Below the pieces are notes generated by a model. The model searched no databases and had not been told where the DNA came from. It saw only the letters and a program-made list of their open reading frames with translations. Below, piece by piece: positions 1-45,542 of a stretch of DNA of 45,542 nt (position 1 is the first letter of the stretch; the number at the start of each line of letters is the position of its first letter). The position numbers were made by a program, and so were the translations under genes. Source of the stretch: a virus; the IMG/VR virus record IMGVR_UViG_3300027888_000007, positions 1 through 45,542 of that record. One strand, 5' to 3'.

Positions 1-1
1 C

Positions 2-3000
2 GATGATACTGGTACGTATTTAATTGACATCCGGACTGGTGTTTGGCCAACAACAACAACTACCTCAACTACAAGTACTAGCTCAACGACGACCACAACT
101 ACTTATCATCAATCGTATCCATATGACGATGGTTGTGGTTGCTTAGCTTCTACTCCACCAGGATTTGGAAATACTTCGGCCCCTAAACCTTGGCACTTCT
201 ATGAACCAGGTTTTGACAGACATTGGGTAGGTAATCCTCCACACTATGCATACTCTGATGATCAAGGTAGAACATGGACTGATTTTCATTTAACTGGTCC
301 TGAAACTGCTACTGGTTGGGCCATGGTTGATCTTAGTCCAGCTAATGCTTATTTCTATATTTCAAATGCAACAGATGGAATTAATTTTGGCTGGATGGCC
401 ATAAGCAAAGCAACTGGTGCAGCTACTTTTATGGCGGCCGGTACAGCAGCAGGCACAAGAAGTTCATCTATTGTTCAAATTGCTGCTCCTGCTGGAGTTC
501 AATTTATAACGATGGGGTTAATACCTGGGCCGGCCTTCTCACTGGGAGAGCATAATGATATATTTGGCGCTTACTGGTACGCTAGTAGGGGGACAATAGC
601 AGCGCCATATTCTGGTCAAACTGAGTTAATTAGACTTGATTACGATAGAGCAATGTCGTTTGCAAGAACGACTAATGGAGTATATAGCGCAATAGCCCAT
701 ATTGTGAGCGATCCACCAGGAGGTCCACCCGTGTGGGGTATTGACGGCCTTACTGGAGTTCAACATATTACAGAGACTGCTGGAATGGACTTTACTGATC
801 CTGGTGGGTGGCCAAATAGAGTAAGCGCCTCTGTAGATCCAACTGGCAATGTTCACGTCTTTTTCAGCAAGTTTACTCCTCCTGAAGGTATATACTATTC
901 TCGGTGGTCATTTGTATCAGGATGGAGCACGGCGGTTAGAGTTTATGATGATACTCCAGGAAATGTCTTCTCTTTCTATAACCAGCGTTTAGCTCCTCCA
1001 GGTAATGTTGTAGGTTTTGTCACTATCGTAAGCGCCCCTTCTGGATGTCCCGATGATCCCTTCAATCCACCATATTATACCAACTATGTAGGGAGAGTAA
1101 GTACAACTGGAGGGTTTACTTGGAATGAAGGTTGGTTCTGCGGTCAATGCTGGGGTGGAGAATTAGTACCACCTTCTCTTCCTTACCCCTTAACAGCAGT
1201 AGATCAAGTGTCAAGTCTCAACCACTATGGGTGGGATACTAGATGCCCAGCATATGCATATTTAGACGGTTTAACTAGTAGATTTATACATTTTGGAGAA
1301 CTTACTTATGGTATAACAACTACTACTATTACTACCACTACGTCAACTACTACTACAAGCACAATAACAACTACCACTAGTACGACAACTACTACAACTG
1401 CACCGTGTCTAGGTTTAGAGCAAGACGAATTTAATGATACTGTAATAGATCCCAGGTGGGCACTCCAAGATGAAAGAGGAGGAACATTCTCTGAATCTGG
1501 CGGGACACTTCATGTCCATTCAGGTGCAGATGGTTGTAATGCAATAGATCCATGTACTCCAACTTATATTGCTCAATGTGAACCAGCAGGAACAGAATTT
1601 GATGTTTGGACTAAAATTATAGTTCCTTCATTTACGGGTCAATTTCAAGAGTTTGGTCTCATGTTCAGAGTTTGGGATCAGGAAGATGTCTATGCGAAAG
1701 TTGGAGGTAGAATTTACGGCGGTAATTTATATGCGTTTGCTCTATATTCAAACGTAGGTACTATTAACGATGAAGAGATCCCAATTGTAGCATCTGAATT
1801 TTGGGTGAGGATACGCCGTAAGTATATTCTTGGGACTCCCCATTTCTCTTATTTTTATTCACTAACTGAACCTATAGTGGAAGGCGATTGGACTCTCTTT
1901 AGTACTATTGATCTATTATTCTATAATGGTTCTAAAGGTTGGGTTGGTCACTATGCTTCATATCCTCTGCCTGCAACAACAACAACGACAACAACGACTA
2001 CTACATCTACATCCACAACAGGTACGGTTATAACCACGACTACTTATTTTGAATTTATAGGAGATTGTCCATGTGGTCAAACTGAGATGCCGCCATATGA
2101 TAGTAATTTTGGTGTCACACATAGGCTGTACAATAGTAATTGGGGACACACTTACTGGGTTGGTTATGACTCTTCTGGTAATGAAAATCCAGGAATAATG
2201 AGGGATTACACAGACTTAGGCCAGACTTGGCTGATGGACGGTACTGATGCTAAGATTATTAGGTGGTCCTCTCTAGATCTTGGTATTACTATTACTGATA
2301 CTTATAGTTTTCACCTATCTTATAATAAAGCAAGGGGAGAGTTCTTTGTTAGAGATACGCTTAATAATTACTATCTCTTTCAAATTTTTATGATTGGTGA
2401 GTGTTATTTTGCTGGAACGATTATACCAGTTACTGTATTACCTGGAGGTTCAGCGGATAAATCTGATATTTGGGTTTCTCCCACTCTTAATAATTGGTTA
2501 GTTTACAAAACTTCAACTAATAGAATTTATCATGCGCCATTAGATACCGCTGATCCATTTACATATCCTCATGGTAGAATAACCAACTGGACGTTAGTTA
2601 AAGATTTTGCTAATGGTGCTAATGGAGATAATATAATTGTTCGGAGCAATACTCAACTAGTTGCTATATCTCTAAATAGTGGAATTACCGGTCGTAAAGA
2701 ATATTCTTATACAAATGACATAACCACATGGTCAGCTAATGCAGATATTATACCTCAAACGCCATGGTATGACCCTTCTGATTATCCAACTTCGTGGAGA
2801 TTTGTGGTTGATACTAGAGGTTATGTACATGGGTTCTTTGCTTATCAAGGTTCAGGCACTAACCCAATACCAGGATCTCAGATTTATCACACGAGATTTA
2901 CAAGTTCTAGTTGGTCAAGTCCTCAATTAATCGGTACAGTAAATATTGGTTTAGCAACTATTGATGGTTCTTTTGCTCAATTCTTACATAGGCAAGTATG

Positions 3001-3916
3001 GGATCCGGAGAAATATCCTGGTTGCTTAGTTTATAGATATCATGGCGGACCTGGCGATTATCACGCAGGTTTCTGGAGTAATGATTTTGGAGATACATGG
3101 CATTCATATGGTCCTGGTGATATTTGTTTAGATCTAGATTATAATCATACTCAATGGTATGAAACTCGTGAGAGAGAACACATTCCTCCATGTGGTATAA
3201 ATTACAGTTTTCCAGTTGGTATTGAGCATACTGAAAGAATGCCATGCCATAGTTTAGTTGAAGAGTGGTGGACTAGTACTACTTCAACAACTACTACAAC
3301 TTCTACTACTACGACTTCGGTAACTTGGTTTACTACGACAACTACCACAACGTCGACAACTACTACTATTACCACGACAACAACTACTACTACTTCAACT
3401 ACTACTACTTCTATAACTTGGTTTACTACAACAACTGCTCCTCCATCAATCGAAACGATTGATCCTAATGGAGAATATATAGATTATGATTGGTCGGCAG
3501 ATCCTGGTCCTGGTCATTATACAATGGTAAATGATTATGGTTCTCCGACACAAGATAATAGTAGGGTTTATCCAACTTATTATGATGCAGGTGAAGGTTG
3601 GGAATTTGAAAACCCAACTTTGGGTACAACTATTGTTGCTATTAAAGTAAAATTAAGAATTAGAACTGACAATGCTCCAACGACTTTTAAAGTCAGATGT
3701 AGAATATGGGATGGAGCTATACAAATAGGTTCTAATTGGGATATCGAGACTGATAGCACCGGTAATTATGCAGAGTATAGTAACACATGGTCTAGTTTAA
3801 GTTTGACTCCGGCACAACTTTCAGATTTTAGAGTTACACTAACTAATGGTCATGCAGCACCCGGAAATCATTTGGGATCAGTTTCTGCTGCACAAGCTGA
3901 CTTATATTATGTTTAG
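2..3916 (+). CDS. Giant modular fibre-like protein, Asp-box propellers and lectin-like domain (5' partial)
   Basis: The reading frame is open to the left edge, so the true start lies outside the window; at least 1,304 residues are visible. Order of parts: a Thr-rich linker (about 47-110), a first beta-propeller-like domain (about 120-1300) with an Asp box (SDDQGRTW), a Thr linker, a concanavalin/LamG-like domain beginning with a DEFNDTVIDPRW motif (about 1415-1965), a Thr linker, a second propeller-like domain (about 2045-3270) with Asp boxes DLGQTW and SNDFGDTW, a long Thr linker and a C-terminal beta-rich domain (about 3448-3916). Each propeller opens with a similar Cys-containing motif (DGCGC, GDCPC), suggesting domain duplication. 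Asp boxes are typical of sialidase/BNR folds, but I see no sialidase catalytic set, so glycan or surface binding is more likely than cleavage. A receptor-binding or decoration role is inferred from the tail genes that follow. Confidence 0.7.
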   Translation, partial: DDTGTYLIDIRTGVWPTTTTTSTTSTSSTTTTTTYHQSYPYDDGCGCLASTPPGFGNTSAPKPWHFYEPGFDRHWVGNPPHYAYSDDQGRTWTDFHLTGPETATGWAMVDLSPANAYFYISNATDGINFGWMAISKATGAATFMAAGTAAGTRSSSIVQIAAPAGVQFITMGLIPGPAFSLGEHNDIFGAYWYASRGTIAAPYSGQTELIRLDYDRAMSFARTTNGVYSAIAHIVSDPPGGPPVWGIDGLTGVQHITETAGMDFTDPGGWPNRVSASVDPTGNVHVFFSKFTPPEGIYYSRWSFVSGWSTAVRVYDDTPGNVFSFYNQRLAPPGNVVGFVTIVSAPSGCPDDPFNPPYYTNYVGRVSTTGGFTWNEGWFCGQCWGGELVPPSLPYPLTAVDQVSSLNHYGWDTRCPAYAYLDGLTSRFIHFGELTYGITTTTITTTTSTTTTSTITTTTSTTTTTTAPCLGLEQDEFNDTVIDPRWALQDERGGTFSESGGTLHVHSGADGCNAIDPCTPTYIAQCEPAGTEFDVWTKIIVPSFTGQFQEFGLMFRVWDQEDVYAKVGGRIYGGNLYAFALYSNVGTINDEEIPIVASEFWVRIRRKYILGTPHFSYFYSLTEPIVEGDWTLFSTIDLLFYNGSKGWVGHYASYPLPATTTTTTTTTTSTSTTGTVITTTTYFEFIGDCPCGQTEMPPYDSNFGVTHRLYNSNWGHTYWVGYDSSGNENPGIMRDYTDLGQTWLMDGTDAKIIRWSSLDLGITITDTYSFHLSYNKARGEFFVRDTLNNYYLFQIFMIGECYFAGTIIPVTVLPGGSADKSDIWVSPTLNNWLVYKTSTNRIYHAPLDTADPFTYPHGRITNWTLVKDFANGANGDNIIVRSNTQLVAISLNSGITGRKEYSYTNDITTWSANADIIPQTPWYDPSDYPTSWRFVVDTRGYVHGFFAYQGSGTNPIPGSQIYHTRFTSSSWSSPQLIGTVNIGLATIDGSFAQFLHRQVWDPEKYPGCLVYRYHGGPGDYHAGFWSNDFGDTWHSYGPGDICLDLDYNHTQWYETREREHIPPCGINYSFPVGIEHTERMPCHSLVEEWWTSTTSTTTTTSTTTTSVTWFTTTTTTTSTTTTITTTTTTTTSTTTTSITWFTTTTAPPSIETIDPNGEYIDYDWSADPGPGHYTMVNDYGSPTQDNSRVYPTYYDAGEGWEFENPTLGTTIVAIKVKLRIRTDNAPTTFKVRCRIWDGAIQIGSNWDIETDSTGNYAEYSNTWSSLSLTPAQLSDFRVTLTNGHAAPGNHLGSVSAAQADLYYV
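1309..1404 (+). repeat. Poly-threonine linker tract
   Basis: About 30 codons that are nearly all ACN with scattered Ser and Ile, separating the first propeller from the lectin-like domain. All four Thr codons are mixed, so this is not a recent pure microsatellite. Confidence 0.85.
3272..3447 (+). repeat. Poly-threonine linker with repeated S-[VI]-T-W-F cassettes
   Basis: A Thr-rich tract of about 58 codons in which the short motif TSVTWFTTTT is followed by TSITWFTTTTAPP. A close third copy, TSITYFTTTT, lies in the linker near 4758-4790 of the next gene, so the linker itself is a shared, duplicated cassette. Confidence 0.8.
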
Positions 3917-3922
3917 ACAGTT

Positions 3923-3940
3923 GGAACAAACTGATAAAGG
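3923..3940 (+). promoter_or_regulatory. Class A promoter-like motif
   Basis: GGAACAAACTGATAAAGG in the 39-nt gap before the gene at 3956. It matches the class A consensus (RGAACAAA followed by an A/T-rich TAAA box) and points the same way as the gene. Confidence 0.5.
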
Positions 3941-3955
3941 GGAGATAGGATCTAG

Positions 3956-6900
3956 ATGAAGATTTACGAAAAGGTAGTCATAGATATTGAATCTGGTAAA
4001 ATACTGGATGAAGTGTCCTACGACTATGAAGGTCCTATCGCTCAAATGCAGACAACTACCACTACTATGACTTGCCCACCAACCACAGCAGATTGGAGCA
4101 CCTGTTTTAGCGAGTATCCTCTTGGAGCTCAACCATCTGATTGGACGGAGCGCTGGTATCCCGCTAGCGTAGAATATAGAGTAGTTGATGGTTCGGCTGG
4201 TCGTATTGGTGGTCAGTCGATGCGTGAACGCATTTCAGTAGCACCATTTGAGAAATCTATTTCTTGGGATACGCCAGGATTTTTAACTGACGTTGAAGTG
4301 CTTGCTAGGGTTAAGTGTTTAAGTACGACTGGAGATCCAGCTGTTATTGTTAGAGGTTCGGGTGCAGATAGTGGTAAATATGGTTTCTATGCTAAACTTA
4401 ATGATGGATTAAATTTAGAAGTTGGCTATTGGAATAATTCTGCTTTATGGGGGATTCCTTTAGCAGATAAGAGATTCTATCATTACGTTCAGACATGGTA
4501 TTGGATCAGATTTAGAGTATATGATAATACTATATTAAAAGCAAAGGTATGGGAAGATGGAGATCCGGAGCCTTCTGACTGGATGATAGAATTATCGACT
4601 GGATCTGGTCCATCCTTCTCTGGTTGGGTAGGAGTAGGTGGAGTTGGAGCTACTGATAATTTCTATGATGTTTATGAGGTTTGGGATTTAAGTTCACTAA
4701 CGACTACTACAAGTACAACTACTACAACTACAACGAGTACAACTGGAAGCACAACAACTTCAATTACATATTTTACAACCACCACAACTATGCCTCCATT
4801 TCCAACTACCACAACTGCTCCTCCATTTGAGTGGCTCTGTTGTGATAGATGCCTTCAAAGATCAATGCCGGGGTCAGATGGTTCATGGTCAAGTCTAAAT
4901 TTTATAACTTATATTCCTCCAATACAGAGATTCTTTTACTGGTTTTATTATTCACCAGGTTTTAGAGTTCTTAAATATTCAGATGACTTTGGTTTGACAT
5001 GGACTAGTCAAGCGACAAAAGTTTCTTCTGGTCGTTTTTGTGTTGATCCCTATGGTTTGGAATTATACGTAATAGCAGGAACTACACTATGTAAAATCCT
5101 ATCTGGAAACCCTGAACTCTTTTGGCAAACTACACAGACAATACCTGCGGCTCCGGCAGGAACTCAGCATTTAATACTGACAAGACCTAGTGGCGATCCT
5201 CTTATTGGAGGTTTTCTCATTGCTAATGCTGGAGGGGGGAATGTTACTGTTTATCAACTTGCCGATGAAAATATCTCTATAGCATGGCAATTACGTCTTA
5301 ACTGGGCGCATGATCCTCTTGAGACTGTTACTAATAGTGATATTGCATGGTGTCAGACTGGAAGTGGAGGAGCAACCCTCATTATCAAAGAGGGCAATAG
5401 ATTTATGTACGCTGAGTGGGCTGGAAGTTTCTTCCAACCAGTTATACATCCAGCAGAGGTTTCAGATTCAGATTCAACATCAATTCAGAATTGGCAAGTA
5501 GTCGCAGATGACTATGGTCAAACTCACCTTTTCTGGAGAGATGAAGTTGATGGGAATTTACACTATCAAAGATATAGCGGGTCAACTTGGTTAGTAAATA
5601 AAGTTACTATAGGTCCTATAAGTAATAAGTGGGAAGCTCAATATATAAATAGTGAGTTATTTGGAGTCTCTTATGGTATTCTATTTGCTAGGGAAGCAAC
5701 GGTTGGAGGTAAAGGGTACTATATTGATACCGAATTTTCTACTGATTTTATAGAGGGGATTAATTGTTGTGATATAGACTTTAGCTTTATAGATCCACCT
5801 CAACAACTTACTTTAAAACATAGTCATGTTGTTCCGCCGTGTGGGTATATGATTGTACGAGAGAACATATTTAGTACATCCCACGAATTTCAAATATTTG
5901 ATCCTGTTAGTCAGGAGCAGGCACTAACTACAACAAGTACAACTACGACCACAACTACTACTACAACAACTACAACTACAACTACTACAACTACTACAAC
6001 ACCTCCACCTGATTTCGAAGTTGAGTTTGATTTCTTTAGATTTTGGAGTCCTGCGACTACAACCACAATAACAGTTACTACTCCTGCTACTACGACTATT
6101 CCGCCTCTTCCAACAACTACAACTACTATACCACCATATATTCAATTTATTGTTGAGTTTGATGATTTTGAAGGAACTCCGCTAACCACTACAACTACTA
6201 CTACTACAACACTTACTACTACTACAACCACCTTTACTACCACTACGACAGCAACAACAACTACCGTAACAAGTACTGTAACGACAACTACTCCACCTCC
6301 AAGGAACTTAGAGTATAATAAAGATATAATTGGGACGATTGAAGAAGCAGATGCTGAATTTGAAGAATTGGTTAATACACCTCCAGAATCGAGAGATGAT
6401 AGAAAAGCTAAACTTGAGATATTTAGAGAGAATTGGTCTAGACTATTCAATAGCCCACCTTACCAAGTCGATCCAGATGCTGCTGAGACAATTCTAGCTG
6501 CAATAAATCCAGATTTAAAGAATGATATTGATAGCTGGTTTGATGCCGGAGATGATGCAACCCTAATTGAATATCTATTTACAGATTTACACCAGTGGAT
6601 ACTTGAGCATTTTGGTGCATATCCAAATCTTGGTTCAATTGCTGCGGGCATTCCATTCTTAATTAAGCAAGTTATTGATTTCTTTAAACCTTATAGAGCA
6701 AGACTCGCTTTCTTTGAATCAGCAGCAATTTTCGATGATGCTCTGTTAGATTCTATTAGACTTGACGACGCATCTTCGATGATTATTTATCAGACGGTTG
6801 TTGATACCCCAGTTGCTGATAGTATTCCATGTTGTCCATATCCAGAGACGTCTCCTTGTGATTCAACAGCTGCTCTATATTATGCAAGAGAATATTATGA

Positions 6901-8170
6901 CTGTGGTTCATATTATGATAGTGGAATTGTAGATGATTTAGACGACGTACGTCTTACAGTGCGTCAGGATGTACACGATTTCTACTCCTGCCTACCAGAT
7001 GGTTCAGCAGTAATTGACTACAACTTCGATACAACAGCAACAATAACTTTGAGTACTACACTGCCTCCGGAAATTTGTCAGTGGACTGGTCAAGAAGAAC
7101 AGTGGGTTGAAGAAGAAGGACAGTGGATAGATGATGAGAGTCAATGCGTCCCAATTGAGGTACTGTTAACCCAATGGATTAACAATAGTCCGCATTGGCA
7201 GACCCAGTGGGTCGATGAATCTCTCCAATGGGTAGATCAAGAATATACAACTCTGACATTACCTCCTATCCCGGATCCAACACCTCCGGATGAACCTTTC
7301 TATCTATATGGTTATATGGCAGGTGGTTGGCAAGATTTTGATGAAGAAGGTTTATTTGATTGTATGGGTAGTAAGGATATTGTTCAAATTTATATACAAG
7401 ATTCGACCGCGATAATTACCACGACTACAACAGTTACGTCAACAACCTCTACTACAAGTACAGTTACTACTACAACTACTACGACTACTACTACAACCTC
7501 CACAACATCAACAACTACAACTACCTGCTGGGGTCCTATTGGAGACTCATTTGCTGGACCAGACTATAGTCCGCCTAATCCAGCACTTTGGACTGACGTG
7601 ACGTTTGGCGGAACTGGTAATGAAGTTAGAATTCTAAATAATAAACTCAATCTATACATGTCTGGAACTCCTAACCCGGAAGTTGACTCTGTCTTCAATC
7701 TTGGAGTTGGAGACTTTGATGTTCAAGTCGATTATGAGATACTCCAAAGTACAATTTCAGAAGACTGGTATATAATTATGTCGGGTTGGGATCAAGCTGC
7801 TATTGGATTCTGTAATGGTACTTATGTTGGAGTAATGAGAGGTGTCTGGAGTGGAGTGCATGAATATCGCCTTTACTACTGTAGTGGCAGTTCGTTTGGA
7901 TATTTAGGTGCTGTTGCTACTGCTGATATGTCAGGAAAGTTACGTTTAGCAAGAGTAGGTAGTATATGGTCGACTTATTATTGGAGTGGCGGATCTTGGG
8001 TTCTAATTGCTCAGTGGACACAAGTAACACACCCAGTAGGCAATGTGGTTTATCCATTGACGTTCCAACTTAGAAATTTAACTGGTTCTGCTCCGATACT
8101 TGAGATTGCGCTTGATAACTTCTGTTTAGTTAGTTATATAACCACGACAACTACAACTACACCGCCATAG
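3956..8170 (+). CDS. Second giant modular fibre-like protein with Thr linkers
   Basis: 1,404 residues. It starts with a short segment (MKIYEKVVIDIESGKILDE) of a kind I associate with phage structural proteins. After a Thr linker come a lectin-like domain (about residues 45-250), a Thr linker with the SITYF cassette, a propeller-like domain with Asp box SDDFGLTW (about 285-655), poly-Thr, two short related segments (EVEFDFFRF and IVEFDDFEG), more poly-Thr, a mainly helical unique region (about 780-1000), a segment in which QW recurs about eight times (7077-7240), another Thr tract and a lectin-like domain ending in a Thr-Pro linker directly before the stop. Same module types as the upstream protein, so the pair arose by duplication and shuffling. 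Likely a tail or head fibre; the exact virion position cannot be read from sequence. Start ATG follows a GGGGAG ribosome-binding site. Confidence 0.7.
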   Translation: MKIYEKVVIDIESGKILDEVSYDYEGPIAQMQTTTTTMTCPPTTADWSTCFSEYPLGAQPSDWTERWYPASVEYRVVDGSAGRIGGQSMRERISVAPFEKSISWDTPGFLTDVEVLARVKCLSTTGDPAVIVRGSGADSGKYGFYAKLNDGLNLEVGYWNNSALWGIPLADKRFYHYVQTWYWIRFRVYDNTILKAKVWEDGDPEPSDWMIELSTGSGPSFSGWVGVGGVGATDNFYDVYEVWDLSSLTTTTSTTTTTTTSTTGSTTTSITYFTTTTTMPPFPTTTTAPPFEWLCCDRCLQRSMPGSDGSWSSLNFITYIPPIQRFFYWFYYSPGFRVLKYSDDFGLTWTSQATKVSSGRFCVDPYGLELYVIAGTTLCKILSGNPELFWQTTQTIPAAPAGTQHLILTRPSGDPLIGGFLIANAGGGNVTVYQLADENISIAWQLRLNWAHDPLETVTNSDIAWCQTGSGGATLIIKEGNRFMYAEWAGSFFQPVIHPAEVSDSDSTSIQNWQVVADDYGQTHLFWRDEVDGNLHYQRYSGSTWLVNKVTIGPISNKWEAQYINSELFGVSYGILFAREATVGGKGYYIDTEFSTDFIEGINCCDIDFSFIDPPQQLTLKHSHVVPPCGYMIVRENIFSTSHEFQIFDPVSQEQALTTTSTTTTTTTTTTTTTTTTTTTTTPPPDFEVEFDFFRFWSPATTTTITVTTPATTTIPPLPTTTTTIPPYIQFIVEFDDFEGTPLTTTTTTTTTLTTTTTTFTTTTTATTTTVTSTVTTTTPPPRNLEYNKDIIGTIEEADAEFEELVNTPPESRDDRKAKLEIFRENWSRLFNSPPYQVDPDAAETILAAINPDLKNDIDSWFDAGDDATLIEYLFTDLHQWILEHFGAYPNLGSIAAGIPFLIKQVIDFFKPYRARLAFFESAAIFDDALLDSIRLDDASSMIIYQTVVDTPVADSIPCCPYPETSPCDSTAALYYAREYYDCGSYYDSGIVDDLDDVRLTVRQDVHDFYSCLPDGSAVIDYNFDTTATITLSTTLPPEICQWTGQEEQWVEEEGQWIDDESQCVPIEVLLTQWINNSPHWQTQWVDESLQWVDQEYTTLTLPPIPDPTPPDEPFYLYGYMAGGWQDFDEEGLFDCMGSKDIVQIYIQDSTAIITTTTTVTSTTSTTSTVTTTTTTTTTTTSTTSTTTTTCWGPIGDSFAGPDYSPPNPALWTDVTFGGTGNEVRILNNKLNLYMSGTPNPEVDSVFNLGVGDFDVQVDYEILQSTISEDWYIIMSGWDQAAIGFCNGTYVGVMRGVWSGVHEYRLYYCSGSSFGYLGAVATADMSGKLRLARVGSIWSTYYWSGGSWVLIAQWTQVTHPVGNVVYPLTFQLRNLTGSAPILEIALDNFCLVSYITTTTTTTPP
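5927..6010 (+). repeat. Longest uninterrupted poly-threonine tract
   Basis: About 26 consecutive, nearly pure Thr codons ending in PPP. Two more Thr-rich tracts follow at about 6049-6141 and 6184-6297, isolating two short segments that resemble each other. Confidence 0.85.
7417..7526 (+). repeat. Poly-threonine linker before last lectin-like domain
   Basis: About 35 Thr/Ser/Val codons between the QW-rich region and the final lectin-like domain. Confidence 0.8.
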
Positions 8171-8171
8171 T

Positions 8172-8188
8172 AGAACAAATAAATAGAG
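8172..8188 (+). promoter_or_regulatory. Class A promoter-like motif
   Basis: AGAACAAATAAATAGAG immediately after the stop of the fibre gene and about 77 nt before the start at 8265. The 3' part resembles a T4-type late box. Confidence 0.5.
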
Positions 8189-8202
8189 TAGTCGCTCGTT
8201 AC
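8188..8202 (+). repeat. Left arm of inverted repeat flanking the 8265 gene
   Basis: GTAGTCGCTCGTTAC. Its reverse complement recurs with one mismatch at 9185-9199, just after the stop of the enclosed gene. Confidence 0.7.
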
Positions 8203-8212
8203 TTAAACTCCA

Positions 8213-8244
8213 ATCGTCTTTAAACATTGAGGGTTTAGACGATG
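8213..8244 (+). promoter_or_regulatory. Leader hairpin before the 8265 gene
   Basis: ATCGTCT pairs with AGACGAT. After a two-base bulge the helix continues as AAAC with GTTT around a seven-base loop. It sits just upstream of the AAAGGAGGT ribosome-binding site and may protect the message or modulate translation. Confidence 0.45.
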
Positions 8245-8264
8245 CCCTGTAAAAGGAGGTAGTC

Positions 8265-9176
8265 ATGGTGTACAAAGATCGCTTCGTTGCCGTTGTCAAA
8301 TGTAACGGTAAAGTCTTGAGAGAAAAAGACGATACTGTTACCCTACCATTTGGTTCAGAGTATTCCCTTCTATTGAAAAACCTTGAGTCAAGAAAAGCAG
8401 TCGTGAATGTTTCGATTGACGGTCAGGACGTAGTCGATGGATCTCTAATTCTTGATCCAAATTCGGAAGTAGAACTCGAAGGTTTTTTAAAGGGATATCA
8501 AGTCAAGAATAAATTTAAGTTTATTCAGAAGACTGAAGAAATAACCAAACATCGTGGTGATAGAATTGATGACGGAGTTATCAGAATTGAGTACAGGTTT
8601 GAAAAGAAGATTGAAGAGGAGATAGTCTATAGGAGAAGATATAGACGGTGTTATCCACCCTATATTCCCTATTGGACGTGGACCTGTTCTAGGTGTGGTT
8701 GTTACCCTTGTTGTTGCCCTCCGTATTATTATTATGAATGTGGTTCATTTAGTAATAAGACGGATGATTCGTCTGTACAGTATACATTCACTAATTCAAA
8801 TGGAGAAGTTGAAACGGGTACAATTGCACAGTCTAATGATGTTCAGGTGATGAATTGTGCTTTCTCTGATGGTCAATCAGGAACACCTAGATCGACTAGC
8901 CACTCAACGATCTTACATGAAAATTCTAAACCTGCTGAAGATGAGGGTATTACTGTTCCTGGGTCACATTCAGGTCAAAGGTTTAGTCAGGGACATTTCA
9001 GAGAACTAGAAAACAATTCTCACGTTATCACAATAAAACTAAGAGGAGTCAAATCTAATATGACTCCTGTTAAGAAACCTGTGACAACCAAAAGTAAGGT
9101 TAGTTGTCCAACTTGTGGAACCAAATCAAAGTCTAGTGCTGATTTCTGCTCTAAGTGTGGAACAGCTCTATTCTAA
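8265..9176 (+). CDS. Structural-type protein with C-terminal zinc ribbon
   Basis: 303 residues with a strong AAAGGAGGT site before the ATG. The N-terminal ~115 residues look like a compact beta domain (VAVVKCNGKVLREKDD, ISIDGQDVVDG-type strands). The middle is Arg/Tyr/Cys-rich (YRRRYRRCYPP, then a run CSRCGCYPCCCPP followed by four Tyr), followed by a Ser/Thr/Asn-rich low-complexity stretch. The last 25 residues form a zinc ribbon (CPTCGTKSKSSADFCSKCGT). It lies between fibre genes and the sheath, so a virion or tail-assembly role is plausible, but I do not recognise a named family. The gene is flanked by an inverted repeat and by class A motifs on both sides, so it may form its own transcription unit. 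Confidence 0.6.
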   Translation: MVYKDRFVAVVKCNGKVLREKDDTVTLPFGSEYSLLLKNLESRKAVVNVSIDGQDVVDGSLILDPNSEVELEGFLKGYQVKNKFKFIQKTEEITKHRGDRIDDGVIRIEYRFEKKIEEEIVYRRRYRRCYPPYIPYWTWTCSRCGCYPCCCPPYYYYECGSFSNKTDDSSVQYTFTNSNGEVETGTIAQSNDVQVMNCAFSDGQSGTPRSTSHSTILHENSKPAEDEGITVPGSHSGQRFSQGHFRELENNSHVITIKLRGVKSNMTPVKKPVTTKSKVSCPTCGTKSKSSADFCSKCGTALF

Positions 9177-9184
9177 TTAAACTG

Positions 9185-9199
9185 GTAATGAGCGACTAC
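9185..9199 (-). repeat. Right arm of inverted repeat
   Basis: GTAATGAGCGACTAC, the reverse complement of 8188-8202 with one mismatch, nine bases after the stop codon of the 8265 gene. Confidence 0.7.
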
Positions 9200-9217
9200 T
9201 TAATTTGCATTTATATT

Positions 9218-9232
9218 AGAACAAATTAAAAA
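9218..9232 (+). promoter_or_regulatory. Class A promoter-like motif
   Basis: AGAACAAATTAAAAA, about 26 nt before the ATG at 9258. It shares AGAACAAAT exactly with the copies at 8172, 24769 and 40347. Confidence 0.5.
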
Positions 9233-9257
9233 CAATCTCAGTAAAGAGGATTTGGAC

Positions 9258-9920
9258 ATGAGCAAAATAGAGACAATTCACGTCGAAGTAAAAGACGAAT
9301 ACGGAGAACACTGTTTCGGTGATGGAGTACAAGAGAAAGATACAATTCTCCGAAAACCCAAAGGTAGAGTCGATATTTTTGAAGAAAAGGATGGAGAAAG
9401 AAAGAAAATCTATTCAAGTGATAATCTTGTAGTTTATCTTGGGCGTGAATATGTAGCTGTGAGAGTTTTCAATGTTGATAACCCAAGCATAGTACCAGTT
9501 AAAGAGGATTTTATTGGATGGTTAGGTCTGGGCGATGGAGGAGTTACTCCAGGCGATCCGTTAGATCCGATTTTGCCGACTAATTATGATACCGATATGG
9601 CTAGTGAAGTTCCAATAAGTGCAACTGATACTAGCTATGGAGATTTTCGTGGTGGTTTTTATTACAAGCACCCAATTGATACAGTTGTTTTTTACCAGGA
9701 TGACGCAAATGACGATCAGTGGTTAATAGGACAAGTTACAACGACAATTGGAACCGCAGACGCCAATGGAGAATTATTGAGTGAGGCAGGTCTCTATGTA
9801 GCCCCAAGCAAATCTGGAGGCGAATCGGGTCCATTTAGCTTATTTGCGAGAGTTACATTTCCAACAATTGTAAAAGATTCTACTCGTCAGCTAGTTATTG
9901 TGTGGTATATCTATTTCTAG
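9258..9920 (+). CDS. Phage structural protein before sheath
   Basis: 220 residues. I chose the ATG at 9258 rather than the TTG at 9252 because the AAGAGGA site is then correctly spaced. The protein has the look of tail or baseplate-associated proteins of contractile phages: a glycine-rich segment with IGWLGLGDGGVTPGDP, and a C-terminal segment with ARVTFPTIVKDSTRQLVIVW that resembles conserved ends of phage structural proteins. No enzyme motif, signal peptide or membrane segment. It precedes the sheath gene by 100 nt without a visible terminator, so the two may share a transcript. Exact role unknown. Confidence 0.55.
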   Translation: MSKIETIHVEVKDEYGEHCFGDGVQEKDTILRKPKGRVDIFEEKDGERKKIYSSDNLVVYLGREYVAVRVFNVDNPSIVPVKEDFIGWLGLGDGGVTPGDPLDPILPTNYDTDMASEVPISATDTSYGDFRGGFYYKHPIDTVVFYQDDANDDQWLIGQVTTTIGTADANGELLSEAGLYVAPSKSGGESGPFSLFARVTFPTIVKDSTRQLVIVWYIYF

Positions 9921-10020
9921 AGAAGAAGACAAAAAAAGGGATTAAAAAAATATACACCTAGAGAAAGGAAGATTTCTATTAGAGCGTGCTAATTAGAGAG
10001 ACAACTAGGAGGAATTTCAT

Positions 10021-12003
10021 ATGGCAAATATCTCTCCAGGTGTATATACTAAGATCATTGACCTGTCAACATACGTACAGGCGGTACCTGGAACAATTGG
10101 TTTCTTCTGTGCGTTGACAGAGAAGGGTGAGGACAATAAATTCAAATTTATTGGTTCTCGTAGTGAATTAGTTGGTGAGTATGGCGAACCAAATATCGAA
10201 ACGTATGGACAAAGTTATGGTCAAGGTCTATACTGTGCTTACAATTACCTAGGCGAATCTGGAGCAATGTACTTCATCCGAGCACTTCCGGATGATGCCA
10301 CATTCGCAAACTTAAGAATTGATGCTGTTTATGCAGATGTAGATGCAACAGCTTCAGTCCAAATCACCTACAATGATTCACTTAACTCGAAAGCAGAAAT
10401 CACTTCTAACCTAGAACCATCTGGTGATACCTATCCCCTTTGCTTTATCTATCCAATAGGGAGAGGTCAATGGTATAATAACATTGGCATCAGATTGGTC
10501 GAACACTCAAATCCGCTATTCAATGATGTTTATGTGCTAGATATTTATGAGAAACAATCAGATGGTGACGATGTTATTATAGAGTCTTTTGAGATATCTT
10601 TTAGACCAGATGCATTGGACGATGCAGGAACTTCAATGTTTATTGTTGACGTTCTTGAAACTTATTCAACCCTCCTAAGAGCAAGTATGATGAGGGCCAA
10701 TGGTGAATGGTCTGAGGGTTACAATATTCTCTCAAGACGTTATGATAAAGAAATTGGTACAGTATCCGTAGTTGAGACACCAGGATCTGCAACAATCACT
10801 GATAACAAGCAAGACTTTAGCGATTGGCAAAATGCTGCAGAAACTGGAAATTCAACCTATATGGTTGTTGCAAAGGATGCTAGAGGTAATGTGCTTTATG
10901 GTTGGTTGGGTGCTTCTGGTGGTTCTGAAAACGACACAGTCAATGTATTTGATTCTCGTAACCTCACGGGTGCAAGTCAGTCTTGGGTTGGTGACGTCTC
11001 AGTATTTGACGATGGCGTAGGCATCACTTATGAGATCAAACAGTCAAATACAAGTGTCGCAACTGCATTTACTTCAGCTGAACCTGTTCCATTGAAATAT
11101 GGTTCAGAGGGCGCTTTGCTAGATGCAACTGGGGATCTTGTCACAACAGAGGCAACTCTGCTATTAGCCCAAGCATATGCAGGAAATCTGACAAGTGCAA
11201 TAGACGGTTCAAGTCTTGTCGATGAGGTTTTGGATACAGAGAATTTTTATATGAGCGCTGTATTTGACTGTGGTTATCCAACTGAAGTTAAACAGCAAAT
11301 CTCATCTCTTGTCCAGACGAGGCGTGACTGTGTTGCTCTATTAGACAACGGAGACAATGCAACATTCAATGCTGCCATTTCACAGAGGCAGGATGTACAT
11401 ACATTCAATACTTACTTTGTCGCGTTGTATGAGTCATATAACAAGGTCTACGACATATTTACTGGTAGGGATGTATGGTTCTCCCCAGTATTCCATATTT
11501 CCTATCTATTGCCAAGAAATGATTCTGTAGCAGAAGTCTGGTTTGCTGTTGCAGGTTTCAATCGTGCGGCAATTGATGATATTAAGGAACTCCGCTTCAA
11601 TCCGAAGTTGGGTCAGAGAGACCAAATGTATCTCAAACAACTAAACCCAATTGTGAAATTCAATCCGGGTTATGTTGTGTGGGGTCAGTTAACGAGTCAG
11701 GCAAAGGCAAGTGCTCTGCAAGATCTGAATATTGTACGCCTTGTTCTCTATATCAAGAGAGCTCTAGAGGAGTATTGCAGATACTTCATCTTTGAGCAGA
11801 ATGATCAACTGACCTGGAGTCAAGTGTCAGGTGATATTGTTCTGTTCCTAGAGGATATTAAGAGGCGAAGAGGTCTGTATAATTTCAGTGTTGAAGTTGG
11901 TGCAACAGATTATGAGAGGAAGAGAAAGACCTTCCACGTCAATGTTATCCTTGAACCAACAAGGGTTGTTGAGAAGATCGAACTCAACTTCTTCATCGTC
12001 TAA
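10021..12003 (+). CDS. Tail sheath protein
   Basis: 660 residues. The N-terminus (ISPGVYTKIIDLSTYVQAVPG) and the C-terminal domain (about residues 440-660, with YLLPRNDSVAEVWFAVAGFNR, NIVRLVLYIKRALEEYCRYF and the final EKIELNFFIV) are typical of contractile phage sheath subunits of the T4 gp18 class. It polymerises around the tail tube and contracts at infection. ATG follows CTAGGAGGAATTTC. The middle of the protein (about 110-330) is probably the variable surface insertion. The tube gene is not next to it but about 13.5 kb downstream at 25521, behind the accessory cassette, so the usual sheath-tube gene pair is split. Confidence 0.95.
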   Translation: MANISPGVYTKIIDLSTYVQAVPGTIGFFCALTEKGEDNKFKFIGSRSELVGEYGEPNIETYGQSYGQGLYCAYNYLGESGAMYFIRALPDDATFANLRIDAVYADVDATASVQITYNDSLNSKAEITSNLEPSGDTYPLCFIYPIGRGQWYNNIGIRLVEHSNPLFNDVYVLDIYEKQSDGDDVIIESFEISFRPDALDDAGTSMFIVDVLETYSTLLRASMMRANGEWSEGYNILSRRYDKEIGTVSVVETPGSATITDNKQDFSDWQNAAETGNSTYMVVAKDARGNVLYGWLGASGGSENDTVNVFDSRNLTGASQSWVGDVSVFDDGVGITYEIKQSNTSVATAFTSAEPVPLKYGSEGALLDATGDLVTTEATLLLAQAYAGNLTSAIDGSSLVDEVLDTENFYMSAVFDCGYPTEVKQQISSLVQTRRDCVALLDNGDNATFNAAISQRQDVHTFNTYFVALYESYNKVYDIFTGRDVWFSPVFHISYLLPRNDSVAEVWFAVAGFNRAAIDDIKELRFNPKLGQRDQMYLKQLNPIVKFNPGYVVWGQLTSQAKASALQDLNIVRLVLYIKRALEEYCRYFIFEQNDQLTWSQVSGDIVLFLEDIKRRRGLYNFSVEVGATDYERKRKTFHVNVILEPTRVVEKIELNFFIV

Positions 12004-12025
12004 AACCAAAAAAAATAGTAACAAA

Positions 12026-12060
12026 AATAACCCTCCGGGTAAATCTCGGGGGGTTATTTT
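12026..12060. terminator. Bidirectional hairpin terminator (copy 1)
   Basis: AATAACCCTCCG pairs with CGGGGGGTTATT (12 bp) around a nine-base loop, with T-runs outside on both strands. It lies between the convergent sheath gene and the lipoprotein gene. A near-copy is at 13105-13140. Confidence 0.85.
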
Positions 12061-12073
12061 TTCGACTTTCATC

Positions 12074-12520
12074 TTAAAGGAGAAGATTCTCTTTCCTGAG
12101 TAAGATATAAGTATTTACAGGTTTCTCCCTTATCCATTTATCAATCGTAGTTTCAAAGGCATCACTACTTTTAGTTTGGACATTCCAAGGTAAAACATAG
12201 TTTGCACCAAATCCTCCTGCTCCTGTTTTTATAGCATCGAGGACCTCATCGAGTCTACACTCCTGCGTGGCCACTATTTCCATTGAACCTAATACGATAT
12301 AATCAGCTGGGCGAGGAAGTTCTTTCTGACTTCCGATAACTGTAACCTTTGCATCCTCTACAGGTTCATAGTCTTGGGTTGTGGCCTTGAAACGCTTGAC
12401 TATAATCCTGCACTGTATCTTTTCCTCAGGGGGAAGATTCGTTTGGTAGTTCTGTCCAGCATTTGTGGTTTTGCAGGATAGAATTACCAAACCTATTATT
12501 ATGATTAAAAGTTTCTTCAT
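12074..12520 (-). CDS. Small lipoprotein
   Basis: 148 residues. The start is a classic lipoprotein signal: MKKL, a hydrophobic run and lipobox VILSC, giving a mature N-terminal Cys at about residue 16 and probable anchoring in the outer membrane of the host. The rest is a soluble domain containing a GANYVLPWN segment; it may belong to small uncharacterised bacterial lipoprotein families, but I cannot name one with confidence. Three bases separate it from the upstream lipoprotein gene, so the two are co-translated. Such phage lipoproteins often alter host envelope properties, for example by blocking superinfection; this is inference. Confidence 0.6.
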   Translation of the reverse strand: MKKLLIIIIGLVILSCKTTNAGQNYQTNLPPEEKIQCRIIVKRFKATTQDYEPVEDAKVTVIGSQKELPRPADYIVLGSMEIVATQECRLDEVLDAIKTGAGGFGANYVLPWNVQTKSSDAFETTIDKWIREKPVNTYILLRKENLLL

Positions 12521-12523
12521 TCT

Positions 12524-13078
12524 CTACTCCTCTCTCGTTTTCTGATCCTCCTCCAATTTATACCACGGAACTCGTAGTACATTGTGTAGAGCAATTGTGC
12601 TGTAAATTGCATATTCTAAGTCACCATTACCGCCTGCATCATCTATCGTCTTAAAATCATTATATTTAGAGTTATGCATGACGGGATAAAACCAAGTACC
12701 AATTGCTGCTGTACCAACATATCCCTTGGTGAAATAGGAATATCTTGTTGCCTCAAAACTGGTTAGAGCAAGGCCAACACTGTGTTGAAGGACAAACCCT
12801 CCACGTGCAAACCATCTCAAATCACTATCGCTATCGTGGTCATCTACGTGTTCAGCTCTATAACCGTTTTCGAAGTGCCAATCAACACCCCAAATCTCTC
12901 CTGCTAACCAGTGACCAGCAGTGTGTACTCCTATACTTGTTACAATTCCAGCACCGACGTATGCCCAATCTTTCGGTTTTGCCTCTGTGACTATATCCAT
13001 ATCAATTCCGAAGAAATAGAACTTCGTTCCTCCACAACCACAGAGTAATAACAGAAGAACAAGCATAATTTTCTTCAT
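12524..13078 (-). CDS. Lipoprotein with membrane-associated segments
   Basis: 184 residues. Signal peptide with lipobox LLCGC (Cys at about residue 15). The mature part contains a His-rich stretch (VHTAGHWLAGEIWG, VDDHDSDSD), a further His (LQHSVGLA) and moderately hydrophobic, glycine-rich segments. This pattern recalls small membrane or beta-barrel-like proteins, but no family is recognised. It forms a two-gene unit with the next lipoprotein. Both genes sit between two nearly identical terminators, the typical layout of a moron, an independently acquired gene expressed for the benefit of the phage or lysogen. Confidence 0.55.
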   Translation of the reverse strand: MKKIMLVLLLLLCGCGGTKFYFFGIDMDIVTEAKPKDWAYVGAGIVTSIGVHTAGHWLAGEIWGVDWHFENGYRAEHVDDHDSDSDLRWFARGGFVLQHSVGLALTSFEATRYSYFTKGYVGTAAIGTWFYPVMHNSKYNDFKTIDDAGGNGDLEYAIYSTIALHNVLRVPWYKLEEDQKTREE

Positions 13079-13104
13079 CCAATATTCACTCCTTTGAAGA
13101 TAAA

Positions 13105-13140
13105 AATAACCCTCCGGAGAATCTTAACGGGGGTTATTTT
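13105..13140. terminator. Hairpin terminator (copy 2)
   Basis: AATAACCCTCCG and CGGGGGTTATT form a stem flanked by A- and T-runs. It is nearly identical to the terminator at 12026-12060 in the same orientation and lies between the 59-aa gene and the lipoprotein pair. Confidence 0.8.
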
Positions 13141-13152
13141 TGGATGAGGTTT

Positions 13153-13332
13153 CTACTTGATGACGGGATCGAAAGGATCGCCCATATCTTCTATGATTAT
13201 GATGGCATCCATATCCAATTTCTCAAGTTCTTCTTCAGTTGCCTTGAGACCTTCGATAGGATCATCCTTTCTCTTCTTGTACTTGTCTGCCGCCATTGCC
13301 CCTTCTCTGATAATTCTCTCGTAATAATTCAT
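13153..13332 (-). CDS. Small acidic hypothetical protein (59 aa)
   Basis: An ORF of 59 residues starting MNYYERIIREGAMAADKYKK and ending in an acidic tail with EDMGDPFDPVIK. An AGGAGG site lies about ten bases before the ATG, and the gene fits exactly between the PilZ gene (14 bases upstream) and the terminator just downstream. There is no cysteine, membrane segment or signal peptide; it is rich in Lys, Glu and Asp and probably helical. It looks like the third gene of the PilZ operon. Function unknown. Confidence 0.6.
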   Translation of the reverse strand: MNYYERIIREGAMAADKYKKRKDDPIEGLKATEEELEKLDMDAIIIIEDMGDPFDPVIK

Positions 13333-13346
13333 GAGGTAACATCCTC

Positions 13347-13712
13347 CTATGGTGTTACTGCTATTTTCCTGATCAGAGTTCTGACTCTAGACTTGTCCTT
13401 TGGATCTAAGGACACAAATTTGATCCCGAACCCGTAGCGGTTAGTCCAGACAACCTTTCCATAAACCAGTATTGGTGAATCATTTGGCAGATCAATACAT
13501 AAATTAGTGAAGACGCCAACTGGCATACTCACATTCCCTGCGGAGATGAATACACCACCAACACTAATGTTTCTGGTTTTTCCGTGTCTGAATTGACCAT
13601 TTAGGTCTGTAAACCTAACGGGTAGTGCTACCTCAACCCTTACTGATCTCCTCTTTGAAACATACAACTTGGCTGTTTGATTCTCTTTTGTTAGTAATTC
13701 TTCCACGGTCAA
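13347..13712 (-). CDS. PilZ domain protein 1
   Basis: 121 residues. Both c-di-GMP-binding motifs of the PilZ family are intact: RxxxR at residues 21-25 (RRSVR) and (D/N)xSxxG at 48-53 (NISVGG), followed by the expected beta-barrel strands (VYGKVVWTNRYGFGIKFV). It is essentially a stand-alone PilZ domain with a 20-residue N-terminal tail and no output domain. PilZ proteins sense the bacterial second messenger c-di-GMP and act by binding partners in motility, biofilm or polysaccharide pathways. It overlaps the second PilZ gene by four bases, so the two are translationally coupled. In a phage it may sense or sequester the host signal; that part is inference. Confidence 0.85.
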   Translation of the reverse strand: MTVEELLTKENQTAKLYVSKRRSVRVEVALPVRFTDLNGQFRHGKTRNISVGGVFISAGNVSMPVGVFTNLCIDLPNDSPILVYGKVVWTNRYGFGIKFVSLDPKDKSRVRTLIRKIAVTP

Positions 13713-14164
13713 CTCCTTCCTGACCCTAGACTTTCGTTTACGAATTTGAAAAGGAGCTTTATGTGATCCTGACTTAAGTTTTCAAATTCGACTGCAAAAC
13801 CAGCCTCCTCTCGTCCGGCAACTTCATTAGAGCGGACAACTCGTGCACCAATCATTCCAATATCCGCTCTGAACGGACTAATTACTCGAACTGTCAGAGC
13901 GATCTTTGTACCAACTGGTGGGGGGTCAGAATCCAAAATATATGCTCCACCCACACTGAGGTCTCTAGTGAGTGCACAGGCATGAGTTGCCTTATGGGTA
14001 TAAACCAGGGGAAGACTAGCTCTAACCCTCACCTTGAGTCGCTTGAGGACTTCAGTCTGACCTGCGTCGACTACTTGACACTCCATTAAACTTGTTGCTA
14101 ACTCCATTTCCTTCGTATCAAGAAACTTCCTTAGCTCCTGTTCTGTGGTAATTTCAATCGCCAT
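13709..14164 (-). CDS. PilZ domain protein 2
   Basis: 151 residues. RxxxR at 42-46 (RLKVR) and DxSxxG at 68-73 (DLSVGG) are both present, so c-di-GMP binding is expected. It has a longer N-terminal helical extension (about 38 residues) than its neighbour. The C-terminal part carries the usual PilZ strand pattern (IGARVVRSNEVAGREEAGFAVEF). First gene of the operon. A GGAGGT site precedes the ATG, and a class B promoter-like motif lies about 45 nt upstream. The two PilZ proteins are only distantly similar, so this is an old duplication or two separate acquisitions. Confidence 0.85.
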   Translation of the reverse strand: MAIEITTEQELRKFLDTKEMELATSLMECQVVDAGQTEVLKRLKVRVRASLPLVYTHKATHACALTRDLSVGGAYILDSDPPPVGTKIALTVRVISPFRADIGMIGARVVRSNEVAGREEAGFAVEFENLSQDHIKLLFKFVNESLGSGRS

Positions 14165-14208
14165 GTAAATAACCTCCTTTCATTTAAAATCAAAAACTAT
14201 TATCCAGT

Positions 14209-14223
14209 AATTAATATATATAG
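14209..14223 (-). promoter_or_regulatory. Class B promoter-like motif
   Basis: On the minus strand CTATATATATTAATT, identical over 15 bases to copies at 24706-24720 (minus) and 40388-40402 (plus). It points at the PilZ operon. Confidence 0.55.
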
Positions 14224-14256
14224 AGAATGATTTTTAACTGATCTGTTCTCATATCT

Positions 14257-14274
14257 AGAACATATATAAAATAG
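14257..14274 (+). promoter_or_regulatory. Class A-like promoter motif (degenerate)
   Basis: AGAACATATATAAAATAG, about 31 nt before the ATG at 14306. It keeps AGAACA and a TATAAAA box but differs in the middle. It diverges from the class B site 34 bases away. Confidence 0.45.
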
Positions 14275-14305
14275 AGACACAGAACCAAAAAAAGGAGTTA
14301 GAAAA

Positions 14306-14527
14306 ATGCTGATTAATTATGACGCGAAATGTCAAGAAGTGAAGGCGAAGTTTGACGAATTTTTGGAAGCTGCTGAAAAGGGGAGAGAAGGGCATGGAAG
14401 TAAAACGCATGCCCTGAAAGCAAGGAAGTTAAGTACAGAGATAGCGATGTTATTGAAAGATTTCCGTGCTATCTCAATTGCCAATGATAAGGCAAAACCA
14501 GTTAAGAAAAGAAATCCTCAAGCCTAA
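14306..14527 (+). CDS. Histone H1 (Hc1)-like DNA-binding protein
   Basis: 73 residues, basic and helical. Its pattern (KAKFDEFLEAAEKG, then ALKARKLSTEIAMLLKDFRAISI and a Lys/Arg-rich tail KPVKKR) resembles the N-terminal helical hairpin of bacterial histone H1-like Hc1 proteins, which condense DNA. AAAGGAG ribosome-binding site. It has its own promoter-like motif and a strong terminator, and is the only plus-strand gene in an otherwise minus-strand accessory region. A role in compacting phage or host DNA, or packaging with the genome, is inference. The call rests on pattern resemblance in a short protein. Confidence 0.5.
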   Translation: MLINYDAKCQEVKAKFDEFLEAAEKGREGHGSKTHALKARKLSTEIAMLLKDFRAISIANDKAKPVKKRNPQA

Positions 14528-14562
14528 AACAGGCTGTCCGTTCACTCTCCTTCCACCCTTGG

Positions 14563-14605
14563 CCCCACTCAGGATTATTAGTCCTGAGTGGGGTTATTTT
14601 TTTAT
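14563..14605 (+). terminator. Strong intrinsic terminator
   Basis: CCCCACTCAGGA and TCCTGAGTGGGG form a perfect 12-bp stem with a seven-base loop, followed by TTATTTTTTTATT. It ends the Hc1-like transcript. The T-tract overlaps the last codon of the out-of-frame lipoprotein extension on the other strand. Confidence 0.9.
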
Positions 14606-14701
14606 TCACTATCTACACCTTTATACCTTGTTGGATTGCTCATCCAGTCTACAATTTCATCTGTCAGAATCCTATCTTGAGTTGGTTCTTCTTGTAGAGA
14701 T
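14602..14701 (-). other. Out-of-frame continuation of the 14702 lipoprotein gene
   Basis: Directly past the stop of the lipoprotein, the reading frame shifted by one base stays open for about 34 codons (SVRSLQEEPTQDRILTDEIV, then DWMSNPTRYKGVDSE) to a TAA at 14602. It has no convincing start or ribosome-binding site of its own. The join fits one protein with a frameshift near 14705-14712. Confidence 0.45.
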
Positions 14702-14896
14702 CTAACTGAACTTTGTGGGGTTTCCAAGTGATTTCTGAATAGATGAAAAAGATCTTCCTAGCAAATTAGGAATGTCAAATAACGTCTTGATCTCTTGAGT
14801 TTCTCTACTTTCTATTTTATTTTCTTCTGTTGAAGAACTACAAGAATATACTGCAACTATAGAAAGTAAAAGAATACTAATTATTATCCTCTTCAT
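14702..14896 (-). CDS. Short lipoprotein, probably frameshifted
   Basis: 64 residues as read: MKRI, a hydrophobic signal and lipobox VYSC (Cys about 19), then a linker and the segment DIPNLLGRSFSSIQKSLGNPTK. That segment looks like the beginning of a small alpha/beta domain in which IxxLxGKxxxxVxxxLGxPT recurs, yet the protein stops right there. Coding potential continues in another frame (see 14602-14701), so this is a decayed gene, a sequencing error, or a recoded gene. Its 5' end overlaps the upstream gene by 20 nt. Probably an envelope-anchored protein; function unknown. Confidence 0.5.
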   Translation of the reverse strand: MKRIIISILLLSIVAVYSCSSSTEENKIESRETQEIKTLFDIPNLLGRSFSSIQKSLGNPTKFS

Positions 14897-15320
14897 TTTT
14901 CCACCTCCCCCACTCCTGTGGATTCGTAGTATCTGGCAAACAAAGATATCTACTGCTTGTAAACCATTGATCTTTCACAGAAGTGTTTATAGCACAGCAT
15001 TTTTCAGGTGAGATTTGAGGTTTATCCTCATCTTCTTCAATGGCTTCAGATATCATTTTGTATTTCTTTCTCCACAATTTAACTTTAGCCTCATCACATG
15101 ATTTAAGAGATGGATAAACCTCAATTAATCTGTATACTTGACTAGATTCTTTTTCAATATAGTCAATACTTTCATACCTCACCCACAAAACCCAATAGAC
15201 CTCTTCGTCCTCGATGACTTCACTTTCTCTGGTTAATACCAATACCATTACAGCTGTCATTACTAGAAGAGCGGATAAAACTAGAAGAGAAAGTATAGTT
15301 GTAATTTTCCTTGCTGTCAC
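14877..15320 (-). CDS. Membrane-anchored hypothetical protein
   Basis: 147 residues with a GTG start overlapping the upstream stop (GTGA). One N-terminal membrane helix (about residues 8-30) is followed by a soluble domain with several Cys (SCDEAK, KCCAIN, RYLCLP) and many Trp/Tyr. The Cys pairs suit an oxidised, periplasmic location, so the likely topology is N-in with the bulk outside the cytoplasm. No family recognised. Part of a chain of overlapping genes from 24499 down to 14602. Confidence 0.55.
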   Translation of the reverse strand: MTARKITTILSLLVLSALLVMTAVMVLVLTRESEVIEDEEVYWVLWVRYESIDYIEKESSQVYRLIEVYPSLKSCDEAKVKLWRKKYKMISEAIEEDEDKPQISPEKCCAINTSVKDQWFTSSRYLCLPDTTNPQEWGRWKNEEDNN

Positions 15321-16096
15321 TTCTTGCCACCTCTCTCTTTCATAATTTTCAAATTGTTTTCTCGTACTTGTCTTATAATCTCCCTCTCTTTCTTTAAATT
15401 CTCTTCTGCCTTTTTATAGTCAAAAGGTCTTTTCTTGAGAGCATAGGGAGCAGAACTCTTAGTTTCCCACAAATAGTCATATCTCTTCCAATACTCAATG
15501 AATTTTATCCACTCATCATCACACCAACTAGGAGTCCACCCCGATGACCTACAAGTGAAAACGATCTCGAATTTTCTAGGGTAAATCATTGTTGGAATTT
15601 CATAGAATACTTGATGGACAAAATTCGGTTCGCCATCCTCTGGACTCTCTCTTCTCCAAGGAGGGTAGATAACTGTATAACCAAATAATCTTTTATTCTC
15701 ACGTAAGTGACGAACCCAATTATCACAGTTCAATTTTTCCATATCATAACCAGCATCGTGGTGCTGATCAAAATTCCATATTGAAAATTTCACACTAGAT
15801 TCGAAAAAGTTTTCAAGAACCATCAAGATATCTTTATGAGATTCTGCAATGCAAAGGTGCATTGATGGTTCTAAGGGGCACGCTCTTTGCCAAAAATTCT
15901 TCAAGAGTTTCTGATCTGGTTTGACAATATCTTTTGCCTCTTCTCCAGTTTTCATATGAACGTTGCCATATCTAAGAGGCCAAAGATACTCTAAGAAGAC
16001 CATACTCTCTTCTTTTTGACTCCAGTCAAACCAGTATACATCAGGAAAAAAGTAATCCCAGTCAACTGAAAGAACCCTCGCTACGGTTTCGTGCAT
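15317..16096 (-). CDS. Arginase/UPF0489-like hypothetical protein
   Basis: 259 residues. The segment VLSVDWDYFFPDVYWFD near the N-terminus and IWNFDQHHDAGYD in the middle resemble the metal-ligand motifs of the arginase/deacetylase-like fold (Asp-rich strand ends, DxHHD). Similar pairs occur in UPF0489-type proteins. The C-terminal 45 residues form a charged helix. If the fold is right, it would be a metal-dependent hydrolase acting on an unknown amide substrate; this is inference from two motifs. The gene overlaps the membrane gene upstream by 16 nt and the next gene by 4 nt. Confidence 0.35.
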   Translation of the reverse strand: MHETVARVLSVDWDYFFPDVYWFDWSQKEESMVFLEYLWPLRYGNVHMKTGEEAKDIVKPDQKLLKNFWQRACPLEPSMHLCIAESHKDILMVLENFFESSVKFSIWNFDQHHDAGYDMEKLNCDNWVRHLRENKRLFGYTVIYPPWRRESPEDGEPNFVHQVFYEIPTMIYPRKFEIVFTCRSSGWTPSWCDDEWIKFIEYWKRYDYLWETKSSAPYALKKRPFDYKKAEENLKKEREIIRQVRENNLKIMKERGGKK

Positions 16097-16287
16097 AATT
16101 TAGTAATCTCCTTTAGTACTAGTTTAAAGGTTATAAAAGAATTAATAAGGATAAATCCGCCAAATACTAATGGAAACCAAATCTTTAATGTTTTCCCTCC
16201 TGCGATAGAGATCCCTAGACACAGGAGGAAAAACATTAAAGGGATTAATACTGATATTAATAAAAAGCATTTAAGTCTTTCACTCAT
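16081..16287 (-). CDS. Small two-helix membrane protein
   Basis: 68 residues when started at the ATG at 16287, preceded by CGGAGGGG just after the stop of the upstream gene. The longer open frame to 16476 runs through that upstream gene and lacks a ribosome-binding site. Two hydrophobic segments (about residues 8-30 and 38-58) make it an inner-membrane protein with a short loop; the hydrophobic pattern could suit a holin-like or accessory membrane role, but nothing proves it. Basic C-terminus (KEITKLCTKP). Confidence 0.5.
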   Translation of the reverse strand: MSERLKCFLLISVLIPLMFFLLCLGISIAGGKTLKIWFPLVFGGFILINSFITFKLVLKEITKLCTKP

Positions 16288-16298
16288 TTGCCCCTCCG

Positions 16299-16700
16299 TT
16301 AAAGTTTTACAATTATATATGGCATACCGCCAGGCAGTATATTCCACATATCTCTTGGTAAAGTGTAGGAGACTAAATCTATTGCCATACCAAGACAGAA
16401 TAATTGGTCCATTGTCATATGGAGACCAGTCCACTGCTCTCCATCTTTGGTCATACAAGCATTTAAGAAGGTCCACCCGCCTCCTCCTGATTTCTTAAAT
16501 TCATCAGGCAATTGGTTAAGCATCTCAGTAATTTCTTTTCGATGACCTTCGATTCGATCTTTATTAAATCCAAAGCGGTTTAGAATACCTTCTACTTCAA
16601 TCATTCCATCAAGATCTTTAGGCATTCCATGAATTGTAAGTTCACTCTGTTTGTACAGGCAATCTTTGAAAATAAATTCAACTCTCCCAGCATCAATCAT
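16299..16700 (-). CDS. Hypothetical phage protein
   Basis: 133 residues; ATG overlaps the preceding stop (ATGA). Notable segments are a charged helical middle and a glycine patch followed by GGGGWTFLNACMTKDGEQW and MDQLFCLGMAIDLVSYTLPRDMW. No signal peptide or membrane segment is obvious. The rather conserved-looking Gly/Trp-rich core suggests a compact folded domain, but I do not recognise the family. Function unknown. Confidence 0.5.
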   Translation of the reverse strand: MIDAGRVEFIFKDCLYKQSELTIHGMPKDLDGMIEVEGILNRFGFNKDRIEGHRKEITEMLNQLPDEFKKSGGGGWTFLNACMTKDGEQWTGLHMTMDQLFCLGMAIDLVSYTLPRDMWNILPGGMPYIIVKL

Positions 16701-16909
16701 TTGCCTTTCTCCTCTTTAAATCTTGGGTCATTGGCTATCTGTCTTCCTGCGATATCCATGAAGTCTGCCATACCACAATATGGACATTGGGGAATTTTTT
16801 CACCCGGATCAACTCCTTGAATATACATATTATCTGGAAGAACAGTGTTATGCTTCGCTGGATCGTACTCCTTTTTACACTTATAACACTCAGTTAGATT
16901 TGACACCAT
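16697..16909 (-). CDS. Small zinc-ribbon protein
   Basis: 70 residues from the ATG at 16909. Two CxxC knuckles (CYKC at about 8-11 and CPYC at about 42-45) form a zinc ribbon, with a short acidic and basic tail. Such ribbons bind nucleic acid or proteins. It overlaps the upstream gene by 20 nt, and its start lies inside the coding end of the YgiT-type protein. Function unknown. Confidence 0.55.
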   Translation of the reverse strand: MVSNLTECYKCKKEYDPAKHNTVLPDNMYIQGVDPGEKIPQCPYCGMADFMDIAGRQIANDPRFKEEKGK

Positions 16910-17177
16910 CAACCTCCATCCTTGTAATTGTTAGTATGATTTTTGGAGCATCCTCTGGTTTTTCGTCTATCACTTCTCGAATCACTTTGAGGATTACCTC
17001 AATCTCGGAACTATACTTCTTATCCAAGAAAGATTCTGGACAGACATCACATTTAAATGATTCGTACCCCTCAAAAACCTGTTCATGACCTTTATAGGTA
17101 AAGTTTATAGGATCAATGGTTAACAATAATCTTCCTTTAAGACACACTGGGCATAACATACCGTGTTTATATTCCAT
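16890..17177 (-). CDS. YgiT/MqsA-type zinc-finger protein
   Basis: 95 residues. CPVC at 9-12 followed by KGRLLLT, then FKCDVCPESFLDKKYS, is the layout of the YgiT-type zinc finger found at the N-terminus of MqsA antitoxins and related small regulators. The C-terminal helix-turn-helix of full MqsA is missing; instead there is a helix (EIEVILKVIREVIDE) and a short hydrophobic strand. No partner toxin of the MqsR type is visible nearby, so a toxin-antitoxin role is not supported. GAGGTAGAT site before the ATG. Confidence 0.55.
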   Translation of the reverse strand: MEYKHGMLCPVCLKGRLLLTIDPINFTYKGHEQVFEGYESFKCDVCPESFLDKKYSSEIEVILKVIREVIDEKPEDAPKIILTITRMEVDGVKSN

Positions 17178-17179
17178 AT

Positions 17180-17512
17180 CTACCTCAATGATTCGTGAAA
17201 ACGAATATGAAATTTAGGACTATCAAATCCACTTCTAAGACAATAGTCAAAAACTTCTCCAGCAGGGTCATAGTTTTCATCTCCAAAGATAAGATTGTGT
17301 CTTCCCTTACTTAGCGGGAATCCATAACTTTTATTCAGAGAATCAATTATTTGCTGTTGTGAGTGTCTAAAATCATAATATATCATCTGGGCAGGCAAAT
17401 CGCCCATCCATAAGTGTTTTACAAATTCATCTGCTGTCAAGATATCAACGTAGACATCAATCATATAAGACGTTGATGAACTATTTGTTACGAAATCTGC
17501 TTTTGCTTTCAT
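17180..17512 (-). CDS. FVTNSSS-signature protein 1
   Basis: 110 residues. Begins MKAKADFVTNSSSTSYMID, the signature shared by five proteins in this operon (MKxKxDFVTNSSS, two variable residues, an aromatic, then a hydrophobic strand). Downstream it contains GEVFDYCLRSG, similar to PEVFDYTLR in the paralogue at 20820-21272, so the relationship goes beyond the N-terminus. This copy is separated from the other four by about 3.3 kb. Its 5' end overlaps the membrane protein gene by 32 nt. No catalytic motif visible. I recall this N-terminal motif from scattered uncharacterised bacterial proteins; its role is unknown. Confidence 0.6.
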   Translation of the reverse strand: MKAKADFVTNSSSTSYMIDVYVDILTADEFVKHLWMGDLPAQMIYYDFRHSQQQIIDSLNKSYGFPLSKGRHNLIFGDENYDPAGEVFDYCLRSGFDSPKFHIRFHESLR

Positions 17513-17879
17513 TTACTTCCATCACTCCTAGATTTATGAGTAGTACTAATGCTTCTCTGAATCTAAGTGTAATCCAAAGAGCGGCCATATTAGCTACAAA
17601 GTCCCCAAACATTGAAGCGAGTACAGATAGAGTTGCAGTCAACATAATTGTGGTAATTGTAAGATTAATATGTGTTGATTCATATGGTCGCCTAAATACA
17701 GTAAGCGCAATTGTAGAATAAAAGATCACAAGTAGTAGATAACCAAATTGGCCCTTAAATACTACAGGATAAAGGAAAAGTACAGCAATACTAATAAGAT
17801 ATATTGGTGTATCTTTCACAAAGGCCGCCGCTATATCTCTACGATCTATTGACTTCAACCAATATTGTCTGAGGTTCAC
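17481..17879 (-). CDS. Integral membrane protein
   Basis: 132 residues using the GTG at 17879, which is correctly spaced from AAGGAGG (an earlier GTG at 17888 lies inside the ribosome-binding site). Three to four hydrophobic segments at about residues 25-45, 48-65, 78-95 and 98-115, and a basic C-terminus. No family recognised. It is the first gene after the structured RNA at 17897-17980, whose U-tract ends only a few bases before this ribosome-binding site. Confidence 0.5.
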   Translation of the reverse strand: MNLRQYWLKSIDRRDIAAAFVKDTPIYLISIAVLFLYPVVFKGQFGYLLLVIFYSTIALTVFRRPYESTHINLTITTIMLTATLSVLASMFGDFVANMAALWITLRFREALVLLINLGVMEVNESKSRFRNK

Positions 17880-17896
17880 TAATATCACCTCCTTAG

Positions 17897-17980
17897 AAAA
17901 AAAAGTGCCCGGGCAGGCGATCAGTTAGGACGAACCTCCGTAGAGGCCTGGGGCCTGACCAATCACACCACACCGGGCAC
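17897..17980 (-). ncRNA. Candidate structured RNA / attenuator-like hairpin
   Basis: On the minus strand: outer 8-bp stem GUGCCCGG/CCGGGCAC, a middle 6-bp stem GGUCAG/CUGAUC, and an apical CCUC-UACG-GAGG hairpin with a UNCG-type tetraloop, followed by eight U. It lies between the OmpA lipoprotein gene and the ribosome-binding site of the next gene. A second small hairpin (ACTACC/GGTAGT, 17988-18004) precedes it. It could be a terminator with an elaborate loop, a processed small RNA or a regulatory leader. It is more structured than a simple terminator requires. Confidence 0.55.
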
Positions 17981-18006
17981 ACCATAACTACCAGATAGGT
18001 AGTCTT

Positions 18007-18720
18007 CTACTTGTATTGAATGATCTCAACACGACGGTTTTTCTGCCTGTTGAATGGACTGTCTTTCCCGCCCACTAGGTTGGGAAATAGTGGGAAGAGT
18101 TCACCCTTGGCCTTGATTGAGTGAATCTGACTGGGGTTTACACCCTGCTTGATAAGATGGTTCTCAGAAGACCTAGCACGCCTTTCAGATAGTCCTTGGT
18201 TGTACTCTTCCGAACCAAAGGAGTCAGTATGACCAATAATAACAACTTTGACGTCCGGGTTAGCTTTTAGGTCCTCAGCTACCCTATCAAGAACCTCGGC
18301 CGCATCTGGTCTGATGTTTGATTTGTCGAAGTCGAATAGTGCGTTATCCCATTTGAGGACAACAGGTTTGACTTCTTCAACAACAGGAGCCGCCTGACAA
18401 TCACAGGCCTCTTGTGCTTTTGCAAGTGCCTGCTTAATCAGATCCCAGGCTTCTGCACTATCACATCTTACCCATGCATCATAAGCGGCGGCCTTCAACC
18501 TCTGTGCCTCGTTGTAGATATCGGGGCAATTCTTCATTCCGTTCTTCTCACATTCTTTTAGTTTTGCCTCGACCTCCATTAAGGCATCAGAAAAACCTTG
18601 GTTCTCCATTTCGGTCGAATAGACCTGAAGTGGTTGTTCCGGGGCCTTTGCCTTTTTAGCACATGCTACTGGAAGTACCAGAAAGAGTGCTAGTGAGATT
18701 AACAATAATTTCCTCGCCAT
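18007..18720 (-). CDS. OmpA/Pal-family peptidoglycan-binding lipoprotein
   Basis: 237 residues. Signal peptide with lipobox PVAC (Cys about 20), a helical Lys/Ala/Glu-rich middle with several Cys (about 30-110), then a C-terminal OmpA-like domain (about 125-235) with the core IGHTDSFGSEEYNQGLSERR. The conserved Asp and Arg that bind diaminopimelate in OmpA/Pal are present, so the peptidoglycan-binding site looks intact. It would tether outer membrane to cell wall, as host Pal does. Likely captured from a Gram-negative host. In a phage it could stabilise the envelope, modify adsorption or take part in lysis; the sequence does not decide. AGGAGG before the ATG. Confidence 0.85.
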   Translation of the reverse strand: MARKLLLISLALFLVLPVACAKKAKAPEQPLQVYSTEMENQGFSDALMEVEAKLKECEKNGMKNCPDIYNEAQRLKAAAYDAWVRCDSAEAWDLIKQALAKAQEACDCQAAPVVEEVKPVVLKWDNALFDFDKSNIRPDAAEVLDRVAEDLKANPDVKVVIIGHTDSFGSEEYNQGLSERRARSSENHLIKQGVNPSQIHSIKAKGELFPLFPNLVGGKDSPFNRQKNRRVEIIQYK

Positions 18721-18739
18721 GTCTTAATTCCTCCTTTCA

Positions 18740-19867
18740 CTATTTGCTTTCTCCGAATAAAAACCTGAATTTGATTTCACCTGATACATTAAGATTCAGA
18801 TCAAATCTTCTGTCCACAGAATTAAGAATGTCAGCAATAGCTTTAGTTATTCCTTCAGCTACATCTTCGACTCCCTTCTTAACTTCTGCTTCTAATTCTT
18901 TTAGTTTCCGTTCCGTATCGTCAACCACTTCCTCAGGTTTCGGTTCTACCTTTGGAACTTCAACTTTTGGTTTATCGAATTTTGGGCCACGAGTGTAGAA
19001 TTCTTCAGCAAAATCAGATGGAGAACTGAAAAGCTCTTTTCCAAACTCAACTTTACGTCTCAGTCTCCTTGCTCCTCCCACCCCGATATTTTCAATAACT
19101 AATAGATCTCTCATTCGATTATCAATTCTTGAGAGTAGGGAAGATGCTGAACGCTTAGATATTCCAAGAGTGCCTGCTACATCTTCAGTCACGGCCCACG
19201 CCTCATCTCCTTCTAACTTACTTTTTGCGTAGAGATACATTAAAGCACCACGCATCAAATCTTTTGATCTGGGTTGTTTCGTTACTTTTGTTGGTTTTGG
19301 TTTCATCCGTGGTTTGACTGGCCTTACTTTCTTTTTCTTCCTCTCATCTCGACGATAATACTCTTCAACAAATTCTTTTGCGTTGTCAAATGGAATATCG
19401 TCTTTCACACGCCGTAAGATCTTCTTTTCATCAAACTTTCTCTCAAGAAGATCCCCCATCTTTCTGTCGATGGCAGTCATTACTGACGATGACGTAGTTT
19501 TTGGAACTTCTAAGTGAATAGATAACTCCTCCGTACCTATCCATTTTTCGGTTCCATAAGTTTGATCAAAAAGGAAAGCTAAGGCCACCATGGTCCTATC
19601 CGATCTCCTTTTTTTCACCATTTTTAACATCCTCTCAAATTCAATTTGTTTAATTTCATCTTTTGAAAATTGTCTAACTGGTCCGTGTTTTCCCCTCCTT
19701 TCTGAATTTCTAATTTTTACAAATTTTCTTTTACACTTAGACATCTTAATTAGATCTTCAAGAATTGACTCTCTAGTTTCCGGACACTCAATTCCAAGGT
19801 TTGTGGGATCTAATGGGATGCCTTCAAGAGTAATGCCTCTGAGATTTGGAACTGTAGTAGTTGTCAT
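18740..19867 (-). CDS. Protein with duplicated helix-turn-helix-like domain
   Basis: 375 residues with two related blocks: about 88-170 (MVALAFLFDQTYGTEKWIGT, EVPKTTSSSVMTAIDRKMGD, ending EFVEEYYRR) and about 206-295 (GALMYLYAKSKLEGDEAW, GISKRSASSLLSRIDNRMRD, ending DFAEEFYTR). Each has the order helix, winged-helix-like turn, recognition-type helix, basic wing. A Lys/Pro-rich hinge (about 172-200) joins them, and a Pro/Glu linker leads to a C-terminal helix and beta segment. DNA binding, perhaps as a transcription or replication accessory factor, is likely but inferred. RBS GAGGAGAG. Co-transcribed with the OmpA gene 20 nt downstream. Confidence 0.55.
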   Translation of the reverse strand: MTTTTVPNLRGITLEGIPLDPTNLGIECPETRESILEDLIKMSKCKRKFVKIRNSERRGKHGPVRQFSKDEIKQIEFERMLKMVKKRRSDRTMVALAFLFDQTYGTEKWIGTEELSIHLEVPKTTSSSVMTAIDRKMGDLLERKFDEKKILRRVKDDIPFDNAKEFVEEYYRRDERKKKKVRPVKPRMKPKPTKVTKQPRSKDLMRGALMYLYAKSKLEGDEAWAVTEDVAGTLGISKRSASSLLSRIDNRMRDLLVIENIGVGGARRLRRKVEFGKELFSSPSDFAEEFYTRGPKFDKPKVEVPKVEPKPEEVVDDTERKLKELEAEVKKGVEDVAEGITKAIADILNSVDRRFDLNLNVSGEIKFRFLFGESK

Positions 19868-20095
19868 TTCCCACTCTCCTCTGATATTTGGGAAGAAATA
19901 GGGGGTTACAATCCTTTTTCGTCAGGGCATGGACCCCCGGCCATATCTATCCCTTAGCCAAATAAAAGACCATTCCGAAAGGGTTTTCCGGCACGTCAGA
20001 ATCTAGTCTTATACCACAGGATTGCAGGTGGCCAGAGGAGTTTCGTGCCAACCACCATATCTGCTAGTGAGGTGGCGACTGGGGGGATAAACTAT
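19868..20095 (-). ncRNA. 228-nt gap with multiple potential RNA helices (low confidence)
   Basis: No convincing gene in either strand. On the minus strand there is a 9-bp helix starting GGUGGUUGG paired with the GGCCACC side, a possible long-range GGCACG/CGUGCC pairing, and a hairpin combining AGGG/CCCU and AUGG/CCAU. GC content is higher than in neighbouring genes. There is no U-tract, so it is not a simple terminator. It could be the leader of the downstream gene at 19867 or a processed RNA. Confidence 0.3.
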
Positions 20096-20878
20096 TTAAT
20101 CAAGGAAGGTTACACCTGCACTCCAACGTCCCTCGAACTCACGGTTCATTACAACCAGGTGCCATCCTTGTAACTTAAGGGTCTTGTGATCTGGATGACT
20201 GATTGTCCCTCTTGCATAAACACTTTCAACTCGGGACATTTCTCGCATAATTTCATTACCTTCTTTATCATAACGACCAGTACCAACAAGTGTTGTCCGT
20301 GAACCAGTCCTTATGACTTCAGAAGCTATATGCGGTCTACCTGCCATACGACCACGAACCATTCTAACTAGAGGTTCATTAGTATGAATGTGATTTCCTT
20401 CTTCCTCAAAATCTGGTTGAGGGATAAAATACCACTCTCCCTGCCTTAAAACCTTTTCTCCCCTCCTTTCTGCTTCTATGACAGGGTCTCTTTTTAGACT
20501 ATCAATAGCTTGCTCGACTGTAGTTACACGAGCATCACTTGGAAGATTTGCAATGAAATATTCTCTCTCGTCATGACCACATAGGAGACGATCAATAATA
20601 CCCGGTTCATTTTCAACTCCCAATAGAATATGACGAGTCTCAGGTCGATAAGAAAGAACCTTTATACGCTCATGGTTATCAATGAAAAGGATGAATTTCT
20701 CACCCTTACGAGTACGGAGAATATCAAATGCAAAATCTGGATCTGGCTCTCTAGTAAAACTTCTTATCCTCCTATTCCAAACGCTCTCAGCCTCTTGCCT
20801 ATCATTACGAACATCAATCTCAAGATTGCACCGACTGAAGTGCTTTTTCAGAACTTTCTTCCAATGGTCGTACTGCAT
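20096..20878 (-). CDS. Hypothetical protein
   Basis: 260 residues from the ATG at 20878, which has a GAAGGG site; the upstream GTG at 20905 would deepen the overlap with the preceding gene. Arg- and Glu-rich, apparently cytoplasmic. Recognisable stretches are DFAFDILRTRKGEKFILFID, GEWYFIPQPDF in the middle and a C-terminal ARGTISHPDHKTLKLQGWH segment. I have the impression that the last segment recurs in uncharacterised phage and plasmid proteins, but I cannot attach a family name or activity. It overlaps the FVTNSSS gene by 59 nt. Confidence 0.5.
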   Translation of the reverse strand: MQYDHWKKVLKKHFSRCNLEIDVRNDRQEAESVWNRRIRSFTREPDPDFAFDILRTRKGEKFILFIDNHERIKVLSYRPETRHILLGVENEPGIIDRLLCGHDEREYFIANLPSDARVTTVEQAIDSLKRDPVIEAERRGEKVLRQGEWYFIPQPDFEEEGNHIHTNEPLVRMVRGRMAGRPHIASEVIRTGSRTTLVGTGRYDKEGNEIMREMSRVESVYARGTISHPDHKTLKLQGWHLVVMNREFEGRWSAGVTFLD

Positions 20879-21272
20879 CTGAAATCCTTCCCTTCTGTTT
20901 GTCACTAAATTTAGCTAATTTTTCTTTGATCTTATCAATGTGTGCACCAACATTTAAGATAATATATGGCGCACCAGCAGGAGTATCAATCCTTTCAACA
21001 ATTACTCCTAACTCGTTAAGAACCCTTAGAGTATAATCAAAAACCTCTGGGCAGTCGTAAAAGTCCTCCGAACTTACACTCCCATCCATTAAAAGCATAT
21101 CAAAACTCGTGATAACATCATCTATGTGAACTCGTGAATTATCGAGAATATTAGCGTGTTCACGTATACTAAGAAAATTCCTAACATCAAAACAGTTAGG
21201 TAAAACAACTATGTAATTGATAGAGGAACTATTTGTTACAAAATCTGATTTGATCTTCAACTTTTCCCCCAT
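20820..21272 (-). CDS. FVTNSSS-signature protein 2
   Basis: 150 residues. Starts MGEKLKIKSDFVTNSSSINY followed by the strand IVVLP. The second half (CPEVFDYTLRVLNELGVIVE, then APYIILNVGAHIDKIKEKL) is similar to the paralogue at 22280-22702 (NLIVNIGLADIFNRIKEI). The ATG overlaps the stop of the preceding family member (TAATG), so the two are coupled. Highly charged C-terminus. No catalytic motif found. Confidence 0.6.
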   Translation of the reverse strand: MGEKLKIKSDFVTNSSSINYIVVLPNCFDVRNFLSIREHANILDNSRVHIDDVITSFDMLLMDGSVSSEDFYDCPEVFDYTLRVLNELGVIVERIDTPAGAPYIILNVGAHIDKIKEKLAKFSDKQKGRISDAVRPLEESSEKALQSVQS

Positions 21273-21640
21273 TATTGGTTGGATATTACTTCAAATTTGA
21301 TACTCTTAACCTTCTGTAAGAAGAAATGTGTCATATCCGGTCTTACATTAATATGTTCCATAATTATATGACCCATGTAATACGGAACATTACTATAATC
21401 GTTGAACATTGAAGTTCCATCCTCCAACCTAAAATTTTTGGAATTAAGCATTGTAATTGTTGGTTGAAAGAATCTGAGATTTTTAAAATCATCTCGATAA
21501 CTATATACATTCTGCATCTTATTCATATAATCACCGAAAAGATTAAAGAAATCATCAAGAGTAAAATCCTCTGTCATCTCTAGAAATAAATAGAAACTCG
21601 CAGAGCTGCTATTGGTTACGAAATCACTTTTTATCTTCAT
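21272..21640 (-). CDS. FVTNSSS-signature protein 3
   Basis: 122 residues. MKIKSDFVTNSSSASF followed by YLFLEM. The rest is rich in Phe, Tyr, Asp and Asn (DDFFNLFGDYMNKMQ, SYRDDFKNLRFF). ATG start with a GAGG site placed inside the end of the upstream zinc-ribbon gene. At DNA level the signature uses different serine codons from its paralogues (AGC AGC TCT here, AGT TCC TCT in protein 2), so the peptide, not the DNA, is conserved. Confidence 0.6.
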   Translation of the reverse strand: MKIKSDFVTNSSSASFYLFLEMTEDFTLDDFFNLFGDYMNKMQNVYSYRDDFKNLRFFQPTITMLNSKNFRLEDGTSMFNDYSNVPYYMGHIIMEHINVRPDMTHFFLQKVKSIKFEVISNQ

Positions 21641-21932
21641 GAAACCTCATCCATTCTTGACCATTATCAGAGATAATTCTCGTAAATAAACGACTACAAC
21701 GTTTACATTTAAAGGTTGTCACATTCCTCATAAATCTTGCTGGCCTTGGTTTCCCTCCACAATCTGGACATATTTGTTTCTCCATTATTAGATAAGTAAG
21801 TTTATCATGGTTTACTTCAAGTTTACCACATATGCTTGAGCAATTAGGAAAAACTATACACTCAACACAAGGGAAACCGTCTGGAAGTAATAATTCAATT
21901 GGAAGATCGGCCTTAAAGGTGAGGGAACTCAT
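21624..21932 (-). CDS. Small zinc-ribbon protein between FVTNSSS genes
   Basis: 102 residues from the ATG at 21932, which follows GAGGAG at a proper distance; the longer frame to 22010 runs through the neighbouring gene. It has CVEC and CSSIC in the N-terminal half and a clear ribbon CPDCGGK ... FKCKRC in the C-terminal half, so two Cys clusters that could each bind metal. It overlaps both neighbours. No FVTNSSS signature. Function unknown, but its embedding suggests it works with the signature proteins. Confidence 0.55.
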   Translation of the reverse strand: MSSLTFKADLPIELLLPDGFPCVECIVFPNCSSICGKLEVNHDKLTYLIMEKQICPDCGGKPRPARFMRNVTTFKCKRCSRLFTRIISDNGQEWMRFHEDKK

Positions 21933-22314
21933 GACCACACTCCTCATAGTAACTATTCTCTCCATAACTTGCAGGAAATATATCATGGTCCATGTCTGAG
22001 AGAGATTCATCTCTTAATACCCACACAATCCATCTACTATTTGATTCTTTAGCGTAGTGGAGTACGTGTGAATATAATAATGACTGGTATTCATTTGCGA
22101 GTACATGATCTTTAGTATGGACAGCAGCATCTATATATTTATGTATTGTTTCTCTAATATGATCTGCACTATCCCACTCCCTACCATACGACTGTAAATA
22201 AGCTATCGCCTCTTCTTTTGTAAATTTGGTTTCTGGATCTTTCTCGTATTTTTTCCAGTTGATTACAAAAGCAGTTGAGCTACTGTTTGTCACGAAGTCT
22301 TGTTTTATCTTCAA
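21913..22314 (-). CDS. FVTNSSS-signature protein 4
   Basis: 133 residues with a TTG start preceded by GGAGGATTAA. It begins (M)KIKQDFVTNSSSTAFVINW. The rest is helical and charged (TKEEAIAYLQSYGREWDSAD, then HIRETIHKYIDAAVHTKD), with a Tyr/Ser-rich end. Its body is not obviously related to the other members, so the signature seems able to sit on different domains. Confidence 0.6.
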   Translation of the reverse strand: MKIKQDFVTNSSSTAFVINWKKYEKDPETKFTKEEAIAYLQSYGREWDSADHIRETIHKYIDAAVHTKDHVLANEYQSLLYSHVLHYAKESNSRWIVWVLRDESLSDMDHDIFPASYGENSYYEECGHEFPHL

Positions 22315-22702
22315 TTAATCCTCCAATCTCCTTTATTCTATTAAAGATATCAGCTAATCCAATATTCACTATGAGGTTATTACCTTCATAAGGTAAATCG
22401 TAATCTGCTATTATAAAGTTGAGATCTCTGCAGATATCTATTACAATCCACATATATAATCGACTGCTATCAAACAAAAGGTTTTCAATTATGTTTCCCT
22501 CTTCAAGGAGTTTGTCGAAAAAATTCTCTATCATATTGACTTGCATTCCATCATCACTGAATTCCATATAGCTCTCGAAACGATTAAAGATTCCTCCCTT
22601 TTCTAACATTGATAGATGATCTTGTAATTTAAATTCTGATGGAATCATAACGACATAACAAGTAGAAGAACTGTTAGTTACAAAGTCAGATTTAACCTTC
22701 AC
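22280..22702 (-). CDS. FVTNSSS-signature protein 5
   Basis: 140 residues with a GTG start overlapping the stop of the GNAT-like gene (GTGA) and a GGAG site. It begins (M)KVKSDFVTNSSSTCYVVMI. The body (EFKLQDHLSMLEKGG, NLIVNIGLADIFNRIKEI) matches the layout of protein 2, including the C-terminal helix, so these two are full-length paralogues. Function unknown. Confidence 0.6.
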   Translation of the reverse strand: MKVKSDFVTNSSSTCYVVMIPSEFKLQDHLSMLEKGGIFNRFESYMEFSDDGMQVNMIENFFDKLLEEGNIIENLLFDSSRLYMWIVIDICRDLNFIIADYDLPYEGNNLIVNIGLADIFNRIKEIGGLIEDKTRLRDKQ

Positions 22703-23073
22703 TCTTTCTCCTTTGGAAATCTAATAACTACAGATTCAGTTACTTCGATAAACCCGTATTTTCCAAACCACACTTTCAACTCTTCTAAATTCATTCTTCC
22801 ATACGGATTTATTGGGTTGATAATTGCGATACCCTTCTCATCACAAAGTTCAACCAAACGCTTCATTAAGACTGTACCATGACCCTTCCCTTCTTCCATC
22901 GACTTTATTCTATGAAAGAAGAACAAAGGATGTGAACATTCTATATTATAACCTGATAGAAATTCTTTGTGTTTTTGCATTCCAAATGCTGATAACTCGC
23001 AAATTGCTCCTCTGTTAGTCATTAGGCAGATAACTTCATCAGTGATGGTTTCATGCATTATCCTTGGCTCCAT
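22699..23073 (-). CDS. GNAT-like acetyltransferase
   Basis: 124 residues from the ATG at 23073, preceded by AAGGAG; an earlier start would overlap the radical SAM gene. The stretch EEGKGHGTVLMKRLVELCDEKG has the (R/Q)xxGx(G/A)xxL acetyl-CoA pyrophosphate-loop pattern of GNAT enzymes, followed by a typical strand and helix ending in WFGKYGFIEV. The first half is short for a GNAT, so the substrate side may be reduced. It sits between the radical SAM gene and the FVTNSSS cluster, which suggests that it modifies proteins or small molecules of that system; that link is inference. Confidence 0.6.
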   Translation of the reverse strand: MEPRIMHETITDEVICLMTNRGAICELSAFGMQKHKEFLSGYNIECSHPLFFFHRIKSMEEGKGHGTVLMKRLVELCDEKGIAIINPINPYGRMNLEELKVWFGKYGFIEVTESVVIRFPKEKE

Positions 23074-23083
23074 TGCCAACTCC

Positions 23084-24085
23084 TTAGAATCCAAATGGAC
23101 ACTTTTCTCTATTTTGTTTTAGTGTCAACCTAGTTGATACAAAACCACGACTATTATTCCATGCCCTTTTGATAGACATTTTACGCAGGGAAATACCGCG
23201 TCTGCTGTGATCTGCAAATGAACATGGAACTAACATCATATCCGGACTTATATAGCATGACATACGAGCAGCCTCGCATGTATCAAGGAACATCTCCTCA
23301 CTCTTGGTCAGACTTGTAATTTGCACAAGTCTATTAACGAGACATGAATCCATGCCTATTTTGAATTTTGTTTTACCTGCCAACCTTAGATCAACAAACT
23401 CTTTCAACTCACCGTTTGTTAGACTCCAATTCTTCAAATCTTTTCCTCTGCCCTGCGGTTTGAACAATAGGAAAATGACAGCATTTAATTGATCTAGATC
23501 AATCTTTCCGCTCCAAACATCTTCACCTTTGAGAATATTTACTGCTTTTTCCAAGGATTTTTTAGACAATAGAAAATGTAGATTTGTCTTTATATCAGAA
23601 TCCATGAGTTTTTGTAAAGCTCCAAATGTGAAGTCTTGACCATAGTCCGATACTGCAACGGCCCCACACATCTTTGATATCTCGATGTGTTTGCTTGTCA
23701 GACCTAGACCTGATGTTGTGTAATTGGGGACTACGATATTTTCCCGAGCATAACCAACAATCTCTCCAAAGTTTTCGTGTAAATTTGGATCCCCCCTTCC
23801 TCCTAAGGCCACTTGATTTGTGAAGGTTTTAGATTCATTTATTATCCTCTTAAAATCTTCTAACTTCATATTTGGTTGTTTTTGACTACCTTGATAACAA
23901 AACTTACACTCATTAGGACAATGGCCCATAATCCCAATATCAATTAAATTTGGGTAGTCAAGCATGAATGGATCAGGAAAACCATGTTTTCCAAAAATGA
24001 TCTCTTTGCCATTTGCCACATTAAAAATAATCACATAGCGATCCGTCTCAACGATCTTTTTCATTCCGACCATTCGTGCGACCAT
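23084..24085 (-). CDS. Radical SAM enzyme with extra C-terminal Cys cluster
   Basis: 333 residues. CPNECKFCYQG carries the CxxxCxxC motif (Cys 56, 60, 63) that binds the [4Fe-4S] cluster for S-adenosylmethionine cleavage, and a GGRGDPNLHENF segment follows in the position of the GGEP-type motif. The C-terminal part has further Cys (DTCEAARMSC, VPCSF, the final CPFGF), like the SPASM/twitch extensions that hold auxiliary clusters in peptide-modifying enzymes. Substrate unknown; neighbours are a GNAT and five proteins with a constant N-terminal signature, so peptide or protein modification is a testable idea. AGGAGG before the ATG. Confidence 0.8.
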   Translation of the reverse strand: MVARMVGMKKIVETDRYVIIFNVANGKEIIFGKHGFPDPFMLDYPNLIDIGIMGHCPNECKFCYQGSQKQPNMKLEDFKRIINESKTFTNQVALGGRGDPNLHENFGEIVGYARENIVVPNYTTSGLGLTSKHIEISKMCGAVAVSDYGQDFTFGALQKLMDSDIKTNLHFLLSKKSLEKAVNILKGEDVWSGKIDLDQLNAVIFLLFKPQGRGKDLKNWSLTNGELKEFVDLRLAGKTKFKIGMDSCLVNRLVQITSLTKSEEMFLDTCEAARMSCYISPDMMLVPCSFADHSRRGISLRKMSIKRAWNNSRGFVSTRLTLKQNREKCPFGF

Positions 24086-24093
24086 CTTCCCTC

Positions 24094-24288
24094 CTAAAAT
24101 CTAGGTATGGTTAATATGAGTAACAATGCCGTTGAAATTGAAACAAAAATGAAACCAATGAAATATGCAACCCGCTTAAGTGTTTTTTTATATGCTCTAA
24201 TAATTAGATAAAGACCAAACCAAAATCCAGACACTATCATTAGGAGAAGGAAGAATCTAACAAGTAACATAATATCAAAATTTGGCAT
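24094..24288 (-). CDS. Small two-helix membrane protein
   Basis: 64 residues using the ATG at 24288, which is seven bases from GGAGG; the ATG at 24309 is too close to its own site. Two membrane helices (about residues 5-27 and 40-60) separated by a basic loop (RAYKKTLKR), so both ends probably face outward or the loop faces the cytoplasm. It lies just before the radical SAM gene. Function unknown. Confidence 0.5.
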   Translation of the reverse strand: MPNFDIMLLVRFFLLLMIVSGFWFGLYLIIRAYKKTLKRVAYFIGFIFVSISTALLLILTIPRF

Positions 24289-24322
24289 TTTAGTACCTCC
24301 CCTCGGCATACCTCCTTTCTCG

Positions 24323-24499
24323 CTACCAATTTATTGTGGCCCCAAGTTCTTGAAGAAATAATACACTTTCAATAATTTGTTTCTTTGCTACAATTCGTAA
24401 TTCCTCCGTATCTGCTAGATTTTTGCTAATTAGAATCTCACACAATTTCTCAACTGCTTTCTGAGGAACCTCAGGAAAAATATTATTAACATCATTCAT
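24323..24499 (-). CDS. Small helical hypothetical protein
   Basis: 58 residues from the ATG at 24499, preceded by AGGAGATTTAAA. Predicted mostly helical, slightly acidic, no Cys, no membrane segment (contains PQKAVEKLCEILISKNLAD). First gene of the long accessory operon after the structured RNA at 24537-24664. Function unknown. Confidence 0.5.
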   Translation of the reverse strand: MNDVNNIFPEVPQKAVEKLCEILISKNLADTEELRIVAKKQIIESVLFLQELGATINW

Positions 24500-24508
24500 T
24501 TTAAATCT

Positions 24509-24527
24509 CCTATCAGTTTTTTGTTCC
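24509..24527 (-). promoter_or_regulatory. Class A-like motif (degenerate, uncertain)
   Basis: Minus strand GGAACAAAAAACTGATAGG resembles the site at 3923 (GGAACAAACTGATAAAGG) with two extra bases and no TAAA box. It lies between the RNA candidate and the 24499 gene and could give a second promoter for the operon. Confidence 0.25.
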
Positions 24528-24536
24528 AAAATTACT

Positions 24537-24664
24537 AAAAAAATTCCCGGCTTCTAGACAAGGAGGTTATACTGAAGTCCATGCCGTCGCCTACAGCATT
24601 AGACCTCTTTACTCTTCTTGCTTTTGGGTCTAGGGCCATGTTTTGGAGGTCCAGGAGCCGGGAA
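24537..24664 (-). ncRNA. Candidate structured RNA at the head of the accessory operon
   Basis: On the minus strand the ends form a long helix: UUCCCGGCU/AGCCGGGAA (9 bp), a single mismatch, then CUGGAC/GUCUAG (6 bp), followed by seven U. Inside are at least two hairpins: UAGACC/GGUCUA, and UGCUGU/ACGGCA around a five-base loop. It starts about 42 nt after a class B promoter-like motif. The U-run after the closing helix makes it terminator-like, so most transcription could stop here and release a ~130-nt RNA, or the element could control read-through into the operon. No known RNA family recognised. Confidence 0.6.
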
Positions 24665-24705
24665 ATTGAAAAACTAATTAAAAAGACACAACCACATTAC
24701 TTTAA

Positions 24706-24720
24706 AATTAATATATATAG
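24706..24720 (-). promoter_or_regulatory. Class B promoter-like motif
   Basis: Minus strand CTATATATATTAATT, identical to the copies at 14209-14223 and 40388-40402. It points toward the structured RNA and the accessory operon. Confidence 0.55.
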
Positions 24721-24768
24721 TTATTCATCTTATTAATGAATCCTCCCATCCAATTTATTCTGGTATAA

Positions 24769-24785
24769 AGAACAAATTATAAATG
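24769..24785 (+). promoter_or_regulatory. Class A promoter-like motif
   Basis: AGAACAAATTATAAATG, the copy closest to a T4 late box (TATAAATG). A transcript starting a few bases after it would have a leader of about 20 nt with GGAG before the ATG at 24811. It diverges from the class B site 48 bases to the left. Confidence 0.6.
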
Positions 24786-24810
24786 CCAACTATCCATGGA
24801 GATAGCGCGA

Positions 24811-25509
24811 ATGAAATTAAGCAAGATAGTAGAGCAATTAACTTCTGGTGGACCGAGAGCTGGTGCAGGTAGGACTGAAGCATGTGCTTGTGAGAACAAG
24901 ACATGTGAGTTATTTGGAAAACCAGTTAAACGACAGAATGATATACTTTGTTCAACTATGAAGTGTACATCGTGTGGTTTAACGCTAGCAAATATTGAGG
25001 ATGTTGGAAGTAAATATGAGCAAAAGGTTTTAACCAAAATAGTATCAAAAATTAAAGAGTACGAATCTATTTTTCCTATCGACTGGCCTCACAAAAAGAA
25101 AAAAGTTCTTCGTGTTCCCTATCCCAATGAGCAGGTTAATATGAATGGTAAGAAGATATTGGTTGACCTTGATAGAACACTACACCGATATTCTGAAGGT
25201 TGGTCGGACGGGACAGTTTATGATCCTCCAATACCGGGAGCACGAGAGGCAATGACAGAATTGAAAGAAAGGGGATATCAAATTGTAATTTTTTCGGCAA
25301 GGACAGGAAAGTCTAAGCCCGACTGGAGAGAACAAGAAAGAATGGTGAATGAGTGGCTTATCAAACATGATATTCCATTCGATATGATAACATCTGAAAA
25401 ATTACCAGCCGAATTTTATATTGACGATAGAGCAGTCAGATTTGAAGGCAACTGGGCTGCGACTTTACAGGTAATAAAACAATTAGAATCAATGATACAG
25501 GCCAATTAA
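24811..25509 (+). CDS. HAD-superfamily hydrolase-like protein with N-terminal Cys cluster
   Basis: 232 residues from the ATG at 24811; an earlier ATG at 24796 overlaps the GGAG site. The C-terminal half is HAD-like: VDLDRTL at 118-124 supplies the DxDxT nucleophile motif, VIFSARTG gives the second motif, and a later EFYIDDRAVRF supplies the acidic metal-binding residues. The N-terminal ~60 residues hold five Cys (25, 27, 32, 47, 52) and one more (55), a probable zinc site. Likely a phosphatase or nucleotide hydrolase of unknown substrate. First gene of the operon with the tail tube, 11 nt upstream of it. Confidence 0.7.
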   Translation: MKLSKIVEQLTSGGPRAGAGRTEACACENKTCELFGKPVKRQNDILCSTMKCTSCGLTLANIEDVGSKYEQKVLTKIVSKIKEYESIFPIDWPHKKKKVLRVPYPNEQVNMNGKKILVDLDRTLHRYSEGWSDGTVYDPPIPGAREAMTELKERGYQIVIFSARTGKSKPDWREQERMVNEWLIKHDIPFDMITSEKLPAEFYIDDRAVRFEGNWAATLQVIKQLESMIQAN

Positions 25510-25520
25510 GGAGGATTTTT

Positions 25521-26246
25521 ATGAAATACTCGTTCGCAGAGTTAGGCCAGAATATACTCACCAGACGGTTTGGCGGGACGACAGTTGGTGTTGCTGACCC
25601 ATACGTTACCGGTTACCATTTTATCTGGTTTGATAAACTTCCGGCCACACTCCCAAACTATACAAGACAAATGAATAGTGGACTGGAGAACCTAAATGAT
25701 ATTAGGTATGTACTAGCTGCCTCATGTCTATCGGTTACTCCTCCAGGTGGAACTTTAGCTAAAGTCGAGTTTACCGGACTAGGCGGAGTTAAATGGGCAG
25801 TTCCTGGGAACATCGACTATGGCAACACTGTTTCAATTAAGTTCCTAGAGTTCAACAAAACTCCAATCCTTGATATTTTTCATGGTTGGACTAAACTGAT
25901 CCGCGATTATAGGACGGGTGTTACCGAACTAGAAGACGGTGATGATGGTTCTGGTTACACTAAGGCCACTTATGGTTCTCTTATTTACTATTGGACCACG
26001 GCCCCGGATGCCCAGACAGTTGAATATTTTGCATGCTTTGATGGATGTTTCCCAGCAAAGGATCCACAAGATTTATATACCAGTGATGTTGAAACCGTTG
26101 GAAAACTTGAAGTTGAGATTGAATTTAATGTTGATTACCAATGGCATGAACCGTGGGTTAAATCAAAAATAGTAGACACGTTTATTCCAGCTATCACTCA
26201 AAGCAGGATTACTGTTGAAGGATATGGTGAGAGACAATCAACATAA
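25521..26246 (+). CDS. Tail tube protein
   Basis: 241 residues. The segments KVEFTGLGGVKWAVPG, VSIKFLEFNKTPILDIFHGW and TKLIRDYRTG are typical of tail tube (gp19-like) proteins, which stack as hexamers inside the sheath and carry DNA. The size is larger than T4 gp19 (163 residues), as in many large myophages. Strong AAGGAGG site. Followed 20 nt later by the next structural gene. Confidence 0.8.
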   Translation: MKYSFAELGQNILTRRFGGTTVGVADPYVTGYHFIWFDKLPATLPNYTRQMNSGLENLNDIRYVLAASCLSVTPPGGTLAKVEFTGLGGVKWAVPGNIDYGNTVSIKFLEFNKTPILDIFHGWTKLIRDYRTGVTELEDGDDGSGYTKATYGSLIYYWTTAPDAQTVEYFACFDGCFPAKDPQDLYTSDVETVGKLEVEIEFNVDYQWHEPWVKSKIVDTFIPAITQSRITVEGYGERQST

Positions 26247-26266
26247 GTTTAATTTAGGAGGAAGTT

Positions 26267-27523
26267 ATGTTCACTGAAAAAGTAAACGTTCAAAACTCTA
26301 TACTCTTCCTTGGGACTGCAAGAGAAACACTTGCTAACCTAGTGGAGTCAAGTAGCATTAAAGAGAAAGAGAGTCTCGTAAATCATATTATGAACGAAGC
26401 GTCAGACTACGAGGTTCTTTATGCTCTTGTCCATGAGGAATTCCCAGCATCGGATGTTAAATATGATGTTTTTGACGAGATGTTTCTCTTTGATCAACTA
26501 AAAGATGCCATGTTAGGTAACTACCATGAAATGTGTGATATTCTAAAAGAGGATGTTGTAACAGAGTTTGTCTCAACTGTAGATACAGTCACTCCCTTTG
26601 GAATCTCCACTGCATTACCGATAATGGAACACTCAGCAAAAACTCAATTTGCATTTGACAGATTAGCTTTCTGGCAAAGACTTGAGGGACACTATAGCAG
26701 ACTACTAGAGCAAGGTGCAGAAGATCCATTTACCGCTGCAGATGTAGCCATTCCCGGCAAAGAAAAAATTGCACAAATGGGAGCAGAGGCGACTAAGAAG
26801 GCGATGGCCGCAGCAAATGTTGCTATTGAGAAGGGAAAGAAACTTCTTGATGCGCATAAGGGAAAGATGAACGATCTTGCGGCCGATATAGATAAGAAAA
26901 GACAGGCTATAAAGAAATATATGACCGCAGGCGAGACAGAAAGAGCAGATCTAGCAACAAAAGCGCTACAGAAATCAAATCAAAAGATGAAAGCTATTAA
27001 AGGTGAACTCGCATCTACCCAGTCCAAACTCAAAGATCTAACAGCCAAGCAAGGTCAACTCAGATATCACCTTTCCCAAGTAATGAAGAAAGGGAAAGAA
27101 GCAGTAGGAACCGCTGCTGCTGGTGCAGTTGCAAAGGGTACTGCTGCTTTGCAAGCAATTGGAACAAAAACTGGAGCTGCTGGTATTGCAAAAGCTGCTG
27201 GTCTTAAAGGTACAGCAGCTGGTGTAGCTGGTGGGGCTGGTGTTGTTTTAGCTGGTGCTGCTCTTGCTGCTCTATTGGCGTGGGGTGCTGTTAAGACTTA
27301 TAAGCGATTCTTCTCTAAGTGGGCAAAAATGTGTGCTGGTAAATCTGGCGCAGAGAAGACCGCCTGTATGAAAGAAGCTAGGTCAAAAGCACTTCAGGCA
27401 CAAATTGCGGATCTTCAAGCAGGACTTAGAGGATGTGCTGATTCAAAAGATCCACAAAAGTGTTCCAAAGCAATCGCTGGAAAACTCACAAAACTAAAAG
27501 GCAAGTTAGCAAAAATCAAATAG
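26267..27523 (+). CDS. Phage protein with helical, Ala/Gly-rich C-terminus
   Basis: 418 residues. The N-terminal ~150 residues are acidic and helical. The middle (about 160-280) is a Lys/Ala-rich probable coiled coil. Then comes an Ala/Gly-rich hydrophobic stretch (AAGVAGGAGVVLAGAALAALLA, about 312-334) resembling a membrane-inserting segment, and a basic tail with two Cys pairs (KMCAGKSGAEKTACMKEA and LRGCADSKDPQKCSKA). Located between tube and chaperone-like genes. It could be a virion-internal or membrane-penetrating protein; no family recognised. Confidence 0.5.
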   Translation: MFTEKVNVQNSILFLGTARETLANLVESSSIKEKESLVNHIMNEASDYEVLYALVHEEFPASDVKYDVFDEMFLFDQLKDAMLGNYHEMCDILKEDVVTEFVSTVDTVTPFGISTALPIMEHSAKTQFAFDRLAFWQRLEGHYSRLLEQGAEDPFTAADVAIPGKEKIAQMGAEATKKAMAAANVAIEKGKKLLDAHKGKMNDLAADIDKKRQAIKKYMTAGETERADLATKALQKSNQKMKAIKGELASTQSKLKDLTAKQGQLRYHLSQVMKKGKEAVGTAAAGAVAKGTAALQAIGTKTGAAGIAKAAGLKGTAAGVAGGAGVVLAGAALAALLAWGAVKTYKRFFSKWAKMCAGKSGAEKTACMKEARSKALQAQIADLQAGLRGCADSKDPQKCSKAIAGKLTKLKGKLAKIK

Positions 27524-27553
27524 TCTATAGAGATTAAGAAAGGAGATCGAAGT

Positions 27554-28336
27554 ATGCCATTTCAAGGATTTGGTGTGTCGTATCCTGAATACGAGGTTAT
27601 CACACCTCAGACGAAAATGTCTTTTCATGTGAGATCACTGAATGTTTCCGAAGAAGAAAGATTAAAAGGAAGTCTAATCACACCACAGAAAGTTACAGAG
27701 CACCTGAATAGATGTCTTTTTGATGCAATTGTTAAGAAACCGGAAACAATTAGTGACTACAAATCATTTCTCCAAAACGTAACTCTAAAAGATAGGGACG
27801 CAATTCTTTACGGTCTCTATCATATTACTTATGAAGAAATAAGAAATTATGATATTAGATGCCTTGCTTGTAGGAAGATGTACCCAGTAACAATCAAAGC
27901 ATCAAGTACATTCAACATTAACCTTTATCCAAATAACGATATATTAGCTAAAAAGGTCAGAGTTCCGCTTCCAGTTACAAAGGGTGTTTTCGCGGTAATT
28001 AAACAGCCAAAATTGATTGACGAGGAAACTCTGATGAAGCAACTTGCTGGAGTTAGTGTTGATACAATTACTGAACTCCTAATTCTTGATGCCTTTGAGC
28101 AGGACATTCCAGAGGCTAAAGAACCTAAAGTATACAGAGAACCTCAGGATATAAGAGATGCATATTTAAGTCTTCCTGCAAAAGACAAAAGAGAAATACA
28201 TGATAGATATATGGAAGAGTTTGGAAAATATGGACTTGATCTAAAAATGAGAACTCACTGTACATTCTGTGGCCAAGATGATGAAGTTGATATTGATTTA
28301 GTTGACAACTTTTTTCGGATGGTATTCGGAGCATGA
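27554..28336 (+). CDS. T4 gp26-like baseplate/tail assembly chaperone
   Basis: 260 residues. Two CxxC pairs (RCLACRKMY at about 99-107 and THCTFCGQDDE near 233-243) may form a zinc site. The size, all-alpha/beta look and position between tail tube and gp25 match the T4 baseplate gp26-type proteins of large myophages. Its last codons overlap a second open frame (28302-28523) at a run of six T, as in tail assembly chaperone gene pairs. The assignment is from context and general resemblance. Confidence 0.45.
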   Translation: MPFQGFGVSYPEYEVITPQTKMSFHVRSLNVSEEERLKGSLITPQKVTEHLNRCLFDAIVKKPETISDYKSFLQNVTLKDRDAILYGLYHITYEEIRNYDIRCLACRKMYPVTIKASSTFNINLYPNNDILAKKVRVPLPVTKGVFAVIKQPKLIDEETLMKQLAGVSVDTITELLILDAFEQDIPEAKEPKVYREPQDIRDAYLSLPAKDKREIHDRYMEEFGKYGLDLKMRTHCTFCGQDDEVDIDLVDNFFRMVFGA

Positions 28337-28523
28337 TCAAATTACAGAGTATCGTAAACTTTTAGCTGATAATATTTTTGCCTGCATAGAAATGAGCGGC
28401 ATGTCATACTCCGAAATCGCTGCCATGCCCCTAAAAAGATTTTTTGATTACCTCAAGTGGAAGACTGACTTGGAGGATGAAAAGAGGAAGTTAGTACGAG
28501 AAGAATCCAAAAAATTGAGGTAG
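28302..28523 (+). CDS. Frameshift-extension ORF of the chaperone gene (gp51-like?)
   Basis: This frame opens at 28302 and is shifted +1 (or -2) relative to the upstream gene. There is no ribosome-binding site before its TTG or before the first ATG at 28392. The content is chaperone-extension-like: IEMSGMSYSEIAAMPLKRFF, then a charged helix (WKTDLEDEKRKLVREESKK). The overlap carries AACTTTTTTCGG, with six T at 28310-28315. The best reading is that ribosomes slip here to make a longer fusion product. An independent 43-residue peptide from 28392 is the alternative. Confidence 0.5.
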   Translation: MTTFFGWYSEHDQITEYRKLLADNIFACIEMSGMSYSEIAAMPLKRFFDYLKWKTDLEDEKRKLVREESKKLR

Positions 28524-28534
28524 AAGGAAATTAA

Positions 28535-28969
28535 ATGTCCACATTAATGGAGAAGTTTAGAAAGTCTGTAATTGGTTCAAGTGGGAAGATTGCAGATTTC
28601 ACAGCTAAGATAGCTCCATATGGTGACTTCTATAGAGTTGAAAATTTACAGACTATCTTAACTTCTTGGAATAATATATTACTCACTCCAACTAGGACAT
28701 ATACATATGACCCTGAGTTTGGTAGTGATTTATATAAATATGTATTTGACCCTCAAGATGATGATACAAAAGATGCAATTCAAGATGAAATTCTTTATAA
28801 ATTAAAAAGGTATGATGATCGTGCTGAAATCGTTAGCCTCGACATTGAATATCTTACAAATAGAAAAGGTTTTACAGTTAGCATAGTTGTTGATTATGAA
28901 GGCGAAAGAGGTGGTGTTTCATTTGAGGTTGACGAATCTCTTTACTTTAACATTACTGGGATTGAATAA
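28535..28969 (+). CDS. Baseplate wedge protein gp25-like
   Basis: 144 residues. The signature TRTYTYDPEFGSDLYKYVFDP is the conserved core of the gp25/lysozyme-like baseplate wedge family (T4 gp25, P2 W), followed by the expected DEILYKLKRYDDRAEI. In the baseplate it helps join the wedge to the sheath start. AAGGA before the ATG. Its stop overlaps the next start (TAATG). Confidence 0.85.
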   Translation: MSTLMEKFRKSVIGSSGKIADFTAKIAPYGDFYRVENLQTILTSWNNILLTPTRTYTYDPEFGSDLYKYVFDPQDDDTKDAIQDEILYKLKRYDDRAEIVSLDIEYLTNRKGFTVSIVVDYEGERGGVSFEVDESLYFNITGIE

Positions 28970-29493
28970 TGAGACTATATTACGCAGTCTATAAAAATTA
29001 TAAGGGATTGTTTAGAAAGAAGCATAAAGGTAATACTCAAATGTTTTCTCTTCCTGCAATTCCTGCCAGTCAATATTTTACTTATGGTGTCATAGTTGGA
29101 AGGATGACAGCACCAGGCGAGGAGTATGATGGTGCTCTCACTTTCATGACTATATCAATGGCCGAAATGTCTAAAATGAAACCTTTTATGGATGGGATTG
29201 GTGCAGAATTGGGAAAGAATTATGAACTGATTGAAGACCTTCCAGTTAATGTGGCAGACACTGGAGAACTAGATTACACAATAAAACTTCTGAAGAAGGG
29301 TGAATTTATCAAATCTGATATCCAAGTAATTTACGCTGACCATTTAACTAAAGAAATGGGCAGGAAGATATTTCTATTCAAAGGAGATATTGATCTCTTC
29401 ACTGATAAAGTAAGAACTAATCAGATGAAGATGGTAGCAATGAAAAAGATGGCGTTTCTCAGACGACCAAAAGTCGGGATGCCGAGGGCATAA
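28969..29493 (+). CDS. Baseplate-region hypothetical protein
   Basis: 174 residues between gp25 and gp6 homologues, translationally coupled to both sides by TAATG overlaps. Mixed alpha/beta with several Met-rich stretches (MTISMAEMSKMKPFMDG) and a basic C-terminus. I do not recognise a family; position suggests a baseplate wedge subunit or assembly factor. Confidence 0.5.
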   Translation: MRLYYAVYKNYKGLFRKKHKGNTQMFSLPAIPASQYFTYGVIVGRMTAPGEEYDGALTFMTISMAEMSKMKPFMDGIGAELGKNYELIEDLPVNVADTGELDYTIKLLKKGEFIKSDIQVIYADHLTKEMGRKIFLFKGDIDLFTDKVRTNQMKMVAMKKMAFLRRPKVGMPRA

Positions 29494-30176
29494 TGACAGA
29501 CTATCTACAAAATTATCAAAGAATATATGACTATATTCATGAGTACCAGAAACTTGTATATGATGTCTATAGTAAGCATGCCCCCAGATTCCTTATAACT
29601 TATTATAATATAAATAAAGAAACTACAATTTGGGAAGATGAATATGTCTTCGGTGGTTCTTATGAGAGAATTGGTGATTTAACTGGAATGAGGTGGGACA
29701 AATATCTTCTCCTTCCAATATACTGGATAGATGAAGTTTCGACAGCATTTTCTGGTGAAGATATAGGTTATATAAAGGAAGGGGAAACATTTATTACAAT
29801 TCCAAGCACTTATAATATTCAACCGTATCCTGGTGATTTGGTTAAATTTGAGCAGGAATTCCTAAGGCCGACTAACGACATCTACCCTCTTTTTATAGTC
29901 ACAAATGCTGAAATATCAGCTAATACAGACAGAAGATATTGGAAACTGAAAATCGAAGTTAGAGAAAGCGAAACAACTGCGAATGCTGACCAACAAGTTT
30001 CTCGAACCTTTGCATTCTTTGAGTATACGAAAAAAATTTACGAAATTTCTGATGCAGCTTTTTTGACAAAGATGCTTACAAAAAATGAATCACTTAGAGA
30101 AAGGTTAAAAAGTCTTTTTGATGAAAATAGTGGATTCTATTTTGTTGGAGATGGAGAGAATCCAGGAGACTGCTAA
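29493..30176 (+). CDS. Baseplate-region structural protein
   Basis: 227 residues. The middle contains an aromatic-rich beta domain (PRFLITYYNINKETTIWEDE, YPGDLVKFEQEFLRP) that looks like a wedge or virion surface protein. It sits directly before the gp6-like gene, a slot that gp53-type wedge proteins occupy in some T4-like phages, though T4 itself orders these genes differently. No diagnostic motif seen. Coupled to the preceding gene by TAATG. Confidence 0.45.
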   Translation: MTDYLQNYQRIYDYIHEYQKLVYDVYSKHAPRFLITYYNINKETTIWEDEYVFGGSYERIGDLTGMRWDKYLLLPIYWIDEVSTAFSGEDIGYIKEGETFITIPSTYNIQPYPGDLVKFEQEFLRPTNDIYPLFIVTNAEISANTDRRYWKLKIEVRESETTANADQQVSRTFAFFEYTKKIYEISDAAFLTKMLTKNESLRERLKSLFDENSGFYFVGDGENPGDC

Positions 30177-30191
30177 GGGGATAAATTAAAT

Positions 30192-32792
30192 ATGGCTAAT
30201 AATACGGTTTCTTCTATTGGTTCAGCACAAAGTTCAGTTTCTAGTCAGGTATACCTTTCGAGAGATAACACAAGAAATCAAATTGCAAACCACTTAAAGA
30301 CATACCTTGAGTTAGAAAATGTTGATCTGACCAAATCCTCATTCCTTTCTTTCATCATAAATATAATGTCCACATTAACTGGTAATATAATGTTTTACCA
30401 GATCTCCGCATATAAAGAGTTCTTCTTAACTACCGCTCAGCTAGATGAATCCATCTTCAATCTTTCAGCATTTCTTGGTTATAATACGAAAGAAGCTCAA
30501 TATGCAACCGCTAATGTTTTAATTACAATACCCTTTGGTTTTCCAGATGCTAATACTACATTCACAATTCCAGAAGGTTTTGTATTTAAAGCGCAGCAAA
30601 CAGAATTTCTTACATATTATAGAACAGATATTACTGTATTAAATAATCAGTTTGCCGGTGTAAAAGTAACAGAAGGAACTGATATCTATAATCTTCCAGT
30701 TGATGTTGATACAACTGCAAATTTTAACTTTAGTTTTGTACTTCCTCTTAGACAGTACAAGGATGTAGTTCAAGAGTTTCAAGTTGATGAAGATTTGAAA
30801 ACCTACCAATTCTCGACAATTGACGTACCTGTTGAAGGAAAAGTTGCTGGGCAGGTTGTAGAGGTAAGAGAACCAGGCAGTTCCGGGTTTGATTTATGGA
30901 CTGAGTTTGAAAGTATATATTTAATGTCATCAATAGATAAGGGGTACGTTTCTAGAAGGACTGGGTTTGGTAGAAGGTTATATTTCGGAAATGGTTTAAT
31001 GGGAGTACAGCCAGAACCGGGATCTACTATTAGAGTTACTGTACGAGAAACTGAAGGTGCAGATGGAAATGTCATAGCCGGATCAATAAAATCTGGTCAA
31101 AGGATTTATAATATAACCGATTCAGGTGTACAACAAATAGTCAATTATACAGTTACAAATCCTTCTCCAGCTATAAATGGGGAAGATGAAGAAGATACAG
31201 AAGAAATTAGAAGCAATGCTATTGCTAACCTAACAGCTCTTGGGAGACTTGTAACATATAATGACTACACCAATACTGATGTTGTTCTCACAAGCACTGA
31301 TGAAGATGCAGTTTCTCCAATCGCGCCCAATTCCTTAGCAATATTAAAGAGGTCTGATATTAAAGTTAACGAAATAATGCTATTTACTACTCTCCTATAT
31401 GGGACAGAAAATGGTGAGACAGAAGATTCTCCTCAAACTGTTCTTGAGCAACTTGTTCCAATGAGAAATGCCTGGATAACTATTGACTCAACTGCTCCCA
31501 TAACTACATATTATTTAGAGAGGGGTTCTGTTGTAAATATTGATGGAGTAGACTATTATACCCTATTCGATATAACTACTGATAATATCTATAATAAAAC
31601 CGCGTATTATCATTATATTATGTATCAGATAACACAGAACCCATTACTAGTAACTGGTTATGGTGTAGATTATAATTTAATTGCAACAACATTATCTGTC
31701 CAAAGGTCTGGTAGCCAAGCAATCTTTAGACTTCTATACTCAACAACTGAACTTGATTATGCTACAACATCCTGCGAAATGAAGATTATTCAGAATGATG
31801 CAACTTATGCGATGGTAAATGATTCTCTTAATCAATACTATGAACTTATTGTTGATCCATATACTGATCTTCCAGAAGATACTTTAACTCTACAATTTAC
31901 TCTTAGTACAGTAACTGAGACATTTGCAAGATATGAAAATGAGTTTGTTTTTAGACAATCATTAGACGATTTTATGATCTCGAACCTAACAGCAAATGAT
32001 GCTACTTCACCAACTCAAATTGTAATCTATGATGTTCCAGTTATTCAAGCAGAATACTATGACTCAATTGATCAAGGAAATTTTGAATTAGTAGTTTTAC
32101 AGAATATGTTAGCTACAATGGAATTTGAAAATTACAGAATGTTGACGGACTTCACAAATGTTAAATTTGCACATACAACTGGAGTAATGAGTGGTATGCA
32201 ACGAAATACAGTATCCAAGTCTCCAGTTATTGATATTGGATTGAAGGATGTGCCCGTTGCGCCGTCACGTGGAGATAGGTATATTGTTAGTGGTTTAGAA
32301 GGTGGAGCATGGGAAGGTCAGCAAAATAATATAGCTGAATGTACAGATGCTACTGCTGTCACATGGATCTTTATTGAACCTGTTACAGACGATATAGTAT
32401 ATGTGACAAATAAAGGTTTAAAGTATATTTATACAGGACGTGGTGGTTGGGTTGCTCCAATATATGAAATTCCTTTACAAATCGAGATGGAGGTACACAG
32501 AGATCCACTTTACCCAGATTCAGCAGTGAAATTATCGAACGACATCAAAGATGCGTTGCTTGAAGAGTTTAGTGAAAGATTTGGAGTTAATGCAACAATT
32601 TATAGGTCTGAGATTATAGATGTGGTGCAAGAAGTTGAGGGAGTAGATCACGTTCATTTACTTAAACCAGAATCAAATATCTTTTTTGAGTTTGATCCTT
32701 ATAAAGATTTTACACAACAAGAATTACTTGAGTATGGTCCAGAATATATTTTCTTTACTGAAGATGATATTTCAATAGCTATATACGGTTAG
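30192..32792 (+). CDS. Baseplate wedge protein gp6/J-like
   Basis: 866 residues. The N-terminal region (LKTYLELENVDLTKSSFLSF, TGNIMFYQISAYKEFFLTTA, DESIFNLSAFLGY) is characteristic of T4 gp6-like baseplate proteins, and the middle has the baseplate-J pattern (GSIKSGQRIYNITD, INGEDEEDTEEIRSNAIANL, LVTYNDYT). gp6 dimers form the ring that holds the wedges together. The C-terminal 250 residues contain a variable beta-rich part and end in an acidic tail. AAGGGGATAAAT serves as ribosome-binding site. Confidence 0.85.
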   Translation: MANNTVSSIGSAQSSVSSQVYLSRDNTRNQIANHLKTYLELENVDLTKSSFLSFIINIMSTLTGNIMFYQISAYKEFFLTTAQLDESIFNLSAFLGYNTKEAQYATANVLITIPFGFPDANTTFTIPEGFVFKAQQTEFLTYYRTDITVLNNQFAGVKVTEGTDIYNLPVDVDTTANFNFSFVLPLRQYKDVVQEFQVDEDLKTYQFSTIDVPVEGKVAGQVVEVREPGSSGFDLWTEFESIYLMSSIDKGYVSRRTGFGRRLYFGNGLMGVQPEPGSTIRVTVRETEGADGNVIAGSIKSGQRIYNITDSGVQQIVNYTVTNPSPAINGEDEEDTEEIRSNAIANLTALGRLVTYNDYTNTDVVLTSTDEDAVSPIAPNSLAILKRSDIKVNEIMLFTTLLYGTENGETEDSPQTVLEQLVPMRNAWITIDSTAPITTYYLERGSVVNIDGVDYYTLFDITTDNIYNKTAYYHYIMYQITQNPLLVTGYGVDYNLIATTLSVQRSGSQAIFRLLYSTTELDYATTSCEMKIIQNDATYAMVNDSLNQYYELIVDPYTDLPEDTLTLQFTLSTVTETFARYENEFVFRQSLDDFMISNLTANDATSPTQIVIYDVPVIQAEYYDSIDQGNFELVVLQNMLATMEFENYRMLTDFTNVKFAHTTGVMSGMQRNTVSKSPVIDIGLKDVPVAPSRGDRYIVSGLEGGAWEGQQNNIAECTDATAVTWIFIEPVTDDIVYVTNKGLKYIYTGRGGWVAPIYEIPLQIEMEVHRDPLYPDSAVKLSNDIKDALLEEFSERFGVNATIYRSEIIDVVQEVEGVDHVHLLKPESNIFFEFDPYKDFTQQELLEYGPEYIFFTEDDISIAIYG

Positions 32793-32798
32793 GAGAAT

Positions 32799-33911
32799 AT
32801 GGAAGAACTATATAAGCAATCAAAAATTGATATCTCCAGACTGAGGAGATATATGCTTCGTACTGCCGGAGAAGAGTTGAGTAAGTTGGTAGAACCATGT
32901 TACTACCCCCCGGTGAAAAAACATTTCTATGAAATACTCAACATGGTTGGATTGAAGGAAAAAGACATAAAGGAATTTCGTAATAGGTTCTATAAGGAAA
33001 TAGGTCCAAAGGCTGGTTTACTGGTTAGAGAACTCCAAACTAATTTACTCATCTTTACTATGTTTGTTGCCTTGAGAAAGAGGGATAGGGTTTTATATCA
33101 AGCAACAATAAATTATATGGGTATAAGATACTATTCAAATTTAATGCATAAGCAAATTCCATATTGTAATCCTGAGGTCTTTAAATATGCCCTTGAACAT
33201 CTAACAAAAACTCACCTATTTGCTCGTGAAAAGACAATTCCAAATGCTATAATGTTTTTATCTAGAGAGATGGTTAAGAGACACACTCCATCTATTCAAG
33301 CAGCAGATCCAGATAAAATAGCTGATTTTATATTAGTCTATCGTCACAGAATTTCGCAAAGTATAAAGAGTTTTGCTGAGTTATATTATCGTGCTGCAAA
33401 AGAAGGGGTTGCAATAAAGAAACCTTATGAACCTGAAGAAGGTATGGAAGATCCTGCTGAATTGCAGAAAGTGGAAAAAGCTAGTCGGGTAATTGATCAA
33501 ATTGTTAAGAAAATAACAGTCTACAAAGAAGTAGATAAAAAAGCAATTGACGAAGCTAAGAAATTAACGAAGATAAGTGCTGTGCTTGCCCAGCAAATTG
33601 CGAATACTATAGCTGATTTGAAATATTCAGATGATATTAAGATGATATTACATCTCTTTCTAAAAAATGTGACGAGTGTAAAACAAATCTGTGGTAAGGA
33701 TTATTATGATTACGTAAAGAAATTGATGGCCATTAAAAGACTTGGGAATCGTGTAAGTTTCAAGCAGGTAGTTGGTGATACTTTAATGAAGGTGGCTGTT
33801 GATTTGGATTATGTAGATAGATATGACAGATTCACTACCCAAACCAAATTTGTTATCAACTTATATCTTGCCTATTATATCACAATGGTTCTAAGAAATT
33901 CTGTCTGCTAG
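32799..33911 (+). CDS. Helical phage protein after gp6
   Basis: 370 residues, almost entirely helical and basic. Distinct stretches are PPVKKHFYEILNMVGLKEKD, NAIMFLSREMVKRHTP and DKIADFILVYRHRISQ. No cysteine-rich or catalytic motif. It follows the gp6 gene by six bases, so it belongs to the baseplate operon, and could be a wedge partner or assembly factor. Its stop codon lies on the same CTAG as the stop of the convergent gene on the other strand. Confidence 0.5.
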   Translation: MEELYKQSKIDISRLRRYMLRTAGEELSKLVEPCYYPPVKKHFYEILNMVGLKEKDIKEFRNRFYKEIGPKAGLLVRELQTNLLIFTMFVALRKRDRVLYQATINYMGIRYYSNLMHKQIPYCNPEVFKYALEHLTKTHLFAREKTIPNAIMFLSREMVKRHTPSIQAADPDKIADFILVYRHRISQSIKSFAELYYRAAKEGVAIKKPYEPEEGMEDPAELQKVEKASRVIDQIVKKITVYKEVDKKAIDEAKKLTKISAVLAQQIANTIADLKYSDDIKMILHLFLKNVTSVKQICGKDYYDYVKKLMAIKRLGNRVSFKQVVGDTLMKVAVDLDYVDRYDRFTTQTKFVINLYLAYYITMVLRNSVC

Positions 33912-35095
33912 AACCCCAGAAATCTTCTCGCCCTAGAAACTAAATCATCATAAGTATTTCTTGCTGCCTGTTGTACCCTTGGTGAGACTTGAGTAGTAGG
34001 ATCAGATCGAGTAGGAGCTTGTTGTTGAGTAATAGGTCTTGTTACGGGTGGACTAGGAGTATATCCCTCTGGATCTACATAGACGTCTTCATGAGGCCCT
34101 TCCAATGCTAGAACCTCTGCATAATTTTTCAATGTGGGGCGACTTTTATTTGAGAGGTTTACTCGACCAGCAACCATACTATTGTATAAACTTCCAATAT
34201 CCAACCTAATATCCATAATTCCCATTCGCTGGTTATATGAAATTGACTGCTGATCTCCGCCCTTAATAACTGCGACACTTCCAATAAAGGAGGGGGTTAA
34301 ATTAAAGATACCTGGACATTCAATGTGTTGTAAGAAAGGCCAATTATAAGTATCTCCGTCCGAAGTTTGTGGGGTTGCCAAAAGTAGAAGAGCAACCATT
34401 GGACCGATAATATATTTTTGAGTAGAGGTTTTATTTCCAGGTTTAGGATTGTAGAGTCTTATTGTTAATTGATATGAAGGTGTGAAACCGCTGTTTTTCC
34501 ACACTTGTGGAAAATCAACTCTAGCACCAGCTAGCATTTTATTAATGATATCTATAGTTCTTGCTGCGCCAGCACCAAGACCCCTTTGACCTCTGAGTTC
34601 TGATAGTGCTCTTCTAGTTTCTGTAGCACCCTTAGCAACACCTCCACCAAGTTGCTGTAAAAGTGTACCTGCTCCACCACCTAATTTCTCGCCAACGGCA
34701 CTAAGTAATCTTCCAGAAGCACCAATTCCACCAAGAGCTGTTCGCTGACCCATTACTTGAGCGATTTCGCCTGCACCCTGACTAGCAATATCAGTAATTT
34801 TATTTATGAAACTCTCTCCATACTCATTTTGAAAATTGTCTGTTGGGAAATTCTCAGCAAGAAATGCTACTTTAATATTATCACTTTGAAGTTTGAAACC
34901 ATGATAATTCAAAAGTTTATTGTACTCTGTCCATGCTTTTCTAGTTGTATATAGTCCTAAACCCAAAGAGAATTGCGGAACAGCTGGAGTTATATTTGCG
35001 ATAGGCATTGTATTAATAATCATATTATTACTAACAAAAGTCCTTGGCGGTAAACCCCAAATTGGATCTAGGGTTATCAGATCTCTCTCTGCCAT
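33908..35095 (-). CDS. Probable baseplate/tail-tube-associated protein
   Basis: 395 residues. It has a Gly-rich, helix-prone middle (GGIGASGRLLSAVGEKLGGG) and a C-terminal beta region with PSYQLTIRLYNPKPGNKTST, IIGPMVALLLLATPQTSDG and IMDIRLDIGSLYNSM. The latter looks like a tube-type beta domain, which would fit the gp48/gp54-type proteins that link the baseplate hub to the tube. The last 60 residues are Pro/Thr/Gln-rich and probably disordered. Upstream neighbour is the tape measure gene. The assignment is tentative. Confidence 0.45.
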   Translation of the reverse strand: MAERDLITLDPIWGLPPRTFVSNNMIINTMPIANITPAVPQFSLGLGLYTTRKAWTEYNKLLNYHGFKLQSDNIKVAFLAENFPTDNFQNEYGESFINKITDIASQGAGEIAQVMGQRTALGGIGASGRLLSAVGEKLGGGAGTLLQQLGGGVAKGATETRRALSELRGQRGLGAGAARTIDIINKMLAGARVDFPQVWKNSGFTPSYQLTIRLYNPKPGNKTSTQKYIIGPMVALLLLATPQTSDGDTYNWPFLQHIECPGIFNLTPSFIGSVAVIKGGDQQSISYNQRMGIMDIRLDIGSLYNSMVAGRVNLSNKSRPTLKNYAEVLALEGPHEDVYVDPEGYTPSPPVTRPITQQQAPTRSDPTTQVSPRVQQAARNTYDDLVSRARRFLGF

Positions 35096-35125
35096 CTAAA
35101 TCCTCCTATAGCCACAACACTCTAT

Positions 35126-37777
35126 TTAGATAGCACCCATAAGAGTTCTATCTAGTTGTGGATCAAAATCACCTGTCTGCTGTTGACCACCCATTTGTGA
35201 GACAACATTTTGGGTATTGTTTTGTATCGTGTTGGTTAATTCAGAAACCACCGCAACTGTTTGCTCTTGACCTCTCTTAGCCATCTCCTCAACTGATTTC
35301 TTGCCCGCCTCAACTATTGGTTCAGTCTGCATAATAAAGTCCATAGCTGCGCCACGAGCAAGGGCCATTCTATCAGTAACAACTCCCCTAGCTTTCTCCA
35401 TAGCAACTCCACCAGCTATGGCAGCTTTATCTAGAAGGTCTCTACTCTTAACAGTCCTAGCAAGAGCTTCGAGTCCAACGGGTTTATATTGAGATTTAAG
35501 AAAAGTTAAAAATCTCTTTTCTCTTTCAACACCATATTTTTCTGGGTCAGCAAATGGCATTTTCTTCCCAGCTACTTTAGCAAACTCAATTCTGGCCATT
35601 TGAACTTGATCAAAACCATATGGTATATACTCGCCAATATGTTCTTCCATATATTTCTGTTGAGCAGCCTGTATGGCCAAATAAGTCTCACTACCGCCCA
35701 TGCCACCAACATAATATCTCTCTCTTAATTCTTCAGCTCTTCCACCAACCGTTGTAGCAATTCTAGCAGCATGTACTGCTTCAACTCTTTCCCTTCCACG
35801 ACCAGCAGCAGCTTCCCGCCTTGCTCTCATTCCTGCTTCAACAGTCTCCCAATTCTTTGCAACTTTAGCTTGTAGTTCCCTTGATCTCTTCTCCATCCAC
35901 GGATCAACTATGTACTTATTTATTAAACTACCAATAGCAAAACCACCAGCACCAGCGAGTATAGGTCCCAAGACAGCTGGACTAAGTAGTGGTCTTAACA
36001 AAGCAGGTAGAGTCCTTGTTATTACAGGCAGTACAGTACCCGAAAGGAATCTCGCCGCCATACCTCCTATACCGCCAATAAGGTTCTTAACAAAACCAAT
36101 AGCCATTACAATCCATCTTAGTGCACTTCTAGCCATACTTCTAATTCTTCGAGCAGTTCGTTGAGTCGCATCTTTTATATCTTCAGTCTTTGAGAGTAAT
36201 TTTTTCCACCAAGGTCGTTGGTCCTCTATAGCATCAGTTTGATATTCTAATTGCTTCAGAATTGATATTTCTCTATCTTCTTGTGGTTTAATCCTATCTA
36301 TTATTGCTTGTAGGACAAAATCTAATTTCTGCATAGTTCCAGTTGGTAGAACTGCTTTCTTTTCTTCTTCAGGAAAAACTGTCCTCCAAGCATCAACCAT
36401 AAGACTCTTAAATGTCCTTGGTTTTGTCCAAAATAAAGCTTCTTCTTCTCCTCTTGCTTTCTTTGTTAACCATTCAATTGGCCAAGAAACTGCTCTCAAA
36501 GATTTTCTTAAAATGGACCAGCGTTGTCTCTCTACCTCTTGAACTTGTTCATAACCCTTACCAGTAAAAGCACCAGAAATATCTCTTAGATATTCACTTT
36601 GTGCCCGAGCATGACCAACTATCTTATCAAATTGATACATCATTCCAGTATAGATGAGACCAGAAGTCTGTACCAAATTTTCGAATGGATTTCTCGAAGT
36701 TGGAAGATCAGCTTCATACCCTCCTCTTGCCTTAATAAGAAATCTAAAAGGTGCGGTAAGGGCCTTTGAGAATTCACCTATACTCCAGAAAAGGTTTCTT
36801 AGAAGCGGATGCTCATAAAGCATAGTTGAGAAAGCAATTCTAAACCTATTGCCAAGTCCAATAAGGCTAAAAACTAATCGCCTTGTAAGTCTAACCATCT
36901 GTTCTTGATGAGGTAGTGTATGCTCTTCAAAAGTCTCTCTATATGCACCCATAAAAGATCTTATTAAACTTCTTCTCTCAGCAGGGATTCGTCGAAGGGT
37001 ATATTGCTCAATCATATGTTGCCGTCTTGACATTCCAGATATTAGAGCACTGAACATCCTCATAGGTTTAACGGCAACTTCAGCGGCTTCTTCAGTAGGT
37101 TTCTTTAGTTCATCAAGTTTTTGCAGCAATTTTTCAATTGGCATTATGACTTCAGCTTTATGAACTTCCGCTAACCCCCCCTTACCGATTACACCACCCG
37201 CTTGGAGTTTTGGAATTTCCTCAGTTTCCGCTCTTTTAGCCTTACCAAACAAACCTCTTACTTTTTCCCAACCTGCAGTAAATAGATTTCTAAATTTTCC
37301 ACCAACTGCAGAAATAGCATTACTAAGGGTAGATTTAATTTTTTCTGCAGCAGATTTAAATACATCAGTTTCCATAAACTTGGATGCAAAATATCCAAAT
37401 AATGGAGTTGCTCTGGCAAGGGACATTGCTACAATGTTTTGCTTATTGAAACTTATATCTTCACTTATCGCTTTTCCATATTGACCAATAGCTTCTTTTG
37501 TTGCTAGAGCAGTTCCTATAGTAATCCTCTTTGTGCCTACGGCAATTTCTCTAATAACTGCACTAAGGCTCCTAAGTACTGAACTAGTTGCTTTCGAAAC
37601 TTGCTCAATACCTTCTTGAGTACCTATACCTTTTATCTCGTCAATTCTTTCCTCAATGCTCGCTTGCATTTTTGCAGCAGCGGCATTGACTCCGCCGATG
37701 TTCTTTAACCTTTCTTCATATTCTTCTTCGGCAGTTTTTGCTAACTCCTCGCCAGATTTCATTTCCTCATCGGGCAT
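35126..37777 (-). CDS. Tail tape measure-type protein
   Basis: 883 residues, long and mostly helical with Ala-rich coiled segments. The segment IPKLQAGGVIGKGGLAEVHK followed by AEVIMPIEK (about 202-230) is typical of tape measure proteins. A hydrophobic Gly-rich stretch near residues 600-650 (VLGPILAGAGGFAIGSLINK) matches the membrane-inserting part of such proteins. It fills the tail tube and sets its length. Position next to baseplate, terminase and hub genes agrees. The length is modest, implying a relatively short tail if the usual residue-to-length rule applies. Confidence 0.7.
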   Translation of the reverse strand: MPDEEMKSGEELAKTAEEEYEERLKNIGGVNAAAAKMQASIEERIDEIKGIGTQEGIEQVSKATSSVLRSLSAVIREIAVGTKRITIGTALATKEAIGQYGKAISEDISFNKQNIVAMSLARATPLFGYFASKFMETDVFKSAAEKIKSTLSNAISAVGGKFRNLFTAGWEKVRGLFGKAKRAETEEIPKLQAGGVIGKGGLAEVHKAEVIMPIEKLLQKLDELKKPTEEAAEVAVKPMRMFSALISGMSRRQHMIEQYTLRRIPAERRSLIRSFMGAYRETFEEHTLPHQEQMVRLTRRLVFSLIGLGNRFRIAFSTMLYEHPLLRNLFWSIGEFSKALTAPFRFLIKARGGYEADLPTSRNPFENLVQTSGLIYTGMMYQFDKIVGHARAQSEYLRDISGAFTGKGYEQVQEVERQRWSILRKSLRAVSWPIEWLTKKARGEEEALFWTKPRTFKSLMVDAWRTVFPEEEKKAVLPTGTMQKLDFVLQAIIDRIKPQEDREISILKQLEYQTDAIEDQRPWWKKLLSKTEDIKDATQRTARRIRSMARSALRWIVMAIGFVKNLIGGIGGMAARFLSGTVLPVITRTLPALLRPLLSPAVLGPILAGAGGFAIGSLINKYIVDPWMEKRSRELQAKVAKNWETVEAGMRARREAAAGRGRERVEAVHAARIATTVGGRAEELRERYYVGGMGGSETYLAIQAAQQKYMEEHIGEYIPYGFDQVQMARIEFAKVAGKKMPFADPEKYGVEREKRFLTFLKSQYKPVGLEALARTVKSRDLLDKAAIAGGVAMEKARGVVTDRMALARGAAMDFIMQTEPIVEAGKKSVEEMAKRGQEQTVAVVSELTNTIQNNTQNVVSQMGGQQQTGDFDPQLDRTLMGAI

Positions 37778-37787
37778 TTAGATCTCC

Positions 37788-38678
37788 TTATTTAAATGCT
37801 TTATAAATACTTGATCTTATCTTTATTTCAGTTGATACTGCTATAACCTCAGAACACAAAAACAATTCCTGAATTGGAATAGTATCAGTTGTACTTCCAA
37901 ATGTTTTCCTGTAGGCTTCTTGAAGAGGACCCAAAATATGAGTATATTTATCCCTTATATTTAGGAAGATAGTTATATCCTTTGAGTAATATTTCAATAC
38001 AGCAATATAATCATTTAATCTTTTCTCGAATTCTTTACCCTTCAAATTCGAATACTTTCTAAGATTTTCATTTAGATAAGTATGATAACGTTTCAAGAGA
38101 GAATTAGTTATTCCCCCTCCAGAAGCAACTTTCCTTTCGATACCCATAAATATAAATCTTACAATATTGTCCATCTCTTTTACTGGTTTATTCCCAAGAT
38201 CAAATACAATATTAAAATACTCATAATAAAACTTCTTTAAATCATCATTGAATATAGAGAAAAATTTAGTTGGTTTTCTATCAGCAAACATATGAATACA
38301 TTCATGCATTGTCAGATCAGAGAGAACTTTATTTGATGCAAACCCCCACTTGTTTATCTGATTATCAATTAGAATATAGACCCGCTTCGACCGTGGATCA
38401 TAAAATCCTGCTATATGTCTTATCGCTCCCTTCTCATTAATTATAAATTTTCTGACTTTTAAAACTCCCCTTTGTAACCAACAAGGAACGATTATCTGTT
38501 TATCAACTAATTCTTTTAGTTCTTCTTTAACTGCTTTTGTCTTTTGAACTTTTCCTAAAGATAATAAGAACATAAAATTTAGAGATTTTGATCCATATAA
38601 TGGAATACCATCTATTTTCGCAACCATTCTGGGTGCTACAGGAAGTGCAAAGAACTCTTGTTGAATAACATCACTCAT
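37788..38678 (-). CDS. Phage protein with HExxH metallopeptidase-like motif
   Basis: 296 residues. HECIH at 125-129 within LSDLTMHECIHMFADRKP fits a zinc-metallopeptidase active helix, preceded by a beta strand (VYILIDNQINKWG). The glutamate of a third ligand may lie in one of the following helices (for example MDNIVRFIFMGIERKV). Basic and helical C-terminal half. Located between tape measure and terminase, so a morphogenetic or virion protease is possible; T4-type phages normally use a serine protease for head maturation, so an orthologous role is uncertain. Confidence 0.5.
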   Translation of the reverse strand: MSDVIQQEFFALPVAPRMVAKIDGIPLYGSKSLNFMFLLSLGKVQKTKAVKEELKELVDKQIIVPCWLQRGVLKVRKFIINEKGAIRHIAGFYDPRSKRVYILIDNQINKWGFASNKVLSDLTMHECIHMFADRKPTKFFSIFNDDLKKFYYEYFNIVFDLGNKPVKEMDNIVRFIFMGIERKVASGGGITNSLLKRYHTYLNENLRKYSNLKGKEFEKRLNDYIAVLKYYSKDITIFLNIRDKYTHILGPLQEAYRKTFGSTTDTIPIQELFLCSEVIAVSTEIKIRSSIYKAFK

Positions 38679-38689
38679 ATTTTACTCTC

Positions 38690-40318
38690 CTAGCCGAAAT
38701 ATGTACCAACTATATCAACAAAAGGATCATCAACCTCTCCGTCATCTAACCTTTTTCTCACATCATCTATGATAGCTTGATTCCTAAATGGAGTAATATT
38801 ATCTTGAAAGTTAAGGTCCATAATACTTGTTAATGAATCTTCTCTGAACTGTGGCATATCAATCATTATTGGTGGATCATATTTACGAACATAATATGCG
38901 CACGCTGCTGCAAGAGACAAGTCATCATTACAACCAGTATCGGCCTCCACTCGACCACTTGGTTTGCTTATTAAACCAATTAATTCAAGAATCAACCTCT
39001 TTGATCTAATACACTCTGGAAATTCACTTACATAAGAATATAGAGCATCAATCATTAGAGGTCTTGTTCTAGAGTTTGTGTTTAAACCCGGAACTATCTG
39101 ATCTTTTCCTTTCTTTTCTTTATACATCATTATAGATAGTTCAGTATTATTAATTGCTTCAGCAACCTGATTACCATAAGAATTATTTTCAATAACCATG
39201 CAACCGGGGTACTGAATGCCTGCCATTTTCACAACTTCTGTGAAATCAGTTACTGAACACTTCCCTTGATATTCCCAAACCTGCTCTAAAGTTTCATAAT
39301 CAAAAACTTCAATAGCAGATTTATTATCTCCAAACTCAGGAGCAGTATCTACACCAAGAATATAATATCTACCCGGGATAGGGTCTGAGAATTTCCAAAT
39401 CTCGCCATTGTATAGTTTCATAGTTCCAACAGGATCAGCATTTATATCTTGTAGCAACTCAATCGTTTCAGCATCAAAGAAGGAACCTGTCGACGCAATG
39501 AACTTAAGCTCCAGCTCCTGTTGTATTTTTCTTAAATCATTGCCCCAAAGTTCACACTGAGTTTTATACCAACTTGGATCATTAGCTAATTGAGGTATAT
39601 CTCCCCAATGAATCTTTACTGGTTTGAAAATATCGTCCCTGCTAACTGCTTTTTGATATCTTTCATAAAACCATTTTCCAACTCCTTGAGTTTTATTTGG
39701 AGTAGAAAGTATTACTGTTCCAAATGGGACTTTCTTTTCCCTCGCATTTTTCTGATTCGTAGATAAAGCAGGAACCATTCCAGTCCACGCTTCGTCGATA
39801 AATTTAATGAAGGCCGCCTCATCAATGACAAGAAAAGTGACGGATTTACCACGTAAAGTTTTTTCAGGAGCGTTCGGGGCAACTGGCGATGCGTAGCATT
39901 TGCAACCATTGCTTAGTATAAACGTCCTCTCTGTTCTTTTAGTAAATCTTGGTGCCATCCAACTAGGCAACTTATCAATCATACTCATAATGTGACGAGC
40001 AAAATCGGTTGCCTCTGGTGCGTCCTTTGAAATTACCCCAATTACTACGTTCTTATAAAATGTTACTAACCAACAAACTAGTGCTTGAATTATTGTTGAG
40101 ATGCCTATTTGTCTAGATTTCAATACAAAAACAAAGTGATTTCGAATTATCTCCATTACTAATTTTTCTTGAGCACCGTAGGGAATTAACGGAACATCTC
40201 CACCAGGTAGTTCAATTTTTACGTACTTCCTACAGAAATAGATGAAGTCTCTTTTACACTTCAAATATTCAACTACGTATTTCTGAGCATGGTCTTCAAG
40301 TCTCTCTGCACTTATCAT
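38690..40318 (-). CDS. Terminase large subunit
   Basis: 542 residues, T4 gp17 type. ATPase: Walker A-like KSRQIGIST (about 67-75), Walker B FLVIDEAAF (about 162-170, catalytic Glu next to the Asp) and the coupling motif ILSTPNKT (about 203-210). Nuclease: RNase H-like metal ligands Asp 324 (LGVDTAPEFGD), Glu 377 (MVIENNS) and Asp 465/466 (GCNDDLSLA). It pumps DNA into the prohead and cuts it to length. A class A promoter-like motif lies about 29 bases before the start; the ATG follows AAGGAG. No small terminase gene is visible next to it. Confidence 0.95.
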   Translation of the reverse strand: MISAERLEDHAQKYVVEYLKCKRDFIYFCRKYVKIELPGGDVPLIPYGAQEKLVMEIIRNHFVFVLKSRQIGISTIIQALVCWLVTFYKNVVIGVISKDAPEATDFARHIMSMIDKLPSWMAPRFTKRTERTFILSNGCKCYASPVAPNAPEKTLRGKSVTFLVIDEAAFIKFIDEAWTGMVPALSTNQKNAREKKVPFGTVILSTPNKTQGVGKWFYERYQKAVSRDDIFKPVKIHWGDIPQLANDPSWYKTQCELWGNDLRKIQQELELKFIASTGSFFDAETIELLQDINADPVGTMKLYNGEIWKFSDPIPGRYYILGVDTAPEFGDNKSAIEVFDYETLEQVWEYQGKCSVTDFTEVVKMAGIQYPGCMVIENNSYGNQVAEAINNTELSIMMYKEKKGKDQIVPGLNTNSRTRPLMIDALYSYVSEFPECIRSKRLILELIGLISKPSGRVEADTGCNDDLSLAAACAYYVRKYDPPIMIDMPQFREDSLTSIMDLNFQDNITPFRNQAIIDDVRKRLDDGEVDDPFVDIVGTYFG

Positions 40319-40346
40319 CCTTACTCCTTAACATGGTCGTACTCTA

Positions 40347-40363
40347 CCTTTATTATTTGTTCT
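40347..40363 (-). promoter_or_regulatory. Class A promoter-like motif (terminase)
   Basis: Minus strand AGAACAAATAATAAAGG, 29 nt before the terminase ATG. It diverges from the class B site at 40388. Confidence 0.55.
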
Positions 40364-40387
40364 CAAAATTTGGAATGCAAAAACTTT

Positions 40388-40402
40388 CTATATATATTAA
40401 TT
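40388..40402 (+). promoter_or_regulatory. Class B promoter-like motif
   Basis: CTATATATATTAATT, about 18 nt before the first tiny gene at 40420. A TTACTAGTAG extension follows, like the minus-strand copy near 14209 (TTACTGG). Confidence 0.55.
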
Positions 40403-40419
40403 ACTAGTAGAGGGTTTTT

Positions 40420-40557
40420 ATGTTTTTCAGTCAGTATGTTGGTTTTACTAATCTTAGGTTCCTCGTTGGGATCTTTTGCCCTCTCCCAAATGAGGCAATA
40501 AAAGGAGGTGGTAAGGTAGAAAAAATTGAGGGTCGTACCATTTTTTTCTTTAGATGA
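40420..40557 (+). CDS. Tiny ORF, first of an overlapping series
   Basis: 45 codons with ATG behind AGAGGG. Sequence starts MFFSQYVGFTNLRFLVGIF and ends basic. The hydrophobic N-terminal half could insert in a membrane. It overlaps a possible 28-codon TTG-initiated frame (40526-40612), which in turn overlaps the next gene. No family recognised; retained because of its position after a class B promoter-like motif. Confidence 0.3.
   Translation: MFFSQYVGFTNLRFLVGIFCPLPNEAIKGGGKVEKIEGRTIFFFR
40500..40519 (+). repeat. Repeated Shine-Dalgarno-like element, copy 1
   Basis: AAAAGGAGGTGGTAAGGTAG at 40500-40519 recurs as AAAAGGAGGTGGTAAAGTA at 40962-40980. Each copy holds a perfect anti-Shine-Dalgarno match, yet neither has a well-spaced ATG immediately after it. 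Confidence 0.7.
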
Positions 40558-40604
40558 TGTTACCGAAAGGGGGTTGAAAAAACTTCAACAGAGAGGTAGA
40601 AACA

Positions 40605-40880
40605 TTGAGTAACTTGGCATGCAAACTGGGGCCTGCCCTTGAAAAAGATGACATTACCAAATGCGGAAAGAACGCACATAATCCAGTGTTGGTACTTGAA
40701 AACTTTGTTTACGAGGAATCAACACCATGCCCTGTTTGTGAGAAAGGTATCATAATGATACCGCCGAGTCTGGAGAAGCACACCCTTCCCCTTGAGGGAC
40801 TATACTGCATTTTGTGTGGCCAACGGTACGAGGTCGCTAGTGTTAACCACATCCGAAAAAGGAGGAAGTGGAAATGTTGA
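40605..40880 (+). CDS. Small zinc-ribbon protein
   Basis: 91 residues with a TTG start preceded by AGAGAGG. CPVC (about 42-45) and CILC (about 70-73) form a zinc ribbon, with two further Cys near the N-terminus (CKLG, KCGKN). The strongly basic end (HIRKRRKWKC) suggests nucleic-acid contact. The stop overlaps the next gene's ATG. Divergent from the terminase gene and under a class B-like promoter. Function unknown. Confidence 0.5.
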   Translation: MSNLACKLGPALEKDDITKCGKNAHNPVLVLENFVYEESTPCPVCEKGIIMIPPSLEKHTLPLEGLYCILCGQRYEVASVNHIRKRRKWKC

Positions 40881-41020
40881 GTAGCTTGAAAGGAGAACTC
40901 AGCAGTATAGGTAATGGAGGCGCGAAATCGCCTGACGACACAGACTCAGACATGGTTTACGAAAAGGAGGTGGTAAAGTACTTTCCGATGTCTTTGTGTG
41001 TTTTACAACAAATAACCTAA
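40874..41020 (+). CDS. Small hypothetical protein (48 aa)
   Basis: 48 residues. The ATG overlaps the previous stop region and lies eight bases after AAGGAGG, which makes the start convincing. It begins MLSSLKGELSSIGNGG and has an acidic middle and a hydrophobic end. The second copy of the AAAAGGAGGTGGTAA element lies within its coding sequence. Followed by a hairpin terminator at 41046. Confidence 0.45.
   Translation: MLSSLKGELSSIGNGGAKSPDDTDSDMVYEKEVVKYFPMSLCVLQQIT
40962..40980 (+). repeat. Repeated Shine-Dalgarno-like element, copy 2
   Basis: AAAAGGAGGTGGTAAAGTA, matching copy 1 at 40500-40519 in 18 of 19 positions. It is inside the coding sequence of the 48-aa gene. Confidence 0.7.
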
Positions 41021-41045
41021 CCGAAAAGTTGTATTTTTTCATTTC

Positions 41046-41085
41046 GGTGTGGAGGCTGTAGGCCTCCTAACACCATTCTTTTTGG
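41046..41085 (+). terminator. Hairpin terminator
   Basis: GGTGT and ACACC flank GGAGG/CCTCC around a short loop (41046-41074), followed by ATTCTTTTT on the plus strand. It ends the tiny-gene operon and also separates it from the convergent hub gene. Confidence 0.7.
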
Positions 41086-41087
41086 TT

Positions 41088-42320
41088 TTATAGACTCTGA
41101 TGAGTTCTCATTAATCTGACAGTTGCAACCGCCTGCCACTCACCTGCTCTATTAAAATGTAAATCAGTAGACCTAAGAATGTACTTTCCACTTAAATCTT
41201 TATTTTCCATAATATTGACACTTAACTGTACTGGGTGACCAACATTAGATAGATTTAGAATACGAAGATTTCTTTCAATATTAAACCTTATAGTTGCCAT
41301 ATTCTTTACTGGTGCAGAAACTCTAGAAATAGCAAAAGTATCATTAGTATCATAACCAGTATGGTCAACGTGATATTTAGTCCTATTTAATACCGGATTG
41401 AAAAATATTGTAGCATCTCTCTTTGAAAGTAAACCATAAGTTTTGCATACATTCTCCAGATCTAAATTAACATTTCCATATAGAGTATCTCTAGGTTTCA
41501 CAATATGATTTATCGTTTTTCCTTCATTAGTAAATCTAGTATTGGCACTATAATCGCTTCTTATCAACTCATAAGTATAAAATCTCTTTCCATCATTACA
41601 CTTTTCTATTACCTCTGAATTATCATCCCCAGAAACAAGTTGGTATATTATGAACGTATCGGCTTTATTCATCCTCTTGGTTAGATTATACATCTTTATT
41701 TTATTTTCTGAAATAGTCCATCCCATTGTACCTTTATAAAAACCAAATATACTATCTAGATATCCAATGGCTCTATTCAGAGATATTGGTGGAATGACAA
41801 CCTGATCAAGTATCTCTGTATTTAAATCATCGGTATCAATTTCGAGTTCTGCGTATGCATCATTAGCTAAATCTGTTAATATTTCTTGCAAAGTTTTTCC
41901 ATAGTATATTTTATTTACAAGGGTTGATAATGAAAACATTTCCTTCTCAGGAATACATACTATACTAATCGCAGTTCTATCTGGTTGATCTGTCTGAGAT
42001 GCTGATTTTTGTAAAGGTAGCGGGAAACCAGATTTAAAATGTATAAGATTATACTGTATCTGTTCTTTTGGAACTTCAGGTTGTGTCTGACCAATATATC
42101 TTATCTTCAATTTGATTGGATCTTGCCCATAGATATGATCTAGAACAATGTCTCGAGGATCAACAAATAAATCTAAAATAAATTGGGTAAAGGGATTATC
42201 CAAGGAGTTGACAATACGCACACGACTCAAATCATTCGAGTAATCTTTATCTCTTATTATCATCTCAATATCGTAACTTCTAGATGGAACAAATGGTCTT
42301 TTCGCCGGTTCATCTGGCAT
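41088..42320 (-). CDS. Baseplate hub protein (gp27/D-like)
   Basis: 410 residues. The order beta-rich N-terminus, middle domain with TLQEILTDLANDAYAELEID and SLNRAIGYLDSIFGFYKGTM, and a C-terminal segment GHPVQLSVNIMENKDLSGKY ending in ATVRLMRTH is typical of phage hub proteins of the late control D/gp27 type. These form the trimeric ring on which the tube and spike are built. A class A promoter-like motif lies 17 nt before the ATG. No spike or gp5-type lysozyme is next to it in this window. Confidence 0.65.
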   Translation of the reverse strand: MPDEPAKRPFVPSRSYDIEMIIRDKDYSNDLSRVRIVNSLDNPFTQFILDLFVDPRDIVLDHIYGQDPIKLKIRYIGQTQPEVPKEQIQYNLIHFKSGFPLPLQKSASQTDQPDRTAISIVCIPEKEMFSLSTLVNKIYYGKTLQEILTDLANDAYAELEIDTDDLNTEILDQVVIPPISLNRAIGYLDSIFGFYKGTMGWTISENKIKMYNLTKRMNKADTFIIYQLVSGDDNSEVIEKCNDGKRFYTYELIRSDYSANTRFTNEGKTINHIVKPRDTLYGNVNLDLENVCKTYGLLSKRDATIFFNPVLNRTKYHVDHTGYDTNDTFAISRVSAPVKNMATIRFNIERNLRILNLSNVGHPVQLSVNIMENKDLSGKYILRSTDLHFNRAGEWQAVATVRLMRTHQSL

Positions 42321-42336
42321 GTTTAAACTCCAATAT

Positions 42337-42354
42337 GATTTTTAAATTTGTTCC
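42337..42354 (-). promoter_or_regulatory. Class A promoter-like motif (hub)
   Basis: Minus strand GGAACAAATTTAAAAATC, 17 nt before the hub ATG. It follows the terminator of the upstream gene, as a new promoter should. Confidence 0.5.
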
Positions 42355-42366
42355 TAATATTAAGAC

Positions 42367-42396
42367 AAAAAAATAGACCTGACTTTCACCAGGCCC
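42367..42396 (-). terminator. Intrinsic terminator
   Basis: Minus strand GGGCCUG pairs with CAGGUCU (some G-U pairs) around an eight-base loop, followed by seven U. It ends the DUF932-like gene. Confidence 0.75.
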
Positions 42397-42415
42397 ATTT
42401 TTTTTGGATTTGTAA

Positions 42416-43315
42416 CTAAGCAGCTTGCCTTGCCGCTTGTAATGTAGCAACAGCATTCATCATTTGTGCCGGTACGGTTAGAACACTCTCCGCTACATCT
42501 TCCATTAATATTCTTGCATTGAGGTTTTTCTCAATTGAACTGAATCTACAAATAGAGTGGAAAAGATTCCATGAAGTAACATTGTTCGCACCAATCTCCT
42601 CTAGATACATTGAAAGAGTATTTCTACGTCTCTTGCCAACAGAACTCTCAATTGCATCTAAGACTGTAAGCATATCCTCTTCAGAAACTCTCCTATTGAA
42701 ATTTGCCTCAATAAGGTGAATGATATTCTGAGAGAATACGTCGATATAAGACCCGACAGCAGTAGACATCCTTGATCTTGAATGCTCATAGTGAACCTGC
42801 CTCATCTGACCAAATTTTTGTCGGAAACCAAATCCTATACGAGGATTGTTTTCAGATTCATTGATGCAGATCCCAAAGGCAACTTCAACTGCTCTTGATC
42901 CATTATAACTATTTGCAACAATAAGGTTAGGGTAGATGTCTCCCACCTGGGGATAATTTGTAACATTTTGTATTAGAATCTCCCCGAGCATCATCGTATA
43001 CTGATAATTCATAAATACATGCTCTGTAAATATTGGAGATCCAACTTCAGAAACTGATTCTCTAATTGACGAAAGAACAATCTCATTACCAACGAATTGA
43101 TATCCGTCAGAAACATAACCGGCATAGTCCCATTGCCCTGCTTCTTGATTCTCACGAGTAGGCGGACGTGTGAAAATTGCGAGCAGGGGTACTTGAACCT
43201 CAGTATTTGTTTTCAACTGCTGATACATTACTTCACTATACCTATCTGAATACTGATACACGCCTGTACTATGGACAGTTAATCCCATGTCCAACGCACG
43301 ATCTAAAAATGCCAA
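42416..43315 (-). CDS. DUF932-like phage/plasmid protein
   Basis: 299 residues from the TTG at 43315, correctly spaced from AGGAGG. The middle (ANSYNGSRAVEVAFGICINE, FRQKFGQMRQVHYEHSRSRM, then VFSQNIIHLIEANFNRRVSE) resembles DUF932-type proteins, which recur on phages and plasmids and have no assigned activity. It contains basic and aromatic residues suited to nucleic-acid contact. Ala-rich C-terminus. Between a hub gene and an unknown gene, it may be a non-structural gene interleaved with late genes. Confidence 0.45.
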   Translation of the reverse strand: MAFLDRALDMGLTVHSTGVYQYSDRYSEVMYQQLKTNTEVQVPLLAIFTRPPTRENQEAGQWDYAGYVSDGYQFVGNEIVLSSIRESVSEVGSPIFTEHVFMNYQYTMMLGEILIQNVTNYPQVGDIYPNLIVANSYNGSRAVEVAFGICINESENNPRIGFGFRQKFGQMRQVHYEHSRSRMSTAVGSYIDVFSQNIIHLIEANFNRRVSEEDMLTVLDAIESSVGKRRRNTLSMYLEEIGANNVTSWNLFHSICRFSSIEKNLNARILMEDVAESVLTVPAQMMNAVATLQAARQAA

Positions 43316-43383
43316 ATTTTACCTCCTATAGTAATAGTTATTGTTGTAATACTACAACTAGAACAAATATTTAACCAAAGTAT

Positions 43384-43425
43384 CTAGAGGGTAGAGAGGA
43401 GGCACATCTTTTACCTCCTCTTTAT
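43384..43425. promoter_or_regulatory. Hairpin that covers a Shine-Dalgarno-like sequence
   Basis: AGAGGAGG (43395-43402) pairs with CCTCCTCT (43414-43421). On the minus strand the AGAGGAGG arm is followed by an ATG and a seven-codon frame MCLLSTL ending at 43384. On the plus strand the hairpin is followed by TTATTTTC, terminator-like. Either a leader peptide region for the 43315 gene or a terminator. Confidence 0.4.
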
Positions 43426-43428
43426 TTT

Positions 43429-43965
43429 CTATGTTAGTAAATTTTCAGTCCGTAGGGTAGTTATCAAATTATTAACATAAGATTGCATATCTTGGGGCCT
43501 CAATTGCTTCACAAACTCAACATCTTTTATTATTTTCATTCTGATAGCTCCGTTGCTACCAAATATAGCTTCATTCTCCCTAAATATTCTATATTCATAT
43601 TTCTTCTGTCTATCCCTCATTTTATTCTGGATATCCTCCAGTTTAGATGGGTCCGCCGCTCGACTATGTCGGATACCAACCGTTCTATAACCCTCTCCTC
43701 TATCAATTGCGTAACCTTCCATTCTAAGTTTACGGAGGGTAACACTACAACAATACTCAACCTGACGAAGAAAATAGTCTTTCTGGTCTTGCCGGTTAAA
43801 GAAAGACGGAAGACCCCTCTCAACGCCATTTTGCCATAGTGCTTCACCAACCTGCACTGGAAAAGTTGGAGGTGGAACTATAGTTAGATCGTGATTACTA
43901 CTTTCTAACCAGTTCCTGACATAGCTATCTACTACAGTTTGCAATGGATCTTCAAAAGGGTTCAT
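43429..43965 (-). CDS. Hypothetical phage protein
   Basis: 178 residues from the ATG at 43965, preceded by AAGGAGAG; the upstream GTG/ATG region is less well placed. It starts MNPFEDPLQTVVDSYVRNW and has a basic, helical middle (KMRDRQKKYEYRIFRENEAI). One CC pair (VEYCCSV) but no motif. It may be a small structural or assembly protein. Function unknown. Confidence 0.5.
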   Translation of the reverse strand: MNPFEDPLQTVVDSYVRNWLESSNHDLTIVPPPTFPVQVGEALWQNGVERGLPSFFNRQDQKDYFLRQVEYCCSVTLRKLRMEGYAIDRGEGYRTVGIRHSRAADPSKLEDIQNKMRDRQKKYEYRIFRENEAIFGSNGAIRMKIIKDVEFVKQLRPQDMQSYVNNLITTLRTENLLT

Positions 43966-44040
43966 ATTTTCTCTCCTTCTCAATGATTTCTAAAAAATCA
44001 GAAAAACAAAACCTAGTAAATTTCAATTTCTTTTAGGATC

Positions 44041-45372
44041 TCACCTCCCCTCTTCTCTCACCAGACCTACATTTTCCATAAGTTCACTTATTTCACTATA
44101 AAGTTGACGGTTTGATGTATGTAACAAAGTTAGACGGTGAGTAAAATACATTAGTGAACCAGAAGGAAGTTTCTCTATAATATCTCGATGTCTCCCTATT
44201 CTGGTTTTACACTTATCTATAGCATTAGTTATAGACTCTAAATCTTTATCAATTATTTTGTGAGTATGTTGACGGCGAGAACATGAAGTACAAAGTTTTT
44301 CTCTAAAATCCACTATTGGTTGTGATTTACAATCTATACATATACAACTCGCACAATATGGAGAATCTGCTCCTTTTGGATTTCTCTTACAGTTTATACA
44401 AGCACAACCGCCACATATAATATTTTCTTGTGCAACTCGTGATGTATTACAAACTGGACATAGAAAAATCTCAACCACTTCCTCTTCTCTTCTCTCAGCC
44501 TCTGCTTCTTGTTCAGTTACCTGCTCCTCAGAAGTTTCAATTACTTCTTCACTTACCTCTTCACCCTCACTCTTATCTTCCTCTTCAGTATCTTCATCCT
44601 GCTCAACAATCGCTTGTTCATCTTCTACAACCTGTGTCATATCTTGAGTTTGTGATATATCATGATCTGTAGATTCTTTATCTCTAATAGTCTCTACATA
44701 TTGTAGAAGAATTATATCACGAAAGGAACTATACTCCATCGTTGGAACTTTTTCCCTAATTAAATAACTAATCAGGTCTTCTAAAACTCCAGAAGGAACA
44801 TTAAGAGAGTCTACTGCATTTATAAAATACTCAATATGACTCATTGTTGGAAGTCTAGACAGAGTCTTTATATCAAAACCTTCCTCTTCCCGCCTAATCC
44901 CTTTTATGAGACTCTGAACTATTCTTTTAGGCATTGAGGTACCAGTAAATCTGTGAAGAAAATCGGCAGTCGGTGCTCCACTATTTTGCATAAGAGTGAA
45001 AGTATGTTCTTGTCTTCCTTCTGGTAACATTTTATAGAATTTCTCAAAATTTGGATCGTGCTTATCTGACCACTGCTTTATAACTCCCTTTAGATGGTAG
45101 TAAGCAATTTTTATAGACTCGATAACTACTTTGATATTCTGTTGCCAACCTGCCATATTTTCTCTAATCATTCTCTCCACCATAAGATTGTCATTTATCT
45201 CTTCAACCGTAATTTCTACTTCACTATCTCCATCCAGCTCTCTAAGAGCTTGTAATCTATGGTGTCCAAAACAGATTTCGTATTTTCCATCTTCTACTTT
45301 GCTGGGTCTAGCAATTATATAGTTATCCCAGAATTTATCATCAATAAAATGGTGGTATGCGTGGAATCCCAA
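44041..45372 (-). CDS. ParB-like protein with Cys-rich C-terminus
   Basis: 443 residues from a TTG at 45372; there is an in-frame stop just upstream and no good ribosome-binding site, so the start is uncertain and the N-terminus may be shortened. DNYIIARPSKVEDGKYEICF followed by GHHRLQALREL (about 36-46) is the ParB/Srx-type nuclease fold core (GxxRxxA box). A second region resembles the ParB helix-turn-helix (about 120-200). A very acidic linker (about 255-310) leads to a Cys-rich region (about 325-385; CPVC, CGGCACINC, CASCICIDC, CTSC) able to bind several zinc ions. Phage ParB-like proteins can be DNA-binding or nuclease-like. No ParA partner visible here. Confidence 0.65.
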   Translation of the reverse strand: MGFHAYHHFIDDKFWDNYIIARPSKVEDGKYEICFGHHRLQALRELDGDSEVEITVEEINDNLMVERMIRENMAGWQQNIKVVIESIKIAYYHLKGVIKQWSDKHDPNFEKFYKMLPEGRQEHTFTLMQNSGAPTADFLHRFTGTSMPKRIVQSLIKGIRREEEGFDIKTLSRLPTMSHIEYFINAVDSLNVPSGVLEDLISYLIREKVPTMEYSSFRDIILLQYVETIRDKESTDHDISQTQDMTQVVEDEQAIVEQDEDTEEEDKSEGEEVSEEVIETSEEQVTEQEAEAERREEEVVEIFLCPVCNTSRVAQENIICGGCACINCKRNPKGADSPYCASCICIDCKSQPIVDFREKLCTSCSRRQHTHKIIDKDLESITNAIDKCKTRIGRHRDIIEKLPSGSLMYFTHRLTLLHTSNRQLYSEISELMENVGLVREEGR

Positions 45373-45542
45373 GTTAAAAAGACATGTTTATTGCAACAAA
45401 TAACCACAAACATTTGATCGCATTTGTTGGGAGATTATGAAATTAAATCATAATAAGACTAATCATCTTCATATAGCTAAATAAATGGATCACCTACCTA
45501 GTATGTCTGCAAAGAATTAAATCAAGATTTAACTCAATATTG
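45373..45542. other. Uncharacterised flank
   Basis: 170 nt of AT-rich sequence upstream of the ParB-like gene (minus direction). I see no convincing gene, hairpin or class A or B motif in it. Confidence 0.5.

Follow-up and report, generated by a model that had tools for sequence, protein, structure and literature searches.

An N-terminal tag on unrelated phage and cellular proteins is linked in genomes to one radical SAM enzyme family and points to a protein-modification system

Introduction

Known radical SAM maturases mostly serve a single peptide or a single protein family. Among them, the anaerobic sulfatase-maturating enzymes (anSME) are radical SAM/SPASM proteins whose substrate is a folded protein, in which they oxidise a Cys or Ser, and the anSME/sulfatase target motif is C/S-x-P-x-R. 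As described in PMC7159879, VMAP ternary conflict systems include FxSxx peptides together with radical SAM/SPASM enzymes, and the motif lies in a C-terminal peptide. Here we analyse a viral record of 45,542 nucleotides (IMGVR_UViG_3300027888_000007; its whole length is called the window), in which five proteins share an N-terminal signature and are encoded close to a radical SAM protein. The enzyme and the tagged proteins match phrog_7293 and phrog_7397, respectively, both families of unknown function.

Results

The five minus-strand ORFs singled out in an earlier note on this DNA are all present in the window and begin MKxKxDFVTNSSS (Table 1); a pattern search of the record found exactly five tag sites, and none when the pattern was read backwards. 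One start required revision. The ATG at 21272 given earlier would add four residues, and TTG 21260 is the probable start because the tag then falls where 472 of the 474 occurrences considered below have it and because relatives agree: in the six proteins whose bodies are nearest to this one, a leucine/TTG-type codon occupies the start position as well. The same protein is, as had been proposed, a paralogue of the one starting at 22702 (30% identity). At the cut-offs of Pfam, NCBIfam and PHROGs, tagged proteins match no named family; each of the five in the window has a weak match to phrog_7397 (E 0.0025 to 0.18), largely over the tag, the E of 0.0025 belonging to tagged protein 5 over residues 1-82. 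The radical SAM gene, which the earlier note does not mention, sits about 380 bp upstream of tagged gene 1 on the same strand, and the product of the untagged gene between them has no Pfam match at 0.01 and matches phrog_14082, a family of unknown function, at 1.3e-4.

Table 1. Tagged genes and their neighbours in the window
Feature	Coordinates	Strand	Start, length	Tag	N-terminus	Remarks
Radical SAM protein, proposed maturase	23084..24085	-				Weak Pfam scores, phrog_7293, cysteine columns, linkage to tag
Untagged gene between enzyme and tagged gene 1	22699..23094	-				Acetyltransferase-like by eye only
Tagged protein 1	22280..22702	-	GTG 22702 (read as M), 140 aa	22643-22702	MKVKSDFVTNSSSTCY	Modelled (mc5f2a14b45a0)
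Tagged protein 2	21913..22314	-	TTG 22314 (read as M), 133 aa	22255-22314	MKIKQDFVTNSSSTAF	
Zinc-ribbon-like protein without a tag, encoded between tagged genes 2 and 3	21624..22010	-				Weak matches, all below cut-off
Tagged protein 3	21272..21640	-	ATG 21640, 122 aa	21581-21640	MKIKSDFVTNSSSASF	
Tagged protein 4	20820..21260	-	probable TTG 21260 (read as M)	21201-21260	MKIKSDFVTNSSSINY	Paralogue of protein 1
Tagged protein 5	17180..17512	-	ATG 17512, 110 aa	17453-17512	MKAKADFVTNSSSTSY	
MqsA/YgiT-type zinc-finger protein just past tagged gene 5	16890..17177	-				TIGR03831, 25.2 bits against a cut-off of 20.2

The tag, which is present in viruses, bacteria and archaea, has the consensus M-K-[IV]-[KR]-x-D-F-V-T-N-S-S-S-[ST]-[SA]-[FY]. 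Among the matches listed, 451 tag ORFs were reduced to 422 by removal of incomplete and short ones, and in the logo of these 422 proteins D6, F7, N10 and S11-S13 are nearly invariant, a result partly forced by the retrieval pattern. The start codon lies exactly six codons ahead of F/Y in 472 of 474 occurrences among the matches listed, a stricter start check that, like the counts of 422 proteins, 83 clusters and 208 loci, leaves out the window's own loci (L119-L123); under a nearest-start rule other spacings appeared in 11 of 289, and the ORF set instead took the start nearest the expected place. That the tag is always at a start codon would suit conservation of an element in the DNA or RNA itself, for instance a translation signal or a site of recombination. 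Against it, codons 6-13 of the five window ORFs encode identical residues while 3-6 of the 8 codons differ in each pair, and we regard such an element as extremely improbable. The mixture of TCN and AGY serine codons noticed earlier is borne out, and chance does not account for five operon ORFs agreeing over eight consecutive residues with different codons.

Behind the tag, the proteins diverge. The 422 fall into 83 body clusters among the matches listed; the shortest have about 60 residues and the longest over 660, and in one family a hydrophobic segment comes directly after the tag. The earlier note had reasoned that homologues keeping the body and lacking the signature, or a signature belonging to an ordinary common domain, would speak against a tag. 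In two body families out of the 83, retention was complete: a search from which all but body residues had been removed (A9) found the tag in 56 of 56 proteins, the other 4 of 60 being N-terminally incomplete, and a second family had it in 6 of 6 loci. Three body families stripped of their first 20 residues gave an hhalign probability of at most 0.2%. Structure models of two of these unrelated bodies fold except at residues 1-10, which are of low confidence, and both open with a strand from about residue 13, after which come helices and then two more strands. Neither model has a PDB fold match at E 0.001 or better, the first has none in BFVD, and a profile search of solved structures returned nothing for A4 and two chance-level matches for A5. 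The shared opening strand is what would be expected if the tag and first strand belonged to one very divergent fold common to all members; the lack of profile similarity among bodies, the low-confidence residues 1-10, the spread of lengths and the hydrophobic segment in one family speak against this, and make it very unlikely. Residues from about 13 are the first body strand in both models, so that the signature is structural at its C-terminal edge. Because of the 83 body clusters, the fixed start position and the low-confidence residues 1-10 in models that otherwise fold, we conclude that the peptide is a tag and not a piece of one shared domain.

Across viral, bacterial and archaeal genomes, there is a two-way link between this tag and one enzyme family. 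A radical SAM protein is encoded no more than 4 kb away in 145 of 208 tag loci (among the matches listed, near-duplicate virus records included), and linked enzyme and tag share a strand in 147 of 147 cases with a median gap of 6 bp (again among the matches listed). Conversely, 54 of 80 viral enzyme loci have a tag nearby, against 0 of 80 in a reversed-sequence control. In cellular panels the tag stands beside the enzyme in 6 of 6, 9 of 9 and 10 of 12 cases; over three panels it adjoins the enzyme in 24 of 26 distinct enzyme-bearing genomes, and the two exceptions are enzyme fragments near contig ends. RB16 and RB43, two phages of E. coli that are in culture, contain both the enzyme and a tagged gene, which in RB16-lineage phages are about 20 kb apart; in RB16 the tagged protein is RB16p111 and the enzyme RB16p156. 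Some observations count against an enzyme-tag explanation: record G017 (121,660 bases) has tags without the enzyme, as do 4 of 15 followed-up cellular genomes. Of the viral enzyme loci, 26 have no tag close by, and for these convincing tags elsewhere were found in one whole record only, the other 25 records being 42 kb or shorter; an out-of-range viral candidate (G664) had no start codon and was not counted. In a 296-genome panel (class of G049) the enzyme occurs in the centre genome only, a blastn search with the RB16 enzyme gene had no match among E. coli genome records, and a stricter search for a distant Vibrio record gave none either. As far as our searches reached, the link between phrog_7293 and phrog_7397 is new.

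The tag could instead be a targeting or assembly signal, for virion packaging or partner docking, with the radical SAM gene merely a frequent neighbour. Phage T4 internal proteins bear common N-terminal targeting sequences, many phage copies of the tag are near tail genes, and a sheath gene is found in 34 tag loci among the matches listed. We consider this quite improbable, given that one enzyme family goes with the tag in both directions and that the tag also occurs in cellular cassettes (for example L162, L200 and L402) with no structural phage genes in view. Cellular versions include a four-gene cassette with a tagged protein, a radical SAM gene and an Avs2-like STAND protein. The large protein of the cassette matches PADLOC Avs2 (9e-32) and that of L200 matches NCBIfam Avs2 (2.8e-22), with three proteins scoring 52.6, 73.3 and 78.5 bits against the NCBIfam cut-off of 1000.

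The window enzyme scores 28.9 bits with Pfam Radical_SAM, just below the cut-off of 29.5, a shortfall that counts against an enzyme-tag explanation, and 15.3 bits against a cut-off of 21.5 with SPASM; it matches phrog_7293 at 2.2e-31, as do 91 of 91 enzymes of the family. Its predicted SAM-cluster cysteines, C56-x3-C60-x2-C63, have the CX3CX2C spacing of the superfamily, which is found in 50 of the 91 enzymes, CX7CX6C being found in 33 and other spacings in 8. By alignment columns, with which SPASM variants were classed, C248, C270, C288 and C329 are assigned to one putative auxiliary cluster, and the full SPASM cysteine set is absent. The window enzyme and 28 others have only these four conserved C-terminal cysteines, a fuller set being present in 62 of 91, and it is therefore classed as SPASM-related, truncated. 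The A1 profile matches the anSME structures PDB 4k36-4k39, and SuiB, SkfB and CteB-like structures are presumably among the nearest solved ones to the family.

Tag residue 4 tracks the locus more than the body. It is identical in 350 of 354 same-locus pairs of unrelated bodies and in 2366 of 3473 pairs of one body in different loci (among the matches listed, after removal of identical proteins and of same-body pairs with more than 60% identity). GC content accounts for part of this, which counts against an enzyme-tag explanation. So does the average across five variable positions, where the similarity of tags in one locus (0.70) does not exceed that of tags on the same body in different loci (0.72), the value for neither being 0.54. 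An apparent co-evolution of residue 4 with SPASM truncation has a single evolutionary event behind it and was not used.

Discussion

We think it likely that a dedicated radical SAM enzyme, usually encoded next door, uses the flexible N-terminal tag as its recognition site and probably also as the site that it modifies. From the sequence comparisons we infer that the enzyme would recognise the tag and modify it, most likely by oxidation or cross-linking within the invariant D-F-V-T-N-S-S-S, and that the tag would be kept afterwards; the five tagged proteins of this phage would all be substrates of one enzyme. The proposal of the earlier note, that different domains bear a conserved tag that serves recognition, processing or modification, is supported. 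Radical SAM enzymes guided by a leader are known, and a basic flexible N-terminus would also suit a docking sequence, RiPP-leader-like, that the enzyme binds while modifying the attached body. We judge docking alone to be unlikely: the bodies have no detectable residue pattern in common, and the near-invariance of the six tag residues, even if partly forced by retrieval, would sit better with the tag as the target.

Tag and enzyme together point to what may be an undescribed protein-tagging and modification system, in which a single N-terminal tag, found on dozens of unrelated bodies both in phages and in cells from several phyla, is linked to one enzyme family. The open-licence PMC literature gave no match to DFVTNSSS or other tag strings; for FVTNSSS one paper, on hemp-seed peptides, was listed, and among the papers listed on radical SAM with phage, SPASM, RiPP or Avs there was nothing on a tag-enzyme system. 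The enzyme in PMC3468402 is an unrelated QueE. The proposed modification offers a testable function for phrog_7293 and phrog_7397, and since RB16 and RB43 are cultured and carry both genes, laboratory tests can start from them. The STAND cassette of cellular genomes would be a candidate for a defence system in which a modification step is as yet unexplored. More tentatively, we entertain as a possibility, though a doubtful one, a general tagging chemistry of phages and bacterial or archaeal cassettes, including the Avs-like ones, in which a radical SAM enzyme would turn the serine-rich N-termini of diverse, unrelated proteins into one new chemical group; partners would recognise or covalently bind that group, so that a single modification would serve phage and host alike, each on its own side of the infection.

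The anSME enzymes resemble this system in combining radical SAM and auxiliary-cluster domains with action, here only proposed, on a short serine-rich motif of a larger, retained protein. They differ in that the putative target here is the extreme N-terminus of unrelated proteins, that the Cys/Ser-x-Pro-x-Arg motif is absent from the tag in the 422-protein logo, and that the cysteines of the window enzyme suffice for one auxiliary cluster only. RiPP radical SAM/SPASM maturases (SkfB, PqqE and relatives) provide the nearest solved structures and likewise adjoin their substrate genes. RiPP precursors are short with a cleavable leader and are accompanied by a protease or exporter, whereas tagged proteins, folded in two models, are encoded as chains of up to several hundred residues that include the tag; among neighbour clusters inspected by eye, neither a protease nor an exporter was recognised as recurring. 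The Avs2 STAND NTPases are likened to the large protein of the cassette, which lies outside the window, by its PADLOC and NCBIfam matches, and the cassette differs from them in its sub-cut-off score and in the accompanying tagged protein and radical SAM gene. FxSxx systems (PMC7159879) are similar in tying a short conserved motif and a radical SAM/SPASM enzyme to NTP-dependent conflict systems; the tag differs from their C-terminal motif in being N-terminal, in being borne by many bodies and in occurring also in phages.

Shared N-terminus and unrelated bodies

The N-terminus common to the five tagged proteins of the window is a tag and not a domain. Residues encoded by codons 6-13 agree in all five, and each pair of genes differs in 3 to 6 of these 8 codons. 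The earlier note had described five ORFs with a shared start; this holds, except that one of them probably begins at TTG 21260 rather than ATG 21272. All five (MKxKxDFVTNSSS) lie downstream of a radical SAM gene in the same minus-strand run, with untagged genes in between and the fifth about 3.3 kb past the fourth. Tailed-phage genes are present in the record of 45,542 bases. Its terminase has matches in 2574 phage records, every one at less than 60% identity, and its radical SAM gene recurs at 100% identity in two larger records (277,131 and 223,954 bases).

Clustering of 422 tagged proteins by BLAST, after removal of the first 20 residues, gave 83 clusters, 41 of them singletons, and profile comparison of three body families found nothing in common. 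Structures were modelled for one phage family (mean pLDDT 92.8) and for the window 22702 protein (pLDDT 78.6). In both, residues 1-10 carry low confidence and a strand starts at residue 13, and neither model matched a solved fold. Relatives that keep the body and lose the signature, which the earlier note had set against its own proposal of a tag, did not appear in two body families: body-only searches returned the tag in 56/56 relatives with an available N-terminus and in 6/6, respectively. Of the 60 loci in the first set, 55 have the enzyme no more than 2.5 kb away, always on the same strand (55/55).

A degenerate pattern located at least 118 tag stretches in viral contigs and at least 118 in bacterial and archaeal genome contigs, all such numbers being lower bounds. 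Among the matches listed, the 100 cellular loci comprise 71 from Bacillota, 12 from Bacteroidota and 17 others, including archaea; some may be prophages. Also among the matches listed, a start codon lies exactly six codons ahead of the aromatic residue in 472 of 474 distinct [FY][VI][TS]NSS[ST] occurrences in open frames, as it does in 161 of 163 that the retrieval pattern did not force, and aspartate precedes the aromatic in 443 of 451 tag ORFs. Deviating tags, such as MKIRKGFVTNSSSTNF and MKYRTGFVTNSSSSSN, exist beside the enzyme in cellular panels.

Features of the window and of retrieved loci (L-numbers)
Feature	Position	Strand	Remarks
Radical SAM gene	24085-23084	minus	part of minus-strand gene run
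OmpA-family protein	18007-18720	minus	1.2e-20; lipoprotein-like start; within tagged-gene region
PilZ domains in two adjoining genes	13350-14164	minus	2.4e-16 and 2.9e-10
Two very long ORFs	323-8170	plus	repeated threonine-rich linkers; perhaps fibre or surface proteins
Tagged-body family with relatives	L006:8571-9095		invariant C-terminal E159 and H175, near-invariant H160; perhaps metal or active site
Phage RB16 locus	L124:6001-9081		tagged gene two genes ahead of large gene annotated VWFA-like
Enzymes with CX7CX6C (examples)	L034:1989-3086; L133:2727-3794		unusual motif replacing CX3CX2C
Four-gene cassette	L162:1266-5796; L402:2568-7020; L200:1-3889		Avs2-like STAND protein (exchangeable N-terminus), small protein, tagged protein, radical SAM

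The tag and its radical SAM partner

A partnership between the tag and the radical SAM enzyme is well supported from both directions. When 1432 neighbours within 4 kb of tags were clustered, one family dominated, the radical SAM protein, with 147 members in 145 loci (60/108 viral and 85/100 cellular, among the matches listed); all 147 run in the same direction as the closest tag gene, at a median gap of 6 bp. An ABC-transporter ATPase was seen near ten tag loci. Whole-record searches of enzyme-free tag loci placed the enzyme elsewhere in 25 of 44, including 13 of the 14 records of at least 100 kb; in G017, a tag-bearing record of 121,660 bases, none was found. For 15 cellular genomes without the enzyme near the tag, it was elsewhere in the genome in 11 and absent from 4.

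Starting from the enzyme, a tag lay within 4 kb at 54 of 80 viral loci (0/80 in a backwards-read control), and all 124 tag ORFs at viral enzyme loci were on its strand. Among the 26 loci lacking a near tag, one whole record, the only one above 100 kb, has three start-codon tags elsewhere; the other 25, all of at most 42 kb, gave no convincing tag in a whole-record search. In three cellular panels drawn evenly from class or order, the enzyme (E <=1e-40) occurred in 6/293, 9/350 and 12/392 genomes, with a tagged protein within 2 kb in 6/6, 9/9 and 10/12, or 24 of 26 distinct genomes, one being common to two panels. The two exceptions are truncated: each match to the enzyme is a fragment that stops no more than 4 bases from where its contig ends. 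The draw was blind to the tag, yet three of the 26 genomes (G048, G050 and G056, two of them panel centres) stem from tag retrieval, and at least four more appear to have been in it too; without the three, the count is 21/23. A strict tag pattern found 3 genomes in the 293-genome panel, all three with the enzyme.

Among 50,697 cultured-phage records, relatives of the RB16 tagged protein (MKIRSGFVSNSSSSSFIV...) occur in 175 and those of its enzyme in 174. The two genes lie about 20 kb apart in RB16, yet genus counts are near-equal (Klebsiella 115 versus 112, Enterobacter 20/20, Cronobacter 14/14, Citrobacter 11/11, Escherichia 9/9), this agreement being one of genus totals and not of record-by-record overlap; one Vibrio record and one further genus appear in the enzyme search alone. 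Because these records are mostly one lineage, we treat them as a single case.

Residue 4 (K or R) is equal in 350/354 pairs of different bodies within one locus, as against 2366/3473 same-body pairs across loci and 38,102/73,829 unrelated pairs, and is uniform in 80 of 83 loci with at least two tags; we count this pattern as a reason that the tag belongs to the enzyme. Weighing against this is mean similarity over five variable positions, which was 0.70 within a locus, 0.72 for the same body and 0.54 for unrelated pairs. Over 126 loci, residue 4 was predicted with an accuracy of 0.75 by GC content, 0.83 by SPASM type and 0.87 by both; the association with SPASM type amounts to a single event in evolution.

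Cellular cassettes with a STAND-like NTPase

At 18 loci the tag and enzyme have two further neighbours, a large NTPase of STAND-like type and a member of a family of small genes (82-172 aa as called); the enzyme ORF is present in 18/18. Gene order in the four-gene cassette is identical on Agrobacterium, Rhizobium and Rhodobacter plasmids (three examined of seven matches; tags such as MKLKMDFVSNSSSTSF). The NTPase, whose N-terminus is SMEK or nucleosidase-like, matches Avs2, but far under the equivalog cut-off; this match suggests a candidate role in defence.

The enzyme and its proposed chemistry

Across 91 enzyme sequences, 26 columns are invariant. The full SPASM cysteine set is present in 62; the other 29, including that of the window, keep C248, C270, C288 and C329, which would suffice for a single auxiliary cluster, and the truncated enzymes form one clade of 29 in the tree. 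Fifty of the 91 have CX3CX2C as the SAM-cluster motif, and 33 have CX7CX6C. The window enzyme reached no NCBIfam cut-off. The best solved-structure matches of the enzyme profile include 5v1q, SkfB, BtrN, PqqE and anSME. No recurring protease was recognised among the tag-neighbour clusters inspected by eye, so the tag is probably retained.

That the enzyme modifies the tag is our best inference. It would most likely bind the basic, flexible N-terminus of the tagged protein and then abstract a hydrogen inside D-F-V-T-N-S-S-S. A serine of the tag might be oxidised, as anSME oxidises serine, or its phenylalanine might be cross-linked to a neighbouring residue; both reactions would fit the tag, and each would give a change of -2 Da.
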